Assembly (NCBI RefSeq): GCF_029360805.1
Contig: NZ_JARKNC010000010.1
Location: 609,287-673,286, forward strand
Direction: 5' to 3'
DNA: 64,000 nt
Source: Daejeonella sp. JGW-45
Lineage (GTDB): Bacteria > Bacteroidota > Bacteroidia > Sphingobacteriales > Sphingobacteriaceae
Shown in pieces: positions 1 to 64,000 of the stretch. The first letter of the stretch is position 1. Each line of letters begins with the position of its first letter. The notes beneath the pieces are model-generated. The model saw only the letters and a list, made by a program, of their open reading frames with translations. It did not search any database and was not told the DNA's origin. The translations under genes were made by a program, and so were the position numbers.

Positions 1-1205
1 AAAAGCCACGGTACATTATACCGCTGATTATACTGCCTTTTGTGTGCATTTTCTTTTATGTCTATAAGAGCAGCTTTGGTAAAGAAACACCACCACAAGC
101 AGGTAAAGACTCCCTGCAAGTAAACCTTGCCGGTGTATCTGATCAGGTCAGAAACCAGGCGCTAACAGATAAGCTGGATGCTTACCGTAATGAGTATAAA
201 AAAGCAGATGGTTATACTGCTATCGGGCAGATCCAGGAAGAGCAGGCAAGTAATCAGGATCCAAATTCTTTATATAATGATAAAGAAAAGCGAATGCTTG
301 ACTCTATCGAAAAAGCCATGAACCGAAAATATGGAATGGCCTCACAGGAAAGGCCAATCGGTTCCAATACTAATTTTCCAGATGCTTCCCTCCCGATCAG
401 GAAGTTAAGATCGCCAGAACAGCAGGATAAGGCTCTCGCAGAAGCTTTGGCAAAAATGAACCAACATCCTCCGGTTACCGGTTATCGCCAGACTGCACCT
501 GAACAAACAGATCCTATGCAGCTATTCCGACAGCAAATGGCTTTAGTTGATAGTATGGGGAAAGCCAATGACCCCGATTACAAGGAAAAGCAGCAGCAGA
601 AGCAACAAGCCGAGCTGTTGGAAAAAGACTTGAAGAGTAAGAAAAAATTGTCTGTCAGTAAATCTGATGCTAATGCCCATGTATTTAACACCATAAGTGC
701 CGATCAAAGCGAAACTTTTATTACTGCGATCATTGACCAGGACATTACCGGCTATGCAGGCTCACGTTTAAGGATCCGCTTATTGGAGGATATGATGGCG
801 GGACGCTTTTTGGTTAAAAAAGGCACTTATTTGTTTGCCCAGATCTCCGGTTTTAGTGGCCAGCGGGTTAACCTTACCATTACCACGATCATGCAGGGAA
901 AAAATATCCTGCCCGTAAAACTGGATGTTTATGACAACGATGGGCTTCCGGGCCTGTATGTCCCGGCCTCAGCTTTCAGGGAATTTACCAGGGAATTAGG
1001 CGGCAGTACCAGCCAGGGCATTACGCTTCAACAACAAGCTGAAAATAACAATCAATTGGTTATGAGTATGGTTCAGAAAATGTTTCAGTCAACAACAACC
1101 GCTGTTAGCAAACTGATTCGCCAGAATAAAGCAAAGCTCAAATATAACACGATAGTCTACCTCATAGATCCCGACGAATTGAAAGCCAATCAAAACAACT
1201 ATTAA
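1..1205 (+). CDS. traM: Conjugative transposon protein TraM, 5' end cut by window edge
   Basis: The frame is open from base 3 at the window edge, so the true start lies to the left; the GTG at 42 falls inside the membrane segment and is not a convincing start. A hydrophobic anchor (rich in I, L, P, F, read from bases 15-65) is followed by a long charged, Gln-rich linker and a compact C-terminal domain from about 690 to the end. This layout fits the Bacteroides TraM family, thought to be the VirB10-like inner/outer membrane bridge of the conjugation pore. TraN follows after 10 bases, the usual order in these operons. The family call is from remembered sequence character; the VirB10 equivalence is literature-based. 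Confidence 0.88.
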   Translation, partial: KPRYIIPLIILPFVCIFFYVYKSSFGKETPPQAGKDSLQVNLAGVSDQVRNQALTDKLDAYRNEYKKADGYTAIGQIQEEQASNQDPNSLYNDKEKRMLDSIEKAMNRKYGMASQERPIGSNTNFPDASLPIRKLRSPEQQDKALAEALAKMNQHPPVTGYRQTAPEQTDPMQLFRQQMALVDSMGKANDPDYKEKQQQKQQAELLEKDLKSKKKLSVSKSDANAHVFNTISADQSETFITAIIDQDITGYAGSRLRIRLLEDMMAGRFLVKKGTYLFAQISGFSGQRVNLTITTIMQGKNILPVKLDVYDNDGLPGLYVPASAFREFTRELGGSTSQGITLQQQAENNNQLVMSMVQKMFQSTTTAVSKLIRQNKAKLKYNTIVYLIDPDELKANQNNY

Positions 1206-1215
1206 ATCTTTTTTT

Positions 1216-2049
1216 ATGAAAACGATATATGTCATTTTACTGGTTGTGTTCAGCCTGTTCCAGGAAGTGTATGCACAAAGCGTACCTGGTATCTACCGAA
1301 AAGACTTGCCGGATATTTTTATTAGCGAGGGAATTTCACTTCATTTTATTTCGCCGGAACCTATTATTTATGTAGATATATCTACATCGGGGATAGCAGG
1401 CGATCTGCCAGTTAAGAACATACTTCGGATAAAAATTAAAACTGATTCCCTGAATGTTGAGGCAGGCTATATTGGCGTGGTTACCATTATAGGAGAAAGC
1501 TTTATCGCACAATATAACCTTCGGTATGCAGGTGTTCTGCATCCAGTGATTAGTTCGAAAGTGCAAATTTTACCAGAGCAAATGAGTCCATTGGACGTGC
1601 CAGGTATTAGCCTGACAGGACAGGAAATGAAAGGCTATGCTTTGGCAATATTAAAAGATCACAGCAGGTTTATTGTAAGGAAAGAAAATGCTTACGGGCT
1701 TAAAGCCACGCTGAACCATGTTTACACCATAGGCGATGATATATTCCTGGACTTAACGTATAAGAATGAGACGAACCTGGCTTACGATATCGATGAGCTG
1801 CGTTTCAAAATTGAGGATAAGAAGATTAATAAAGCTACCAACGTACAATCAATAGAAATTAAACCAGTCTGGCAGCTTTATCCCGGAACCAGCTTCAATA
1901 AAACCTTCCGAAATATTTATGTGCTTAAAAAGGTTACGTTCCCTGAAAACAAGGTGCTGAACATCGAGCTCACTGAAAAACAACTCTCCGGAAGGGTGAT
2001 TACCCTTCCGGTAAAATACAAGGATATCCTGAAGGCAGATACATTCTGA
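1216..2049 (+). CDS. traN: Conjugative transposon protein TraN
   Basis: A 277-residue protein with an N-terminal signal peptide (hydrophobic VILLVVFSLFQ, cleavage probably after VYAQ) and a beta-rich body. It matches the TraN family of Bacteroides-type conjugation systems, proposed to be the VirB9-like outer-membrane partner of TraM. It starts 10 bases after the traM stop and sits in the same operon. An Asp/Glu-rich stretch followed by the family-typical C-terminal strands is visible. Nothing looks truncated. Confidence 0.88.
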   Translation: MKTIYVILLVVFSLFQEVYAQSVPGIYRKDLPDIFISEGISLHFISPEPIIYVDISTSGIAGDLPVKNILRIKIKTDSLNVEAGYIGVVTIIGESFIAQYNLRYAGVLHPVISSKVQILPEQMSPLDVPGISLTGQEMKGYALAILKDHSRFIVRKENAYGLKATLNHVYTIGDDIFLDLTYKNETNLAYDIDELRFKIEDKKINKATNVQSIEIKPVWQLYPGTSFNKTFRNIYVLKKVTFPENKVLNIELTEKQLSGRVITLPVKYKDILKADTF

Positions 2050-2067
2050 ATCCAACATCAAGAAATC

Positions 2068-2838
2068 ATGGATACAAACCCCTTTAATATCTACCTGCCC
2101 AAAGTGGTAATCGGCGAACTGGGCGTGGTCTTCCTGATCGATGCTCCGCAGCGTACGCTTATTCAGAATGGAACTTTTCCGCCTAATACCATCGCACTCG
2201 ACAAGCTACCCAAGTTCAGGGGCCAACACGTGATGATATACGACTGGGAGCAGCACAATCATCTTAGCGACGACCGTGAACTCATTCTGCTTCCTAAAGA
2301 ATTGACGGCCTTAGCTCAAACGCCTTCGGACGAAGAATGCGACCGGATCAACCTGGAAAGCCGGGAGAACGGCTACGGGTTTCAACTGGCGAACCAGGAG
2401 CTGAATGACCGGCTCATGGGGAAACTCCCCACCATAGAAATGGCCGGCCATACCTTTTATATCGACGTTCGGCTCTGGCAATTGAGGCTCAAAGATGATC
2501 CGTTAACGTCCATATCCCTGAATGAGATCAGTCCTTACGAACATGATGTAAAAGCGACCTTTCTTTATTCCCCCTCGACGCGATCGGTCTTTCATCCCGA
2601 CTGGCGGGCGACAGGGATCCCTGACGGGGTTTTGGCAGTACAGACCCCAAGTATTGTCCATTTAGACCCGGTAGGGCTGGCGCGGTACTTTAAAAAACAG
2701 GACGGCTATTACTTGGATCGCTATGATTTCCGTGCGGAACAAAGGGCAGCTATCGTTCCGCTGGCCGAGACCAATTTTGCTATCCTTTTTGAGGCGAACC
2801 GTGATGCCGGGCAAAACCACCAGCATCCCAAACGGTAA
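2068..2838 (+). CDS. Conserved conjugation-region protein, function unknown
   Basis: A 256-residue protein without signal peptide or membrane segment, starting 18 bases after traN in the same direction. It is rich in Leu, Pro and Asp and looks like a soluble cytoplasmic protein. I do not recognise a catalytic motif. Base composition is visibly more GC-rich than in traN and in the coupling-protein gene downstream, which suggests either a gene replacement inside the tra operon or different codon selection. Its position between traN and the coupling protein suggests an accessory role in transfer, but this is inference only. Confidence 0.7.
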   Translation: MDTNPFNIYLPKVVIGELGVVFLIDAPQRTLIQNGTFPPNTIALDKLPKFRGQHVMIYDWEQHNHLSDDRELILLPKELTALAQTPSDEECDRINLESRENGYGFQLANQELNDRLMGKLPTIEMAGHTFYIDVRLWQLRLKDDPLTSISLNEISPYEHDVKATFLYSPSTRSVFHPDWRATGIPDGVLAVQTPSIVHLDPVGLARYFKKQDGYYLDRYDFRAEQRAAIVPLAETNFAILFEANRDAGQNHQHPKR

Positions 2839-3021
2839 GGCATTACCCTGTGAATCAACCAGGGCGATCCCGGACGCCGACCGCTCCCTGATCGCTTTAT
2901 ATTAACCCTTAACAAATTGACTTTGGGGAACTGGTAGGCACAATAATGTCTATGCATTGGACATGCACCAGCAGCCCGGAAGGGGAATTTAAATTAATCG
3001 AACAATTCTAAATCACTTATT

Positions 3022-5061
3022 ATGGAGGAAACAAAAGAGCAGCAGTCACTGCATCGCTTCCTGCAATTCGGTATTTACCTTTCGGTAGCCTTTGACATCC
3101 TGCTGTTCGTTTATGCGCACAAGATCATCGGCAATGCCGCGAGCGTGCGCTACGGCCTTTCCCATTTTTTAGAACGCATCGACAGGATCATTATCTACCA
3201 CCATCCGCTGAACAGCAAACTGTTTACGCTGATCCTGATCTGCCTGGTGTCCGTTGGAACGCTCAGCCGGAAGAAAAAAGACCTGAACCCTAAAAATTCC
3301 ATTGTATATCCGCTAACCGCAGGCCTGTTGATTTTTATTGGTGGACTTTGGTTCTATGGAAAAACCGCCGGAGTTCCTCTCCCTAACACGAACTGGTATG
3401 ATATCGGGTATATAGCATCCGCTTTTTTGGGTGCCATCCTGATACATGTTGCAATGGATAATGTATCTAAGATCATAAGCTCCAATTTGGGCAAGGATAA
3501 ATGGAATGTCGAGGGCGAATCCTTTATGCAGGCTACAAAACCAAAGATTACTCCCTATGCAGTTAATATTCCAACATTATTTTATTACAAGAAGAAAGTC
3601 CATAAAGGTTATATCGTACTGGAAAACGTATTTCGGGGAACGTTGCTTTGCGGAGTACCCGGCAGCGGTAAAAGTTTTGGCGTAGTAATGCCTGTGATCA
3701 GGCAATTTCTGGCCAATAGCTTCACGTTATGTTTATACGATTTCAAGTTTCCGGATCTGGGTAAAGTTGCTTACTATCATTATTTACTGGCTAAACAAAA
3801 CGGAAAATGCAAGAATTATGAATTCCACGTAGTCAACCTTAGTGAACCAGAGAAAAGCAGGCGTCTGAATCCCTGGCGGGCAGCTTATTTATCTACCCTG
3901 GCTGATGCGTCTGAAACCGCTGAAGGTCTGGTCGAGGCGATGAAAAAAGGAGATAAATCAGGAGGTAGTGATCAGTTTTTTACCCAGTCAGCCATCAACT
4001 TCCTTGCCTCGTGCATTTACTTTTTCAGTAAGTATAATGGAGGGCAATACTCAAGTTTTCCTCATGTACTTGCTTTCCTTAACCTGTCTTATGAGGACAT
4101 ATTCAGCACCTTGTTTAGCAATAAGGAACTTGCTTCATTGCTATCCCCTTTTATGACTGCCTATAAAGCTCGTGCTTTTGATCAGTTGGAAGGTCAGGTT
4201 GGAACACTTAAGATCTTTATTAGCCGTCTGGCCACTAAAGAAACCTTTTGGGTATTTTCCGGTGATGACTTCGATCTGAAGATCAGCGATCCGGCACATC
4301 CGGGAGTCCTTGTACTAGCAAATGACCCAAATACTCAGAGTATAAACTCGGCTTGTTACTCGGTTATTCTTAACCGGATAACCCGGCTGGTCAATTCCAG
4401 AGGTAATATACCAGTAGGCTTGGTAATCGATGAGGCACCTACTTTATACTGCCATAAAATCGAAAATCTAATCGCCCAGGCCAGATCCAATTTGACCGCT
4501 GTTCTTTTGGGACTTCAGGAATTGCCTCAGCTAAAGCAGCAATATGGAAAGGAAACTGCCGCAACCATAACAGCTGTAGTAGGTAATGTACTTTCAGGGT
4601 CGGTACGAAATAAAGAAACGCTGGAATGGTTGGAGCGGCTGTTTGGCAAGGTTAAACAAGTAGGCGAAAGCCTCTCTATTGACAGGACTAAAACATCTGT
4701 ATCCCTGAACGAAAAACTCGAGCCTTTGATTCCTGCCGGAAAGATCGCCTCTTTAAAAGCAGGAGAAATGGTTGGCATTCTTGCTGCCGATGCGGTAGAA
4801 AAGTTTACTGGCCAGTACGAAACCTCCGCTGTTAACTGCCGAATCCATCTGGATTTAAAAGCGATCAAAAAAGAAGAACAGGCATATCGTGAGCTTCCTG
4901 CTTACTATGATTTTAAAGGCCGGAAAGAAGAAGTACTGCTACAAAATTTCAATAAGATAAATAGCGAAGTACAGGAGATGGTCAGGCAGTTTAAACCTAT
5001 GGCAGCGCCTCAGCCTGCCCCAACTTCAAAAGGATCTATGAAGCCTGGCTTCAGAAAATAA
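3022..5061 (+). CDS. Type IV coupling protein (VirD4/TraG-like, MobC of Bacteroides elements)
   Basis: A 679-residue inner-membrane ATPase that would link the relaxosome to the conjugation channel. The N terminus has hydrophobic segments at about residues 15-35, 68-80, 98-112 and 130-145. Walker A is GVPGSGKS at residues 211-218, and Walker B is in VGLVIDEAP (about 4420-4440 bp). The C-terminal part carries the all-alpha and ATPase elements of TraG/VirD4 coupling proteins. The element type is Bacteroidota, where this gene is usually called mobC or traG; the naming is confusing because TraG there also denotes the VirB4 ATPase. The start ATG is preceded by an A/T-rich leader typical of the group. 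Confidence 0.9.
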   Translation: MEETKEQQSLHRFLQFGIYLSVAFDILLFVYAHKIIGNAASVRYGLSHFLERIDRIIIYHHPLNSKLFTLILICLVSVGTLSRKKKDLNPKNSIVYPLTAGLLIFIGGLWFYGKTAGVPLPNTNWYDIGYIASAFLGAILIHVAMDNVSKIISSNLGKDKWNVEGESFMQATKPKITPYAVNIPTLFYYKKKVHKGYIVLENVFRGTLLCGVPGSGKSFGVVMPVIRQFLANSFTLCLYDFKFPDLGKVAYYHYLLAKQNGKCKNYEFHVVNLSEPEKSRRLNPWRAAYLSTLADASETAEGLVEAMKKGDKSGGSDQFFTQSAINFLASCIYFFSKYNGGQYSSFPHVLAFLNLSYEDIFSTLFSNKELASLLSPFMTAYKARAFDQLEGQVGTLKIFISRLATKETFWVFSGDDFDLKISDPAHPGVLVLANDPNTQSINSACYSVILNRITRLVNSRGNIPVGLVIDEAPTLYCHKIENLIAQARSNLTAVLLGLQELPQLKQQYGKETAATITAVVGNVLSGSVRNKETLEWLERLFGKVKQVGESLSIDRTKTSVSLNEKLEPLIPAGKIASLKAGEMVGILAADAVEKFTGQYETSAVNCRIHLDLKAIKKEEQAYRELPAYYDFKGRKEEVLLQNFNKINSEVQEMVRQFKPMAAPQPAPTSKGSMKPGFRK

Positions 5062-5161
5062 GTCTTTTTCCGGCTTAAGATACTCAATCATTTTTCACTT
5101 AAAAATTAAAGTTATGGAAGAACGGCGAAGCCCTCCTTCCAACCTTAAAAAACAAATTATC

Positions 5162-5590
5162 ATGGAAGAATTAACTGGTACTGTAGTTCTGGTTCACCCA
5201 GAGCTTATGAATGATCCTGTGAACCGTCAGGGTCATGTTGGAATTGTTGCCACAGCAGATCTTGGACAAGATGAAGTATTTGTGGGTTTTGGCAAAGGGC
5301 CTTTAGGTCTGTATTCGGTCGATGCACTGCTTGTATTAAAACCACACAATGAAATCTATAAAGATCTGCTAAACCACGTTCAGGAACTGGATGCCCAGGA
5401 TTTTAAGGCCATGCTACGGATCAGTATGCTCCTGGAAGCGGGTTCACCCAAACAGATTAAAGATGCAATGGAACTGGCTATGACCAGTTATCAGACTTTA
5501 TCTCACAGCACAATACCCTTACAGGATAAGCTCAACCCAATCAGGGAACAAATCCAGGCTGAAGAGCGGGACTTTGTTCACGCTCGTTAG
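5162..5590 (+). CDS. Tandem paralogue 1, ICE-specific protein of unknown function
   Basis: About 142 residues when started at the ATG at 5162. An upstream in-frame ATG at 5114 would add 16 residues, but the paralogue at 5640 starts exactly at the position equivalent to 5162, so the shorter form is preferred. The two proteins share the opening pattern M-[ED]-E-L-x-x-x-V-V-x-V-H-P-x-L and then N-R-Q-G-x-x-G. The N-terminal half is beta-rich with a G-[LV]-Y-S motif, which could be a small SH3/KOW-like barrel, followed by a helical tail. No known domain is recognised with confidence. Confidence 0.7.
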   Translation: MEELTGTVVLVHPELMNDPVNRQGHVGIVATADLGQDEVFVGFGKGPLGLYSVDALLVLKPHNEIYKDLLNHVQELDAQDFKAMLRISMLLEAGSPKQIKDAMELAMTSYQTLSHSTIPLQDKLNPIREQIQAEERDFVHAR

Positions 5591-5639
5591 GTTGTTTTAA
5601 TTATTAAAACTTATGAACTGCTATAAAGAATAAATTGTT

Positions 5640-6068
5640 ATGGATGAATTGGTAGATAAAGTGGTTATGGTACATCCCAACCTGACCCAGGATCCTGCTA
5701 ACAGGCAGGGGCAGACGGGAACGATTACAAATGTCGTGCATGAGAATGATGAGGTATTTGTGCGTTTTGATGACAATAATATAGGCTTATACAGCTCTGA
5801 TGCTTTATTCTTATTAAAGCCAGCATCTTTAATACTGGAAAGCCTTCGTTCCGCTATTTATGGAATAGATTATCTGGACAGTAAGGATATTGTGGGAATT
5901 CTTGACGTCTATGCACTGCAAGCTTCAGGTCAGATAAAAGAAGCATTGGAACTTGCTATCAGTAATGAAACGGTGCGTATCGCTTCCATAGTATTCGTAG
6001 ATGACTGGATCGACCGTGGCTATACCGATGAACAAGACCGTGGTCAAAGTCCAAATATAAGCCGATGA
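5640..6068 (+). CDS. Tandem paralogue 2, ICE-specific protein of unknown function
   Basis: A 142-residue protein paralogous to the gene ending at 5590: both share VHPxL, DPxNRQGxxGxI, DEVFVxF and GLYSxDAL in the same order, then a helical half in which similarity fades. The stop overlaps the start of the M23 peptidase gene by four bases (ATGA at 6065-6068), indicating translational coupling. Function unknown. A duplicated small beta-rich domain next to conjugation genes could bind nucleic acid or cell-wall components, but nothing in the sequence decides this. Confidence 0.72.
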   Translation: MDELVDKVVMVHPNLTQDPANRQGQTGTITNVVHENDEVFVRFDDNNIGLYSSDALFLLKPASLILESLRSAIYGIDYLDSKDIVGILDVYALQASGQIKEALELAISNETVRIASIVFVDDWIDRGYTDEQDRGQSPNISR

Positions 6069-6601
6069 ACTGGAACGCTGGGGGTAAAGGCGTTATCAAC
6101 TGCATTACTTTTCTGCTTCTTTTGTCACCAGTAAAAATTACCGCCCAGGATATTCACCGGCCAGGCGTTCCTGGAGTCAATATCAGTCTGCCCTTAGCAC
6201 ATTTGATCGTCACTTCATCTTTTGGATGGCGTATTCAGCCGATACTTGGCAAACCAGATTTTCACCGTGCGGTGGACCTAGCCGCCCGAAATGACCCTGT
6301 TTATAGTATAATGGATGGTATAGTTTGTGAAACAGGCAAACATCCCATTCTGGGCAATTATGTGAGAATAGGCCACGGGAATATTCAAAGCATTTACGGG
6401 CATCTTTCTCATTCGCTTGTCAAAACTGATCAGACGATTTTGGCCGGTCAGCCGATTGGTATTACCGGATCCACAGGACGAGCGACCGGGGAACATTTGC
6501 ATTTCAGTATCGTGTTCGGTGATAAGTATATCCATCCGTTGCTTTTTCTCAAAGGAGCAATGGAGCAACAGGTATCCAGCCCACCATTCACTAAAAACTA
6601 A
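6065..6601 (+). CDS. Secreted M23-family metallopeptidase (LytM-like)
   Basis: A 178-residue exported protein: signal peptide with hydrophobic core (CITFLLLLSP), cleavage probably after TAQ. The M23 domain follows with SSFGWR, the zinc ligands in FHRAVD (HxxxD), a central YGH and the HLHF pair near the end of the domain. This is the full set for a lysostaphin-type endopeptidase that cuts peptidoglycan cross-links. In a conjugation operon it would open the cell wall for the transfer pore. It overlaps the preceding gene by four bases. Confidence 0.9.
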   Translation: MNWNAGGKGVINCITFLLLLSPVKITAQDIHRPGVPGVNISLPLAHLIVTSSFGWRIQPILGKPDFHRAVDLAARNDPVYSIMDGIVCETGKHPILGNYVRIGHGNIQSIYGHLSHSLVKTDQTILAGQPIGITGSTGRATGEHLHFSIVFGDKYIHPLLFLKGAMEQQVSSPPFTKN

Positions 6602-6606
6602 GACTT

Positions 6607-6768
6607 ATGAAACAATATTTAAAGAAAGCCCAGCAATCACTTGAGAATAAACTCAATCAATTGCTAGAGGGTGAAACTATCGATTTAAACCCAGATGAAG
6701 CAGCCGTTTATGGTGTAGATCAATCCGATTTTTTGCCCGCAGAAGAGGAGGTAGATGATGGCCGGTGA
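6607..6768 (+). CDS. Small acidic protein, 53 residues
   Basis: An ATG at 6607, five bases after the M23 stop, opens a 53-residue frame ending TGA at 6766-6768. The start of the ArdC-like gene at 6755 lies inside it, giving a 14-base overlap. The protein is helical and very acidic at its C terminus (EEEVDDGR), with a Gln/Leu-rich first half. Tight packing on both sides and sensible composition argue that it is translated. It might be a partner or regulator of the antirestriction protein; that is inference. Confidence 0.55.
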   Translation: MKQYLKKAQQSLENKLNQLLEGETIDLNPDEAAVYGVDQSDFLPAEEEVDDGR

Positions 6769-7942
6769 AAAAGCAAAAGCCCTGCATATTCAGGTCGCCG
6801 AAAAATTGATCGAACAGCTTAAGGCAGGAACTGCTCCCTGGCAAAAACCCTGGAGCAGCGAAAATCTGCCAGCTTTTGAATTGCCTTATAATGTCCAGAC
6901 GGGTAATCGCTATAAAGGCATCAATACTCTAATGTTATTGCTGGCTGAACGGGAGGATCCTCGATGGATGACGTTTAAGCAGGCTGCAGCCAGTGACTGG
7001 CAAGTTAAAAAAGGTGAAAAAGGCACTATGATCCAATTTGTTAAAACGACGGATCAACAGACCAAGCGAGATGAAAAAGGGAAACCGGTATTGAATGAAC
7101 AGGGGCAGGCCGTGAAAATAAATTTAAAACTCGATAAACCGATTATTACTTCGGCCTGGGTTTTTAATGCTGAACAGATAAACGGCATTCCTTCTCTTGA
7201 AAGGCAAGACACCAAGTCTTCAACCTGGAATCCTCTTGAGCGTGCAGAAAGCCTTATTAAACAATCCGGGGCTGTCATTCATCACAGGGCAGGAGACCGG
7301 GCTTTCTACAGCCCATTAGCTGATCAGATTACTATGCCTCTCCGCGAACAATTTGATGAGCCAAGTAAATACTACGCAACCATCCTGCATGAACTGGGGC
7401 ACTGGACTGGGCATACAGACCGTCTGGATCGGAGTATCATGAACAGGTTCGGGACTGAAGATTATGCCCGTGAAGAACTCCGGGCAGAGATCGCCTCCTT
7501 ATTGATTGGTCAGGAACTCCGGATCGGCCATGACCCAGCGCAGCATGCCGCTTACGTTGATAGCTGGATTAAGGTGTTACAAGAAACTCCCTTTGAGATC
7601 CATAGTGCAGCTGCTGATGCCGAAAAAATCTTTAACTACCTGAGCAGTATAGAAAGGAAGCAGGAAATAAAAGCAGAAATAAGCACCAAATTCTTATCTA
7701 TAGGTGATGAAATTCCCTATAAGGAAACTGTATATAAAGTTCAGGGGCATTTAAAACACGGCCGCCTCCGCATGGAAGATCAGAGCAATGGAAACACTTT
7801 TATCCTTTCCAGGTCTGATGGTCTTTATGGGTCCTTACTTCATGCTAAACAGGAGTTGGCTACAGGTAAAACCGTCCAAAAAACTATCGAACCACTACAA
7901 ACACCAGAGCCTGAGATTGCGGCTTATGGCATTAAACGTTAG
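6755..7942 (+). CDS. ArdC-like antirestriction protein with zinc metallopeptidase domain
   Basis: A 395-residue protein. Residues 1-130 match the ArdC N-terminal ssDNA-binding domain (motifs APWQKPW, YNVQTGNRYKGIN and a WxTxKQA-like WMTFKQA). The zincin-like domain follows, with catalytic HELGH preceded by YYATIL and followed by GHTDRLDR. A C-terminal extension of about 90 residues resembles the small beta domain found in related Bacteroidota proteins. ArdC proteins bind incoming single-stranded DNA and protect it from host restriction after transfer. Two start ATGs are adjacent (6755 and 6758). Confidence 0.88.
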   Translation: MMAGEKAKALHIQVAEKLIEQLKAGTAPWQKPWSSENLPAFELPYNVQTGNRYKGINTLMLLLAEREDPRWMTFKQAAASDWQVKKGEKGTMIQFVKTTDQQTKRDEKGKPVLNEQGQAVKINLKLDKPIITSAWVFNAEQINGIPSLERQDTKSSTWNPLERAESLIKQSGAVIHHRAGDRAFYSPLADQITMPLREQFDEPSKYYATILHELGHWTGHTDRLDRSIMNRFGTEDYAREELRAEIASLLIGQELRIGHDPAQHAAYVDSWIKVLQETPFEIHSAAADAEKIFNYLSSIERKQEIKAEISTKFLSIGDEIPYKETVYKVQGHLKHGRLRMEDQSNGNTFILSRSDGLYGSLLHAKQELATGKTVQKTIEPLQTPEPEIAAYGIKR

Positions 7943-7964
7943 ACAAACCCTTTAATCCTTCTTT

Positions 7965-8771
7965 ATGGAAACTATATTTTTTGAAAAGGAACTGCCAATA
8001 ACTGATCTGGAAAAGCTGGGGCTTTACCGGGATGGTAGCCTAATACTTGAACGTGAAGATCTGGATGCCTTGCTATCCGGCAGGCGAACAGACCTCATTA
8101 CTCTTAATGAACTGCAAAGTGATGGCTTTCGTATCGAAAGACTGGACGCCAAACTATCACTGGACAGAACGCCGGAAGGAAAGATAACAATTCAACTTCA
8201 TCCAATTTACAAAGAAGCGCAGAAACATCCTTTACTGGTAGATGTAGAAGCCGACCAGTTGGAACTTGGTACGCTCAGCAATGTTCAAAAAACCTACCAT
8301 ACACCGGAGGGTAAGAAAAAGTCCTGGGTGATCGAATACGATCCTGAAACCAAGGAATTTATATCCTATGACCCCGATAGGGTCAAAGTACCGGAGAAAG
8401 TTAATGGGGAGACACTTTCGGATATTCAAAAGGAACTGTATCGGAATGGCGGCCCCGTACAGCTTTCCGATGGAACATTATTACAGCATCGGGCTAGTGA
8501 ACGAAAAGGAATACTATCTGACCGTGCCGCACTGGTGCTTTCTGTACTATTAGATGGCGGTCTTTCCTATTTAGTTATAAGAGGTCTCCGGAATATCTTA
8601 AATAATCCTAATCCCCAAAAGGACGAATATTCTGAAGCCTATAATCAGGCAAGAAGGGAAATTGAAAAACAACGGATTGAGAACATGCCACCAAATCCTG
8701 ATGTTCGGCTTCAGGACAATAATCGTAAATCACAGCATAATCGGGGGTACGGACGTGGAACCTCCAGGTAA
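7965..8771 (+). CDS. DUF4099/DUF3945-like ICE protein
   Basis: A 268-residue protein. The first part (ITDLEKLGLYRDG ... LLSGRRTDLI) has the pattern of DUF4099, and the middle (HPIYKEA ... LLVDVEADQLELG and LSDIQKELYRNGGPVQLSDG) that of DUF3945, a pair common in Bacteroidota mobile elements. A hydrophobic stretch at about residues 185-210 could be a membrane or buried helix. The tail is polar and Asn/Arg-rich. The molecular role is unknown; it travels with ArdC-like and conjugation genes. Confidence 0.75.
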   Translation: METIFFEKELPITDLEKLGLYRDGSLILEREDLDALLSGRRTDLITLNELQSDGFRIERLDAKLSLDRTPEGKITIQLHPIYKEAQKHPLLVDVEADQLELGTLSNVQKTYHTPEGKKKSWVIEYDPETKEFISYDPDRVKVPEKVNGETLSDIQKELYRNGGPVQLSDGTLLQHRASERKGILSDRAALVLSVLLDGGLSYLVIRGLRNILNNPNPQKDEYSEAYNQARREIEKQRIENMPPNPDVRLQDNNRKSQHNRGYGRGTSR

Positions 8772-8773
8772 TC

Positions 8774-9412
8774 ATGCTCCCTTTTTTAGCGGCTTTGGGT
8801 ATCAAGTCCCCAGTGCAGCATTTTTTTGAACCTTGGCTGGAAGTAAGCTCTGAAACAGAATTACAGTTTTCCTATACAGATCAGGCAATTAACCGAAAAA
8901 AAAGGGAAGTCATAAATGCATATGGTAGCCTTATTCCGTCAACAACCGGGATTTGGTGTGCGGGTGCTCATCATCCACATACAGTCAAACATAACTTTCT
9001 TTTTTATTCAGCGATAGAAGTCCTAAGTTTTTGTAGCATGAATACAGACTGGCTGGCAAAGCCAGGTAACGTTGCATTTTCAGCGCTTGGTCTATGCCCT
9101 GTAGCCAGTCAGGTTGAGATGCTCCGATCCAGATTTCCTAACGCCCGTCTGCATACTGTTTTTGGAAATGATGTATTAGGAAGGATCGCGGACTGCAAAG
9201 TTGCTTTATGGGCTAAAGGAAAGGATGCTGATTTTCATATGCATCAGGATATAATTATTGCACAGTACAACAGTAAGACTTTCCGAATACCCGAGCCAAT
9301 ATTTTCTCTTCACTTCTTTGAACAGAAATGTAGTCTTCGGGCAGGCATCCGTACCCATAAACCAAAAGCAGGGTTTACCACTTTTCTTGAACTTCTCAAA
9401 GAAGCACCTTGA
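8774..9412 (+). CDS. Uncharacterised ICE protein, possibly degenerate Toprim-like
   Basis: A 212-residue soluble protein starting two bases after the previous stop. The central part (LFYSAIEVLSF ... FSALGL ... LHTVFGNDVLGRIADCKVALWAKGKD) follows the order of a Toprim fold as seen in DNA-primase-like proteins of mobile elements: an E-containing strand, then a D-x-x-G-R-like strand. Here the usual DxD is reduced to GND, so activity is doubtful. The Toprim suggestion is pattern-based and weak; otherwise it is a conserved hypothetical. Confidence 0.6.
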   Translation: MLPFLAALGIKSPVQHFFEPWLEVSSETELQFSYTDQAINRKKREVINAYGSLIPSTTGIWCAGAHHPHTVKHNFLFYSAIEVLSFCSMNTDWLAKPGNVAFSALGLCPVASQVEMLRSRFPNARLHTVFGNDVLGRIADCKVALWAKGKDADFHMHQDIIIAQYNSKTFRIPEPIFSLHFFEQKCSLRAGIRTHKPKAGFTTFLELLKEAP

Positions 9413-9443
9413 TAAAAAGATAACAGCGCTAAACACTAAACTT

Positions 9444-9776
9444 ATGATTCCAGAGCAATTTAAGATCAACACGTTGTTGAAAGTAAACATATTTGGCCAT
9501 GCGGTTGATGTGAACTATGCCTATTACTGGCCAAGAATAAAAGAAGAGCAACTAAAGCTCAAAGATGAAGGTCCGCTGGTTAGCCACATCGAATTTCGCT
9601 CTGACTCTAAAATTATCAGCGAAACTGGATATCGTTCACATTTCTTTCACAGTGTCCTCCTGGAAGATACCACCAATGAAACAGTTCAGCAGCTTGTAAC
9701 CGAAATTGGTGAGATGCTGGCCAAAGAAAACGGCTATGAGCCTAGATCTCCAACCAATCAAATGAGCCTCTTTTAA
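9444..9776 (+). CDS. Small conserved ICE protein, 110 residues
   Basis: The ATG at 9444 gives a compact 110-residue protein; the frame is open further upstream, but that part overlaps the preceding gene and lacks sense. It has a beta-rich first half with several Tyr residues, a central SHIEFRSD motif, a helical ETVQQLVTEIGEMLAKENG segment and a C-terminal NQMSLF tail. NQxSLF-like tails resemble beta-clamp-binding peptides (QxxLF class), which could mean recruitment to the replication clamp; this is a suggestion only. The family is not recognised. Confidence 0.62.
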   Translation: MIPEQFKINTLLKVNIFGHAVDVNYAYYWPRIKEEQLKLKDEGPLVSHIEFRSDSKIISETGYRSHFFHSVLLEDTTNETVQQLVTEIGEMLAKENGYEPRSPTNQMSLF

Positions 9777-9822
9777 TCATCACTCAATTTTCTATTTATT
9801 CACTTATTAAAATCAAATTATC

Positions 9823-10701
9823 ATGAACGAAAAAAATCTCGATTACCTTAAAAAAGTTCTGGATAACCTGGGTTTTGGAACCCGGCTTAATGATGTCCTG
9901 GAAACTGCTATCCGCCGGGAGATTCCCCGGTTTACCTTGGGTTTAAACAATACTCATAGGCCCGCTGAAGTAAAAGATCAGAACATACCAAGAACAGACC
10001 ATATTCGGTTTGAACTGAATTTTAACAAAGCCAAAGAAAGCGATATGTACTTCCTGAATGATTACCTGGTTACTCTCCGTAAACAAGGAGAGCCTGTGCC
10101 GCGCATACAAACATTTGACTTGGAAAGAGATCATCGTATCACGGCTTTACAGGCATGGAAACTATTATCTGGCTTATCTTTTGAAAAGGATGTTTATCCA
10201 AAACAGAACAGCGAAGAAAAAAATGCTGAAAAGCCAGAGAAAACAAAGGTGTGGTTTAAATTAAATCTTGACGTTACGGATGCTTACGGTAACCACCCAT
10301 TACGTACATTCTACCCCGAATATCAATACAACTTGTCGGACAGCCTGGCTAAATATCCGTTGAAAGGCTTAGAAGATGCAATCAAAAAAGAAGAAGTATT
10401 AAAAACCTTGAAATATGGCAACTTCCAGGATGCGGAACTTACAATCGGAAAAAAATCAATACCGGTAATGCTTGCAGCTAACCCTCAGATGAAAACCATT
10501 GATATCTACGATAAAAACGGGAGAGAGATCCGCGATGAAGAGATCTTTCCTGAACGAGCGGCTGCTCAAAACGCAAAAGCGGAAACTTCAGCTGGGGTAA
10601 AAAATGAAAAAAATGCTGTAACCCAGTCAGCTCCGGAAAAGACGGAACAACCGTGGAAGCAAGAGCCGGAACTAGCAAGCGCCAAAACTATAGGGAGGTA
10701 A
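9823..10701 (+). CDS. Conserved ICE protein, DUF3945-like C-terminal part
   Basis: A 292-residue soluble protein. The opening (LKKVLDNLGFGTRLNDVLETAIRREIPRFTL) and the repeated use of FKLNLDV / FELNFNK strands are familiar from hypothetical proteins carried in Bacteroidota conjugative elements. The last 60 residues are a low-complexity Glu/Lys/Ala/Gln tail. No catalytic motif is visible. It is separated from the previous gene by 46 A/T-rich bases and probably belongs to the same transcript. Confidence 0.68.
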   Translation: MNEKNLDYLKKVLDNLGFGTRLNDVLETAIRREIPRFTLGLNNTHRPAEVKDQNIPRTDHIRFELNFNKAKESDMYFLNDYLVTLRKQGEPVPRIQTFDLERDHRITALQAWKLLSGLSFEKDVYPKQNSEEKNAEKPEKTKVWFKLNLDVTDAYGNHPLRTFYPEYQYNLSDSLAKYPLKGLEDAIKKEEVLKTLKYGNFQDAELTIGKKSIPVMLAANPQMKTIDIYDKNGREIRDEEIFPERAAAQNAKAETSAGVKNEKNAVTQSAPEKTEQPWKQEPELASAKTIGR

Positions 10702-10814
10702 GTCCTAGTAATTTCCCTTGACTTGCAGGAGAGCGGATATCCCTTTGCGCATATGTACCATGTTTACGCTGGGTACGCTTTAGCGCCGGAAGTCCCGCAC
10801 ACCTTCAGGCACCC

Positions 10815-10879
10815 AAGCCTGGAAAGAACAGCCCTAAACTTCCCGTTTTTCAAACGGCTGGGCTGTTCATGCCAGGCTT
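10815..10879. ncRNA. Long stacked hairpin in the 10702-10931 gap, possible structured RNA element
   Basis: Three nested complementary blocks: AAGCCTGG (10815-10822) with CCAGGCTT (10872-10879), GAACAGCCC (10826-10834) with GGGCTGTTC (10860-10868), and CCGTTT (10843-10848) with AAACGG (10852-10857), loop TTC. Each pair is perfect, giving 23 base pairs with two internal loops. There is no long T run directly after it, so it is not a typical terminator. It lies in a GC-rich noncoding stretch 53 bases ahead of the small gene at 10932. It may be a leader structure, an attenuator or a DNA element used in transfer. Confidence 0.5.
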
Positions 10880-10931
10880 TATCATTCCCGCCCGCCTGGA
10901 CGCTGATCACTACCACTTTAAATCTTATAAA

Positions 10932-11132
10932 ATGAAACGTTTACTACAAAAGGTCGACCGGGTCAGAGCATCCGGAACAGCTACGCTAAATCTGGATCCA
11001 GTCTCTCCCTATTATAATTTGTCAGGCAAAAGATTCAAGGTTGAAAGTATGGGTACCCCCGGTTACAATTGCCGGATTACACTGTTAATCGATGATAAGC
11101 CAGTGGATTTTACCATAAATGATATCCTCTGA
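10932..11132 (+). CDS. Small conserved protein, 66 residues
   Basis: The ATG at 10932 (after CTTATAAA) opens a 66-residue protein; an in-frame upstream start would run through the hairpin and is rejected. The sequence has a basic N terminus (MKRLLQKVDRVR) and then alternating hydrophobic strands ending in VDFTINDIL, consistent with a tiny beta-sheet protein. No family is recognised. It is preceded by the structured 10815-10879 element. Confidence 0.6.
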   Translation: MKRLLQKVDRVRASGTATLNLDPVSPYYNLSGKRFKVESMGTPGYNCRITLLIDDKPVDFTINDIL

Positions 11133-11312
11133 CCAAACTCAGATCTAGTTTACACTTAAGTTTTTCCAGCATGGGTACATTAAGATTACGAACTCCCAAT
11201 AACTATTATGGGCTATGCAAAAACATTGCTCTGGGAGCAACAAAAAACGGGTGCTTACATGAGAAATTGGAAGGTGAATAAGAAAATTATTTACCAGCTA
11301 AAAAAAGAAAAA

Positions 11313-11540
11313 TTAATATGAATGACGTTTCTTTTGGTCATAAATCCATTGCTCGAACTGACGCTCTTTCTGTTTACGCTGAGCGCGTTTTTTCGATCTG
11401 GAGTTAATATATAACACAAGCAGAAACAATACACCAAAAGCAACAGGTACAGCAATCGTGGAATTTTTCATGCTTATACCGGCCAGCATAATGCCGGTAA
11501 CGATAATTGAGGTGAGTAGGAAAAGAAGTATTGTTCTCAT
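11313..11540 (-). CDS. Small two-helix membrane protein
   Basis: A 75-residue protein on the minus strand. Two hydrophobic helices (about residues 4-22 and 29-45) are followed by a strongly basic, Gln-rich cytoplasmic tail (SRSKKRAQRKQKE). No homologue is recognised. Orientation is opposite to the flanking ICE genes, which marks the change from the conjugation module to the cargo module. It could be a stand-alone membrane protein or a small toxin-like peptide. Confidence 0.5.
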   Translation of the reverse strand: MRTILLFLLTSIIVTGIMLAGISMKNSTIAVPVAFGVLFLLVLYINSRSKKRAQRKQKERQFEQWIYDQKKRHSY

Positions 11541-12107
11541 AGCCTTATTGCTTTAATTAGCTAACCAAATTACAATAGATAACGCTTACTCAAATTTACG
11601 AAATTTAGTACAAACAACAAAGTAAATGGCTCATCGATACTCTGATTTTGTATTCTAAGGTGTTTGAAGAAAACAATAATTTATTAGAGACAATGATCCC
11701 CAGAGCATTGCCTGTTGATCACAGATACGGCAATGGACAATTGCTATTCAGAAAGCCGCCCCGTTAAATATATGACAAAAGTCTATATCGAAGCTAAGGG
11801 TGTTATCGAAATAAATAATCGTTCCTTACAGTGCGTCAATAAACTGTTAATAGCATCGGACGACTGGTATTTATCCCAGATCGCTGTAATAAATAACCCC
11901 AATAAGACTCAGTAATAGGCATGTTTACTAAATAAATATTCAGGGTGATAACAAATAAGTTGCGCGCGAAACATAGAAACGGTATTTAAATACTTGGTAA
12001 TTTGGTCGCGATCTTGACCATTATAAAGTACCTTTGAGCTAGGTATAAAAAGGAAATTTTATATATTTAAAGAACGTTAAAATCATCGCTACAAGAAACA
12101 TTTTATT
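11541..12107. other. 567-base intergenic stretch ahead of ietA
   Basis: Mostly A/T-rich and without a convincing gene. A 66-codon frame at 11715-11915 (+) is open; its last 47 codons from the ATG at 11772 have plausible composition (VYIEAKGVIEINNRSL), but support is weak. A -7 promoter box for ietA is at 12029-12036. Nothing else is seen. Confidence 0.4.
12029..12036 (+). promoter_or_regulatory. -7 promoter box for ietAS (TACCTTTG)
   Basis: TACCTTTG matches the Bacteroidota -7 consensus TAnnTTTG, 71 bases ahead of the ietA start. TTTG at 12001-12004 is a possible -33 element, with a rather long spacer of 24 bases. Confidence 0.45.
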
Positions 12108-13106
12108 ATGAACCAGGACTTAATGATCAGATTGTTCCGTTCCATCGATGGGGAGCCAAAGGACGATATAGTTAAAGTCGCCGAGGTTATTATTGATGAT
12201 GAACGCAAGAAGGGACACATGCGCTTAGCTGACCGTCTAAAAAACATACTTGACAAGAATATTAATTATCACCAGTCTTTTAAAGGTGAACTCAAAAACA
12301 TACTTGGCAGTCACGTTAGCATCCCTACCGACAAAAGAAACAATATACCCTTAGCCAACGAGATACCCCGTGAGCAGCTTCGTTATGAAATGATCCTGTC
12401 TCCAGAGGTTGAAGAAAAGATCCAGCGCATAGAAAAGGAATACGTTGCGCGTGAGCGCTTGGCCCATTTTGGATTAAAACCGAGGAAAAGAATCTTAATG
12501 CACGGTTCTCCCGGCTGCGGTAAAAGTATGAGCGCAGAAAGGATCGCCTGGAATATCGGGCTGCCCTTTTTAAAGGTAAAATTTGAAGCCATCATATCCT
12601 CTTACCTAGGTGAATCGGCCTCTAATTTAAAGTTGCTGTTTGAAGCTATTAAAAGCTATCCTTGTGTACTGTTGTTAGATGAATTTGATTTTATAGCAAA
12701 AGCGCGTGACAACAAACAGGATGTGGGCGAAATGCACCGGGTAGTCAATATTTTATTGAATGTGCTAGAAGATTACGATGGCCCAGGAATCATTATTGCA
12801 ACTACCAATTTGGAAGGTTCCATTGACAGGGCTTTATTCAGGAGGTTTGACGATATTATTGAGATGCCCAAGCCTGGCAGGTCTGAGATCACTGAAATTT
12901 TGAAATCCACTTTAGGATCTATCAAAACGTCCAAAGAAATAAAATGGAGTGTCTTAGCCGGAAAGATGGTTGGCTTCTCTGCTGCTCTGATCGTAAAAAT
13001 AGCTAATGACGCGGCCAAGCTGTCAGTTATAAAAGGCAATGATAGCGTCGATGCTTGCTATTTTGACGAATCTTTAAAAGAGAATCAATTATATATCAAA
13101 TCATAA
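12108..13106 (+). CDS. ietA: IetA-like AAA ATPase of an IetAS defence/stability pair
   Basis: A 332-residue AAA-family ATPase with Walker A GSPGCGKS (residues 133-140), Walker B LLLDEFD (188-194), sensor-1 Asn at about 234 in IIATTN and arginine-finger residues in LFRRFDD (245-248). The N-terminal 100 residues are helical and would recognise the partner. The subtilisin gene begins one base after this stop. AAA ATPase plus subtilase adjacent pairs are known as IetAS, first described as a plasmid stability locus and later listed among anti-phage systems (Gao et al. 2020). The assignment rests on domain pairing and order. Confidence 0.82.
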   Translation: MNQDLMIRLFRSIDGEPKDDIVKVAEVIIDDERKKGHMRLADRLKNILDKNINYHQSFKGELKNILGSHVSIPTDKRNNIPLANEIPREQLRYEMILSPEVEEKIQRIEKEYVARERLAHFGLKPRKRILMHGSPGCGKSMSAERIAWNIGLPFLKVKFEAIISSYLGESASNLKLLFEAIKSYPCVLLLDEFDFIAKARDNKQDVGEMHRVVNILLNVLEDYDGPGIIIATTNLEGSIDRALFRRFDDIIEMPKPGRSEITEILKSTLGSIKTSKEIKWSVLAGKMVGFSAALIVKIANDAAKLSVIKGNDSVDACYFDESLKENQLYIKS

Positions 13107-15623
13107 ATGGCAGAATTCCCGCATCTGCCATTAGTACAAACCATCACCGGTATCCATAAACCGCCGAAAGGTGGGGGCAACAACGCTCTTGATCCCCGAA
13201 CCAGCAATAATCTTGCAAACAGAGGCCAGCACGGACAAAGCCTGAAGAACATCACTACGGGGCTGAGGGATGATCGGAGCAAGGTCATCGACGAGCGAAG
13301 AGCAGCAGGTTTACCGGACCTGCCGGGGCAGGACGCCATCCCCATATTTTTGCAGGTTGATACCAAGTTGTTTAACATCGAATCCCTTCGCGGCATGGGA
13401 ATTGAGATCATCGCAGAAGAACTGGATGGATTTATAATCGGTGCCAGCAGTGATGGCTTTACTTCCTTACATGCCAAGATCGATAAATTCATTAACGAAG
13501 AAGGAAAATTCAAGAACCAGGCTGCACAGTTATGGCAGATCGTTGCTGGAAACCAATGGCGCGCCCAGCAAATCCTTTCTGAAGAGCTCTTTGCAAAATG
13601 GCCAAACATTGCGGACGATGATACGCTTATTGTGGATATCTCCGTCGCGTGTTATATAAATAAACCCCCTCAGCCTGTTATGGAGGAAGGGGAGGAAGAA
13701 CAACACTACCAGGCGAAGCCGGCAAGATGGGAAGCCAAAATTCAGGAGATAGAGCTTCAGAAATCTGATCTTGCGGATGAACGGGCAGAATCGATCCAGG
13801 AATTTTTATCGGTATATAGTGCTGACATCAACCCTGAAAGTGTGCAATTTGAAGATAGCTTTTGTTTTCGGGTCACTTTGCCGGGACAGGCTTTAAAAGA
13901 TTTTGTCCTGAACTATCCTTACGTCTTTGAAGTGATTGAATACGTTGAGGTTGATGCTCCTTTAATCATTGACGGGGAAGTGGTTGAAAATGATCTGGAC
14001 ATCGTAGCCCCGCAAGATAATGCCCCTAAAATATGTATTATTGACAGCGGGATGCAGGAAAACCACCGCCTGTTAGCACCGGCGATTTTAGCCCTGGAAT
14101 CTGTAAACTACGATCCTTTTGATGCGACAACGGCCGATTTGGTTGCGCAGGGCGGACATGGTACTAGGGTTACCGGAGCGGTGCTGTACGGCGAGGATAT
14201 CCCGGCTCAGGGGTCGCACCAGCTGCATTGTTTTATTCTAAATGCCAGGGTGTTAAATCGCGATAATATGATGTCCTCCCAACTTTATCCTCCAGCGTTA
14301 ATGGGCGATATCGTTTACAATTTTGTTGATTCAAAAATATTTAATCTTTCCATAAATACGACCATACCTTGCCGGTTGGTACATATGTCTCCCTGGGCCG
14401 CCGCCATTGATCAGTTGTCGCATGAAGAAGAAGTGCTGTTCATTGTGTCTGCTGGTAATTTAAAAAAATCCACAGGTGTGGTTACTAATCCCGGCATCAT
14501 GGAACATGTGGCTGCTGGAAGAAACTATCCACAGTATCTGCTGGAAGCAAGTTGCCGAATCGCCGATCCTGCCCAAAGCAAATTTGCCATAACGGTCGGG
14601 TCAGTATGTCTTGGTGACTTTGAAGACCCTGACAGGATCTCTTTTGGCCAGCGTGACACAATATCCTCATTCTCAAGAACTGGTTTAGGACTATGGGGTG
14701 GTATTAAACCGGAAGTTGTCGAATACGGCGGTGATTGGGTTAGAGAGAAGCTGGGCACTAACCTATCCTATGAAAACTCAATTAATCCGCTGCTAGTACG
14801 AGCTGGTGGAACCGGAGTTGACCGGGGAACGGTCGGGACTTCGTTTTCTGCTCCGAAGGTAACGCATATCGCTTCCAAATTACAGGCGGCATTCCCTAAT
14901 GAAAGTGCATTACTATATAAAACATTAATAATACAATCAGCCAGATTGCCTCAAAACTTATTCAGGACACCCACCCTGACAGCCATGCGGATGTTTGGAT
15001 ACGGTATGCCCAATTTGAACAGAGCAACGGAAAACTCCGAAAGGAGGGTTACCCTTGTGGAAAGTGCAACTGTAAAACCGGGCGTCGCCAACCTTTACAC
15101 GATTTACATTCCACAGGAGCTCAGACGGCCGGGAGAGGATTTTGATATCCTCATCGAGGTAACATTATGTTACACGGCTAAACCCCGTCGAACACGCAGG
15201 AGAACGCAATCTTATTTGTCGTCTTGGCTCAGTTGGGAATCATCAAAGATCGGCGAATTATACGATCCGTTTAAAGCCAGGGTATTGAAACACATGGAAG
15301 ATCCTGAAGCTGACTCAGTGGAGGATAACAATTCAATTAAATGGTCTGTCTGGTCAAACCCAGGATGGGGTACGGTAAAAGGATTAAAAAGACAAGACAG
15401 CGCAACGCAGAAAGATTGGATTGTTGTTAAATCCAATACTTTGCCGGAACAATTATCCTTCGCCGTTATCGGCCATAAAGGATGGGAAAGAGATCTTTTC
15501 GAGGAAGTGCCTTTTTCTTTTGCCGTAAGCCTCGAAGTGCTTGATGGTGAACTGGAAATCTATGAACGGATCAGGGCAGTCAACCAGGTTGAAGTTGAGC
15601 AGCAAATTCAAGTAGTGATTTGA
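13107..15623 (+). CDS. ietS: IetS-like subtilisin-family serine protease
   Basis: An 838-residue cytoplasmic S8 peptidase without signal peptide. A 300-residue N-terminal region precedes the catalytic domain. The triad is present: Asp313 in IIDSG, His351 in GGHGT and Ser579 in GTSFSAP, with the oxyanion Asn451 in VSAGN. A C-terminal beta-rich region (about residues 640-838) is separate from the protease. It starts directly after the ietA stop (TAA then ATG), so the two are co-translated. In the IetAS model the protease is the effector and the ATPase its controller. All catalytic residues are intact, so the system may be active. Confidence 0.85.
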   Translation: MAEFPHLPLVQTITGIHKPPKGGGNNALDPRTSNNLANRGQHGQSLKNITTGLRDDRSKVIDERRAAGLPDLPGQDAIPIFLQVDTKLFNIESLRGMGIEIIAEELDGFIIGASSDGFTSLHAKIDKFINEEGKFKNQAAQLWQIVAGNQWRAQQILSEELFAKWPNIADDDTLIVDISVACYINKPPQPVMEEGEEEQHYQAKPARWEAKIQEIELQKSDLADERAESIQEFLSVYSADINPESVQFEDSFCFRVTLPGQALKDFVLNYPYVFEVIEYVEVDAPLIIDGEVVENDLDIVAPQDNAPKICIIDSGMQENHRLLAPAILALESVNYDPFDATTADLVAQGGHGTRVTGAVLYGEDIPAQGSHQLHCFILNARVLNRDNMMSSQLYPPALMGDIVYNFVDSKIFNLSINTTIPCRLVHMSPWAAAIDQLSHEEEVLFIVSAGNLKKSTGVVTNPGIMEHVAAGRNYPQYLLEASCRIADPAQSKFAITVGSVCLGDFEDPDRISFGQRDTISSFSRTGLGLWGGIKPEVVEYGGDWVREKLGTNLSYENSINPLLVRAGGTGVDRGTVGTSFSAPKVTHIASKLQAAFPNESALLYKTLIIQSARLPQNLFRTPTLTAMRMFGYGMPNLNRATENSERRVTLVESATVKPGVANLYTIYIPQELRRPGEDFDILIEVTLCYTAKPRRTRRRTQSYLSSWLSWESSKIGELYDPFKARVLKHMEDPEADSVEDNNSIKWSVWSNPGWGTVKGLKRQDSATQKDWIVVKSNTLPEQLSFAVIGHKGWERDLFEEVPFSFAVSLEVLDGELEIYERIRAVNQVEVEQQIQVVI

Positions 15624-15931
15624 TTTGAAGCACTGCGAGATATTATGCAGCTCTTATTACGTCGTTTTTCTAATAAGTATGATCACAGCCATCTTGCAGC
15701 TGTTTGAAAGCTAAAAGCGCCAAACGATTTAAGTACATTACCGACTCCGTTATAGTATGATGTATCCACTAAAATTTCTGAGTCTAGAACTTTTTGCTAA
15801 AATATTTAGTTATAAAATCGTAGATTGTCCTGGTTAAAACTCATTATGGTGTAACGGCAAATATTACCAAGCGGGGGATTGTAATCTTAAGAATTAAATT
15901 CCTTAAATGTACTTTTGCCAATTTCTAAGAT
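15624..15931. other. 308-base gap between ietS and the methylase gene
   Basis: No gene is seen. It holds a -7 box at 15910-15917 and a sequence near 15850-15900 that superficially resembles a tRNA but cannot be folded as one. Confidence 0.4.
15910..15917 (+). promoter_or_regulatory. -7 promoter box for the methylase operon (TACTTTTG)
   Basis: TACTTTTG fits TAnnTTTG and lies 15 bases before the methylase ATG at 15932. The transcript would then have a very short leader. No good -33 element is at the usual distance. Confidence 0.4.
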
Positions 15932-18912
15932 ATGCAGAACCCAAACAAAAACGACTCCCTAATAGATACATTAGAAAAACTTGATTTCTCATTTGAGGAT
16001 CAGCCTTTGCCTGAGATTGTTTTTGTAAATAATATTTCCGAAAATCTTCACCCGAAACACTATATGGCTCTGGAATTTGCTGAGATCTATGATGTTGACG
16101 CTGTTTATTTCAGGTATTATGATGATAATAGGTATTGCGTCCCCCAGGTTTATTTTTACGACAATACCCAGAAACAACGGAGCAAAGAGGAAATAGTTGA
16201 TATACACAAAAAGGTTTACAGCAGTTGTCAAGTTCCTTTAATTTGTTTTATCGATGAAACGCACATTACGATATATGACTGTAGAAAGCCTGTTGTTGCA
16301 ACCAAGCAAGGTGAAATCACAAATATCTCATGTCTGTTTAAAAAGGAAAGCCTAGATAGCCTCGAAAGCTTAAATAGCTATTTTTCCGCAAGGCACTTAA
16401 ATTATGGTTTATTCTGGGAAAGTAAGCAGGCATCAAAAAGCTTCCTAAATAATCAATCGGCCTATGAGAAGTTGGTACAAGTCCTCACTGATATCAGAAA
16501 TGGATTTATAAAAACCTTTGTAAAAAATGACTTCCCACAAGAACTGGCTGATGATCTACTGTTCAAATGTATATTAATAAAATATCTAGAAGAAAACGGT
16601 AAAGATGAAAACAACAATTATGCAAGGGATTTTTATAGAAGAAGCAATTTAAAGTTTGATACCTTAAGTGAGATATTGCGGAATGGCGAGATCATAACTT
16701 TGCTGGATAAATTGCAAGACCATTTTAGCGGTAATGTATTCAGTTTTGAGGGCCAAGAGAATAGGAGATTACTGGAAACGTTTGACTTATCCCTTTTAGC
16801 TGAGCATTTAGATGGTAAATTAAGCAATAACCGTCAAATAGCCTTGTGGAATATATATTCATTTAAAGATATACCCATTGAATTAATAAGTAACTTTTAT
16901 GAACAGTTCATTCCCAAAACAGAGGAAAATGCAGGAACTGTTTATACACCGAGTTTCCTAGTTAATCTTCTAATAGACGAGTGCCTGCCGCTCTCGAACA
17001 AGTGGCAGGATAAAGCATACAATATCAAACTCATAGATGTAAGCTGCGGTTCGGGGATCTTTATTACGTCGGCATATAAGCGGCTTGTACAAAGATGGCG
17101 TATTCAGCAAGGTGTAAAGGGGAAACCCTTAGATAAAGCTAACATCCAATTAAAAGATGTGAAAAAAATTCTGTCGAAAAATATCTATGGCGTAGATAAA
17201 AATAAAACAGCTGTTAAACTCACAAAATTCAGTCTTCAACTTGCGCTATGCCAAATTGTACCTAACAACGAGCTATGGAACTGGAGTGAAGAAAAAGTTT
17301 TTGATGATTTAAATGACAATATCTTTGAGATAGATTTCTTTGATTTTTTGCCAGAAAAGAAAAATCTCCACGGCACGTTTGATTTGGTTATCGGAAATCC
17401 TCCTTTCCAATCAATCAATAAAAAGAATATAGATATTTATCAGAGTTATGTGGATAAACTCAAGCAAATTAACTTTGAATTCAAGGCGGGGGTACCAGAC
17501 CGCCAAATTGCTTTAATGTTTTTGGAAGCTAGTGCTGTACTATTGAAAGATGGCGCTGATTTGTGCTTTATACAGAAATCAACATCGTTTCTTTACAATC
17601 AAAATAAAAAATCACAACAATTTAAAAAGGCAATATTAAATAGCTTTTATGTTCATCAGATAATCGATTTCACATTATTGAAGAATGTCCTTTTTGAAAA
17701 CGCCCTGGTTGAAACAGCTGCCATTTTTTATAAGAAAGAACAGAAGGATGATTACATAGTCAACCATATCATTTCAAGGCTCCTGAAAAATACAAAAGAC
17801 GGGTTGTTTTTGAGTTTGATTATTATGATTTTCACGAGGTACCTAAAGCTAAGGCATTGGATGATGAAAATATTTGGCGGTGCAATTTACTTGGTGGCAG
17901 TAGAGTGAATTATTTGATTGAATCATTAGGTACAAACAATGAGGAGAAAACCGCTTTGAAATCTTATCTTAAAGATCATCTATTGATTGAGAAGGAACGA
18001 TATGGAGAAGGTTATAGCCGAAGCAGTGCGGAAGGATCGCAGTCCGCGGACTTTATTACATCGCAACCAAATTTGATAGCCAAAAATTTTTCCTCTGAAA
18101 ATTATCGCTTCGTAAATATTGACTCCAATCAAAGATTCGAGAGACCTAGAAAGAGAATATTATACCAGGCACCCCTAATAACTATTAAGGAGGAAATCAG
18201 TAAAACAAAAATCCCTTTGGCTTATCATAATGTTGACACCCCATTTGACTCGCGAATAGTAGGAATTAGTGTGCCAATATCCAAGGAAGATGGTCTGAGG
18301 AGACTATTTAATGTCTTAAAAAAAAATCAGAGAATTTATTCGTTACAAACTCTGGCGACATGTGCTCAATTCTTCCTCGGCGACACGTCTGTCATCCAAA
18401 AAGGGGATATTGACAAATGGGTTATTCCTTTAAACAAAGAAGATATCGGTCTTTCCACAGAAGAAGCAATAGTACTGAATGATGCTTTAGATTATATATA
18501 CCCATCTTGGTATGAAGGAGAAGCTGCCATAATAAACACAACTACGGCCGACAAACCGGTTCTTTTGAACTATGCCGGTATTTTTTGTGACACTATCAAC
18601 TCTATCTATAAACAAGATGATAGAGAGCTTAAGTTAAAGACGATATATGAAGGTAGCGTCTTTTATGCATGTGAATTCTACTACAGCATGCAATCTCATG
18701 AATATCGCTTTATCAACAGCGATATAGAAATAAGCGCATTATTGAAGCAACAGTCCGGTTATAATTCCATCAGTAACAGGATAATGCGCTTATACGCAAA
18801 TAACGACACTATTACTTTTGTAAAGCCCAAAAAGCTAAAATATTGGCTTAAATCTATAGCGTTGAGAGATGCTGACGACACTTTTAATGATATAATAGGA
18901 GGTGAAAATTAG
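15932..18912 (+). pseudogene. N6-adenine DNA methylase (Eco57I/type IIG-like), split by a -1 frameshift
   Basis: Two overlapping frames, 15932-17908 and the frame ending at 18912, together encode one methylase of about 990 residues. The first part holds SAM motif I (DVSCGSGIF, near residue 367) and catalytic NPPF (near residue 489); the second holds the target-recognition half, with the family-like FEFDYYDFHEV and IPLAYHNVDTPFDS. Restoring one T in the TTT run at 17772-17774 joins them into a continuous reading (NHII-FKAPEKYKRRVVFEFD). The break could be a true mutation, a phase-variable site or a sequencing error. The nuclease gene follows with a one-base overlap. Confidence 0.8.
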
Positions 18913-19619
18913 TGCAGAAGCCCCACACAAATACAAGCATTGAGAACGCTCTGCCATCAGAGGTAATTTATGGTTCGCTGGTTACATTAATTGATAATAA
19001 TATTGAGGCTTATCCGGCATTTTTATTAGAAGCTGAAAATGAATACAAGAATGCTAGATTGACAAAAAAGGAAAGGTTGGAACAAGAAGATGATATAACC
19101 ATTACCTTTGGCCGCTTCTTCAGAAATTTGAATAGTCAGTTTGATTTTGAGCCTCAATCTAAAACCCCAGAAGCCAATGCCACAACAGATATTGGCATAA
19201 TCGCGAGGAAATATTCAAACCATCGCGTGATTTGTTTTATAGAAGCTAAGAGACTTCCAACTCCTAAACAACCGAAAAGAGAGGACAGCGAATACGTGTG
19301 TTATAAAAGCAAGTCCAAGATGGGCGGCATAGAGCGATTTAAATGCGAGAAACACGCAGGTAAGGAAAACCTTGCTTTTAGTATAATGCTGGCATATATA
19401 CAAGAAAACAATCATATACACTGGCATTCCACTATTAACGACTGGGTTGATGAACAAATAGTGTTAAACTCCAATGATACAATCGTCTGGGATAACTGCG
19501 ATAAACTTGTGCATGACACAGAATTTAAGAAAAATAAGATTTATAAATATAGTTCAACACATACGCGGCGCACATTAAAGGATATAAGTTTGTTGCATTA
19601 TTGGATTGAACTTAATTAA
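18912..19619 (+). CDS. Putative PD-(D/E)XK restriction endonuclease subunit
   Basis: A 235-residue protein starting with GTG at 18912, whose first base is the last base of the methylase stop (TAGTG), so translation is coupled. A nuclease core is visible: Asp in TTDIGII followed about 18 residues later by FIEAKR (E-x-K), the D...ExK signature of PD-(D/E)XK enzymes. The C-terminal part holds a conserved-looking THTRRTL and LLHYWIEL. With the methylase upstream it forms a restriction-modification pair with a separate small nuclease. The recognition site is unknown. Confidence 0.72.
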   Translation: MQKPHTNTSIENALPSEVIYGSLVTLIDNNIEAYPAFLLEAENEYKNARLTKKERLEQEDDITITFGRFFRNLNSQFDFEPQSKTPEANATTDIGIIARKYSNHRVICFIEAKRLPTPKQPKREDSEYVCYKSKSKMGGIERFKCEKHAGKENLAFSIMLAYIQENNHIHWHSTINDWVDEQIVLNSNDTIVWDNCDKLVHDTEFKKNKIYKYSSTHTRRTLKDISLLHYWIELN

Positions 19620-19812
19620 GGTAGACTGGACGGAAATTCGTTAAGTAGCTTTTGGTAAAACTATGTTTGAGTCGAGAATCTTAGCGTATCTACTTGTGAT
19701 TTTGATGATTCAATCACTTTTACTGTGAGAAAATATGTCTATCTCTTTGTACGCAACTTCCAGATTTTACAAACGCTGCTAGGATGTGAACAGAGGTAGT
19801 AGGTAATAATAG

Positions 19813-20691
19813 ATGCTGATAACTAGATTCACAATGGAAAAACACAGTGGGGATGAAATAACCGAGCCCTTGGATATTGATTGGCAAGATCATTTGGATC
19901 ATCATTTTCCCAACCTCGGCAAAGTTTACATCTCGAAAGATAAGATGCAGGAAGTGAATGCAAAACTGACCAGAAGAAACCGGGATATTGAAATTACCAG
20001 AGCAAGTTATAATGCTACTTTTTATGACCACTTTATCCAGGTGATTGATACGGTCGGAGGAAATGACAGGAGGAAAAAGGTAGCCTGGGGACTACTTTCA
20101 TTACTGGAGGCTAAATTGTCTGAATTTTCGGTCCTAACTGATAATGATCCTGTTTTATTCCGCCAACTGAAAGATCAGATGGAAGGACTTTTCTGGGATA
20201 ATCAGGCGAAATACCTTGATCGTGTAGGCGAACTTCTAAGCACCGTGCAATTGATTAAAGCATTTGCCCCGGCACGCCCCAGCTCTCTTAAACATCATTA
20301 CATCCACAAAAACGGGATGATCGACAATAAAGGTAAGGATGCGGATCTATTACTGATCCGCCCGGATGGTCAAAAGGTTTTGATAGATATTTTAAATGTC
20401 AACCTGGATCACGACCGCATCACTGACCGCGAAGGTTTACGTATCGTCCTCACACACCGGATTGAGAAAAAGTGGAAAGAGAAGAAATTCGATGAACCTC
20501 TACTTCATGCCCGGTATGAGCAGATATTGATCCAACCTTTTATCTGGATCTATGATCAGGGTGCCATTGAACAATACCGCGACCTGCTGGCAGATTTCGT
20601 TATGCCGGAAGCGCTGCCGTTGCTGATGATGCAACAGGGAGCAGATCCAACAGGTAAAATAATATATCAATGCTTGCCGTTGGGCAGATAA
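19813..20691 (+). CDS. Unknown defence-island protein A, nuclease-like motif
   Basis: A 292-residue soluble protein; a start at 19834 is a possible alternative. The N-terminal 160 residues are helical and charged. A segment at residues 174-197 reads GKDADLLLIR...VLIDILNVN, that is D178-x13-D192-x2-N195-V-N, which imitates the D...(E/D)xK core of PD-(D/E)XK nucleases but with Asn in place of Lys. The gene downstream, 16 bases away, carries a matching motif. No known family is recognised. It stands next to restriction and IetAS genes, so a defence role is a reasonable inference. Confidence 0.65.
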   Translation: MLITRFTMEKHSGDEITEPLDIDWQDHLDHHFPNLGKVYISKDKMQEVNAKLTRRNRDIEITRASYNATFYDHFIQVIDTVGGNDRRKKVAWGLLSLLEAKLSEFSVLTDNDPVLFRQLKDQMEGLFWDNQAKYLDRVGELLSTVQLIKAFAPARPSSLKHHYIHKNGMIDNKGKDADLLLIRPDGQKVLIDILNVNLDHDRITDREGLRIVLTHRIEKKWKEKKFDEPLLHARYEQILIQPFIWIYDQGAIEQYRDLLADFVMPEALPLLMMQQGADPTGKIIYQCLPLGR

Positions 20692-20707
20692 GCATATTAG
20701 AAACACC

Positions 20708-22144
20708 ATGATTAGGAAAATCTCCTTACGCCGGTTTAATGCCTTTTGTTATGTACGCCTGCCTTTCCTCCTGTATAGCTTTAAAGAGCTGGCCTGGTAC
20801 GAAGCCTTTAATGTCAAATTACTGGGAACGGTTGTTATAGACACTGACGGGGAATACTTATATATGATACTGGCTAGGGATAAGCGTAAAATATTCAGGG
20901 CCTGGGATTTTGCTAACCATACCTTTGAAACACAGGATGAGGCAGAAGAGGCGCTAATAGAGGCTTTTGCAAAATATGAAAATGACGGGCAGGAGGTTTA
21001 TGAACAAGGGGATGAAAAGATGCTGCCTCATGAATTTTTGCAGCCACAGGTACCCGTAGACAAGTTACATCCCTATTTCAAATCCTTACTGGATCAACGA
21101 GGGCATGAAGGGGCGCGAAACATGATCAATGAGATCGTCTACAGCTTTATGGACGTTGATGGCAACTACATTAAGGATTTCCAGACAACAGGATTTGATG
21201 CCAGGTTATGGGAACTGTACCTGTATGTTTACCTGTATTCTGCCGGATTTGATTTTGACAAAAGCAAAAGCGCTCCGGATTACCTGGTATCCTATTACGG
21301 AGAAGATTTCGCTATCGAAGCGGTGACGGTAAACAAAAGTACACAGTTTGATGAGCCTAATCCGCAAAATATGACTGATGCCTTTTTACTCAGCCGGGAT
21401 TACATGCCGATCAAATATGGCAGCTCGCTGATTTCCAAACTAAGAAAAAAATACTGGCTTAAAAACCACGTTTCGGGCAAGCCTTTCATAATTGCCATAC
21501 ACGATTTTCATCAAGCATCCACTCCTGAAAAACTGGGTTCGATGACCTGGTCGAGGAATGCACTGATCGATTATCTTTTCGGCGTAAGGCCGAAATATAC
21601 ACTTGATGAAAATGGTGAAGTAGTGTTGGGAGTTCGCCAAACAAAGCATGGCGTTAGCCAGGATTATGAATCTGTGCACTGGCACGAATGGAAAGGCAAA
21701 AAAATAGAATCCGGTTTTTTTCTTTTGCCGGATGCTGAAAATGTAAGCGTCGTTCTTTTTTCCAATAGTGCTACCTTAACCACTTTTAACCGAATGGGCC
21801 AGCTGGCAGGGTTAGGGCGTGCGGACACACAGATGATCCGCTTCATGGATGTTTACAATCCCGATCCAAATTCTATTACCCCAATACGTATGGCTAAAAA
21901 CATAGCCGACGAAGATTATGAAGAGGCTTGGGGTGATGGTCTGGTCATGTACCATAACCCTGACGCTAAATACCCGGTTGACCCGGATTGCTTTCCTGAT
22001 ATCGCGCACATTTTCTATGATAAAAAGCAAATGCTGGTTTACGGTATACCACACCCATTCAGTGTCTTAAATTCACTTACAATGGTCTTGATTCCTCAAA
22101 GTGAAGATGAAACTAAGTTTTTTGACAATAGCTCTCCAGAATAA
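20708..22144 (+). CDS. Unknown defence-island protein B, nuclease-like motif
   Basis: A 478-residue protein, second gene of the operon begun at 19813. The middle holds FDARLWELYL (E169), then APDYLV (D191) and FAIEAVTVN (E204, T207, N209): an E...D-x12-E-x2-T-V-N arrangement similar to a PD-(D/E)XK core. I recall proteins with this FDARxWELYL motif being labelled only as hypothetical or, misleadingly, 'glycosaminoglycan attachment' proteins. The N-terminal 110 residues look like a separate small domain, and the last 130 are beta-rich. No membrane segments. Function unknown. Confidence 0.68.
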   Translation: MIRKISLRRFNAFCYVRLPFLLYSFKELAWYEAFNVKLLGTVVIDTDGEYLYMILARDKRKIFRAWDFANHTFETQDEAEEALIEAFAKYENDGQEVYEQGDEKMLPHEFLQPQVPVDKLHPYFKSLLDQRGHEGARNMINEIVYSFMDVDGNYIKDFQTTGFDARLWELYLYVYLYSAGFDFDKSKSAPDYLVSYYGEDFAIEAVTVNKSTQFDEPNPQNMTDAFLLSRDYMPIKYGSSLISKLRKKYWLKNHVSGKPFIIAIHDFHQASTPEKLGSMTWSRNALIDYLFGVRPKYTLDENGEVVLGVRQTKHGVSQDYESVHWHEWKGKKIESGFFLLPDAENVSVVLFSNSATLTTFNRMGQLAGLGRADTQMIRFMDVYNPDPNSITPIRMAKNIADEDYEEAWGDGLVMYHNPDAKYPVDPDCFPDIAHIFYDKKQMLVYGIPHPFSVLNSLTMVLIPQSEDETKFFDNSSPE

Positions 22145-22223
22145 TTATGAGTAACGATCTTTTAATTCGAAAGAATCTCTTCTTTATTAATGAGTCGGCA
22201 CGAGAAACTTTATTTTTGTAATT

Positions 22224-22451
22224 ATGATTGGTAAGTATACATCATCTGAAATAAAACCCAATTGGGAGAATCCTGGCGAGGATCTGCGGTTGCACAACAT
22301 ATTAACAGATCTTTTCCAGCGGGCTACCGATGGTGTATCGCTTTCAGAAGGGGAAAAAGATTTTATCTGTGGATTTTTAAGAACAGCGGAGGGAGACGTC
22401 CCGCCTTTTAATGTTGCCGAAGTTTGCTCATCCTGTCTCGTCCTGACATAG
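22224..22451 (+). pseudogene. Small protein, 3' end probably replaced by IS sequence
   Basis: A 75-codon frame with sensible composition up to about residue 69 (LSEGEKDFICGFLRTAEGD ... NVAEVC). The last codons (TGTCTCGTCCTGACATAG) look like the left end of the adjoining IS3-family element, so the original protein was probably longer. No family is recognised. It lies 80 bases after protein B in the same direction and may have been a third member of that system. Confidence 0.45.
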
Positions 22452-22474
22452 CTTGTCATTAAAGCCAAGCATAC

Positions 22475-22876
22475 ATGAAAACAAAAACGATTATCAAGGG
22501 AAAAGTCACTATCGAAAAACGGAAGGCGTGGGGTAGATTAGACGAGAATACCAAGAGCAAAATTTTAAAAGAACTTAAATTAGGTTTAATTGGTCAGCGG
22601 GAAGCAAGCAGAAGATACGGTATACCACGAACTACCATAATTCATTGGCAACGCAAGGACAATTTGGTTACATTGCTAAATGCACAAAGTTCTCGAAAGC
22701 CATCGGCTATGACCGAAAGTCAAGAATCAAAATTACTCATCAGGAAGATAGAAGAATTGACTAAGGCACTTGCACACTCCCAATTGAAGAACATTGCACT
22801 GGAAACAATGATCGAAGTTGCTGAGACTGACTTGCATATTAAGATCCGAAAAAAGCGTGGTACCAAACAGTCTTAA
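22475..22876 (+). CDS. IS3-family transposase OrfA
   Basis: A 133-residue protein with the helix-turn-helix of IS3/IS150 OrfA proteins (LGLIGQREASRRYGIPRTTIIHWQ at about residues 32-55) and a C-terminal coiled coil (ELTKALAHSQLKNIALETMIEVAE) used for multimerisation. It is followed by the remnant of orfB in a different frame. Probably intact as a protein but without a partner. Confidence 0.85.
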   Translation: MKTKTIIKGKVTIEKRKAWGRLDENTKSKILKELKLGLIGQREASRRYGIPRTTIIHWQRKDNLVTLLNAQSSRKPSAMTESQESKLLIRKIEELTKALAHSQLKNIALETMIEVAETDLHIKIRKKRGTKQS

Positions 22877-22878
22877 GA

Positions 22879-23165
22879 ATGAGGCAGAAGCTACCGTAAA
22901 ACACCCTGTTAGAATTGTGTGCATTGTTTGGTATAAGCCGCCAGACTTATTATTTAGCTCATCATAAGGCCGCTCGAACAAGTATAGCGCATATGATCGT
23001 GTTGTCCCTGGTAAGTGAATTTCGCTCAGCTATTCCTATGTTGGGTACACGGAAGCTATTGTTTCTGCTCCTGCCTGAGATGGAAAAACATGATATCAAA
23101 ATGGGTAGGGATCTGCTTTACGATCTTTTGCGTTTCCAGGGGTTATTGATTCGAAGAAGATTTTT
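22879..23165 (+). pseudogene. IS3-family transposase OrfB, 5' fragment
   Basis: Begins MRQKLP then an in-frame TAA at 22897 (AAA to TAA is the simplest explanation), and continues NTLLELCALFGISRQTYY, the standard N terminus of IS3 OrfB, through LGTRKLLFLL and LLRFQGLLIRRR. The DDE catalytic domain is missing because the frame runs into foreign sequence at about 23160. Dead by nonsense mutation and truncation. Confidence 0.75.
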
Positions 23166-23374
23166 TCCCGGTAGGCTTTAAAGACAGAAAGTTCCTCCGG
23201 AGATACAAATTCGTAAACTGACTTGCCCCTTACTTCATCGTATTTATAACCAAGAGTTGACAGCCAGACAGGATTCACTTTCTCGATAACACCACTACCG
23301 CTCACGTAGTATATGAGATCGCTCGTATTTTCAAAAAGGTCGTTAAAATATAAATCAGGCAATTCCATGATCAT
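23155..23374 (-). pseudogene. 5' fragment of a PAS-domain (sensor kinase-like) gene
   Basis: On the minus strand an ATG at 23374 (or 23368) starts LPDLYFNDLFENTSDLIYYV and continues through VNPVWLSTLGYKYDEVRGKSV, a clear PAS-domain beginning as found in Bacteroidota sensor histidine kinases. It is cut after about 73 residues, where sequence belonging to the IS orfB takes over. The kinase domains are absent. Confidence 0.65.
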
Positions 23375-23407
23375 GTGTCTATTAAAGAAAAATACAAAAT
23401 CCGTCAC

Positions 23408-23861
23408 GACTTCGCTGCAGGATTTTTTATTAACATTTCCTTTGAATTCTCGATTCTCCGGGTTTAGCGAAATATTTCGTAAACACTATTGTAATCTCAT
23501 AGTTCCAAAAAAGCTCCTGAATGCTCCTCTCCCTTCTTCTTTAGTTCTAAAAAGAGATAGTCTAATAAAACTTAATTAATTAGTCTGGAGTAATAATTTT
23601 GCTGATACTGCTGAATCCCTAATTCTAATCCATGAGAATTAGATATACTTGGATAAAGCCCAAGGAATTTTTCTACAGCGAAGTCATGGCGCTTTTTGTA
23701 CTTTCTTTTAATTTACCCCTATATCCCAATAGAATCTGTTTTTGGTTAGCTCCTTTGTTTATGACTGACAGATCCTTTTACACTAATCCCTAATTATTAA
23801 AACAGTCTCCAAATATTAAAAATATATTTTTATTTTTCGACATAATTTATAATTTTGTCGA
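23408..23861. other. 454-base noncoding stretch
   Basis: A/T-rich, no convincing gene. Its right end carries the operator-promoter region of the TetR gene (23836-23862). Small open frames here lack coding character. Confidence 0.4.
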
Positions 23862-23862
23862 A
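23836..23862 (+). promoter_or_regulatory. TetR autoregulatory site: inverted repeat over a -7 box
   Basis: TTCGACA (23836-23842) and TGTCGAA (23856-23862) form a perfect 7-bp inverted repeat with 13 bases between, overlapping the -7 box TAATTTTG (23850-23857). A further TTCGACA stands at 24473-24479, in front of the efflux genes. This is a plausible operator for the adjacent TetR protein. Confidence 0.55.
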
Positions 23863-24455
23863 TGAAATTGGATGCAAATTTTGAGATGGTGAAAGAAAAC
23901 ATTGTGAAGGCTTCGAAAGAAGTTTTCCGGCGTTACGGCTACACGAAAGTGAACATGGATGATATTTCCAAAGCATCAGGAAAAGGCCGTAGCACTATCT
24001 ATCATTACTTTGGCAATAAAACCGAGGTTTTTGAGGCATTTGCTATTACTGAGTTTACGGGTATTATAAAACTAGCGAAAGAGAAAATAAACCCGAAAGC
24101 CTCCTTAGCCGAAAACCTTGTTGCTTACAATCTTGTAAAGTTGAAGCGGTTAAAGGTTTTAATTATGGAATATGGTAATATCATGAAAGACCTGAATGAC
24201 CAGGAACAATTAGTTTTCACGCTTAACCGGTTGCTATTGGAGGAAGAATTCGATGTTGTGAATGGTATATTCACTTTTGGCGTAGAAAAAGGAGAAATCG
24301 CTGAACTTCATCAGGAGGATAAGAAATTTTTAGTGGAAACTCTTGTTATTGCCTTTCGCAGCTTTGAACAGGAAATAGTCCTCTTTAATGGTATGGCTGG
24401 CTTAGAAAACAGGCTTAAGTGGCTGGTTGATATCCTTATAAAAGGATTAAAGTAA
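23862..24455 (+). CDS. TetR/AcrR-family repressor of the adjacent efflux operon
   Basis: A 197-residue regulator with the TetR DNA-binding domain at residues 13-58 (VFRRYGYTKVNMDDISKASG, then TIYHYFGNKTEVF). The C-terminal ligand domain is divergent, as usual. The -7 box ends only four bases before this ATG, so translation may really begin at the ATG at 23886 (MVKENIVK), giving 189 residues. It sits 67 bases ahead of the MFP/RND/TolC operon, which it most likely represses. Confidence 0.88.
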   Translation: MKLDANFEMVKENIVKASKEVFRRYGYTKVNMDDISKASGKGRSTIYHYFGNKTEVFEAFAITEFTGIIKLAKEKINPKASLAENLVAYNLVKLKRLKVLIMEYGNIMKDLNDQEQLVFTLNRLLLEEEFDVVNGIFTFGVEKGEIAELHQEDKKFLVETLVIAFRSFEQEIVLFNGMAGLENRLKWLVDILIKGLK

Positions 24456-24494
24456 AAATTTTTGCTTCTAGCTTCGACAAAAAAGCAAAAATTT
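24456..24494 (+). terminator. Hairpin between tetR and the efflux genes
   Basis: AAATTTTTGCTT (24456-24467) pairs perfectly with AAGCAAAAATTT (24483-24494), loop of 15 bases containing TTCGACA, the half-site of the upstream TetR operator. It starts at the tetR stop codon. It may end the tetR transcript or act as an attenuator with an embedded operator. Confidence 0.5.
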
Positions 24495-24522
24495 GTTTAA
24501 ATGTTTAAATTTATTTGGTTAC

Positions 24523-25590
24523 ATGAAATTACTGAAAATTCCCTTAGCAGCCAGTCTTACACTAATTGGCTTGCTAAATACTGCTTGTCAAATGAATCAG
24601 GAAGAGACTAAAACCATTGAACCAGTGCGGGTAGAAACAGTGGCTTTAGCTAATTCCCAGAATCAAGGCAGCAACCTGGAATATACCGGCACCATTCAGG
24701 CTAATAAAGTAGTGCAGTTGAGCTTCCTGGTATCAGGCAATATAAAATCTGTACCGGTGGCTGAAGGGCAGTTTGTGAAGAAAGGACAACTTATTGCCAC
24801 GGTAGATGAAACCGCTTACCGCAGCCAATACGAGGCTCAAATGGCTCAGGTAAGATTGGCGGAGGAGAATTATAAACGCATTTCAGAAGTCTTTAAAAAA
24901 GGCAGTATTGCCGAAATCAGGATGTTGGAAGCGAAATCGCAATACGACCAGGCCCGTTCTGGGGCCCGGGTTACTTATCAAAATATTGCCCATACCAAAC
25001 TCTATGCCCCCCAAAGCGGATATATCGGGGCTAAAAATATTGAAGCTGGTTCATTGGCGGCTCCCGGTGCGCCTGCGGTTCAGATACTGGATATTTCCCA
25101 GGTAAGTGTCGCCGTGCCCATTCCGGAAGCCGAAATAAATACTCACAAAAAAGGAGATAAAGCACGGGTGACGGTGCCGGCCCTGGGCAATAAAAAAGTG
25201 GAGGGTACGGTAGACGAAGTAGCCGTACTGACCGCCGCCGGCACCCCCAACTATACAGTTAAAATTAGCTTACCCAACCCGGGTGAAGAGTTAAAACCCG
25301 GTATGTTTTGCAATGTAACCTTTCAGAGTAGCCGCGCAAGCAACGTTAATGCGGCTAATTCCAGCCAGCTTATTGTGCCGGTAGAAGCCGTGCAGGTAGA
25401 CGTGAACGGGCAAAATTTTGTGTATGTCGCCAGTGCCGACGGCCAACTGGCGTTGCGTAAAAACATCCGGATCGGCACTTTATATAACAACGGTATTCGG
25501 GTAACCGAAGGCCTGCAAGGCTCAGAAAATCTCATCACATCCGGCTATCATAAATTAACCGACAGCACCGCCATTCAGATTGTCCGGTAA
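24523..25590 (+). CDS. RND efflux periplasmic adaptor (MFP), lipoprotein
   Basis: The ATG at 24523 starts a lipoprotein signal peptide with lipobox LNTAC; an upstream in-frame start at 24493 lies in the hairpin and is rejected. The mature protein has the adaptor layout: barrel-sandwich halves (VVQLSFLVSGNIKSV, AEGQFVKKGQLIA), a helical hairpin around AQVRLAEENYKRISE, the second lipoyl half (YAPQSGYIGAKN) and a beta-barrel (VSVAVPIPEAEI). It bridges the RND pump and TolC-like channel encoded next. Gene spacing of 15 bases to the pump shows an operon. Confidence 0.92.
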   Translation: MKLLKIPLAASLTLIGLLNTACQMNQEETKTIEPVRVETVALANSQNQGSNLEYTGTIQANKVVQLSFLVSGNIKSVPVAEGQFVKKGQLIATVDETAYRSQYEAQMAQVRLAEENYKRISEVFKKGSIAEIRMLEAKSQYDQARSGARVTYQNIAHTKLYAPQSGYIGAKNIEAGSLAAPGAPAVQILDISQVSVAVPIPEAEINTHKKGDKARVTVPALGNKKVEGTVDEVAVLTAAGTPNYTVKISLPNPGEELKPGMFCNVTFQSSRASNVNAANSSQLIVPVEAVQVDVNGQNFVYVASADGQLALRKNIRIGTLYNNGIRVTEGLQGSENLITSGYHKLTDSTAIQIVR

Positions 25591-25605
25591 TCAGTCCTTA
25601 GGTTT

Positions 25606-28600
25606 ATGAAAGAAAATACAAATATTGTGGAATGGGCTATGCGCTATAAGGCCCTCCCACTCTCCCTGGCTACTGTGTTGGTAGTGCTGGGCATTTATGC
25701 TCTTTTTAATATGCCCCGCAACGAATTCCCAAGTTTCACCATCCGGCAAGGTGTTATTGTGGGCGTGTATCCGGGGGCGTCATCGGAGCAGGTGGAACAG
25801 CAACTGACAAAAAAAGTAGAAGAATACCTCTTTAGCTTTAATGAAGTAGACAAAACCAAAACCTATTCATATTCCCGAGATGGCATGATGTTCGTTTTCG
25901 TGGAAGTAGCCGCCAGGGTAAGGGATAGCGACACCAAAGATTTCTGGAACAAGCTTAAAAACGGGACCCTTTTGTTAAAAGCCCAGTTACCACAAGAGGT
26001 TTTGGGCATAGTAGTGAACAGCGAGTTCGGCAGCACCTCCGCTGTGCTGCTGGCAGTAGAGTCTAAGACCAGGCCTTATAAAGATCTACAGAAGCATGTA
26101 GAGGAAATGGAGGATCAACTGCGGGGAATTAATAGTCTGGCTAAAATTACCCGGGTGGGCGCCATGAGCGAACAAATTAGCATCTATGTAGATAACAACA
26201 AGCTCATTAATTACGGCATTACCTCGGGTTCGCTGATGCAGGCTTTACAGAAGGAAGGTGCCATTAACCCGGCGGGCAGCCTGAACGGCTATGTAATTGA
26301 CCGGCCTATTCATTTAACCTCCTTCTTTAAATCGGAAGCCGACCTGGCCGACCAGGTTATCCAGAGTAATGCGAATGGCAACGTGATTCGCCTGCGCGAT
26401 ATTGCCACCATCAGACGGGAATACGAAAACCCCGAGTCTTATGTAACAGCCAATGGCACCAAATGCATTGTTATTTCGATGGAAATGGCTACCGGGTATA
26501 ATATTGTACATTTTGGGGAGGAAGTGGAAGCCCGTCTGCAGCAAATTCAAAGTAAACAGCCTTCCGATATCAATATCACCAAGCTGGCCAACCAGCCGGA
26601 AGTAGTAGATGAGTCTATTTCCCACTTTATGAAGGAGTTCGGCTACGCTCTGGTGGGGGTGATCATCGTGGCCTTGTTGTTGCTGCCTTTCAGGGTGGCT
26701 TCGGTGGCAGCAGCTACTATACCAATCACAATTGCTGCTACGCTGGCTATTATGTACTTATTGGGGTACGAATTAAACACTGTTACGCTGGCGGCCCTCA
26801 TTGTTGTGCTGGGCATAGTCGTAGACGACCCGATTGTGGTCATTGATAACCACGTCGAAAAGCTGGATGATGGCTTTTCGGTTTGGGAGGCAGCCAAAAG
26901 TAGCGCCGTAGAGCTTTTCCCGTCGGTATTTACGGCCACGCTGGCCATTGCCGCCACTTTTGCCCCGCTTATGTTCTTTATGGAAGGGATAGCGTCCGAT
27001 TTTGTTGGCATGTTCCCCTTCACTATAATTATTGCCTTATCACTTTCGCTGATTATTTCCATGCTCCTGGTGCCGTATTTTAATACTATGTTCATTAAAA
27101 AAGGGCTAAACCATGGCAAATCTATTACCGGAAAACCCTCTATGCTGGATAGGGTGCAAAAAGTGTTCGACCGCCACATCAGTAAGGCCATTAATCATCC
27201 GGTGTTAACAACTATTTTTGCTGTTCTTTCGGTGGTCATCGGAGGGGCATTAATGGCGCTTTTGCCGCAGCAGTTGTTCCCAAAGGTTGAGCGCAATCAG
27301 TTTGCCATGGAAATTTATCTGCCGCAAGGCTACAATTTGTCGCAAACCGACAGCGTGGTGAAAAAGATGGAAGGCATCATGGCACAGGACAAACGCATTG
27401 TTTCGTACACCAGTTTTATCGGAACGTCATCGCCCCGTTTTCACACCCTTTATGCGCCCAACCTGCCGGCCGAGAACTATGCCCAGGTACTGATTAATAC
27501 CACCACCCCAAAAACCACCGAAGAGATTCTGAGGGAATACGAGACGAAATATAGCAATAGTTTCCCCACGGCTTATGTCCGGATGAAACAGCTTACCATG
27601 GTACCCACCCCGGCGCCCGTCGAAGTTCGTATTGCAGGCAACGATATAGCGGCGCTAAAAAAAATAGGCGCACAGGTAACAGAAATAGGGGAAAAACAGC
27701 CCGGCATTACCTGGGTCCGGACGGATTATGAGGAAATGAAGGAAGGCATCCGGCTGGAGGTAAAGCACAACGAAGCGGCGCGTTTAGGGCTGACCAAAAA
27801 GGATGTGGCCGACATCGTGGCCATAAACATGCAGGGCTTGCCAGCCACCCAGGTGTGGGAAGGCAGCTACCCTTTAGAGGTTAAAATAAAGACCAGCGAA
27901 GCAGTAAGAAGCAGTACCGATGCTTTGCTCGACTTGCGAATTCCGGTGAAGCAATCCCAAACCGTATTACCGCTGCGCCAGGTGGCACAAATTTCACCAG
28001 AATGGCACCAGGGCCAGATCGCGCACCGCAACGGGGTTCGCACCCTGACGGTGCGCATGGACTTGACCCAAAATGCCGTAGCCAACAACGTACTTGGTGA
28101 CATACAACCCGCTATTAACGCATTAAACTTACCGGAAGGCGTCAGCATGAGCTATGGCGGGGAGCTGGAAATGCAGGAAGAGAATATTGTACCAATGGGG
28201 CTCTCTCTGGGGATGAGCGTGGTTATTATTTTCCTGATCCTGGTCTGGCACTTCCAGCGCATCAAGCATGCAGTGCTTAGCCTTACCACCATGTTCTTAA
28301 GTATTCTAGGCGCTTCCCTGGGCCTCATGCTGATGCAATACCCCTTTGGCTTTACTTCTTTCTTAGGGCTTCTAGCCTTGTGCGGTATTGTAGTCCGGAA
28401 TGGTATTATTCTGATTGATTTTGCCGAAGAACTCCGGGAAAAAGAAGGTCTTTCGGTAAAAGAGGCAGCCCGGGTAGCGGCTGAACGCCGGATGCGCCCT
28501 ATTTTCCTTACTTCATCGGCGGCGGCCGTGGGCGTTATCCCCATGATTGTGAGCCGATCTACCCTTTGGGGACCGTTGGGAACAGTAATTTGCTTCGGAC

Positions 28601-28716
28601 TGCTGGTTTCAATGCTACTGACGCTTTTTGCCTTGCCTACCTTGTACTGGTTGGCCTTCCGCAAAGAAGATGCTAATAATCCGGAGAGTAACGCCGCACC
28701 AGTGTCAGCTACTTAA
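25606..28716 (+). CDS. RND-family efflux pump (AcrB/HAE1-like)
   Basis: A 1036-residue inner-membrane transporter with the duplicated RND plan: TM1 near the N terminus, a large periplasmic loop, TM2-6 around 26640-27090, a second large loop and TM8-12 at the end. The proton-relay Asp pair is present in VLGIVVDDPIVV. At the TM10 position where AcrB has Lys in AKNA, this protein has Arg in VVRNGIIL. The substrate cannot be read from sequence. The gene is visibly more GC-rich than tetR upstream, hinting at acquisition from another source. Confidence 0.93.
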   Translation: MKENTNIVEWAMRYKALPLSLATVLVVLGIYALFNMPRNEFPSFTIRQGVIVGVYPGASSEQVEQQLTKKVEEYLFSFNEVDKTKTYSYSRDGMMFVFVEVAARVRDSDTKDFWNKLKNGTLLLKAQLPQEVLGIVVNSEFGSTSAVLLAVESKTRPYKDLQKHVEEMEDQLRGINSLAKITRVGAMSEQISIYVDNNKLINYGITSGSLMQALQKEGAINPAGSLNGYVIDRPIHLTSFFKSEADLADQVIQSNANGNVIRLRDIATIRREYENPESYVTANGTKCIVISMEMATGYNIVHFGEEVEARLQQIQSKQPSDINITKLANQPEVVDESISHFMKEFGYALVGVIIVALLLLPFRVASVAAATIPITIAATLAIMYLLGYELNTVTLAALIVVLGIVVDDPIVVIDNHVEKLDDGFSVWEAAKSSAVELFPSVFTATLAIAATFAPLMFFMEGIASDFVGMFPFTIIIALSLSLIISMLLVPYFNTMFIKKGLNHGKSITGKPSMLDRVQKVFDRHISKAINHPVLTTIFAVLSVVIGGALMALLPQQLFPKVERNQFAMEIYLPQGYNLSQTDSVVKKMEGIMAQDKRIVSYTSFIGTSSPRFHTLYAPNLPAENYAQVLINTTTPKTTEEILREYETKYSNSFPTAYVRMKQLTMVPTPAPVEVRIAGNDIAALKKIGAQVTEIGEKQPGITWVRTDYEEMKEGIRLEVKHNEAARLGLTKKDVADIVAINMQGLPATQVWEGSYPLEVKIKTSEAVRSSTDALLDLRIPVKQSQTVLPLRQVAQISPEWHQGQIAHRNGVRTLTVRMDLTQNAVANNVLGDIQPAINALNLPEGVSMSYGGELEMQEENIVPMGLSLGMSVVIIFLILVWHFQRIKHAVLSLTTMFLSILGASLGLMLMQYPFGFTSFLGLLALCGIVVRNGIILIDFAEELREKEGLSVKEAARVAAERRMRPIFLTSSAAAVGVIPMIVSRSTLWGPLGTVICFGLLVSMLLTLFALPTLYWLAFRKEDANNPESNAAPVSAT

Positions 28717-28732
28717 ATATAATGTGGATATT

Positions 28733-30034
28733 ATGAGACTCTTTTTAACGATTATATTTATGTGCCTAGCCTTACTGGCGCAGGCCCAGGAACATACAAT
28801 TTCCCTGGATAAAAGTAAACAGGCCGCTTTAGTCTATAGCGAGGCAATAAAAAACGGAAAATTAGATATTGCTTCGGCAGAAACAGATGTGAAGGCGGCC
28901 AAATCTGCTTATCTGCCCTCTGTGAGCCTTACTGGGGTGGGGGTGTATGGTTTCAAGGATTTGATTGGCCCCATGCCGCCAATGCTTGAACAAGGGATTA
29001 ACAATTTCTATTTTGCCGGGGCCAGCGCTACTCAACCGGTGTATGTAGGCGGTAAAATCAGAACCACTAATCAACTGGCGGCCCTGCGGCTGGAGGTAAA
29101 TAAAATCAGGGCTAAACAATCGGTTGATTCGGTTTTGCTGGTCACAGAGCAGAAGTATTGGAATCTGGTCAACATCCAGGAACAGCACAAAACGCTTTTG
29201 GCGAACGAAAAGCTATTGGACGGTATATTGAAACAGCAAAATGACCTGCTGGCTTCCGGCTTGATAGCCCGCAACGACCAGTTAAAAGTAAAGGTGCAGC
29301 GCAGTAAATTATTGCTCAACAAAAGCAAACTGGAAAACGGAAAGAAACTGGCCTTGCTGGACTTCTGCGTGTACATTGGCATTCCCTACGATTCGCTTTT
29401 AGTGATGCAGGATATTTTGGTAACTTCTTCCTTTCCTGCTTTGGTTGCAACGGTTCCAGATACTTCCCTGGCGAAAAATGATTCCTACCGCTTGCTGCAA
29501 AAAAGTTTGGAAGCGGAAAAACTGCAAACCAGATTAACCCGGTCAGATTTACTGCCTACGGTATCGATTGGAGCAAATGTGGCACAAATTGGGAGTGTGA
29601 ATAGTGGTTTGGGTAGCAGTTTTATGCCGGTGGCTATGGGAACGATAAGCGTGCCTATTTCGGATTGGTGGGGCCAGGGAAAGCAGGATTTGAAAAAACG
29701 CGTCATAAGCGAACAAAAAGCCCAACATAATTTTGAAGTGGCCCAGAACCAGTTAAAAGTCGGCATTACTAAAGCCTGGTATGACCTGACCGATGCCCGG
29801 AAAGAGATTCAGTTTGCTAAGGAAAACCTGGAACAGGCCAAGGAGAACCTCAAAGTAAGCCAGGATAATTACGCCAGCGGCCTGATCGAAATTCCTGAAT
29901 TAATGGACGCCCAGACTTCTTACCAGGAGGCATCCAGTGCGCATGTTAATGCTTATGCTAATTTTCAGCTTAAAGTAGCTGTTTACCAGTATTTCACCGG
30001 AAATTTAGACGGAACGATAAAAATAAACCATTAA
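28733..30034 (+). CDS. TolC-family outer membrane efflux protein
   Basis: A 433-residue exported protein; the ATG at 28733 begins a signal peptide (FLTIIFMCLALLAQAQ) and is preferred over the in-frame start at 28628, which overlaps the pump gene. Two similar halves of long helices are visible (LEVNKIRAKQSVDSVLLVTEQKYW and LEQAKENLKVSQDNYASGL), the hallmark of TolC proteins. Last gene of the TetR-MFP-RND-TolC set. No clear terminator follows. Confidence 0.92.
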   Translation: MRLFLTIIFMCLALLAQAQEHTISLDKSKQAALVYSEAIKNGKLDIASAETDVKAAKSAYLPSVSLTGVGVYGFKDLIGPMPPMLEQGINNFYFAGASATQPVYVGGKIRTTNQLAALRLEVNKIRAKQSVDSVLLVTEQKYWNLVNIQEQHKTLLANEKLLDGILKQQNDLLASGLIARNDQLKVKVQRSKLLLNKSKLENGKKLALLDFCVYIGIPYDSLLVMQDILVTSSFPALVATVPDTSLAKNDSYRLLQKSLEAEKLQTRLTRSDLLPTVSIGANVAQIGSVNSGLGSSFMPVAMGTISVPISDWWGQGKQDLKKRVISEQKAQHNFEVAQNQLKVGITKAWYDLTDARKEIQFAKENLEQAKENLKVSQDNYASGLIEIPELMDAQTSYQEASSAHVNAYANFQLKVAVYQYFTGNLDGTIKINH

Positions 30035-31008
30035 AATTCTTTTTACTTATTTCAAAATGTAACTCACTGTGTTAAATATTACTGCCGAAGATACTTTTCA
30101 GCTAATGAAACTGTATGGATCATTCCCGCCGATTTCAATCATGTAAAGAAAATAACCTTAAAAAAACTTAACTTAACTACGCAAGATATAAACTGGTTTT
30201 TAAACGAATTAGAATGGAAACGCGCAGTAGAAATCCGGGAAAATTTTATTCCCTTGCAACTTACGGTAGAAGCTTTCATTGAGTTGATCCTTGCCCAAAG
30301 CAATATACATGATAAAGCAGCCTGATAAACCTAATACAGGCTTATGCCTATACTAATAATAGCTGGTATTTTTTTACTCTGGGACTGGCACGTCATGGTA
30401 TAATAGTTTAGTTGAATCCCAAAGTAGATTGTAATGCCGCCTCTTGCTTTTTAAGATTGTTTAGTCAGTCCTAAGTTTAACCAGACAACACTTAGTTATT
30501 TAAGCCCCTGCTTAAAAGGTGAAATAGCTAAGACATTATAAAGAGATGATGCTGAGATCGTAGCCAAATTCCAAATGTATGAAGGTGCTAAGCTTTGAAA
30601 TGTTTACTCTTCTGAAAACCAGTCTTAAGGATGGTAGCAGATCATAGATTGGTACCAAAAGACTAGTATTATTGCTTAGCATGTGGTATATTTATTAATT
30701 TCAGGGAAGCTTACAAAAATGGGAAGCTTGCAAAATCTTAATTAATCTTCCTGCTGATTCAGCAAATACATTCGACTTTCATAAAGCAGATGAACTGATA
30801 AAAGCAGGTGAGATGGCTGCTAAAGAAGTATTTTCAAAATATTTAAATTCATAAACTATAAAAATCTCAGTCTATTTATTTGGCACTACCCATCCCGATT
30901 TTTCTATTGGTAAGCTTCGCAAGCAAACCGAAAATTCCATATTTGCCATCGTGCCAAACATTCCTCACCGCGAAAAAAAGAAACATAAAGTGCAAGACTT
31001 ACTTAGTC
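30035..31008. other. Decayed stretch with gene fragments
   Basis: About 970 bases with no complete gene. In frame with the TolC stop, codons to 30325 read sensibly (WIIPADFNHVKKITL, LTVEAFIELILAQSN) but have no ATG. Bases 30741-30854 read NTFDFHKADELIKAGEMAAKE, which resembles the C terminus of a patatin-like phospholipase. Bases 30873-31016 read LFGTTHPDFSIGKLRKQTE, unassigned. The rest shows nothing. Confidence 0.45.
30741..30854 (+). pseudogene. Possible 3' remnant of a patatin-like phospholipase gene
   Basis: A 37-codon frame ending TAA at 30852-30854 with an F-D-F-x-K-A-D-E-L-I-x-x-G-x-x-A-A-K-E pattern, as at the end of patatin-like proteins. No start and no catalytic part are present. 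Weak assignment. Confidence 0.3.
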
Positions 31009-31350
31009 TTATCTAAAAATAATATTTCGGTGTTGCTGACCCCAATTGTGTAATTCATTAATCAGTTTCTCTAATGTCCTACCGTATTCTGTCAATGAAT
31101 ATTCCACCGTTACAGGAGAAGTATCAAAAACGGTTCGCTTAACTAATTGGTTTATTTCTAAATCTTTCAGCTCTTTCGATAGCATTTTTCCGCTTATCCC
31201 TTTAACTTCTCTTTGTAATTCCCTAAACCGGTGGTTGCCCAAAAACAAAGCAAAAATAATTGGGAGTTTCCACTTTCCGCTAAGAATATCTAGTGCATCG
31301 CTCACAGGAAGAAGTAGTTTGTTGCATTCTTCTTTTATTTTTTCAGCCAT
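31009..31350 (-). CDS. HxlR-family winged-helix regulator
   Basis: A 113-residue HxlR protein: DALDILSGKWKLPIIFAL at the start, then HRFRELQREVKGISGKMLSKELKDLE as recognition region and VEYSLTEYGRTL as the wing. The ATG at 31350 is chosen because a -7 box (TATATTTG read on the minus strand, 31379-31386) lies downstream of the other in-frame ATG at 31398, which would be untranscribed. One Cys near the N terminus (EECNKLL) could sense thiol-reactive compounds as in YodB/HypR-type members. Divergent from the NmrA-like gene it probably controls. Confidence 0.88.
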   Translation of the reverse strand: MAEKIKEECNKLLLPVSDALDILSGKWKLPIIFALFLGNHRFRELQREVKGISGKMLSKELKDLEINQLVKRTVFDTSPVTVEYSLTEYGRTLEKLINELHNWGQQHRNIIFR

Positions 31351-31378
31351 TCTGTATGGAGTATTTTGAAATGATTTG

Positions 31379-31386
31379 CAAATATA
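31379..31386 (-). promoter_or_regulatory. -7 box of the HxlR gene
   Basis: Read on the minus strand this is TATATTTG (TAnnTTTG), 28 bases before the ATG at 31350 and just inside the edge of the 34-bp palindrome, which would cover its -33 region. Confidence 0.5.
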
Positions 31387-31403
31387 GTTTTTTTTCAAAG
31401 CAG

Positions 31404-31437
31404 GTTTACCAAAGGATACTAGTATCCTTTGGTAAAC
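31404..31437. promoter_or_regulatory. Perfect 34-bp palindrome, candidate HxlR operator
   Basis: GTTTACCAAAGGATACT (31404-31420) is followed directly by its exact reverse complement AGTATCCTTTGGTAAAC (31421-31437). It lies between the divergent HxlR and reductase genes, upstream of both -7 boxes (31379-31386 minus, 31465-31472 plus). The central ACTAGT with flanking GATA/TATC resembles sites described for HxlR-type thiol-sensing regulators. Confidence 0.7.
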
Positions 31438-31464
31438 TGGTTACAAATATAAACCATATATAGT

Positions 31465-31472
31465 TAAGTTTG
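31465..31472 (+). promoter_or_regulatory. -7 box of the NmrA-like reductase gene
   Basis: TAAGTTTG fits TAnnTTTG and lies 28 bases before the ATG at 31501, the same distance as on the other side of the palindrome. Confidence 0.5.
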
Positions 31473-31500
31473 CAAGTAAGAATTAAAAACCAAAAAAATT

Positions 31501-32373
31501 ATGATACTAATTACAGGAGCCAACGGACATTTAGGGTCGGCCACTATTGAATTTTTAATGAAAAAAAATCCTGAGACCCCAATCAGGGCATTGGTAAGAA
31601 CCGAAGAAAAAGGAACTGCATTCAAAGAAAAAGGAGTGGATATTGCTATTGGAGATTACTTCAACTATGATTCGCTGCTTGCCGCCCTGCAGGGTATTGA
31701 TACCCTTTTATTGGTTTCATCCAGTTCCATAACCGGACGCTATGAACAGCACGCCAATGTTATAAAAGCGGCAAAGACAAGCGGTATACGCCATATCGTT
31801 TATACCAGTGTCCTAAAATCTTCACCTGAATCTAAATTTAGTGCCGGAATTGACCATGTAAAAACCGAAGCTGAAGTTAAAGCTTCAGGCATATCATATA
31901 CCATCATGGGCAATACCTATTATGCTGATTTTTTGCCGATGCTGCTGGGTGATTTTAAGGAAACCGGTACCATTTATTACAGCTCAGGTGATGCAAGGGT
32001 TAATTTTGCCACTCGAAATGACATGGCAGAAGCCAATGCGGTAGTACTTTCCAATCCATCAGCCCATCAGAACAAAGTGTATAATATTACTGCATCTGCA
32101 GCTTATACATTTAAAGATATTGCCACTATGCTTTCAGATATTGTAAATAAACCCATCCAATATGTGGAAATTCCTCTGGAGGATTTGAAAAATGGCATGC
32201 TGCAACATGGCTTGCCGGAAGATGTTGCTGTTATGATGACAAGTATTGCAGAGACTATGAAAGCCGGTGAATTTGATTATGCTGATGATACCTTAGAAAC
32301 ATTAATAGGTCATAAACCTCTGGATTTAAAGGATTTTCTTAAAACTGTTTATTCACCACCGGCACTTACATAG
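31501..32373 (+). CDS. NmrA/QorB-like NAD(P)H-dependent oxidoreductase
   Basis: A 290-residue atypical short-chain reductase. The dinucleotide site is ILITGANGHLGSAT at the N terminus, with an Arg in ALVRTEEKG that would favour NADPH. The TSVL ... EAEVKASGISYTIM segment is typical of the NmrA / quinone oxidoreductase 2 group. Pairing with a divergent HxlR regulator is a known arrangement for quinone and electrophile detoxification (QorB/QorR type). Start and length fit the family. Confidence 0.88.
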   Translation: MILITGANGHLGSATIEFLMKKNPETPIRALVRTEEKGTAFKEKGVDIAIGDYFNYDSLLAALQGIDTLLLVSSSSITGRYEQHANVIKAAKTSGIRHIVYTSVLKSSPESKFSAGIDHVKTEAEVKASGISYTIMGNTYYADFLPMLLGDFKETGTIYYSSGDARVNFATRNDMAEANAVVLSNPSAHQNKVYNITASAAYTFKDIATMLSDIVNKPIQYVEIPLEDLKNGMLQHGLPEDVAVMMTSIAETMKAGEFDYADDTLETLIGHKPLDLKDFLKTVYSPPALT

Positions 32374-32423
32374 TTATTTGCTGTAAAACCAGAATTATTC
32401 CATACACGAAAAAATATCAAACC

Positions 32424-32780
32424 ATGAATTTAAAAGAAAAAATCGAAGACCTGAATCAAATGATTCTTACAGGTAAACAAATGGATGCCTTTGAAAAATA
32501 TTATCATGAAGATGTGGTAATGCAGGAAAATAATCAATCTCCTACTGTTGGAAAATCAGCCAATCGAGAGAGAGAAAACCAATCAGTGCAAATGGTGGAA
32601 GCATTTCACGGAGCGGAAATAAAAGCGGTTGCTGTTGGCCCAGACGTTACCATGGTCGAATGGATGTTTGACATGACTTATAAAGGAGGTCATCGTGCAA
32701 AAATGGAACAGGTAGCGGTACAAAAATGGAAAGACGGACAAATTATTCACGAACGGTTTTATTATAATTCACCTAAATAA
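32424..32780 (+). CDS. SnoaL/NTF2-like protein
   Basis: A 118-residue alpha+beta cone-fold protein. The opening (IEDLNQMILTGKQMDAFEKYYHEDVVMQEN) and the closing (VAVQKWKDGQIIHERFYY) are typical of SnoaL-like NTF2 proteins. Fifty bases after the reductase and in the same direction, so probably co-regulated by the HxlR protein. Its substrate is not evident. Confidence 0.85.
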   Translation: MNLKEKIEDLNQMILTGKQMDAFEKYYHEDVVMQENNQSPTVGKSANRERENQSVQMVEAFHGAEIKAVAVGPDVTMVEWMFDMTYKGGHRAKMEQVAVQKWKDGQIIHERFYYNSPK

Positions 32781-32858
32781 ATATAAAAACAAGCACTCTA
32801 AATCCTTAAATTCTTTCTATGACAGAATTTTGGCGTAACATCAATCGTAACGATTAAA

Positions 32859-33240
32859 CGAATAATCATTACATCCCGGGAGTTTGCAATATCGGGAAAG
32901 AAGAAATAAAAAGACGAAAATTCGCTGCTTTAGCATCACTGGTGGTTACCGTTATCCTCATAATGGTTTTATTGATGCTGCCTGAAAACCGACCGTGGAG
33001 ATTAACGCTGTTTGTTCCAGTTACATCTTTCGCAGTTAGTTTTCAGCTGTGGTATTTCCGTTTCTGCGTTGCATTCGGGATAAAAGGATTATTAATTTCG
33101 GAAATCTCGGAAAAAATTACACAGTTGAACAAGCCAACTTCAGAAAGAAAGACCGTGCAAAAGCATGGCAGATGATAAACACAGGCATATTGGCAAGCAT
33201 AATTGCCGCTTTGATAAATGCGGATTCGATGACGTTGTAA
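32859..33240 (+). pseudogene. Broken small membrane-protein gene
   Basis: Two frames together give one membrane protein: HYIPGVCNIGKEEIKRRK plus a hydrophobic helix and VTSFAVSFQLWYFRFCVAFGIKG in the first, then IINFGNLGKNYTVEQANF and a second hydrophobic helix in the next. The shift is near 33087, where one base appears to be missing after AAAGG. No start codon is left at the 5' end, since a stop precedes the frame at about 32856. The YxPGVCNIG motif is familiar from uncharacterised Bacteroidota membrane proteins. Confidence 0.6.
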
Positions 33241-33300
33241 TTGGCCTTTCGTCTTCTCTTACCGGTAATTACTTCGCTCATAACATTTTGTAATTAAAAA

Positions 33301-33459
33301 TCATCCAATTCTAAAACTTCTATTGCTGAATGCAGGTAATAGTTCTTCAAAAGTATCTTCAATATTTGCGTTCTCATCCATCATGGCGAACACAGACTTA
33401 ATATTAGAAAATATATGAGATGTCATAGATTTTGGGTTTACTGTGGCAAGTTTCACCAT
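33301..33459 (-). CDS. Possible 52-residue protein
   Basis: An ATG at 33459 on the minus strand starts a 52-codon frame (MVKLATVNPKSMT ... ANIEDTFEELLPAFSNRSF) ending at 33301. Composition is protein-like, but no family is recognised and it may be the remnant of a larger gene. It fills part of the 350-base stretch between the broken membrane-protein gene and the MBL gene; the remainder of that stretch shows nothing. Confidence 0.3.
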   Translation of the reverse strand: MVKLATVNPKSMTSHIFSNIKSVFAMMDENANIEDTFEELLPAFSNRSFRIG

Positions 33460-33590
33460 TGCATAAAATCTTTCCTATTCATATTTAATACTCATTAAAT
33501 AATAAAACAACTCACAACCTTAAATAATCAGCTTGCCAATTTTAATGTTTTGGATATTGTTTTAGTTTGTGATTCTACTTTTGTTGGCAA

Positions 33591-34715
33591 TTAGTTTATC
33601 CCTTTCCACCATTGATCAAATTGTTGTGGAATTTCTTTCAGCAAAACAACTTCTCCTATCTTTGGAGTTATTAATGGAATGTTTGCTTTTTGGGTGTTTT
33701 CAAAAGCTCTTATCAGAGGTTCGTTCCAGGCATGATTACCCAAAGCAAATTTTGAGGAATGCACCGTAAAGAGCCGTTTTGCGCTCAAATCGTTGGCAAC
33801 CTGTACAATTTCCACGGGCAACAGATGCACGTGTTTCCAATTTTCATTGTATTGACCGTTTTCGATAATTGCCAAATCAAAAGGGCCAAATGTTTTTCCA
33901 ATTTCAGCGAAATGTTTGTCATAGCCACTATCGCCACCAATGTATATTTTCATGGTGGGTGTTTGCAATACAAAAGAAATCCATAGAGCTTGGTTACGTT
34001 TAAAACCACGACCCGAAAAATGCCTGGCCGGTGCAGTATAGACCACGGAACCCGGTTCTAAAATTTCTTCCTCATTCCAGTCTTTTTCAATAATCATTTC
34101 TTTGGGAAAACCCCAGCTTTCAAAATGAGCACCCGTGCCTAGTCCGCAAATGACTTTTTTGATTTTCGGCTTTAATTTTTTGATGGCATTGTAATCCAGG
34201 TGATCCCAATGGTCGTGCGAAATAAAGAGATAATCTATTTCGGGGAAATCTTCCGGAGTATAATTATTGGTGCCTTTGAATGCTTTTATTGAAAATGAAA
34301 GAGGGGAGGCGTACCGGCTTAAAACGGGATCAACCAATATTTTTTTTCCGTCAATCTGCATAAAATAGGAGGAATGTCCAAACCACACCAGCAGGTCTTC
34401 GTTTTTGTCTAAATGCAACAGGTCGGTTTTTACGGAAGGAATTTCATCAACCGGTTTTACCCTTTTGCTTTTCTCAAAAAGAGATTCTTTCATAATGGTA
34501 AAATAGCTAACACCTTCCGACATAATTGGGGTTAGACTTTGGTTTTGAAAAGCACCATCGTGATAGTTGGGCGATTTTTTAATGCGTTCTAATCGTTCTC
34601 CTGTAGGTAATTTTCCGAATTGGGGTTGTTGCATAAAAATAACAACAGAAAACACCAATAATACAATGATGACAATGAGTATATACATTTTTTTTATGGA
34701 TTTGGTATTTTTCAT
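33591..34715 (-). CDS. MBL-fold metallo-hydrolase, NAPE-PLD/UlaG-like
   Basis: A 374-residue protein with an N-terminal membrane anchor or signal (hydrophobic VIIVLLVFSVVIF). The metallo-beta-lactamase metal site is clear in SHDHWDHLD (HxHxDH), with further ligands at GTGAHFESWG, YIGGDSGYD and in the later VHSSKF/HVHLLPVE region. The WFGHSSYFMQIDG and ILVDPVLS motifs resemble N-acyl-phosphatidylethanolamine phospholipase D-like hydrolases. It would act on the periplasmic side of the inner membrane. Substrate unknown. Confidence 0.85.
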   Translation of the reverse strand: MKNTKSIKKMYILIVIIVLLVFSVVIFMQQPQFGKLPTGERLERIKKSPNYHDGAFQNQSLTPIMSEGVSYFTIMKESLFEKSKRVKPVDEIPSVKTDLLHLDKNEDLLVWFGHSSYFMQIDGKKILVDPVLSRYASPLSFSIKAFKGTNNYTPEDFPEIDYLFISHDHWDHLDYNAIKKLKPKIKKVICGLGTGAHFESWGFPKEMIIEKDWNEEEILEPGSVVYTAPARHFSGRGFKRNQALWISFVLQTPTMKIYIGGDSGYDKHFAEIGKTFGPFDLAIIENGQYNENWKHVHLLPVEIVQVANDLSAKRLFTVHSSKFALGNHAWNEPLIRAFENTQKANIPLITPKIGEVVLLKEIPQQFDQWWKGIN

Positions 34716-34772
34716 TTTTATGAGTTACCCAATTCAATCCTAAAAAGTTAAAAGGGGTTGAAAATTGCCAAA

Positions 34773-34808
34773 CATCATAGCCCAGGGTTTAAACCGTGGG
34801 CTATGATG
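34773..34808. repeat. REP-like palindrome
   Basis: CATCATAGCCCA (34773-34784) and TGGGCTATGATG (34797-34808) are perfect 12-bp arms. The 12-base loop itself contains the palindrome GGTTTAAACC, so the whole unit folds nearly completely. It lies between two minus-strand genes next to a separate terminator. The form suggests a dispersed REP/BIME-type repeat. Confidence 0.5.
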
Positions 34809-34819
34809 GAATAAACAAC

Positions 34820-34847
34820 AACAAAAACCGTTTTAACGGTTTTTGTT
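34820..34847 (-). terminator. Rho-independent terminator of the dienelactone hydrolase gene
   Basis: AACAAAAACCGTT (34820-34832) and AACGGTTTTTGTT (34835-34847) are perfect 13-bp arms with a 2-base loop. On the minus strand the hairpin ends in a T-rich run, and it overlaps the last codons of the gene ending at 34833. Confidence 0.7.
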
Positions 34848-35621
34848 AAAAATCTCATCAAAAAACTGTTTCATCGCTATCCAGGAACGCTCATCGGCTA
34901 TTTTGTTATAGGCCAATCCTTTTGATGGATCATTACCATTGTTTATGTTAGAAAATCCGTGAACAGCGCTGCTATAGGATATAAGCTGATAATCTGTTCC
35001 GGCTTTGTTCATAGAACTTATAAAGGTGTTGAACTCTTCCGCACTCACAAAAGGATCTACTGCTCCATGGCACACCAATACTTTGGTTTTAATATTTTGG
35101 GCATCGTCAGGATTAGGTGTGCTTAAACCACCGTGAAAACTAATCACACCTTTTATCCCAACTCCGCTACGTGCTAATTCCAAAACGGTTGTCCCACCAA
35201 AGCAATAGCCCATAGCCGCAATATTGTTGACATCTACTTGCTTTTGTTTTTTGAAAACAGACAATGCAGCCTTGATACGGGAGCGAAGCAGTGTTGTGTC
35301 TTGTCTGTATTTGCCTGCATTGGCACCGGCGGACTGGAAGTCGGTAAACAAAACGCCTTTACCAAAAATATCGGCTGCAAAAGCTACATAACCTAACTGT
35401 GCCAATTTATTGGCACGGCTCTTTGCATAATCATCTATCCCCCACCATTCGTGAACTACTATTACGCCCGGTTTTGGAATTTTTATAGCATCATCATAAT
35501 ACAACCATCCTTGTAAAATGGTTTCACCGTCTTTGTATTCAACAGCTCTTGAAACTACTTTTGCAGAAACTTGAATACTTGTAAAGAGTATTACTGCAAA
35601 AAAGATTACTATTTTTTTCAT
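34833..35621 (-). CDS. Dienelactone-hydrolase-family protein, exported
   Basis: A 262-residue alpha/beta hydrolase with a signal peptide (IVIFFAVILFTSIQVSA). The nucleophile is Cys in GYCFGG, the catalytic Asp is in HGAVDPFV and the His in AVHGFSN, the Cys-Asp-His triad of dienelactone hydrolases. It is usually active on small lactones or esters. It sits in the stress-gene run that ends here, downstream of the aldo/keto reductase. Confidence 0.9.
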   Translation of the reverse strand: MKKIVIFFAVILFTSIQVSAKVVSRAVEYKDGETILQGWLYYDDAIKIPKPGVIVVHEWWGIDDYAKSRANKLAQLGYVAFAADIFGKGVLFTDFQSAGANAGKYRQDTTLLRSRIKAALSVFKKQKQVDVNNIAAMGYCFGGTTVLELARSGVGIKGVISFHGGLSTPNPDDAQNIKTKVLVCHGAVDPFVSAEEFNTFISSMNKAGTDYQLISYSSAVHGFSNINNGNDPSKGLAYNKIADERSWIAMKQFFDEIFNKNR

Positions 35622-35654
35622 CTGTATATAATTGTTTTTAATGGTGATGAAGCT

Positions 35655-35701
35655 TGCATGAGCTTATATTCATATCGCTGAGTGAGCGGTAAGCTCATGC
35701 A
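35655..35701. repeat. REP-like inverted repeat between dienelactone hydrolase and aldo/keto reductase genes
   Basis: TGCATGAGCTTA (35655-35666) and TAAGCTCATGCA (35690-35701) are perfect 12-bp arms. The 23-base loop holds a second small stem, CGCT with AGCG. No T run is attached, so this is more like a REP element than a terminator. Confidence 0.5.
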
Positions 35702-35739
35702 GGTTTCATTTCTTATTATTTTCTGGTTATTTAAGTTGT

Positions 35740-36771
35740 TTAAAAAAAGAAATCCCCGTTGGTTCTGTCTGCTGCGGTGAATTGGAGCATCCAGTGCGGA
35801 TAGATGGGGGTAAGTTTGGTCAATTCATCTAAATGTGCCACATCTTCGGTTGTCATTTCCCACGTAGTCGCTTTAATGTTGTCTTCAATCTGATGTGGTT
35901 TGGTGGCTCCTATTAAAACTGAGGAAACGATAGGCTTTCTCAACAAATAATTTAAAGCGGCTTGTGCAATTGTTGCATTATTTTTATTAGCAATTTGCTC
36001 CAAAGCATCTACAATGGCATATCCCTTTTCCGGATTAATTTGAATAAAGTTTTGTTCTTCGTTACTTCTTCTGGTACCTTCTGGCATAGGTTGGTCTTTA
36101 CGGTATTTTCCTGTTAAGAAACCACCTCCCAGCGGCGACCATGGCGTAAGTCCCAGACCCTGATCCTGGAGCAAAGGAACCAATTCATATTCGACATCCC
36201 TGGAAATAAGTGAGTATATTGCTTGTAGAGAAACAAATTTTTCAAAATGATTTTCTTTTGAAATAGCCAATGCCTTCATCAACTGCCACCCGGTAAAATT
36301 GCTTGCCCCGATGTAGCGGACTTTTCCCTGACGCACCAAATCCGTCAAAGCACTCAAGGTTTCTTCCAACGGTGTAATGGGGTCAAAACTGTGTACAATG
36401 TAATGATCAATATAGTCAGTACCCAATCTGCGTAAACTATTGTCACAGCTTTCAATAATGTGCTTACGGGAAAGCCCCACATTATTAATTTCTTTACTCA
36501 TTCTGCCACGTACTTTGGTGGCAATCACCACTTCATTGCGTTTGTCTTTAAGGGCTTTCCCTAATATTTCCTCCGATTGCCCATGTGAATACACATCAGC
36601 AGAATCAAAATAATTGATGCCGGCATCCAAAGCAATATCCACCAGTCGTTTGCTGTCCTTGTAATCTAAACTTCCTACAACACTCCAGTAGCCACTGCTA
36701 CCAAAACTCATGGTGCCAAAACAAAGTTCAGACACTAATAAACCAGATTTACCTAATTGATTGTATTTCAT
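35740..36771 (-). CDS. Aldo/keto reductase (AKR, YghZ/Kv-beta-like)
   Basis: A 343-residue NADPH-dependent reductase. The TIM-barrel signature is complete: GTMSFGSSG, the catalytic Tyr in FDSADVYSHGQSE, Lys in VIATKVRG, His in DHYIVHSFD and the cofactor-binding SSVLIGATKPHQIEDN. It resembles the AKR group that reduces reactive aldehydes such as methylglyoxal. Its neighbours are other detoxification enzymes. The intergenic region upstream holds the remains of another aldo/keto reductase gene. Confidence 0.92.
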   Translation of the reverse strand: MKYNQLGKSGLLVSELCFGTMSFGSSGYWSVVGSLDYKDSKRLVDIALDAGINYFDSADVYSHGQSEEILGKALKDKRNEVVIATKVRGRMSKEINNVGLSRKHIIESCDNSLRRLGTDYIDHYIVHSFDPITPLEETLSALTDLVRQGKVRYIGASNFTGWQLMKALAISKENHFEKFVSLQAIYSLISRDVEYELVPLLQDQGLGLTPWSPLGGGFLTGKYRKDQPMPEGTRRSNEEQNFIQINPEKGYAIVDALEQIANKNNATIAQAALNYLLRKPIVSSVLIGATKPHQIEDNIKATTWEMTTEDVAHLDELTKLTPIYPHWMLQFTAADRTNGDFFF

Positions 36772-36808
36772 TACCTTTTTTTTAATTGTACGTTAATTGT
36801 TTTAAGAT

Positions 36809-36928
36809 TTAACAGATAGTTTCCGTTAAAATGGGTTTCAATTCAAAAGCATTTGCCAATAATTCAAATGATTTTCTGCGAGCTTCATAGTCAACAGCCA
36901 TAGTGGTTATCATAATTTCATCGGTTCA
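36809..36928 (-). pseudogene. 3' remnant of an LLM-class (luciferase-like) monooxygenase gene
   Basis: The minus strand reads TDEIMITTMAVDYEARRKSF and ELLANAFELK before a stop at 36809-36811. EIM[VI]TTM...D.EAR..S[FY]ELLA is the C terminus of bacterial luciferase-like oxidoreductases. Everything upstream is missing: the frame joins directly to a fragment of another gene near 36925. Confidence 0.6.
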
Positions 36929-37014
36929 CGGTGGCTGTAAAATTCAGACATGCCCATACAACCAAGTCCTACAGCAGACACTTCTAATCCTTGATTTTCT
37001 AATTTTTTTTTCAT
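36912..37014 (-). pseudogene. 5' remnant of an aldo/keto reductase gene
   Basis: An ATG at 37014 starts MKKKLENQGLEVSAVGLGCM and GMSEFYSH, the typical N terminus of an aldo/keto reductase, then loses sense and stops after 34 residues. The junction with the LLM fragment in another frame shows a deletion that fused the start of one gene to the end of another. Confidence 0.65.
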
Positions 37015-37047
37015 ATGCTTTTATTTTTAACTGAATTTATTTTTCCC

Positions 37048-37824
37048 TTACTTCAATTTGCTTTTCCATGCTTCAAATTCAATGGCCACAATTCGCTGAC
37101 CTGTTATTCCGTTGCTTTCATCGGACGAAAGAAATACAATTGGTGCAGCCATCACATTGGGGTTTAATAACTGAAAATATTGAATAATTTCTTCCCTAAA
37201 CTCATTTGGTATCATGCCTGTTTCAGTAGCACCTCCAGGCAGCAACATATTAACGTCAATATTTTTTTCCTTTAAATCCTCTGCCATAATCAGTGACAAC
37301 GATTCAGCACCTGCTCTTGATGGGCCATAAGGCACAAATCCTTTGCGGCGCATCGTTTCGTAGTTCATAGAGATGTTTATGATTTTTCCTTTGCCGGCTT
37401 GCAAAAAGAGGGGTACAAAAGCTTTGGCAACCAGAAAATACCCGGTGAGATTGGTGTCGATGAGGTTACGAAATCCTTCGGCAGTTACTTTATAAAATGG
37501 CTCTGGCTTTGATAAAAACGAAGGATTCACCGTGCGCATACCAATACCTGCATTATTAACAAGCACATCTAGTATTCCCCATTTATTTGTTACCCACTGT
37601 ACGGCGTTTTCTATTTCGGTTTCGTTTCTCACATTCATCATCAGTCCGTATACTTCTGCATTAAGCGCTTTTACTTCTTCAACAGCGTTATGGATTTTTT
37701 CTTCCGAGCGCCCGGTAATTAGAACAGATGCACCTGCTGCAGCCACAGCTTTTGCCATGGCTAAACCAAGGCCTGAAGTGGCTCCTGTAATAATAATTTT
37801 CTTTCCTTGAAGATTGTCTGACAT
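37048..37824 (-). CDS. Short-chain dehydrogenase/reductase
   Basis: A 258-residue classical SDR: cofactor motif TGATSGLGLAMA, structural NNAGIGM, and the active-site order Ser-Tyr-Lys modified. The usual YxxxK appears as YGPSRA, that is Tyr followed by Arg at the Lys position, which may lower or change activity. Four bases separate it from the glutathione peroxidase gene, so both are in one operon. Confidence 0.85.
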   Translation of the reverse strand: MSDNLQGKKIIITGATSGLGLAMAKAVAAAGASVLITGRSEEKIHNAVEEVKALNAEVYGLMMNVRNETEIENAVQWVTNKWGILDVLVNNAGIGMRTVNPSFLSKPEPFYKVTAEGFRNLIDTNLTGYFLVAKAFVPLFLQAGKGKIINISMNYETMRRKGFVPYGPSRAGAESLSLIMAEDLKEKNIDVNMLLPGGATETGMIPNEFREEIIQYFQLLNPNVMAAPIVFLSSDESNGITGQRIVAIEFEAWKSKLK

Positions 37825-37828
37825 TATT

Positions 37829-38329
37829 TTAATAATTTATTATTTTCAAAATATCTTTTTCAATGGCTTCCGGCTTAGTGGTTGGTGCATATCTTTTTAG
37901 CACTTTTCCGTTTTTATCAATCAGAAACTTGGTGAAGTTCCATTTGATTTTGCTTCCCAAAAAGCCGCCTTTCTTACTTTTTAAGTAGGTGTAAACAGAA
38001 TGTTCATTATTACCGTTTACATCCACTTTTTCAGTAAGTTGAAAGGTTACTCCGTGATTTATTTTGCAGGCTTGTTCTACTGTTTCATTTGTCTCCGGTT
38101 CCTGGTTCCTAAACTGTGCCGAGGGGAAACCCAGCACTACCAAACCTTTGTCTTTATATTTTTGATGTAGTGCCTCCAGCCCTTCAAACTGCGGTGCCAG
38201 TCCGCATTTGGTTGCCGTGTTTACGATCAATACATTTTTCCCTTTGAAATCTTTCATTTCCAGGATTTCTCCATTGGGCTTTTTAGCCTGCAGAGTATAA
38301 AATTCTGTTTCCATAATATTTTTTCCCAT
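37829..38329 (-). CDS. Glutathione peroxidase family (thiol peroxidase)
   Basis: A 166-residue GPx-fold protein with the peroxidatic Cys in NTATKCGLAPQF, followed by FPSAQFRNQEP, where the Gln of the active site is seen, and KWNFTKFLID with the catalytic Trp and Asn. The bacterial Cys-type members usually use thioredoxin rather than glutathione. The start overlaps the preceding stop by one base (TAATG); an internal ATG at 38314 is an alternative. It removes hydroperoxides, in line with Ohr upstream. Confidence 0.92.
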   Translation of the reverse strand: MGKNIMETEFYTLQAKKPNGEILEMKDFKGKNVLIVNTATKCGLAPQFEGLEALHQKYKDKGLVVLGFPSAQFRNQEPETNETVEQACKINHGVTFQLTEKVDVNGNNEHSVYTYLKSKKGGFLGSKIKWNFTKFLIDKNGKVLKRYAPTTKPEAIEKDILKIINY

Positions 38330-38646
38330 TACATTTTTGCTTTATCTAAAAAAACAATACTTAGCATGATGCTGATAGCCACAATCCCCAAAAAGAAAAC
38401 AAGTACAGACATTTTGTTTTGAGAATTGATTTTGCTGTATCTAAAAAGCAGATAACCAATAACGATGTTAAACAAGCCCCACAATAGGTTTACTATTGGC
38501 ACCGAAAGCCCTTTGCCTGGGGGATCAGCAAATGGTGAGGGAAAGGGGTTTCCGGAAACACCATTTACAAAATGGGGTACTGCATTGGCCAGGAACATGC
38601 CAGCAAAAAAGGCTGTCAAATAATGGTACCATTTCATATTAATCAT
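38329..38646 (-). CDS. Small membrane protein, three helices
   Basis: A 105-residue protein with hydrophobic helices at about residues 8-24, 50-68 and 80-98. The HYLTAFFAGMFLANAVPHFVNG start is familiar from uncharacterised Bacteroidota proteins found with stress genes. It overlaps ohr by eight bases and the peroxidase gene by one base, so it is firmly within the operon. Function unknown. Confidence 0.72.
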   Translation of the reverse strand: MINMKWYHYLTAFFAGMFLANAVPHFVNGVSGNPFPSPFADPPGKGLSVPIVNLLWGLFNIVIGYLLFRYSKINSQNKMSVLVFFLGIVAISIMLSIVFLDKAKM

Positions 38647-39064
38647 GATTAGTTGATATTAATTCTACTTCAATGTTGTTTCGGGTTGCATTGGAGTACG
38701 GGCATACCTGATGCGCCTTTTCAGCAAATGCTTTCGCCTGCTCAAGATCAATCCCGGGTATGTTTATATTCAATTTCACAGCCAGTTGAAAACCGCCTGT
38801 TTTGTTTTTGAAAATGCTCACATTTGCTTCAACTGTAGTAATGCCGGTTTTTATTTTTTCCATCCTTATTACTCCGCTCAATGCACTGTCGAAACAGGCA
38901 GCATAGCCTGCAGCAAACAATTGTTCGGGGTTTGTGTAATCGTCATTAGCGCCACCTAATGCTTTTGGAAAACGGACTTCCAGGTTAAGTACATTATTGT
39001 CGCTTTTTACGTGTCCGTTTCTACCGCCAGTTGCAGTAACAGTGGATGTATAAAGTATTTCCAT
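38639..39064 (-). CDS. ohr: Organic hydroperoxide resistance protein Ohr (OsmC family)
   Basis: A 141-residue Ohr protein with the peroxidatic Cys in FAAGYAACFDSAL and the resolving Cys in KAHQVCPYSNATR. The starting motif LYTSTVTATGGRNGHVKSDN is typical. It reduces organic hydroperoxides with lipoyl-type dithiols. The OhrR gene follows upstream on the same strand with 44 bases between, so ohrR is transcribed first. Confidence 0.96.
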   Translation of the reverse strand: MEILYTSTVTATGGRNGHVKSDNNVLNLEVRFPKALGGANDDYTNPEQLFAAGYAACFDSALSGVIRMEKIKTGITTVEANVSIFKNKTGGFQLAVKLNINIPGIDLEQAKAFAEKAHQVCPYSNATRNNIEVELISTNHD

Positions 39065-39108
39065 TTTGTCTGTGTGTTTTTTGTTGTTTATTAAATTGAT
39101 TTGGTAGA

Positions 39109-39540
39109 TTACTGATAAATAACACCCGTTACTTCCTTTACTAATTTTTGTAGGTATTTAGGATTAACATTGCAGCTTTTGATGTGTTTACTGAACTGCA
39201 GCGGAATATTTGCGGCTTGCTCCTCCATTTTCTTTCCCTGTTGAGTAAGTGATATGATCACGATCCTTTCATCCTTATCGCTTCTCGTCCTAGTTATAAG
39301 TTTATTTTTCTCTAACCGTTTTAAAAGGGGAGTAAGCGTGCCACTGTCTAACAACAGGCAGTCGCCCAATTCCTTTACGTTTACACTCTCCTTTTCCCAA
39401 AGCACCAACATCACCAGGTATTGGGGATAGGTAATGCCCAAGTTGGCTAAAAACGGTTGATACATACTGGTAATCTTACGGGACAAAGCATAGATGTGAA
39501 AGCATAGCTGGTTCTCTAATTTCAGAATTTCTTTCATCAA
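39109..39540 (-). CDS. ohrR: MarR-family organic peroxide sensor OhrR
   Basis: A 143-residue winged-helix repressor with the conserved N-terminal redox Cys in LENQLCFHIYALSR, the OhrR-type Tyr pair nearby (MYQPFL, TYPQYL), the recognition part LLLDSGTLTPLLKRLE and the wing RSDKDERIV. Only the N-terminal sensing Cys is shared by all; a second Cys (KSCNVNP) near the C terminus could make it a 2-Cys type. It should bind the palindrome at 39579-39595 ahead of its own gene. Confidence 0.94.
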   Translation of the reverse strand: MMKEILKLENQLCFHIYALSRKITSMYQPFLANLGITYPQYLVMLVLWEKESVNVKELGDCLLLDSGTLTPLLKRLEKNKLITRTRSDKDERIVIISLTQQGKKMEEQAANIPLQFSKHIKSCNVNPKYLQKLVKEVTGVIYQ

Positions 39541-39578
39541 ATTAAGTTGTTGGATTTGAATTGCAAAGTAATTAATTG

Positions 39579-39595
39579 TACAAAATTAAGTTGTA
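39579..39595. promoter_or_regulatory. OhrR operator
   Basis: TACAAAATTAAGTTGTA is an inverted repeat (TACAA, seven bases, TTGTA) nearly identical in plan to the Bacillus OhrR box TACAATTAAATTGTA. A second partial copy, TTAATTGTACA at 39573-39583, overlaps it. It lies 38 bases upstream of ohrR and would control the whole run ohrR-ohr-peroxidase. Confidence 0.72.
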
Positions 39596-39953
39596 CACAA
39601 TTAAAAAACAAATAACTTTATACTTTTAAATTTAAGGGAAAACAATATTTTTCTTAATAATGAAATGGTAACTTTATAAGGTCAAATGCCACTTTGCGGA
39701 TTACCTGCTTTGAACAGGAGAGGATTTTTAGGAAATATTTAGACCCTCTGCTCTAAAAATCCCCTTAAGTAGCTCTTATTGTCATTCTAATTTCATTTGA
39801 TATTTATATCTAATACCGTTTGAATAGAATCGTCCTAATGATTCAGCTTGTACCATCACAACTGTAGTAGCGCGCTCCATTAATAAATGAGCTTTTCGAA
39901 GTATTCATTTGATCTGAATAACTGAACTTAGCGTCTCTCACCTAGTACAAGGC
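39596..39953. other. Gap of about 360 bases upstream of ohrR
   Basis: No gene is seen. The left end holds the OhrR operator region; the right part leads into the IS66 remnant at 39954. Confidence 0.4.
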
Positions 39954-40256
39954 TTGGCTGTAGCTGCGCAGCGTGCCGCCATGATCTATTCCTTCTTCGC
40001 CATCTGTAAAAAGCATGAGGTTAATCCTTTCCAGTGGCTCAAATACGCCCTCCAGAATATCATGACTATCAATCATAAAGACATCCGGGACCTTTATCCA
40101 CAGAACTTTAAGAAATTAATTAAAGTTCTGGAGATGGGGTTGGTCGGGCGGATACGTCTATACTTTGTTTTTCTGGTGAAATATCTTCCTTTCATTTACT
40201 ACCACACTTTTAATGTTTCGCTTCTAAAAAGATTAGCCTTTAAATACAACAATTAG
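39954..40256 (+). pseudogene. IS66-family transposase, 3' fragment
   Basis: The frame opens with AVAAQRAAMIYSFFAICKKHEVNPFQWLKYAL, clearly the C-terminal part of IS66 transposases (AAxIYSLxxxCKxxxxNPxxWL). The DDE domain and the element ends are absent. After about residue 48 the reading becomes unrelated. A relic of a former insertion at this border. Confidence 0.7.
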
Positions 40257-40278
40257 TGTGATCGTCAATAATAAGCAG

Positions 40279-40294
40279 GGGGGCATTTGCCCCC
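40279..40294 (-). terminator. GC-rich hairpin after the second RND pump gene
   Basis: GGGGGCA (40279-40285) and TGCCCCC (40288-40294) pair with a 2-base loop, 37 bases beyond the end of the pump gene on the minus strand. The T run is poor, but this is the only candidate terminator of the operon. Confidence 0.45.
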
Positions 40295-40330
40295 GTTATA
40301 ACTAAACCAAACTCCGCATCCAAAGCCTTA

Positions 40331-43300
40331 CTACACATGAGATGGGTTAAACTCTGCTTCCTCATACACCTCATGAAACTCCTGTGGCTCATAATCTTCC
40401 ACCATCAATTCCTCTATGGGCTGTTTCTTCTTCTTACTAAACTTAGCAATCAACTTATCGAAGATGGCATACATCACAGGTACGACAACAAGGGTCAAGA
40501 ACAATGAACTCAACAATCCACCGATAATTACCCATGCCAAACCATTCTTCCATTCTGCACCAGCACCGCTTGCTAGTGCAATTGGTAGCATACCGATTAC
40601 CATGGCTATAGTTGTCATCAATATTGGACGAAGGCGTGCATGGTTAGCATCGATCAACGCCTGATAAGTACTTTCACCTTCAGCCTTTCTCTGGTTGGTA
40701 AAGTCAACCAAAATGATCGCGTTTTTAGCAACTAATCCAATTAACATTATTAAACCAAGTATGGTAAACAGATTAAGTGAATTATTAGTTAACGCCAATG
40801 CAAGCAACGCGCCTACTACCGACAAGGGTATAGAGAACAACACCACCAACGGATAAACGAAGCTGTTGTACAACGACACCAGGATAAGATATACCAGTAC
40901 TACTGCTGCTAATAATGCAATACCTAGCGAACCAAAACCTTCGCTCTGGTTTTCCATGTCACCACTCCATATTGTTGTTACACCTGTAGGCTTTCTTAGC
41001 TTTTCTAAAGCTACCCCCCACTCCTGTGCTACAGAACCTGATGGACGACCAACAGTTTGTGCCTCCACGGTAACAGACGTGCTCTTGTCTCTTCTCTCCA
41101 ACATGCTTGGACCAGAACCTTCACTGATAGTAGCGAATTGCGACAATCGAATTTGTTGACCAGTATTATTCGTGAACAAAAGATTACTTACATCCTGTAT
41201 ACTTTGCCTGTTAAAACTACCAAAGCGAATATTTATATCGTACTCATATTCCCCTTGCCTGAACTTACTATCTGTATTACCACTAAATGCAGTACGCATT
41301 GTTTGTCCTACAGTTGCAAGGTTCAATCCAAGCGCTGCCATCTTATCTCTGTCAACCTGAACATTGATTTCAGGATTACCTGCTTCAACAGATAATCGCA
41401 TTTCAGTAGCACCTTTTATCTTTCTTAATTCTGCCATTGCAGCGTTAGCAAAAGCTAGAGCACTATCCAACGTTGGAGCAGTAACAACTAAAGCAAGAGG
41501 TGCCCGTTCTGCTGAACCCAAAATACTAATAGGTACTGTCTTCACTTTTGCACCAACAAGCATTGGTTGTAACTCTTGTTTAATCTTTGCAGCATAAATA
41601 CTTGCTTCATCTGCCCTTTCTTTTTTAGGAACCAATTGCACATTTATTTCTGATTTGTATGCTGTTGCCTGCGTAGCACCCATACCATCACTAGATTGGC
41701 CTACAGTGGTAATAAGCTTTGTAACCTCCGGCTTTGTCTTCAGGTAGTTCTCCGCTTTTTGTGTAATAGCATTTGTTTGTTCAATAGAAGCATCTTTAGG
41801 CAGCTCAATCTGTACTAAAAATTCACCTCTGTCACTCTTGGCAAAAAACTCTGTACCAATAAACCCTGCTCCTACTAAAGCAAATGACGCTATCAGCAAG
41901 CCAAACACTAACGCCAATGTTGTTTTCTTATGAGCTAACGACCATTTCAAAATATTCGTAACCCAGTTTGTGAATTTGTGCAACCCTTTTTCGAAAGCAA
42001 GAATTATCCTTCCAAAGAAACTATTACCTGTTATACGTTCAAGCTTACCAAACCTGGATGACAACCATGGAACAATTGTGAACGATGATAACAGTGATAG
42101 CAATGTAGCTATGGATACCGTTACACAAAACTGCTTCAATATATCTGCAGCCAGACCTGTACTTAGTGCGATAGGTACAAACACCACCACAATAACCAAT
42201 GTAATTGATGTAACAGTAAAACCTATTTCTTTTGTAGCATCATAGGCAGCACGAACACGGTTCTTACCCATTTCCATGTGCCGATAGATGTTTTCCAACA
42301 CCACAATCGCATCATCCACCAATATCCCTACCACCAGTGATAGTCCTAACAACGACATCAGGTTTAGCGAGTAGCCAAGCAATGCCATAAATATAAATGT
42401 TGCAATTAACGATGCCGGAATGGCTACCATTACAATCAATGCGTTTCTTAAGCTATGCAGGAAGAACAACATAACAAAAGCTACCAGTAAAATCGCAATA
42501 AATAAGTCGAATATAACAGCATCTGCAGATTCTAACGTGTAGATAGAACTGTCATTCACTACATTCATCTTCAAGCCTGACGAAGCATAATCTTTTTGTA
42601 GTTTTTCTATTGCTGCACGTACCTGCTCACTTACGGCAACAGCATTAGCATCTGATTGCTTAATGATTTGTACGGCAATTGCACTGGTTTGGTCTACACG
42701 TGCTAACTTCTCGACATCTTTCTGGGTATCCTGTACATCTGCCACCTCCATCAGCCTAACCTGTGCACCGGCAGGAGAAGTAGCAATCACAAGATTACTT
42801 AACTCATCTATATTTTTATACTTACCGGTAAGCCTGATGAGTATATCCCTTTCCCTCGTTTGAACACTACCTGTTGGGAAGTCGAGGTTGCTTTGCAAGA
42901 CTGCATTTTGTACCTGCAATAATGAAAGACCGTTTGCTTCAAGCCTGTTTGCGTCAATGCTTACCTGTATCTCACGCTCTTGTCCACCAATCAGGTTCAC
43001 CCTTGCAACACCTTCGACTCTGGATAGTATAGGCGCAATCCGCTTATCCATAAGGTCGTAAAAAGTAGCCTCATCAACATTACCTGTACCTGACAACGTC
43101 ATAACAGGTAAGTCATCCAGCGAAAATTTAGCTAACGAAGGCGGGTCTACATCTTCTGGTAAGTCCTTTAAAATAGCGTTCACCTTACGTTGTGCATCGT
43201 TTAAGGCATAGTCTACATCGCTGCCGCTTTTAAGCGTTATAATTACCGTTGATACACTTTCAAACGACTTCGTGTCTAGCTTCTTAATGTTCTCCATTGA

Positions 43301-43516
43301 AGACACTGCATCTTCAATCTTCTTCGATACGGTATTTTCAACTTCGCTAGGAGATGCACCCGGGTACACCGTTGTAATAGATACGACGGCCGGGCTGAAC
43401 TTCGGTAACAACTCGTAATTAAGCGAAGTATAACTTAACAACCCTCCTAATATAAGTACTGTAAAAAGTACTATCACCAGCGTTGGGCGTTTTATAGATA
43501 TTTCTGCAATTTTCAT
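40331..43516 (-). CDS. RND-family efflux pump (AcrB/HAE1-like), second operon
   Basis: A 1061-residue inner-membrane transporter with the full RND plan: ISIKRPTLVIVLFTVLI as TM1, periplasmic loops with PGASPSEVE, TM4 with the Asp pair in VVGILVDDAIVVLENIYRH and TM10 with Lys in IGLVAKNAIILVDF. All proton-relay residues match AcrB-type pumps, unlike the Arg variant of the pump at 25606. The tail is acidic (about 30 residues, EELMVEDYEPQEF). It is separated from its adaptor gene by 363 bases holding a strong hairpin. Confidence 0.94.
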   Translation of the reverse strand: MKIAEISIKRPTLVIVLFTVLILGGLLSYTSLNYELLPKFSPAVVSITTVYPGASPSEVENTVSKKIEDAVSSMENIKKLDTKSFESVSTVIITLKSGSDVDYALNDAQRKVNAILKDLPEDVDPPSLAKFSLDDLPVMTLSGTGNVDEATFYDLMDKRIAPILSRVEGVARVNLIGGQEREIQVSIDANRLEANGLSLLQVQNAVLQSNLDFPTGSVQTRERDILIRLTGKYKNIDELSNLVIATSPAGAQVRLMEVADVQDTQKDVEKLARVDQTSAIAVQIIKQSDANAVAVSEQVRAAIEKLQKDYASSGLKMNVVNDSSIYTLESADAVIFDLFIAILLVAFVMLFFLHSLRNALIVMVAIPASLIATFIFMALLGYSLNLMSLLGLSLVVGILVDDAIVVLENIYRHMEMGKNRVRAAYDATKEIGFTVTSITLVIVVVFVPIALSTGLAADILKQFCVTVSIATLLSLLSSFTIVPWLSSRFGKLERITGNSFFGRIILAFEKGLHKFTNWVTNILKWSLAHKKTTLALVFGLLIASFALVGAGFIGTEFFAKSDRGEFLVQIELPKDASIEQTNAITQKAENYLKTKPEVTKLITTVGQSSDGMGATQATAYKSEINVQLVPKKERADEASIYAAKIKQELQPMLVGAKVKTVPISILGSAERAPLALVVTAPTLDSALAFANAAMAELRKIKGATEMRLSVEAGNPEINVQVDRDKMAALGLNLATVGQTMRTAFSGNTDSKFRQGEYEYDINIRFGSFNRQSIQDVSNLLFTNNTGQQIRLSQFATISEGSGPSMLERRDKSTSVTVEAQTVGRPSGSVAQEWGVALEKLRKPTGVTTIWSGDMENQSEGFGSLGIALLAAVVLVYLILVSLYNSFVYPLVVLFSIPLSVVGALLALALTNNSLNLFTILGLIMLIGLVAKNAIILVDFTNQRKAEGESTYQALIDANHARLRPILMTTIAMVIGMLPIALASGAGAEWKNGLAWVIIGGLLSSLFLTLVVVPVMYAIFDKLIAKFSKKKKQPIEELMVEDYEPQEFHEVYEEAEFNPSHV

Positions 43517-43879
43517 TTTTCAAATTATTTATAATCTCTCTTTCAGTTCGTTTTTTTTTGTGTAGCACGCTTTAGTAGCTCCGATTAATCATCCGTTGCG
43601 TCGCACTCTGGTGCTGAAGAAAATTCTTTGTTGTTGCGGGGAACGAAGCAACAGCTCTACTGATTTTAAATCTTTTTCAATTCAATCATCAGATTGCTTC
43701 GTCGTACCTCCTACCATTGACGTTTACTTTTGTTCTTGACTTCGTATTAATTGAAATATATAAACTACAGGAACAAGCAAGTGGCACAACGATATCTAAT
43801 CCTTATCCCGTTGCCCGTCCCCAAAAAATCGTTCTAACAAATCATGTTTTCTTAAAGCCTATTTAAGGGTTGTGGTCCC
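43517..43879. other. 363-base gap between pump and adaptor genes
   Basis: No gene is seen. A perfect hairpin overlaps its right end at 43855-43891. The gap is unusual inside an efflux operon. Several oligo-T runs lie close to the pump start. Confidence 0.45.
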
Positions 43880-43891
43880 TTAAATAGGCTT
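43855..43891 (-). terminator. 15-bp perfect hairpin over the stop codon of the adaptor gene
   Basis: AAGCCTATTTAAGGG (43855-43869) and CCCTTAAATAGGCTT (43877-43891), loop of seven bases. It includes the stop codon of the adaptor (43880-43882) and stands before the 363-base gap leading to the pump gene. Without a long T run it may act as a partial terminator or protect the 3' end of the upstream mRNA. Confidence 0.6.
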
Positions 43892-44950
43892 CACTTTACT
43901 TCCGTCAACAAGGTTTATCTGACCGCTTGTAATAACCTTATCGCCTGTAGTTAAACCTTGAAGTATTTCAACCTGCTCGCCAATAATTCTGCCGGGAATA
44001 ACCTTGCGTGTTCTTGCTACGTTACCTGCATCAAGTACAAACACTTTATTGCTGCTTACGCTACCAACAAAGGCGGCACGTGGCACAACAACTACAGGAG
44101 TTTGACCTGGAAAATCGAAGATGGCAGTCCCATACATGCCCGCCTTTAGCTGGCTGCCTGCATTTGCTATCTCAATCTCAACAGGAAAGTTTAAAGCAGC
44201 ATCAGCCTTTGCTGCAATAAAGCTTACACGACCTGTAAAGGTTTTATCAGGAAACACACTTGCTTTTACCTGTACAGGACTACCAATTTTTAACTGAGCA
44301 ACCTGGTTCTCGTTTACATTAACTGTAAGCTTTAGCTTCGATACATCTACAATCTCAAACATTTTTGTACCAGGAGAAACATAAGCTCCAGGCTCTATGT
44401 AACGCTTGTTGATGATACCGTTGATGGAAGCTCTTGCATTAGCATCACCAACACGAATACGTGATTGAGACACGCGTGCCCTTGCATTTGTAACGGCAAG
44501 TCTTGCCTGATCGAGTTGTTGTTGGGTAACACCTCCGGTTTTAAAAGCATTCTCGTAACGCTGCAGGTCTCGTAGTGCATTTTGAAGCGTTGCCTGTCCA
44601 CTTTCTAAATCAACATTTAGCGTACCTGCATCAACTATAGCCAATGTTTGACCTCTCCTTACACGACTACCTTCATCCACCAAAACCCTCACAACACGAC
44701 CTGCACTTTCAGAAGCAAAATCCATTTGCGCTGCAGGTGCAAAGTTTCCATTAACAGCAAAATCTAAATCAAGCGTTTGTGTTTGCACATCGGCTACCCT
44801 AACAGCCACATCACTGCTTGATTGTGCAACTACAGCCGTCTTAGCTTCGTTCTTCTTTTTGTTATTTGTAAGAATCCAACCTATCAGCGCAACAGATCCT
44901 GCAATGATTGCTACGGTTAATAATGTTCTTACTACAGACCTCTTTTTCAT
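43880..44950 (-). CDS. RND efflux periplasmic adaptor (MFP)
   Basis: A 356-residue adaptor with an N-terminal membrane anchor (TLLTVAIIAGSVALIGWIL), lipoyl halves (AESAGRVVRVLVDEGSRVRRGQ and the matching INGIINKRYIEPGAYVSPG), a helical hairpin rich in Gln and Arg, and a barrel (LKLTVNVNENQVAQLKIG). It is Cys-less at its N terminus, so unlike the adaptor at 24523 it is anchored by a helix, not lipid. Eighteen bases follow the TolC-like gene. Confidence 0.93.
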   Translation of the reverse strand: MKKRSVVRTLLTVAIIAGSVALIGWILTNNKKKNEAKTAVVAQSSSDVAVRVADVQTQTLDLDFAVNGNFAPAAQMDFASESAGRVVRVLVDEGSRVRRGQTLAIVDAGTLNVDLESGQATLQNALRDLQRYENAFKTGGVTQQQLDQARLAVTNARARVSQSRIRVGDANARASINGIINKRYIEPGAYVSPGTKMFEIVDVSKLKLTVNVNENQVAQLKIGSPVQVKASVFPDKTFTGRVSFIAAKADAALNFPVEIEIANAGSQLKAGMYGTAIFDFPGQTPVVVVPRAAFVGSVSSNKVFVLDAGNVARTRKVIPGRIIGEQVEILQGLTTGDKVITSGQINLVDGSKVKPI

Positions 44951-44968
44951 TTGTATTTTTTTATTAGT

Positions 44969-46387
44969 TTAGTTTAGTAAAGATTTAAGTGAACCTTGTG
45001 CTTTTATCAATTGTATTTCGGCAACTCTATAATCGAGTAACGCTGATGAATAATTTGTTTGTGCTTCTGTTAATGAGTTTTCTGCATCAATCAAATCGGT
45101 TAATGTTGCAAGACCATTGTTGTAGTTGTTTAGCGTATTTGAGTAAACCTCTTGCGCCAACCTTACGTTCTCCTGCTGGTTGTTCAGTGTAATAACACTG
45201 TTGTTGATTTGTGTTTTTGCATTCTCGTAAGCAAGGTTTAACGACAACTTTGTCTGAGCTATATCTTCGTTCAACTTACTGATTGCTACATCAGCTTGTT
45301 TTATTCTTGCTTTAGTAGCACCGCCATTAAAAATCGGCACACGAAGGTTTAAACCCACTGATGCAACATCAAACCAGTTAGCACCTTCTGACTGACCTTT
45401 AAATATCGGGAAACTGTTACTCAAACCTTGGTATGAATAGGAGCCTGATAGCGATAAGTTAGGCAAGTACTCACTCTTGGTTGACTGGCGCTGGTACTCC
45501 AACAATGTTCTTTGAGTTTTTAGTACTGCCAATTCTGTTCTGGTCGAAACATCTACAGTATCTGTTTGTAGTATTGCCTGTGCTCTTATTGTAGCCAACT
45601 CAACATCAGGAACTGTAATAGGTGTTTCAATAGGCATTCCTATGTAAAACTTCAACTGATTTTGTAACAGCTCTACAGCGTTCAACAGTTGTTGACGACG
45701 GCTTCTTAGGTTAGATACATTTACTGCTATCCGGTCTACATCTATCTTTTTGGCTAAGCCATTGTCATACAAACTTTGTAATACGGCCTGCACCTTCTGT
45801 GTATTCTTGATGGTGCTATCAATTAAGCCAAGTTGCTGTCGTTGTACTAATACCCGGTAGTAACTGGTGGCTACCTGTTCAATAATCTGCTCTTCGGTTA
45901 GTTGCTTATTTAACCTGTAAAACTCCACTGTTGTACGAGCAGCCTTTAACCCTGTAAATACAGAGTTATCAAATAATGTTTGGTTAAAAGATACCCCAGC
46001 ATTTGCATTCCACTTTTGACCAAATGCCACTAATACAGTCTCACCTGGACGCCCAAAAAAGTCACCGGGTAGAGCACTTTGTTGAAGAATTGGATTATAA
46101 GTTAACCCACCTGAACCGTTTATCTGTGGTAAAGCTCTCGCCCTTACTTCATCAATTCTGTATTGACTGTTCTCTACATCCAGGTTTGCCTTTCTTGCAT
46201 TCTGGCTTGCTTCTAAGGCATACTTCAATGCATCTTTTAAGTAAAGCGTAGTAGGCTGCTGTGCGTTAGAAGTGTTGAGGAACATTACTGCGATGAACAT
46301 TAGCAGCAACTTCCAAACACCCCTAGATTGTCTCAGGCGCTTTTTTTTGTTTGTTTGTTTCATTTCAATTCGAAAACTATGTTTCAT
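44969..46387 (-). CDS. TolC-family outer membrane efflux protein
   Basis: A 472-residue TolC-like channel. The signal peptide (VWKLLLMFIAVMFLNTSNAQ) is preceded by a basic stretch; the ATG at 46363 (MKQTNKKKRL) is an equally good start and would leave a 13-base gap rather than an 11-base overlap with the TetR gene. Paired helical repeats (LDVENSQYRIDEVRARALPQ and LAYENAKTQINNSVITLNNQ) fit the family. It is the first structural gene of the TolC-MFP-RND order. Confidence 0.92.
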   Translation of the reverse strand: MKHSFRIEMKQTNKKKRLRQSRGVWKLLLMFIAVMFLNTSNAQQPTTLYLKDALKYALEASQNARKANLDVENSQYRIDEVRARALPQINGSGGLTYNPILQQSALPGDFFGRPGETVLVAFGQKWNANAGVSFNQTLFDNSVFTGLKAARTTVEFYRLNKQLTEEQIIEQVATSYYRVLVQRQQLGLIDSTIKNTQKVQAVLQSLYDNGLAKKIDVDRIAVNVSNLRSRRQQLLNAVELLQNQLKFYIGMPIETPITVPDVELATIRAQAILQTDTVDVSTRTELAVLKTQRTLLEYQRQSTKSEYLPNLSLSGSYSYQGLSNSFPIFKGQSEGANWFDVASVGLNLRVPIFNGGATKARIKQADVAISKLNEDIAQTKLSLNLAYENAKTQINNSVITLNNQQENVRLAQEVYSNTLNNYNNGLATLTDLIDAENSLTEAQTNYSSALLDYRVAEIQLIKAQGSLKSLLN

Positions 46388-46982
46388 TATCTGCTTTTAA
46401 ATATTTAATTATTAAACTTTTTCCCTTTGGTGTTGCAATTGCATGCAGGTAGAACTCGGTTAACTGCATCAGTTTGTGCAATTGCATGGGTCTTCCTATA
46501 AGAGTTCTTGCATCGAGAACTGTTAGTATTTGCTGTAGACGTATATCTACTGTAAAAGGAATATTTATATCAGGACGATATACTTCTTCATTTATTCCTT
46601 GTTTCAAGTTTTCGGTAATGAACGGGAGTAGCCAATTCTTTTGAAAATCTTCTATCCTTCTCCAGATGACTGGGAAGAATTTCTTAAGTTGATAGAAGAA
46701 AGATGCACTGATATTCGCAACTACATCAGCTGCCGCTGCTGTGAAAAGAACTACCTCTTCAATCGGGTTATTAGCGTGCTTTCTACATTCAGAGGTCCGG
46801 TCTTTAAAACCTTCAATTAAATCCTCCACTATCCGTTCAACCAGTTGGTTTTTATCTACAAAACATTTATAGATTGTCTTTTTAGATACAGCCACACCTT
46901 TGGAGATATCATCCATCGATACGCTCTTTATGCCATTCGAAAAGAACAGCTCTCTTGCTTTGGATATAATCAGTTCTTCCAT
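46377..46982 (-). CDS. TetR/AcrR-family regulator 1 of the second efflux operon
   Basis: A 201-residue TetR protein with the DNA-binding part KARELFFSNGIKSVSMDDISKG and VSKKTIYKCFVDKNQLVERI in residues 6-52. It starts inside the end of the preceding TetR gene (13-base overlap) and is followed by the TolC gene, so the operon order is TetR2-TetR1-TolC-MFP-RND. Two repressors in one operon suggest that two signals are integrated. Confidence 0.9.
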   Translation of the reverse strand: MEELIISKARELFFSNGIKSVSMDDISKGVAVSKKTIYKCFVDKNQLVERIVEDLIEGFKDRTSECRKHANNPIEEVVLFTAAAADVVANISASFFYQLKKFFPVIWRRIEDFQKNWLLPFITENLKQGINEEVYRPDINIPFTVDIRLQQILTVLDARTLIGRPMQLHKLMQLTEFYLHAIATPKGKSLIIKYLKADNET

Positions 46983-47587
46983 TCGTTACTTTTCAATCCG
47001 TTTAACAAAATTTGCATTACATCCTTCTGCTTATCAAATAAGGCATCCATATCCAGGTTTTGTAGAAACGGTGACTTGCCTTTGATACAATGGTCAAAAG
47101 CCTGGAGGGTTTCAAGTAGTAGCCGTGCTGTCTTTTCGGTATCAAGCGGACGAAGTGTTTTAGCCTCTATTCCTCGCTTCAAAAAATCTGATACGATTCG
47201 TTCTTTCCTTAAATGAGATTGTTGGATAAAATGCGTGAATTGCGGAGACAACTTATTCATTTCAACACTTTCGGACTGGAGTGCTAACATCATGTACTTC
47301 TTAAAGAACTGTCTCTTAACTTCTATTAAAGCTAACAAACCATCTTCCACAGAACTTACCGAGCTTAATGCTGAATTAAATCCTTCCAAAACCTCGTTTA
47401 TTATCTTTTGTCCAACAGCCTCAAGCAGTGTGCCTTTATCCTGGAAATAGTAAAATAAGGATGCTTTTGAAATACCTATATCCTCCGCTATTTCCCCAAG
47501 CGTTGTCTTATTGATACCAAAATGTGTAAACCTTTTGATAGCAGCCTCTACGATGTGGTCCTGCTTCACCGAAACCTCTTCTTTCAT
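46970..47587 (-). CDS. TetR/AcrR-family regulator 2 of the second efflux operon
   Basis: A 205-residue TetR protein with HIVEAAIKRFTHFGINKTTL, GEIAEDIGISKASLFYYFQDK in the DNA-binding domain. It is much more like the protein encoded at 47770-48366 (same EAAxKRFxHFGxxKTTxxEIAxDxxISKASLxYYFxDK pattern) than like its operon neighbour. Transcription would start from a -7 box at 47635-47642, which overlaps an inverted repeat. Confidence 0.9.
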   Translation of the reverse strand: MKEEVSVKQDHIVEAAIKRFTHFGINKTTLGEIAEDIGISKASLFYYFQDKGTLLEAVGQKIINEVLEGFNSALSSVSSVEDGLLALIEVKRQFFKKYMMLALQSESVEMNKLSPQFTHFIQQSHLRKERIVSDFLKRGIEAKTLRPLDTEKTARLLLETLQAFDHCIKGKSPFLQNLDMDALFDKQKDVMQILLNGLKSNEWKN

Positions 47588-47613
47588 TTCGAGTATTTGA
47601 CTTAATTAATTAC

Positions 47614-47642
47614 TGACTTTTTTGCTTTAAAAGTCAAAGTTA
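47614..47642 (-). promoter_or_regulatory. Promoter and candidate TetR operator of the second efflux operon
   Basis: TGACTTTT (47614-47621) and AAAAGTCA (47629-47636) form a perfect 8-bp inverted repeat with 7 bases between. On the minus strand TAACTTTG at 47635-47642 is a consensus -7 box touching the repeat, so a bound repressor would cover the start of transcription. Confidence 0.55.
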
Positions 47643-47769
47643 CAACAAACAAGACTTCGTTCCAAATTTTTGTAGATTTTCAATGCATATTAATTGTTAA
47701 ACATGGGCGTCAACGGCAACCACGAAGAGCGCCCTCGTGAGTTTTTTTCCGAGTTGGAGGTAGTAAAGT

Positions 47770-48366
47770 TTAGCAACTCAAGCCTTTAACGAAGATGGCA
47801 GCAACTTCCTTCTCCCTTATTAGAAGTTTGTAAAACTGCCCTTGATCAGGAAAAAAATTTGCTTTACGGCCGAAAGTAGCATGTCGCAGGCCGTCAAGGC
47901 ATTCAATTAGTAGTTCGGCTACTTTTAGTGTATCCTTAATTTTTAAGCCTTGTGCTTTTGCGTTATTAGAGAGGATGGTAGCGATAAGATTAATATCCCT
48001 GCTCCTGCTTGCAATAAAGATGGTTTCAAGTTCAGAGGGAAAAGAGGTACCTATTGTTTTGAGGTACTCAAGGATGTTATAGTTCTTGATGATAAACTCC
48101 GTTCTTGTTTCTAAGTATTTATTAAGCGCATTTAACAGGTATTGTTCGTTTAATAAGTCACGTTCATTAGCCCGTTCGGCTTCAATGCTCCCTTGCAAGA
48201 CTGCAGCATACAGATTTAGCTTGTCAGGGAAGTAGTAATATAAAGACGCCTTTGATATAGACAAGTCATCCGCGATCTCATTCATAGTTGTTTTCGCAAC
48301 ACCAAAATGTGAGAACCGCTTTTTCGCTGCTTCAATTATTTCATCTCTTTTTTTGTCCTGTGCCAT
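47770..48366 (-). CDS. TetR/AcrR-family regulator 3
   Basis: A 198-residue TetR protein, paralogous to the one at 46970-47587 in its DNA-binding part (EIIEAAKKRFSHFGVAKTTM, NEIADDLSISKASLYYYFPDK). It has its own 182-base upstream-to-downstream gap to TetR2, so it may be a separate transcript. The near-identical recognition helices (ISKASL[FY]YYF) imply that both proteins could bind the same operator. Confidence 0.9.
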   Translation of the reverse strand: MAQDKKRDEIIEAAKKRFSHFGVAKTTMNEIADDLSISKASLYYYFPDKLNLYAAVLQGSIEAERANERDLLNEQYLLNALNKYLETRTEFIIKNYNILEYLKTIGTSFPSELETIFIASRSRDINLIATILSNNAKAQGLKIKDTLKVAELLIECLDGLRHATFGRKANFFPDQGQFYKLLIREKEVAAIFVKGLSC

Positions 48367-48496
48367 TGTTTCTTACCGTTTTTCTTAATCGCGTGTTGAG
48401 TGTTAAATGTTCACGGAAAAGTAAGTAAGATATCAAAAATAATTTCTCCTCCTAATCTTTGCCTTGCTCTTTCGTGTTGGCTATTAACCTTGTTAA

Positions 48497-48730
48497 TTAA
48501 GCTTTTCCCGGAATATGCAGTGTGGGGTTTGTTAAAGCGTATTCCATTACACTGCTAACTACATTGTTATAAGCGGTCGAAAGTTCATCTTCACTCTTTT
48601 TTCTTTTTTCGTTTTGGAGTTTTTCATTCTCTTCTAAAATAGTTATTCCTAGATTGTCAACATGAACTAGTTCATGGAACTGGCATGTTATACAGTTATC
48701 AATTATGAAATCTCGAGCTTTTGCTTCCAA
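48497..48730 (-). CDS. Doubtful 77-residue protein
   Basis: A charged helical frame (ILEENEKLQNEKRKKSEDEL ... HIPGKA) with a CITCQFH stretch near the start. Composition is acceptable for a small helical protein, or for the tail of a longer lost gene. No family is recognised. Confidence 0.3.
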   Translation of the reverse strand: MEAKARDFIIDNCITCQFHELVHVDNLGITILEENEKLQNEKRKKSEDELSTAYNNVVSSVMEYALTNPTLHIPGKA

Positions 48731-48962
48731 CTGTATACCGCTCCACGCAGCTGTAGTGTGTGGCCATTTATTTCCACATTTGACTTTTGTTATAAGGATT
48801 TAAGCGATGACGAGATAAGAATAAAATTAAATGTTCAGTTCTTAAGACGAATAATCTAAGATACTTACTAATAATTTTAGTAAACTAGCAGATGTATTTT
48901 TGTTGATAACGACTGCCTTTATTAAAGAGACATAAACAATTAAACTCCTATTTTTACCCTAT

Positions 48963-49140
48963 ATGGGAAAACCATTTGTAAAAGAGCTAGAAAAAATAAG
49001 TGATACCTTTGGATTGGGCGCTCGATCAATCCGACGGTGACATCCGTGATGAAATTCTCCATAATAGTGAAAAGCCACTTTTTGTAGTAGGTTCAGGAGG
49101 TTCATATTATTTAAACTACTTTAGTAACTTTATATCATAA
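48963..49140 (+). pseudogene. Broken 5' part of a SIS-domain-like gene
   Basis: An ATG at 48963 starts MGKPFVKELEKISDTF. After a frameshift near 49011 the next frame reads WALDQSDGDIRDEILHN and PLFVVGSGGSY, the first strand and phosphosugar-binding loop of a SIS-domain protein. The frame stops at 49138-49140, well before the domain would end. The gene is dead by frameshift and truncation. Confidence 0.5.
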
Positions 49141-49261
49141 GTTTTGCAGCTAAAAGGTGAAACAACGTAGTGAGTGATTCGAAGAGTAAAGAATTTCCGA
49201 CTACATAAGACATTAACAACCAGTAGGTTACGAACAAGGTTTTAGTTCCCTACGGGCTACG

Positions 49262-49290
49262 ATCCCGCTTTACCCATGGTAAAGCGGGAT
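49262..49290 (+). terminator. Strong Rho-independent terminator
   Basis: ATCCCGCTTTACC (49262-49274) and GGTAAAGCGGGAT (49278-49290) pair perfectly around CAT, followed by TTTTATTTTA. It faces plus-strand transcription, although no intact plus-strand gene lies directly upstream. Confidence 0.7.
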
Positions 49291-49357
49291 TTTTATTTTA
49301 AGGAAAATTGCTCCCTTCTCAAAGTGGTCAAACTGTAAGCTTCGCTGAAATCAACAT

Positions 49358-49391
49358 AAAAGCCGTTTTCTTTGCTAAGAGAACGGCTTTT
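49358..49391 (-). terminator. Terminator hairpin after the VOC gene
   Basis: AAAAGCCGTT (49358-49367) and AACGGCTTTT (49382-49391), loop of 14 bases, 25 bases beyond the end of the minus-strand VOC gene at 49416. The flanking A and T runs make it usable in both directions. Confidence 0.6.
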
Positions 49392-49415
49392 ATGTTTTGA
49401 GAAAAAATGATACCG

Positions 49416-49823
49416 TCAAACTCCGAGTACCCATCTCACATCAAAGGCATCTGTTATCTCGACCAGTTTTTGCTCGTCGTTATGCATCGCGGGGAGATCC
49501 TTGTGACCTGGCCTTAATTTTGTAATGAGCGCCCTCCTGGTGTTCGCATTTTCACACGGAAGAAAGACTGAAAGATAATTTCCGATCTTCCTTCCTTCAT
49601 TGTGTGCCAGATCTGAACCGTGAATAACTATATGATCAGAAAATAAAGAACCGCAAACAACGGGTGTTTCTGTATAGCCACGAAGTTCTTCATCAAATGT
49701 TTCAAAGTGCAGGGTTCCGCCAAAGCAATCCTGGTAAAACGAAAGTGCCTTCCTGCAGTTTCCCGAAAACGTGATAAAAACCCCGCTGCTTATTTGATTG
49801 CTGTTTTGAACTAACATAGGCAA
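49416..49823 (-). CDS. VOC-family (PhnB/glyoxalase-like) protein
   Basis: A 135-residue protein of the vicinal-oxygen-chelate fold, PhnB-like subgroup: FITFSGNCRKALSFYQDCFGG with the typical helix-strand start, then SDHIVIHGSDL and YLSVFLPCE as the second repeat. The usual metal ligands are not fully evident, as is common in this subgroup. It is encoded five bases after the SRPBCC gene and is likely co-transcribed. Confidence 0.85.
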   Translation of the reverse strand: MPMLVQNSNQISSGVFITFSGNCRKALSFYQDCFGGTLHFETFDEELRGYTETPVVCGSLFSDHIVIHGSDLAHNEGRKIGNYLSVFLPCENANTRRALITKLRPGHKDLPAMHNDEQKLVEITDAFDVRWVLGV

Positions 49824-49828
49824 ATGGA

Positions 49829-50278
49829 TCAGGCATCCGGAATTTCAGGTTCAACCAGCCTTTTCATTTTATCGAGCGATTCCTGCCATCCCAAATAACA
49901 CATTTCCGCAGGTATGGCTTCGGGTATACCTGTCTGCACAATCTTAAGCTCTGTACCGCACATCACCTTTTTTAGTGATACGGTCGTTATGATCTCGCCG
50001 GGCAGGTTAGGGTCGTCAAACCTGTCGCAGTATCTAATATACTCATCCGGCTTAATCTCCAAATATTCTCCGCCAAATGAATGCCTGTTACCTGTACTGA
50101 AATTAATGAAGGACATTTTAAACTTGCCCCCTACTTTAAAATCCATTTGGTGTACTTCGCATACGAAGCCATAAGGAGGGATCCAACTTGAATGCGCAAT
50201 TGGGTCAGAAAATGCACGGAATATCTTTTCGGGGCTAGCTGTAACTACCCGGTGCAATGAAACGGTGTTATCTTTCAT
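49829..50278 (-). CDS. SRPBCC (AHSA1-like) protein
   Basis: A 149-residue START/Bet v1-fold protein: VVTASPEKIFRAFSDPIAHSSWIP at the N terminus, the curved sheet with FSMSFINFSTGN-like strands, and the last helix EMCYLGWQESLDKMKRLVEPE. These proteins bind small hydrophobic ligands. In Sphingobacteriaceae they occur in runs with VOC, DoxX and DUF1801 genes, as here. Confidence 0.88.
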   Translation of the reverse strand: MKDNTVSLHRVVTASPEKIFRAFSDPIAHSSWIPPYGFVCEVHQMDFKVGGKFKMSFINFSTGNRHSFGGEYLEIKPDEYIRYCDRFDDPNLPGEIITTVSLKKVMCGTELKIVQTGIPEAIPAEMCYLGWQESLDKMKRLVEPEIPDA

Positions 50279-50361
50279 TTCTTCGTTTTTTAGTGATTAA
50301 TTCTATTTATTTTACTTTTTGCCTTCCGGAATCAGGTTTTTCTTCAGCTGTGACCTAATCT

Positions 50362-50739
50362 TTATTCTTTGATTTTGTTCTTCATTTCATTCTCCTTTTT
50401 CCGGAATGCAACGATGTCTCTAACCAGCTTTTCAGGGAAGGGTTTATCGGCAGGGATCTGGATAACAGACTTACTTGTCTTATAACCTTCCAGGTCGGTT
50501 TTAAAATGTTCCCAAAACGCTGTACTAAAAGGGTGTGACAGCGACATGTGGTTGGGAAATGCGCAATAGTAGATCAGGTAACCCTTATATTTAAAGCAGG
50601 GGATCTGGTAACTGATGCTTTCCTCGACGGCCGGTACCAGGTCATGAATGATCTTTCTGACCGTTTGCATTCGTGACAAGCTCTCACCGCTGAATCCCTG
50701 TTGATACTCGTCGATCGTCTGGTAATTTGTCTTAGCCAT
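50362..50739 (-). CDS. DUF1801 / YdhG-like protein
   Basis: 125 residues when started at the ATG at 50739 (MAKTNYQTIDEY); an earlier in-frame start overlaps the DoxX-like gene. Recognised by TIDEYQQGFSGESLSRMQTVRKII, SYQIPCFKYKGYLIYYCAFPNHMSLSHP and the IQIPADKPFPEKLVRDIV end. The fold is shared with frataxin-like iron chaperones, but the role in this group is not known. Confidence 0.87.
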   Translation of the reverse strand: MAKTNYQTIDEYQQGFSGESLSRMQTVRKIIHDLVPAVEESISYQIPCFKYKGYLIYYCAFPNHMSLSHPFSTAFWEHFKTDLEGYKTSKSVIQIPADKPFPEKLVRDIVAFRKKENEMKNKIKE

Positions 50740-51106
50740 TCGCGTATATTTTATCGTTGTAGATGTAGGAAACTGCAAGAATTGCCAATACGATTAGTGG
50801 TAAGGCCATGTATGTTACATTTTGATCTACAAAGGCGTGGCTGATGAAAGCATAGATTAAATTAAATGTTAGTCCTGCATAAGCCCACTCCTTCAGTTTA
50901 GCTGGGGTTTTAGGATAAGAGATTGCGATAACGCCCAGTGCCTTACAAATGATAAGCGTATAAGCGAAGTAATCAGGATAGCCTAAAGGTTCCGTACCTA
51001 CGGTCGCGTATTCCGGCGCGAATAGCAGGGTTCCAAGCGGCATTATACCTTCCCATAGTACGATGAAAATAGTGGCTGCCCAAAAGATAATTTTATTCTT
51101 CTTCAT
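50732..51106 (-). CDS. DoxX-like membrane protein
   Basis: 124 residues from the ATG at 51106, four helices (FWAATIFIVLWEGI, AYTLIICKALGVIAI, WAYAGLTFNLIYAFISHAF, MALPLIVLAILAVSYIY) with YPDYFAY and LGVIAI typical of the DoxX-like family. It overlaps the next gene by eight bases. In such gene runs it is transcribed with SRPBCC genes. Confidence 0.88.
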   Translation of the reverse strand: MKKNKIIFWAATIFIVLWEGIMPLGTLLFAPEYATVGTEPLGYPDYFAYTLIICKALGVIAISYPKTPAKLKEWAYAGLTFNLIYAFISHAFVDQNVTYMALPLIVLAILAVSYIYNDKIYANG

Positions 51107-51117
51107 TTCTTTAATGA

Positions 51118-51546
51118 CTAGTTGATGCTCCTTGTTTCTACGTACTTCACGAAACTGTTTAAGATAGCCTGCCATCCCTGTTTCTGGATTTCAGGATCAT
51201 TCTCTGTTTCGGCGTCGAAGGTTGTTGTGAGAATGGTCTTGCCGTCTTTCTCTTCGAACACCGTGCTTGCGGTTCTGCCGTCGGACATAGTATAAGCTAT
51301 TTCCTTATGCAGATCGACCTTGTTATAGGTGCCTTCAAAATCAAACCCGAAGCTGCCGTCTTTAGCCTCCATCCTGTTTTTGAATTTGCCGTTTATCCGG
51401 AGATCGTTTTCGCTGCTTGGTGTATGCCAGCTTGGGTCTGCGGTATTCCATTGCATGATGTCGGCCGGATTATTCCACACCTCCCATACCTTTTCTACGG
51501 GCGCATTTACTGTTGCTTCGACCGTGATTTTTGTTTGTTTTGTCAT
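51118..51546 (-). CDS. SRPBCC (AHSA1/polyketide cyclase-like) protein
   Basis: A 142-residue START-like protein: ITVEATVNAPVEKVWEVWNNPADIMQWNTADPSWHTP is the family start, and DPEIQKQGWQAILNSFVKYVE the end helix. First gene of the minus-strand run ending at 49416, divergent from the GlxA-type regulator at 51685, which could control it. Confidence 0.9.
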   Translation of the reverse strand: MTKQTKITVEATVNAPVEKVWEVWNNPADIMQWNTADPSWHTPSSENDLRINGKFKNRMEAKDGSFGFDFEGTYNKVDLHKEIAYTMSDGRTASTVFEEKDGKTILTTTFDAETENDPEIQKQGWQAILNSFVKYVETRSIN

Positions 51547-51684
51547 TGATATTTATTTTTTAGTTTTAGTTGTTATTTATAATACAAAGATGCAACTGGG
51601 CTTAAATCCCGGCCTATTGTAAAAGCGACAAATTAAGGGTGGATTACGACAGGGTATCCGTACCTTTAATTTAAACAGAATTTT

Positions 51685-52662
51685 ATGCAAGTTTCAGTTT
51701 TTGTTCCGCAATACGGAGTAATAGAAGCTATTTCTCCGGCATTCAGGACCTTTAATACAGCTAATGAATTTCTAACAGCATTTGGTAAAGCGCCGGTGTT
51801 CAATGTAGAATACGTCGGATTGAATGAGTACGTACCTGCCAACAATGGCGAATACACTGTAAAGACAGACCGCTTGCTGAAAGATGTGAGTTATACCGAC
51901 CTGCTTATTATACCGCCTACGTTTGGAAATACCGACACAGGCATCCAGGCTAATTTAGCAGCCATTCCCTGTTTCAAACATCTCCATCAGAACGGGGCCA
52001 GTCTTGCCAGTTTATGCATAGGCGCTTTTCTGCTGGCCGAAACGGGATTATTAGATGGGAGAAAGTGTTCGACTCATTGGGCGCATGTAAACGAGTTCCG
52101 GGAAAAGTACCCCAAGGTGGAAGTGGAGGACGGAGCGGTTATCACTGAACATGACAATATATATAGCAGCGGCGGTGCAAGCAGTCTTTGGAATTTAATA
52201 TTGTACCTTGTGGAGAAGTTTTCGGACAGGGAAACAGCTGTAATGATATCCAAATACTTTGCGCTTGATATTGGCCGGGACAGTCAGTCTCAGTTTGCCA
52301 TCTTCAGGGGGCAGAAAAATCATGGTGATCTCTGTATTCAAAAGGTTCAGGATTATATTGAGGAAAATTATGAAGATAAAATTGCCATTGAAGACCTGGT
52401 AAACCTGATCAATGTTGGCCGTAGGACATTTGAACGTAGGTTTAAGGATGCAACAAACAACAGTCCTGTAGAATACATACAAAGGGTAAGAATAGAAGCA
52501 GCAAAGAAGTTTTTTGAAGCCTCCAGGAAAAACGTCACTGAAGTTATGTATGGAGTAGGCTATACCGACACCAAAGCGTTCAGGGATATTTTCAGAAAGA
52601 TTACAGGCCTTACACCTATAGAATACAGGAACAAGTTTGCAAAGGTAGCAACCGAAGTATAA
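51685..52662 (+). CDS. GlxA-type AraC-family regulator (DJ-1/PfpI domain plus HTH)
   Basis: A 325-residue two-domain protein. The N-terminal 200 residues are DJ-1/PfpI-like: VFVPQYGVIEAISPAF at the start, SLCIGAFLLAETGLLDG with the nucleophile-elbow Cys, THWAHVNEF, and the YSSGGASSLWNL end. The C-terminal 100 residues hold two helix-turn-helix motifs of AraC type (IEDLVNLINVGRRTFERRFK and VTEVMYGVGYTDTKAFRDIF). Divergent from the SRPBCC operon by 138 bases. Possibly responds to a small amine or aldehyde. Confidence 0.92.
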   Translation: MQVSVFVPQYGVIEAISPAFRTFNTANEFLTAFGKAPVFNVEYVGLNEYVPANNGEYTVKTDRLLKDVSYTDLLIIPPTFGNTDTGIQANLAAIPCFKHLHQNGASLASLCIGAFLLAETGLLDGRKCSTHWAHVNEFREKYPKVEVEDGAVITEHDNIYSSGGASSLWNLILYLVEKFSDRETAVMISKYFALDIGRDSQSQFAIFRGQKNHGDLCIQKVQDYIEENYEDKIAIEDLVNLINVGRRTFERRFKDATNNSPVEYIQRVRIEAAKKFFEASRKNVTEVMYGVGYTDTKAFRDIFRKITGLTPIEYRNKFAKVATEV

Positions 52663-52800
52663 CAGCATTACCTCCGGCAGAACTGCCCGTGTTGCAATGC
52701 GGGCCGGATCTCCTTCTCACCTCAAGCCCGCCAGTTTCCGGCGTCCTTCCGTTTTGCATGGCAAGCCAAGGACAGATTATCAGTGCATCTTGCCAATCTC

Positions 52801-52838
52801 ATTTTGTTTAACTATTTTTGTTTAAAGTTAAACAAAAT
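52801..52838. promoter_or_regulatory. 13-bp inverted repeat with promoter of the carotenoid regulator
   Basis: ATTTTGTTTAACT (52801-52813) and AGTTAAACAAAAT (52826-52838) are perfect complements; the right arm covers the first two bases of the start codon at 52837. TATTTTTG (52813-52820) in the spacer is a -7 consensus box, and TTG at 52790-52792 lies about 20 bases before it. Binding here would stop both transcription and leader synthesis, so autorepression is likely. Confidence 0.65.
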
Positions 52839-53715
52839 GAATTCCCTAACAATTGCCCAGCTGGCTCAGTTTTCAGGCGTTAAACCTCATACCATCCGTG
52901 TTTGGGAGCAGCGGTATCAGGCCCTGAGTCCTGCGAGGACCCAGGGTAATACCCGGACCTACAGTGACCTGGACCTGAAGCGCTTATTGAACATTGTGAG
53001 CCTGATGGAATCTGAATATAAGGTCTCTGAGCTCTGCGGTATGAAAGATGATGCACTGAGCGAGCTGATCGAGAATATGTATTCCCTGGAGACGAATGAA
53101 AAGCCTAACCCATTTGTTTCACAACTCATTTCTGCAGGAATGGAGTTCAATGAGCGTTCTTTTCAGAAGATACTTTCCCACTGCTTGTTGAGGTTTGGTG
53201 TTGACGGGACATACCGCGATGTGATCTATCCCTTGCTTGATCGTGTGGGGCTCATGTGGTCTGCAGATCTGTTGCCGCCTGCACATCAGCAGTTTATGTG
53301 TAACCTGATTCGGCAAAAAATGTTGACGGCCACAGATGCTTTGCCATTCCCGGCCCCAGATAGCCGGAAATGGCTATTGTTTTTACCGGAAGATGAGTAC
53401 CATGAGATGGGATTGCTGTTTGCCCATTACCTTCTGCGTAAGAACGGCGAAGATGTAGTTTACCTGGGATCAAGCGTGCCTCTGGGTACTCTGAATGTAG
53501 CGATTGAAACTGTTAAACCGGACTGTCTTCTGCTGTTTTTTGTTCACTATGATTTTCCCGGCAATGTGAGCTCTTATTTATCAGATATAGCAGGGATCTT
53601 TGATAAGGGTACGATTTTTATTAGTGGAAATGAGAAATTAATTGAGCAGGTCAGCTTGATCGATCAGGTGACATGGCTAAAAAAGGTGGATGACATGGAA
53701 CGGATTGTCCAATAA
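52837..53715 (+). CDS. MerR-family regulator with B12-binding-like domain (LitR/CarH-like)
   Basis: 292 residues from the ATG at 52837. The MerR DNA-binding part is IAQLAQFSGVKPHTIRVWEQRYQALSP with RTYSDLDLKRL. A helical cap and a Rossmann-like B12 domain follow: EDEYHEMGLLFAHYLLRKNG resembles the cobalamin His motif, then VVYLGSSVP and a FISGNEKL end. In CarH the cap has W...EH; here the region reads MWSADLLPPAHQQF, with Ala before His. It controls carotenoid synthesis in related clusters and stands directly before crtI. Confidence 0.88.
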   Translation: MNSLTIAQLAQFSGVKPHTIRVWEQRYQALSPARTQGNTRTYSDLDLKRLLNIVSLMESEYKVSELCGMKDDALSELIENMYSLETNEKPNPFVSQLISAGMEFNERSFQKILSHCLLRFGVDGTYRDVIYPLLDRVGLMWSADLLPPAHQQFMCNLIRQKMLTATDALPFPAPDSRKWLLFLPEDEYHEMGLLFAHYLLRKNGEDVVYLGSSVPLGTLNVAIETVKPDCLLLFFVHYDFPGNVSSYLSDIAGIFDKGTIFISGNEKLIEQVSLIDQVTWLKKVDDMERIVQ

Positions 53716-53718
53716 CTA

Positions 53719-53731
53719 TTGTTTAACTATT
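53719..53731 (+). promoter_or_regulatory. Second copy of the 13-mer TTGTTTAACTATT before crtI
   Basis: TTGTTTAACTATT occurs at 52804-52816 in the regulator's operator and again here, 33-20 bases before the crtI start. An identical 13-mer in the two control regions suggests a common half-site for the MerR-like protein. Confidence 0.5.
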
Positions 53732-53751
53732 ACAGGAATTATATAAACGAC

Positions 53752-55245
53752 ATGGCGCGTATCGCAATCATTGGATCAGGGTTTTCAGGATTAAGTTCAG
53801 CATGCTATTTATCCAAAAATGGACATGAGGTGCATATCCATGAAAAAAACTCTACCGTTGGCGGGCGTGCCAGGCAGTTAAAAACGGCGGAGGGCTACGT
53901 GTTTGACATGGGTCCCAGCTGGTATTGGATGCCCGATGTTTTTGAACGGTTCTTTGCGGATTTCGGATATTCGGTAAGCGAGTTCTATCAATTAAAATTA
54001 CTGAACCCTTCATTTGATATTGTATTTCCGCAGAAGGAGGTAATGCATGTCCCGGCAGACTACGCTGAGCTATGCGCCTTGTTCGAATCCATCGAAGCAG
54101 GAAGCGCAGACAAACTTCGTCAGTTTATGGACGACGCCAGGTTCAAATATGAAGTAGGGATGAAGAAGCTGGTGTATAAGCCGGGACTCTCGGTTTTTGA
54201 ATTTTTTGATCTGGAACTATTAAAAGGCGCTATGCGCCTGGAGATCTTTTCATCCTTCAGCAAACATGTACGCAAATATTTTTCTCATCCTAAGCTGATT
54301 GCTTTAATGGAGTTTCCTGTATTGTTCTTAGGTGCAATGCCCGAGGACACACCTGCGCTTTACAGCCTGATGAATTATGCCGGAATGAAACTGGGCACCT
54401 GGTATCCCCTTGGCGGATTCGGAAAGGTTATCGAATCTATGACTAAACTGGCTGAAAGGCAAGGTGTGCAGCTTCATCTAGATTCGCCGGTAGAGCAGAT
54501 CGTTCATAAAAGTGGGATCGTTTCAGGGCTTTTAATTAAGGGAGAGGAGATATCTTATGATGCGGTTATATCCTCAGCAGACTATCATCATACGGAAAGT
54601 TGTCTGTTACAAAAATCTGACAGGAATTATACCGAGGGATATTGGGCTAAAAAGACTTTTGCACCCTCATGCCTCATATTCTATTTAGGAATAAATAAAA
54701 GAATTCAGAATATAGAACATCACACTTTGTTCTTTGAAGAGAACCTGGACCAGCATGCACGCGATATTTACAAAGACCCTAAATGGCCGGACAAGCCGCT
54801 GTTCTATGTTTGCTGCCCGTCCAGATCGGATGATCAGGTGGCGCCCCCGGGACACGAGAATCTCTTTCTGCTGATGCCATTAGCTACAGATCTTCCTGAT
54901 AACGAAGATTTACGGGAGAAGTATTTCAAGTTGATGATCAAACGGCTAGAGAGCCATATAAACGAAGAACTGAGCAGCAATATAGACTATAAGAGGAGCT
55001 ACTGTGTGGACAACTTTAAGCTAGACTATAATTCTTACAAAGGCAATGCTTATGGCCTGGCAAATACTCTTATGCAGACGGCTAACCTGAAGCCAAGGAT
55101 TAATAATTCCAGGATCAAAAATTTATTTTACACAGGACAATTAACTGTGCCAGGACCGGGTGTTCCTCCTTCGATAATTTCCGGGAAGCTCGCTGCAAAG
55201 CAAATACTCATTTACCTAGATAAGCGATATGAAACAGTTGTTTGA
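53752..55245 (+). CDS. crtI: Phytoene desaturase CrtI
   Basis: 497 residues from the ATG at 53752; an in-frame upstream start at 53719 would include the 13-mer and is rejected. FAD-binding motif IAIIGSGFSGLSSACYL at the N terminus, then KNSTVGGRARQL, FDMGPSWYWMPDVF and the C-terminal FYTGQLTVPGPGVPPSIISG, all typical of CrtI. It converts phytoene to lycopene through successive desaturations. It overlaps crtB by 17 bases. Confidence 0.95.
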   Translation: MARIAIIGSGFSGLSSACYLSKNGHEVHIHEKNSTVGGRARQLKTAEGYVFDMGPSWYWMPDVFERFFADFGYSVSEFYQLKLLNPSFDIVFPQKEVMHVPADYAELCALFESIEAGSADKLRQFMDDARFKYEVGMKKLVYKPGLSVFEFFDLELLKGAMRLEIFSSFSKHVRKYFSHPKLIALMEFPVLFLGAMPEDTPALYSLMNYAGMKLGTWYPLGGFGKVIESMTKLAERQGVQLHLDSPVEQIVHKSGIVSGLLIKGEEISYDAVISSADYHHTESCLLQKSDRNYTEGYWAKKTFAPSCLIFYLGINKRIQNIEHHTLFFEENLDQHARDIYKDPKWPDKPLFYVCCPSRSDDQVAPPGHENLFLLMPLATDLPDNEDLREKYFKLMIKRLESHINEELSSNIDYKRSYCVDNFKLDYNSYKGNAYGLANTLMQTANLKPRINNSRIKNLFYTGQLTVPGPGVPPSIISGKLAAKQILIYLDKRYETVV

Positions 55246-56065
55246 TGATCTGTCATTAGATGTAAGTAAAATGACGACGCGGAAATATAGCACCAGTTTT
55301 TCGCTGGGTATTTATTTTTTAAGCCCTGCTATCAGGGATTCAATTTACGCAATTTATGGATTCGTAAGGATCGCAGATGAAATTGTCGACAGCTTCGAAG
55401 GTTTCGACCGGAAGCAATTGTTAACGAAATTCCGCGTGGAAACTTATGAGGCCATTGGTCAGCGCATTTCTACCAATCCTATCCTTAACTCTTTCCAGCG
55501 GGCAGTTCATAATTACGAAATTGACCTGGAGCTGGTGGATGTTTTTTTGAACAGTATGGAGATGGATCTGCACCAGATTGATTATAGCCGGGAGAAATTT
55601 GACCTGTATATTTTAGGATCGGCCGAGGTGGTGGGCCTGATGTGCTTGCATGTTTTTTGTCAGAAGGATATGGAGACTTTTGAAAAGCTGAAACCGTATG
55701 CTATGAAACTCGGTGCGGCATTCCAGAAGGTAAATTTCTTAAGAGATCTAAAGGATGATTATGAGCTCCTGGGAAGGAATTACTTTCCGTCAGTCAATTT
55801 TAACGAATTCAGGGCACATGAGAAATCGCAGATCGAAGAAGAGATCGCGCAGGATTTTAAGGAAGCGCTGATCGGGATTAAGATGTTGCCTTCTTGCTGC
55901 AGGGGGGGCGTCTATCTTGCTTATGTCTACTACATTTCTTTGTTCAAGAAGATTAAGAAGCTTCCTCCGTCCAAGATTTTAGCAGAGCGGGTTAGGATTA
56001 ATAATACACAAAAGCTTGGCCTGATGGTAAATAGTATGGTACAATATAAAATGAATTGGATATAA
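55229..56065 (+). CDS. crtB: Phytoene synthase CrtB
   Basis: A 278-residue squalene/phytoene synthase family enzyme. It has the YSTSFSLGIYFL start, the first Asp-rich motif in RIADEIVDSFEG and the second in NFLRDLKDDYELLGRNYFP. It joins two geranylgeranyl diphosphate molecules to phytoene. The GGPP synthase gene (crtE) is not in the window. Next to crtI with overlap, so translation is coupled. Confidence 0.95.
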   Translation: MKQLFDDLSLDVSKMTTRKYSTSFSLGIYFLSPAIRDSIYAIYGFVRIADEIVDSFEGFDRKQLLTKFRVETYEAIGQRISTNPILNSFQRAVHNYEIDLELVDVFLNSMEMDLHQIDYSREKFDLYILGSAEVVGLMCLHVFCQKDMETFEKLKPYAMKLGAAFQKVNFLRDLKDDYELLGRNYFPSVNFNEFRAHEKSQIEEEIAQDFKEALIGIKMLPSCCRGGVYLAYVYYISLFKKIKKLPPSKILAERVRINNTQKLGLMVNSMVQYKMNWI

Positions 56066-56565
56066 TGAAACTGCTGCTCGCCATATTGTTCCTTTTTTAC
56101 GCTGAAACACCTGTCTTTGAGAACAGGGCAGATATTAAAAAGATTAGGCAACTTTATAAACGATCTGCTACCGATGGTAAAGCTTGTAGGGAACTATTCG
56201 CGTTGCTTTCACCGGTCGATGCAAAAAGGCCGCTGTTGCTGGGATATAAAGGCAGCAGTTCTATGATGATGGCCAAATACGCAGGCAACCCGTTCTCTAA
56301 ACTATCTTACTTTAAGAAGGGGAAGCAAATGCTTGAACGCGCAATTCAGCTGGATCGAATGAATGTTGAGTTGCGGTTTCTGAGGTTTATGACCCAGGCT
56401 AACGCACCGTCGTTTTTAGGTTATAATGCTGATGTCGAAACGGACAAAGGATATATTCTAAACAACATATCAAGTTTGAAAGAGGCCGGATCAAGAGAGT
56501 TTATTACCACAGCTTTAAAGAAAAGTAAATATTTAAACGCTGAAGAGAAGGGACGAATGGATTAG
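56065..56565 (+). CDS. Secreted protein of unknown function in the carotenoid operon
   Basis: 166 residues from the ATG that overlaps the crtB stop (TAATG, 56063-56067). Signal peptide LLLAILFLFYAETPVF, then a helical protein with TPR-like spacing (KACRELFALLSPVDAKRPLLLGYKGSSSMMMAKY ... MLERAIQLDRMNVELRFLRF). Such proteins often stand between crtB and crtZ in Bacteroidota clusters, but their role is unknown. The overlap shows that it belongs to the operon. Confidence 0.8.
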   Translation: MKLLLAILFLFYAETPVFENRADIKKIRQLYKRSATDGKACRELFALLSPVDAKRPLLLGYKGSSSMMMAKYAGNPFSKLSYFKKGKQMLERAIQLDRMNVELRFLRFMTQANAPSFLGYNADVETDKGYILNNISSLKEAGSREFITTALKKSKYLNAEEKGRMD

Positions 56566-56620
56566 ATTAGAGATCCGGCGCAAACACAAAGACGTAAAAT
56601 GATCTTTTAAATTAATTATC

Positions 56621-57082
56621 ATGGTTTTACTTAATATTTTGATCGTGCTGATGGCCTTCCTTACCATGGAAGCCGTAGCCTGGCTCACCCATAAATATGT
56701 TATGCATGGTTTGTTGTGGACTTTGCACAGAGACCACCACAAAAAAGAGTCTGCCGGCTTCTTTGAACATAATGATTTTTTCTTTCTGATCTTTGCTGTT
56801 CCCGGTGTCATCGCCTTGTATCTGGGTTTGCAAAATGGTTTCAACTTTCTTTTTTGGATAGGCCTTGGGATCACTCTGTATGGCTTCGCTTACTTCCTCA
56901 TACACGATATCTTTATCCATCAGAGGTTCAAGATATTTAGAACCTCTGACAAGACTTATTTTAAAGCATTAAGGAGAGCGCATAAGATGCATCACAAGCA
57001 CCTGGGCAAGGAAGACGGCGAATGCTTCGGTATGTTGTGGGTGCCGTTTAAGTATTTCCGCGAGGCTAACGATAAACTATGA
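56621..57082 (+). CDS. crtZ: Beta-carotene hydroxylase CrtZ
   Basis: A 153-residue membrane protein of the fatty acid hydroxylase superfamily with four His motifs: HKYVMH, HRDHH, HDIFIHQR and HKMHHKH, the di-iron ligands. It hydroxylates both rings of beta-carotene to give zeaxanthin. Hydrophobic segments at about residues 1-18, 52-70 and 75-92. Its stop overlaps the cyclase start (ATGA). Confidence 0.94.
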   Translation: MVLLNILIVLMAFLTMEAVAWLTHKYVMHGLLWTLHRDHHKKESAGFFEHNDFFFLIFAVPGVIALYLGLQNGFNFLFWIGLGITLYGFAYFLIHDIFIHQRFKIFRTSDKTYFKALRRAHKMHHKHLGKEDGECFGMLWVPFKYFREANDKL

Positions 57083-57774
57083 AGGTTCTTTATTTGCTGG
57101 TGAATCTTTTCACCATTATTATCCCTTTTTTATTCTCATTTCATCCGAAAATACAATTTCATAAAACCTGGAAGGAGTTTTTTACAGCTTCCGTATTGGT
57201 TGGTGTGGTTTTCGTCATATGGGATTCGGTCTTCACATCCATGGGCGTTTGGAACTTCAATCCACAGTACCTGCTGGGCGTTTATCTATTCGGGCTACCG
57301 TTGGAAGAATTGCTGTTCTTTATATGCATTCCCTTTTCCTGCGTATTTACCTACTTCTGCCTTGATAAGTTCTTTAACCTGGCATGGAACCGACAAGCAG
57401 AAAATATATTTTGCATCTTATTTGCTGTGGCTTTGATAGGAGTCGGAACCTATTTTCACGATAGAATTTATACTCTGGTTACCATGTATAGCACGGCTAT
57501 CGTGTGCCTGTATTTACAGTTTGGCGCCAGGGTCGATTGGCTTGGTAAGGCTGCCTTTGTGTACACTATTTTACTGATTCCCTTTTTTATAGTTAACGGC
57601 GTATTGACTGGATCGGGAATTGACGAGGCTGTAGTCCGATACAATCCGGCTCATCATATAGGTTTCCGGATACTGACCGTACCTGTAGAGGATGCTGTTT
57701 ATGGCTTTGAGCTGATCTTACTGAACCTTTATTTTTATAAATTATTTCAGGCACGATTTTTTAACCGCAAATGA
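57079..57774 (+). CDS. Lycopene cyclase, fused CrtYc/CrtYd type
   Basis: A 231-residue membrane protein with about seven hydrophobic segments. It has two copies of the cyclase domain: FGLPLEELLFFICIPFSC carries the PxEE motif of the first, and ILTVPVEDAVYGFELILLN the equivalent of the second. The halves are separate CrtYc and CrtYd subunits in actinobacteria; here they are fused, as in other Bacteroidota. It makes beta-carotene from lycopene. Confidence 0.92.
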   Translation: MKVLYLLVNLFTIIIPFLFSFHPKIQFHKTWKEFFTASVLVGVVFVIWDSVFTSMGVWNFNPQYLLGVYLFGLPLEELLFFICIPFSCVFTYFCLDKFFNLAWNRQAENIFCILFAVALIGVGTYFHDRIYTLVTMYSTAIVCLYLQFGARVDWLGKAAFVYTILLIPFFIVNGVLTGSGIDEAVVRYNPAHHIGFRILTVPVEDAVYGFELILLNLYFYKLFQARFFNRK

Positions 57775-57775
57775 C

Positions 57776-58558
57776 ATGAAGACATTATTCCCAGCCATCA
57801 ATGGTATAGCCCTGGTTATCACGATTGTCATTAATTATCTTTCAAATTCAGGGATATTGAATGGCAATACGATGAAAACTATATCGGACAAATACTTTAA
57901 CTATTTTACTCCCGCAGGCTATGCATTTTCCATTTGGGGCCTTATTTATCTGGGCTTATTGGGTTTCGTAGTTTATACGGGACGAAGTATTTTCACAAAG
58001 CAGGGGTCTGATCCGATATTATCGAGGATCGGCTGGTGGTTCACGCTTTCCTGCGTAGCGAATTCCCTTTGGGTGATGGCATGGTTGTATGAATATACCG
58101 GTGCCTCTTTTCTTATTATGGCCTTTCTTCTTTTTTGTCTTCTTAAGATAGTTGTGAATACCCGCATGGGACTTGACTATCATCCTTTTAAGAGCTATGT
58201 CTTTATTTTTTGGCCATTTGCTCTATACAGCGGATGGATCTCCGTGGCGCTGATCGCCAACGCTGCTGCGTGGCTTACTAAAATAAACTGGAGCGGCTGG
58301 GGACTTTCGGCTTCTGTCTGGACTATTATTATAATATGCGCAGCAACCCTGGTCAACATCTTTATGATCCAAACCCGCAATCTTCGCGGGTTTGGATTTG
58401 TAGGTATCTGGGCGCTTATGGCTATTTCTGTTTCAAACAGCGGTTACCAGGGCACGTCTTCCATTATTTATACCTGCTATGGATGTGTCGCGATATTGTT
58501 GGTTACAATAGTAATCAACGGCCTGAAATACCGCCAGCGTTCTATAGACCACGTGTAA
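57776..58558 (+). CDS. TspO/MBR-related (tryptophan-rich) membrane protein
   Basis: A 260-residue protein with seven or eight membrane helices, rich in Trp. Motifs FTPAGYAFSIWGLIYLGL and NSLWVMAWLYEYTG are those of the TspO-like group, which are short (about 160 residues) in the classic form; this longer version has two extra helix pairs. It starts two bases after the cyclase stop, so it is in the carotenoid operon. TspO-type proteins affect pigment and porphyrin metabolism elsewhere. Confidence 0.8.
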   Translation: MKTLFPAINGIALVITIVINYLSNSGILNGNTMKTISDKYFNYFTPAGYAFSIWGLIYLGLLGFVVYTGRSIFTKQGSDPILSRIGWWFTLSCVANSLWVMAWLYEYTGASFLIMAFLLFCLLKIVVNTRMGLDYHPFKSYVFIFWPFALYSGWISVALIANAAAWLTKINWSGWGLSASVWTIIIICAATLVNIFMIQTRNLRGFGFVGIWALMAISVSNSGYQGTSSIIYTCYGCVAILLVTIVINGLKYRQRSIDHV

Positions 58559-58595
58559 TCAGTAAAACGCGTGGGCGAGCCAGCAAATTGAATAC

Positions 58596-59492
58596 TTATA
58601 ACATTATATTGATATTGACCCCGTCCGTTCTTTGTTGAGTCGTTCTCAATTGATTCTCTAAAGAATTGATATTGTTTTGCAATTCCATGATGAGGACTTC
58701 TTTGCGCTGGATCTCTTCAGGGCTTAAGGTGGCACGCTGGGTTTGGAAATTGCTTCTTATTCCCAATAGTCTCTCCGCGGCATAGCGAATCAAGGCCTCG
58801 CTGTACGACATAGTTTCCCAGGTGTTTTCATAGGCGTTATAGACGTTTTCCCTGGTCCGGAGATAATTAACAGGCCAGAGATCTGAATAGCCATTTCCGC
58901 AATCGCCAAGCTGATCCCCGTGGTTAAGGTGCGCTTGCATCGCATTTTCGGATACGGATATGGTAACCGGATGATTATCACTTCCCGTATTATGGCAGAT
59001 AGTTACTTTTTTAAAGTCTTTAGGACGTTTCCGGCTTGAAAAATCCTCGAGTCCCCATTCGATATTATCATCCCGGTCCCATCTCACCGTTTCGCGTTTT
59101 GATTTTCCGTTACCATTTCCCTGGTTGTTTCCTTTCCCTTTGTTGTCCTTAAAATCGTCATTATTACCGCGGTTGTCGCCTGAGCGTCCGTTTCCGGAGT
59201 TCCCGTTGTTGTCATTATTGTTGTTCTTATCCCGGCCCTGGCCTTTACCTTTATTCACATCTTGTTTGTTGTTGCTGTTTCCCTGGCCGTTATCGTCTCT
59301 GTTTTCATTGCTGTTGTTCCCGCGAGCCTTGGATTCGTTGCCTTTGCCCTGATTTCCCTTGTCATTTTGGTTCTCACGGGCTTTTTCTTTATTTGAGCTA
59401 TTTCCTTTATCGTTTCCCTGAGGCGGCTGTACCATAAAGGATAGTAAAAATAGGAGCGGCAGGATACTGATCCTGAATATATTTGTTTTCAT
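58596..59492 (-). CDS. Secreted low-complexity Asn/Gly/Lys-rich protein with ICH-type motif
   Basis: A 298-residue exported protein. Signal peptide (ILPLLFLLSFM), then about 100 residues of N, G, K, D and Q only, then a compact segment KKVTICHNTGSDNHPVTISV followed by SENAMQAHLNHGDQLGDC. This ICH...AHLxHGD...C motif recurs in secreted proteins of many bacteria and could bind metal through its Cys and His residues. A helical C-terminal end (QRKEVLIMELQNNINSLENQ) follows. It would sit on the cell surface or in the envelope. Function unknown. Confidence 0.82.
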   Translation of the reverse strand: MKTNIFRISILPLLFLLSFMVQPPQGNDKGNSSNKEKARENQNDKGNQGKGNESKARGNNSNENRDDNGQGNSNNKQDVNKGKGQGRDKNNNNDNNGNSGNGRSGDNRGNNDDFKDNKGKGNNQGNGNGKSKRETVRWDRDDNIEWGLEDFSSRKRPKDFKKVTICHNTGSDNHPVTISVSENAMQAHLNHGDQLGDCGNGYSDLWPVNYLRTRENVYNAYENTWETMSYSEALIRYAAERLLGIRSNFQTQRATLSPEEIQRKEVLIMELQNNINSLENQLRTTQQRTDGVNINIML

Positions 59493-59498
59493 GATTTC

Positions 59499-59720
59499 TT
59501 ATTTTGAGGTGTTAAATTCCTTTTCTGCCTTTTCAAGGGAAGCTTCCAGTTTTTTTGCCTCCTCTTCGAGCTCTTTATTCGTTTTTTCCAAGTCAGTAGA
59601 TACGGAGTCCATAGCAGTTATCTGCTGTTCATCGGTTTTCGTGTTAGTTGAAGTGCAGGCTGTTGCGGTCACTCCTATGGTCAGAATGACCATATAACAG
59701 TACAATAGTGGGCGTTTCAT
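59499..59720 (-). CDS. Small coiled-coil lipoprotein
   Basis: A 73-residue protein with lipobox VTATAC and a mature part that is a single charged helix (DLEKTNKELEEEAKKLEASL, EKAEKEF). Six bases upstream of the low-complexity protein gene on the same strand, so they form an operon. Similar in size and shape to Lpp-like envelope spacers, but unrelated in detail. Confidence 0.8.
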   Translation of the reverse strand: MKRPLLYCYMVILTIGVTATACTSTNTKTDEQQITAMDSVSTDLEKTNKELEEEAKKLEASLEKAEKEFNTSK

Positions 59721-59848
59721 ATTTTTTTATGGCTTAGTTTATAGGTTAGTACTGAGCATTTTACGTGCCAAACCACGCAACATCAGTAAAAACAGCTTTC
59801 CAGAGGCAGGGTTTTTGAATACGTGCGTAATACATTAACCATAAAAAA

Positions 59849-60610
59849 ATGAAAAAACTATTGATCATTGCATTTGTAGGTCTTGGTATTGGACTTAGTG
59901 CGTGTAACAAGAATGAAGGGTCTTCTGGAATGACCAAAGTCAGTGTGAAGCTTACAGACGCCCCCGGCGCTTACGATGCGCTTTATCTGAGTGTAAAAGA
60001 AATCGAGGTGCTCTCATCAGGAGGACGGTCTACCCTGGCTGTAAATTCTAATCCCTTTGATATCTTAAAATTCAGAATGGGTAAGGATACGTTGATTGCA
60101 ACCCAGGATATTCCATCCGGTCAAATACAGGAAGTACGCCTGGTGTTAAATGATACCGGAAATATTGTAGTAATTAATGGAATTTCTTATCCTTTAACTA
60201 CACCAAGTGGTCAGTCGTCAGGTGTAAAACTAAAGGTGAACGAAACTCTCGAGGCAGGCGTTGCATACACTATGCTGCTCGACTTTGATGCAGCTAAATC
60301 CATCGTTCAGACCGGTAATGGCAAATATATCCTGAAACCGGTGATCCGCGCAATCCCTAACGCTGTTTCAGGATCTATAACCGGCGTGATCAGTCCTGCT
60401 GCGTCTAATCCTAAAATATATGCAATTGCCGGTACAGATACACTGGGTACCGTTTCAGACGCCAATGGTAAATTTTGGTTCCCGGGAGTGGCAGCAGGAA
60501 CATACAAAGTGGAGATAGTCCCTGTTAGCCCTTATGTGATGAAAACCATTGATAATGTGGTGGTGGTAACAGGCTCCACTAAAGATCTCGGTACGATTAC
60601 AATCAATTAA
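59849..60610 (+). CDS. DUF4382-containing lipoprotein
   Basis: A 253-residue exported protein with lipobox LSAC. Residues 30-165 are DUF4382 (VSVKLTDAPGAYDALYLSVKEIEVL ... RLVLNDTGNIVVINGISYPL). A second beta-sandwich follows (NAVSGSITGVISPAASNPKI ... VTGSTKDLGTITIN), as in carboxypeptidase-regulatory-like domains. It is exposed at the outer membrane. A good terminator follows at 60643. Confidence 0.92.
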   Translation: MKKLLIIAFVGLGIGLSACNKNEGSSGMTKVSVKLTDAPGAYDALYLSVKEIEVLSSGGRSTLAVNSNPFDILKFRMGKDTLIATQDIPSGQIQEVRLVLNDTGNIVVINGISYPLTTPSGQSSGVKLKVNETLEAGVAYTMLLDFDAAKSIVQTGNGKYILKPVIRAIPNAVSGSITGVISPAASNPKIYAIAGTDTLGTVSDANGKFWFPGVAAGTYKVEIVPVSPYVMKTIDNVVVVTGSTKDLGTITIN

Positions 60611-60642
60611 ACTAAACAATCAACTAAACTAAACAATAAGAA

Positions 60643-60670
60643 GGGTAAGGCAAATGCCTTATCCTTTTTT
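60643..60670 (+). terminator. Rho-independent terminator after the DUF4382 gene
   Basis: GGGTAAGGCA (60643-60652) and TGCCTTATCC (60655-60664) pair (one G-T), loop AA, followed by six T. Being 33 bases after the stop, it ends the DUF4382 transcript, and it also lies beyond the end of the acylase gene facing it. Confidence 0.75.
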
Positions 60671-60684
60671 ATTATTCTCAATAA

Positions 60685-62940
60685 TTATTCTTTCCCTGGC
60701 CGGTACTCTTTGACCAGTCCCTTTTTTATCTCAGCTTTAGAAAATGCAACAGGTTTCATTTTCTTATCTGCATAAAGCTCTAGTTGATCAGCAAAATAAG
60801 GCGAACCTTCTTTATTGCTCTGGCCGTAGGCCAGTACTGAATACGCGCGTGGTTTTTTCCCGAATTCTACTGCTATAACCCAGCCGTCGCCACCCCTGGT
60901 TTCGCGTTTTAGTTTGTCTGCTTTATGAGGAACAAACCAAAGCACGCTGAAGGTACCCAGTTCACCAGTAGCACCACTGATGGGTATGTCTTTACCCGCG
61001 ATCCTTGCCCGATTCACATCACCCCAGGGCAGATCCCAGCTGCCATAACGTTTTTTTGCAGTTTCTACAGCTTGCTTGAATGCTTCTGCTGCCCTGCCAG
61101 CGCTTGCCAATCCTCGGGGTGTACCCGCAGGGTTTGCCGGCGACCAGACTTCAGCAAATAGTGAATCTGCATGAGCCGGGAAGTTTGTCGATTCCGCGGT
61201 ACCAGGTAAGCGTTTCCCGGCGTTTGACAGGGCTACATAATGTTCCCACCAGATTTCAAATAAGACCCCTCCCTTACTCTCACGGTTGACGGTATTATCC
61301 CATTCCTCCATTTGCTGTAGCGCAGCTGCAATTTCGCCTGTCGGAGCGGTTTTCCGGACGGCTGCGATAAGATCGGACTTTACACGCTCGGCAAGGAGCA
61401 TGCGCTGGCTATATTTGAGCCTAACGACATCTTCGAGTGAAAATTTCTTCTTATTGGCGATCATGTCGAGGGCGTGCTGGCTACGAAGTCTGAGCATTGG
61501 CTGCGAGAAGTGCGGAGGGAACTTAGATGCCGGAATTACTTCATTCAGGTTGGTATAATGAAAAGGATCATTTTCATTATGTACGTAACCACCCTTGGGA
61601 TTCAGAAGTTGGGGAAGTGAATCGAAGGGAATGATCTTCTTCCAAAGCTGGTCGCTCCTGGTCACCGCTATTGCGGCGGTATCTCCGCCCGATGCGTGCG
61701 GCAGGTCCGGTGTCATCGCATTCCAGACATAGTGAATATTTCCATCTGCGTCTGCATAGGTAAAGTTTGAACTGGTCTTTGCCTGGATGCGCATAGCATC
61801 CTTGTATTCTTTGAAGTTGCGGGCCTTCATCATCATCAGGAACTGTTCTCCCAGGCGGTATTCACCCTCACCGGCATCACGGATCACATAGATCTTACCC
61901 TCGCCGCGGTGGAATACCGGGCCGAAAGGGGTAAACAGGAACTCCCGTGCTTCTTCGCCAAGGCCATTTCCGTTCTTGAACTGTATAGTAACCCGTTTTT
62001 TCTCAAGCGGTACCGATGTTCCATCGACCATAAAGTGGTCGGGCTGCGATGTCGAAACCTGGAAAGAGTAGATCTCATCTGTATCAGGATCATTGTTGGT
62101 GGTCGAAAAACCCAGCCGTTCATTATAACCGCCAATAGTTATTAGTGGGCCACCAATCCGGAAATCACCGTAAAAGTTCAAAACGCCGGGTATTTCCAGC
62201 TGAGCTTCGTAATAGCCTGCGTTCCAGCCCAGGTGGGGGTTCCGGAGCAGGATAGCTCCACCTGAAGTTGTCCGGCTGGGTGCAAGCGCAAAGGCGTTTG
62301 AACCCTCGTCAGGGTGTGGTACTTCATAATGATCTGCTAAACGCGCCCAGACGGTGCTCCCTTCTGTGGAGAGCATTCCCGTACGATCGGGGTTGCGAGC
62401 GGCTGTCGAGCGTTGAAGTGTGCGCATGAACGATGATACTGCCCCGGCATTATGGCCGCCAATATCGTTGGCATGAACATCATAGGCGGTGAAGTCTGGT
62501 TTGATCCACTGCGGAAATTCATCCCCGTGGCGCTCAATATACCGGTTCATCCCGGCAGCAAAGCCAATTAAAATATCCTGGGTCTCCTTTTTCAGCAATG
62601 GAAATGTTTCTACCGCCCGGGCATATCTTAATTTAGCGGAAGCGTCCCTGTCTATAGCCGGACTTCTTTCCTGGGCCGTGAACTCGTTATACTTGCTCCA
62701 CTCGCCGCGCGCCCGGACCATACCGTCCACAACTCCGCGGCCATAATCTTCTAACTGCACATAAGCCAGTGCATATCCCGCAGCCTGCACGTTGTCTGCG
62801 GTAATATGAGGCACGCCGTATGCCGTTCGGCGGATGATTACCTGGTCTGACAGATCCTGGGCACTAACAGATGGCAAGCCTATCGCTCCAAGGATAATTA
62901 AAAGGCCCGGTAGTGCCGGATGAATGAAACGTGATCTCAT
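60685..62940 (-). CDS. Penicillin acylase family protein (N-terminal nucleophile amidase)
   Basis: A 751-residue exported protein: signal peptide cleaved near VSAQ, IIRRTAYGVPHITADN as the family start, and the alpha/beta cleavage site EGSNAFALAP with Gly213-Ser214. Ser214 would be the N-terminal nucleophile of the mature beta chain. NPHLGW and TTNNDPDTDEIY support the assignment, as does YNERLGFS. Members act on acyl-homoserine lactones, beta-lactams or other acyl amides; the substrate cannot be told from sequence. Confidence 0.92.
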   Translation of the reverse strand: MRSRFIHPALPGLLIILGAIGLPSVSAQDLSDQVIIRRTAYGVPHITADNVQAAGYALAYVQLEDYGRGVVDGMVRARGEWSKYNEFTAQERSPAIDRDASAKLRYARAVETFPLLKKETQDILIGFAAGMNRYIERHGDEFPQWIKPDFTAYDVHANDIGGHNAGAVSSFMRTLQRSTAARNPDRTGMLSTEGSTVWARLADHYEVPHPDEGSNAFALAPSRTTSGGAILLRNPHLGWNAGYYEAQLEIPGVLNFYGDFRIGGPLITIGGYNERLGFSTTNNDPDTDEIYSFQVSTSQPDHFMVDGTSVPLEKKRVTIQFKNGNGLGEEAREFLFTPFGPVFHRGEGKIYVIRDAGEGEYRLGEQFLMMMKARNFKEYKDAMRIQAKTSSNFTYADADGNIHYVWNAMTPDLPHASGGDTAAIAVTRSDQLWKKIIPFDSLPQLLNPKGGYVHNENDPFHYTNLNEVIPASKFPPHFSQPMLRLRSQHALDMIANKKKFSLEDVVRLKYSQRMLLAERVKSDLIAAVRKTAPTGEIAAALQQMEEWDNTVNRESKGGVLFEIWWEHYVALSNAGKRLPGTAESTNFPAHADSLFAEVWSPANPAGTPRGLASAGRAAEAFKQAVETAKKRYGSWDLPWGDVNRARIAGKDIPISGATGELGTFSVLWFVPHKADKLKRETRGGDGWVIAVEFGKKPRAYSVLAYGQSNKEGSPYFADQLELYADKKMKPVAFSKAEIKKGLVKEYRPGKE

Positions 62941-63032
62941 TAGAAAGAATTTTTAACTCCACAGTTTCGCCGCTTTGACGCTCTTACCCTGAATTTATAA
63001 AAATTTAAGGTGGTAAGAATTTGTGAAGGATG

Positions 63033-64000
63033 TTATTTGAACTTTGGTATCAAGGGCGAAGCCAGCTTCTTAGAGAAATCACTAAGGTATTTGTCCCATT
63101 CATCAGCTGTTTTGAAATGGCCGCTTTTTCCCCAGGCGTATCCCGCATAAAATGTTGATTCATTTCCTGTCAGCTTGGTAAAAACAAGCAAATGGCTCTG
63201 ATTTTTAGCCTTCGTCCTGTAATCTTTGAAACTGCTAACGCTCTCCGGCACAGCCACGATAGCGGTTCCTAACCATGAATCGTTGAGAGGCTCCCAGTAT
63301 CTGTACCATCCCTCTTTTTCATTTACTTTCACCTGACCTTTCTTATCATTAAGAGAGATCCCTGCTGTTATACCAGGTAAAGGCTTATCAAAGTTTATTA
63401 TTTCGGTAACCCGGCTCAAATTGCTGCCAAGGTCCAGGCTAACCCTTTTTATTTCTTTGATTGTGCGGCCATTAGCCTCCCATGGTGCGAAAGTAAGCTC
63501 GAAAATTGTTCTTAGCGGTCCCACAGCAATTGTTTTAGAGCTGATAAAGTTCGCAGAGGTATACAGTGTGTCCCTGTCCCAAATACCGATACCGCCAATT
63601 CCCCTGCTGTCGCCTATCAGGTAGGGATCGTGCCCTTCGCCTGTGTCGATGTGATACGCACCTTCTTTTTCAGCATTATTCTTGTACCACCGGTCGATGA
63701 TCGGATAGCTAACACGCTTCATAAATGCATCGACACCCCCGCCCGTTGGCCTGACGCTGACCCTGCCGGCAGCTGTACCATAAATGCGGAACGCAACACG
63801 GTCGTTTTCCCAGGCGTAATCATTTTGCCGCTCGGGAACGAAGCGGGAGAAAGTAGTCAGGCCGCTTTTTGCTGTTTGAGAAACCGTTTTTGTTTCTATA
63901 AAAAAAGTCTCTGTCTGTTTTGGTCCGAGCGATGCCAGAAACAGGATCTCATCTGTTTTACCATCGAGGTTATTGTCCACCTGTTGAGTCAAAAGATAAT
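63033..64000 (-). CDS. DUF4861 family protein, 5' end cut by window edge
   Basis: The frame is open to the right edge; the TTG at 63992 is in the middle of the domain, not the start. Recognised by DNNLDGKTDEILFLASLGP, RFVPERQNDYAWENDRVAFRIYG and YHIDTGEGHDPYLIGDSRGIGGIGI, hallmarks of DUF4861. The motifs ending in YAGYAWGKSG close the domain. Members are exported or periplasmic beta-sandwich proteins from polysaccharide-degrading bacteria, some in pectin-type loci. The activity is unassigned. Confidence 0.88.
   Translation of the reverse strand, partial: YLLTQQVDNNLDGKTDEILFLASLGPKQTETFFIETKTVSQTAKSGLTTFSRFVPERQNDYAWENDRVAFRIYGTAAGRVSVRPTGGGVDAFMKRVSYPIIDRWYKNNAEKEGAYHIDTGEGHDPYLIGDSRGIGGIGIWDRDTLYTSANFISSKTIAVGPLRTIFELTFAPWEANGRTIKEIKRVSLDLGSNLSRVTEIINFDKPLPGITAGISLNDKKGQVKVNEKEGWYRYWEPLNDSWLGTAIVAVPESVSSFKDYRTKAKNQSHLLVFTKLTGNESTFYAGYAWGKSGHFKTADEWDKYLSDFSKKLASPLIPKFK

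Follow-up and report, generated by a model that had tools for sequence, protein, structure and literature searches.

A PD-T7-1 defence gene preceded by a nuclease-like gene of an undescribed family in a Daejeonella defence island

Which proteins are encoded by two tandem genes in a defence island of Daejeonella sp. JGW-45, and do they act as one system? The window, by which we mean the whole 64,000-nucleotide stretch of DNA that was analysed, carries both on the forward strand: gene 1 (19813-20691, 292 aa) is followed after 16 bases by gene 2 (20708-22144, 478 aa). The two open reading frames (ORFs) and their spacing are as given in the original prediction, which described a mobile two-gene defence system with the same nuclease-like signature in each protein.

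Gene 2 and the PD-T7-1 family

The original prediction could not match the pair to a named family, and for gene 2 this no longer holds. Its PADLOC matches include one model named PD-T7-1 (PDLC04073), which aligns from position 2 to 448 of 452 with residues 3-462 (E 3e-162), nearly the whole length of the protein. Judged by this match, gene 2 is the known anti-phage defence protein PD-T7-1. The second-best PADLOC match is PD-T7-5 (E 1.4e-47), but that model is shorter (346 positions) and its match begins only at residue 110 of gene 2. The PHROGs match (phrog_8571) is annotated as of unknown function.

In E. coli, PD-T7-1 consists of one gene; the window differs from it in having an additional upstream gene and in its host, a Pedobacter relative. 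Phage protection by PD-T7-1 is known from the E. coli homologues, and gene 2 of the window is read from its sequence. A passage of PMC9519451 attributes activity against phages to E. coli PD-T7-1, and part of PMC12409345 states that PD-T7-1 expressed in K-12 protects against a Teseptimavirus and makes T7 plaques smaller. Gene 2 resembles the PD-T7-1 of Vassallo et al. (2022, PMC9519451) in its near full-length model match and its invariant core residues, and a figure legend of that paper has homologues in a defence island or prophage. One passage of a review places PD-T7-1 under PD(D/E)XK nuclease (PMC10952713), and a portion of another article gives an RmuC-like prediction of low probability (PMC10270631).

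Of 395 genomes of the phylum, 11 match the PD-T7-1 model at E <=0.001, and the match is full length in only three, the window's included. Relatives were also detected in 104 plasmid records (all below 60% identity), 13 phage records and 43 viral contigs, and the best 80 of 205 candidates were taken from genomes.

We aligned PD-T7-1 sequences in 127 rows, with the protein of the window present a second time in one of them; two rows of <=400 aa (L023 and L044) were dropped. E169, P190, D191, E204 and K244, the last on a helix, are invariant in all 127. The first of these is the upstream Glu (LWELYL) already pointed out in the original prediction. T207 is kept in 95 of the rows and N209 in 62, and every row has V, T, A or L at position 206, so that the usual ExK lysine is absent. 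In the structure model of gene 2 (pLDDT 88), a helix at 163-178 carries E169, a strand at 192-196 follows D191, a strand at 199-208 carries E204, and a helix at 222-245 and a strand at 260-266 complete the core. This is the order of core elements of the PD-(D/E)XK fold, with acidic residues on the first helix and the next two strands; no Foldseek match of the model reaches E 0.001.

Lysine-shifted variants of PD-(D/E)XK are known, and the missing ExK lysine thus weakens only the canonical reading of gene 2. Most likely, the catalytic lysine has moved from ExK to the following helix, where K244 would replace it. Gene 2 would then be a PD-(D/E)XK-type nuclease with E169, D191 and E204 as metal-binding residues, and it probably cuts the nucleic acid of infecting phage. 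The proposed lysine-shifted active site does not vary in any aligned row and offers precise residues for mutation.

Gene 1 and the motif common to both proteins

Gene 1 has nothing above cut-off in Pfam, PADLOC, PHROGs or NCBIfam and no significant sequence match in PDB. Its relatives were sought in overlapping sets of genomes from the window's family (201), order (350), class (295) and phylum (395) and from the family of Filimonas (344). These searches returned one close relative, in Filimonas zeae (47% identity), and three distant ones (in genomes G901, G1337 and G1164); none was detected in plasmids or phages by tblastn, nor in viral contigs by protein and alignment searches. A further weak match from the phylum search (G329; E 0.009, 35% identity over 61 residues) was set aside. 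Likewise, the PADLOC matches of the Filimonas copy to MTase_II (E 0.003) and HerA (E 0.004) are weak and were taken as chance. Between the window and Filimonas copies, third codon positions differ in 184 of 288 codons and second positions in only 87, which indicates that gene 1 behaves as a protein-coding gene; dS is saturated and gives no ratio.

In the protein, a helical N-terminal part (about 24-123) is followed by a PD-(D/E)XK-like region in the C-terminal part, where E140, D178, D192, N195 and K219/K220/K224 lie. In an alignment of five members, the window's included, the invariant positions include E140, D178, N195, L198, K219, K220, K224, P242 and W245. Position 192 is acidic throughout: the window's protein has D there and its four relatives have E. 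The residue two past it is L, R, L, Y and L, so that the ExK lysine is missing here as well. E140 (VGEL) is the counterpart of gene 2 E169 and had gone unmentioned in the original prediction.

The structure model of gene 1 is poor (pLDDT 45) and was built from only two rows. At this low confidence, residues 132-246 form the series helix-strand-strand-strand-helix-strand, and E140, D178 and D192 fall where the fold would have them. Nucleases fill eight of the first ten Foldseek rows and represent five distinct proteins (EndoMS, NucS, SSO0001, HincII and Exo5), which we take to be PD-(D/E)XK enzymes; the best E is 0.16, and none of the matches is significant or reaches E 0.001. Structure prediction of each protein, which had been proposed as a check, shows a fitting core order for gene 2 and, at low confidence, suggests such an order for gene 1. 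Taken with the conserved residues, gene 1 appears to be a further lysine-shifted protein of the PD-(D/E)XK-like kind, in which a helical front part would be joined to a nuclease-like domain of its own.

The resemblance on which the original prediction was built can be written as D-x(12,13)-[DE]-x2-[NT]-[VI]-N. Gene 1 has the pattern at D178 and gene 2 at D191, the positions first given, and none of the other listed ORFs of the window has it (38 ORFs of >=200 aa were listed). Shuffled versions of the two proteins yield it in 0.2% and 0.4% of trials, percentages that overstate the surprise since the pattern was devised after both proteins had been seen. Conservation of the motif within each family is the stronger evidence, and it bears out nuclease-like motifs in both proteins. 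As a shared signature the motif holds in part: the acidic residues are kept, but the final N of gene 2 is poorly conserved, and the placement as D...ExK agrees with the acidic residues and not with the lysine, which both families lack at that point.

Profile comparison detected no homology between gene 1 and gene 2 (0.2% and 2% probability). The weak structural matches common to both models are two XisH structures (2okf and 2inb), Hjc (1gef) and yeast acetyl-CoA carboxylase; XisH-type and Hjc-type proteins are presumably PD-(D/E)XK proteins, and acetyl-CoA carboxylase, a non-nuclease, is the top VIA row for both. In the cap-snatching endonucleases of segmented RNA viruses, which are PD-(D/E)XK enzymes, the lysine sits on the following helix. 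Like them, both families are without the ExK lysine and have invariant lysines later, and the weak matches of gene 1 include the endonucleases of Ebinur Lake, La Crosse and Hantaan. The likeness is an analogy confined to active-site layout; nothing shows a relation by sequence.

One system or two neighbours

In Filimonas zeae (locus L028), gene 1 again lies directly upstream of PD-T7-1, at a distance of 6 bases, and the proteins are 47% (gene 1) and 65% (gene 2) identical to those of the window. This locus was located via PD-T7-1, and the adjacency of gene 1 there is therefore a biased observation. We collected 100 non-redundant PD-T7-1 loci, of which 7 have no upstream and 3 no downstream ORF, mostly at contig ends. 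Gene 1 stands beside PD-T7-1 in 2 of the 93 with an upstream ORF, the window and Filimonas. Among the matches listed, the five closest PD-T7-1 loci (L026-L030) have gene 1 only in L028, and an HMM of the gene 1 family found no further copy in the ORFs of 148 loci. The pairing of gene 1 with PD-T7-1 is thus rare among the genomes examined, and the prediction of a single two-gene system draws on the tight pair in two genera but is weakened by the carriage of PD-T7-1 elsewhere without gene 1.

Our preferred explanation, to which we give somewhat better than even chances, is that a PD-T7-1 nuclease is joined here by gene 1 as a nuclease-like assistant subunit, sensor or regulator. Gene 1 is probably on the same message as PD-T7-1, just ahead of it, in the window's host and in Filimonas, and would most likely assist it in one of these roles. 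We regard the locus as a known defence gene with a facultative, uncharacterised partner, and cooperation between the two is plausible. A more specific version, a heteromeric two-nuclease PD-T7-1 in which the unrelated lysine-shifted PD-(D/E)XK subunit would cut the other strand or provide the trigger, is speculative and rather unlikely.

The main competitor, which we consider a real possibility though short of an even chance, is that two independent single-gene defence proteins lie side by side, PD-T7-1 acting alone and gene 1 being its own system or having another job. It agrees with the neighbour counts: 24 of 93 loci have a same-strand ORF no more than 100 bases upstream of PD-T7-1 and 19 of 97 have one downstream, about the same frequency, as counted by crude ORF calling in which some ORFs are probably spurious (e.g. 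in L083). Because of this similarity, we did not adopt the view that an upstream nuclease partner is a general feature of PD-T7-1. The 45 upstream ORFs compared form few related groups, and the upstream neighbours elsewhere include two unrelated nucleases, HNH (L027) and PIN (L003, which is one locus with L026); further ones are a SEC-C protein (L022, about 91% identical to relatives in L073 and L091) and others.

The three distant relatives of gene 1 fit the same alternative, as there is no PD-T7-1 within the 16-18 kb around each. One (L151) is about 3 kb from a large protein resembling the defence candidates PDC-S37 and Hhe, the second (L154) is near a kinase-like protein with weak PADLOC matches and, by eye, an integrase, and the third (L155) directly follows a response regulator among two-component genes, also by eye. 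Homologues scattered outside defence contexts were named beforehand as an argument against a dedicated system, and these relatives, together with the PD-T7-1 loci that lack gene 1, go some way towards it. Against independence stand the gaps, which remain tight at 16 and 6 bases despite the divergence of gene 1 to 47% identity, and we retain assistance of PD-T7-1 by gene 1 as the better account.

That gene 1 is instead a non-catalytic regulator or immunity-type protein with a degenerate nuclease-like domain, restraining PD-T7-1 until infection, would suit its variable residue two past D/E192 and its position ahead of the effector gene, the order in which antitoxins often occur, but is improbable: E140, D178, D/E192 and the three lysines persist at 20-47% identity, as if the active site were preserved, and the other loci examined have PD-T7-1 but no gene 1.

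Gene 2 is already known; the novelty lies in the undescribed family of gene 1 and in the occurrence of gene 1 next to PD-T7-1 in two genera. The portions of the PD-T7-1 and PD-T7-5 literature that were covered, with preprints and many journals outside, make no mention of a gene 1-like partner, which argues only weakly that none has been described. A passage of PMC9519451 that does not name PD-T7-1 calls it unclear how phage is sensed by single-protein systems with a putative DNase domain. A version of PD-T7-1 with a dedicated partner could reveal which step the partner takes over.

Other arrangements around PD-T7-1 also occur. The viral contigs L147 (3906-4829 and 4845-6299) and L148 encode tandem PD-T7-1-like genes, the first of 308 aa and the second of 471 or 484 aa depending on the start, and with the chosen starts the 308-aa gene precedes PD-T7-1 by 51 and 54 bases, respectively. 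The 308-aa protein of L147 resembles PD-T7-1 (E 4e-7), a second case of a small nuclease-like gene ahead of PD-T7-1, and pairings similar to that of gene 1 may exist with other small upstream nuclease-like genes such as this one. In Filimonas zeae, a gene 68 bases after PD-T7-1 (7479-9227 of L028) encodes an Mrr/LmuA-like front part and a beta-propeller, a layout similar to that of a propeller-nuclease defence protein mentioned in part of PMC9519451.

The surrounding defence island and mobile element

The setting in a defence island was borne out by the neighbouring genes, all on the forward strand and outside the pair. Upstream we detected IetAS by Pfam and PADLOC, with the AAA ATPase IetA at 12108-13106 and the subtilase IetS at 13107-15623, followed by type IIG-like restriction-modification genes at 15932-17908 (PADLOC REase_MTase_IIG, E 5.5e-34), 17857-18912 and 18912-19619. 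A possible third gene of the set, a 75-aa ORF at 22224, has no significant match in Pfam, PADLOC, PHROGs or NCBIfam and no counterpart in the loci examined except its own copy, and it probably lies outside the system. Beside it, 22475-22876 may be a transposase fragment, with weak IS3-like and IS630-like matches far under cut-off.

Mobility is likewise supported. Among the genes further upstream are those for TraM, a coupling protein, ArdC and a DUF4099/DUF3945 protein, which points to a conjugative-transposon-type element. In a comparison of 38 kb, a congeneric genome (G493) has 91-97% identical blocks over most of 1-15703 of the window, that is, to just past the end of IetS; beyond this point the two are different except for one short match (49129-49262). 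Its element (L164 and L165) has IetAS, with two extra ORFs before it, and different cargo after IetS that includes a 1335-aa ORF on the other strand. PD-T7-1 is absent from the G493 stretches compared, and gene 1 was not found in that genome. As this segment of the window is missing from a closely similar element, the restriction genes, gene 1 and PD-T7-1 appear, in one comparison, to be variable cargo of a conjugative-transposon-like element.

IetA relatives occur near PD-T7-1 in five further loci (L021, L022, L073, L080 and L086), including Microvirga and Xanthomonas, a count that has no background rate beside it. Three genomes have related type IIG clusters no more than a few kb from PD-T7-1, with differing orientations: the window (15932-19619), Pedobacter sp. 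Leaf194 (L026, 7432-10994) and Sphingobium sp. TomTYG65 (L020, 628-4087). In the window, the type IIG-like gene at 15932-18912 is split into two overlapping frames of 658 and 351 aa, which may reflect a broken gene, phase variation or a sequencing error; in the Pedobacter and Sphingobium relatives one open frame spans both, with 999 and 987 residues, respectively, counted from stop to stop.
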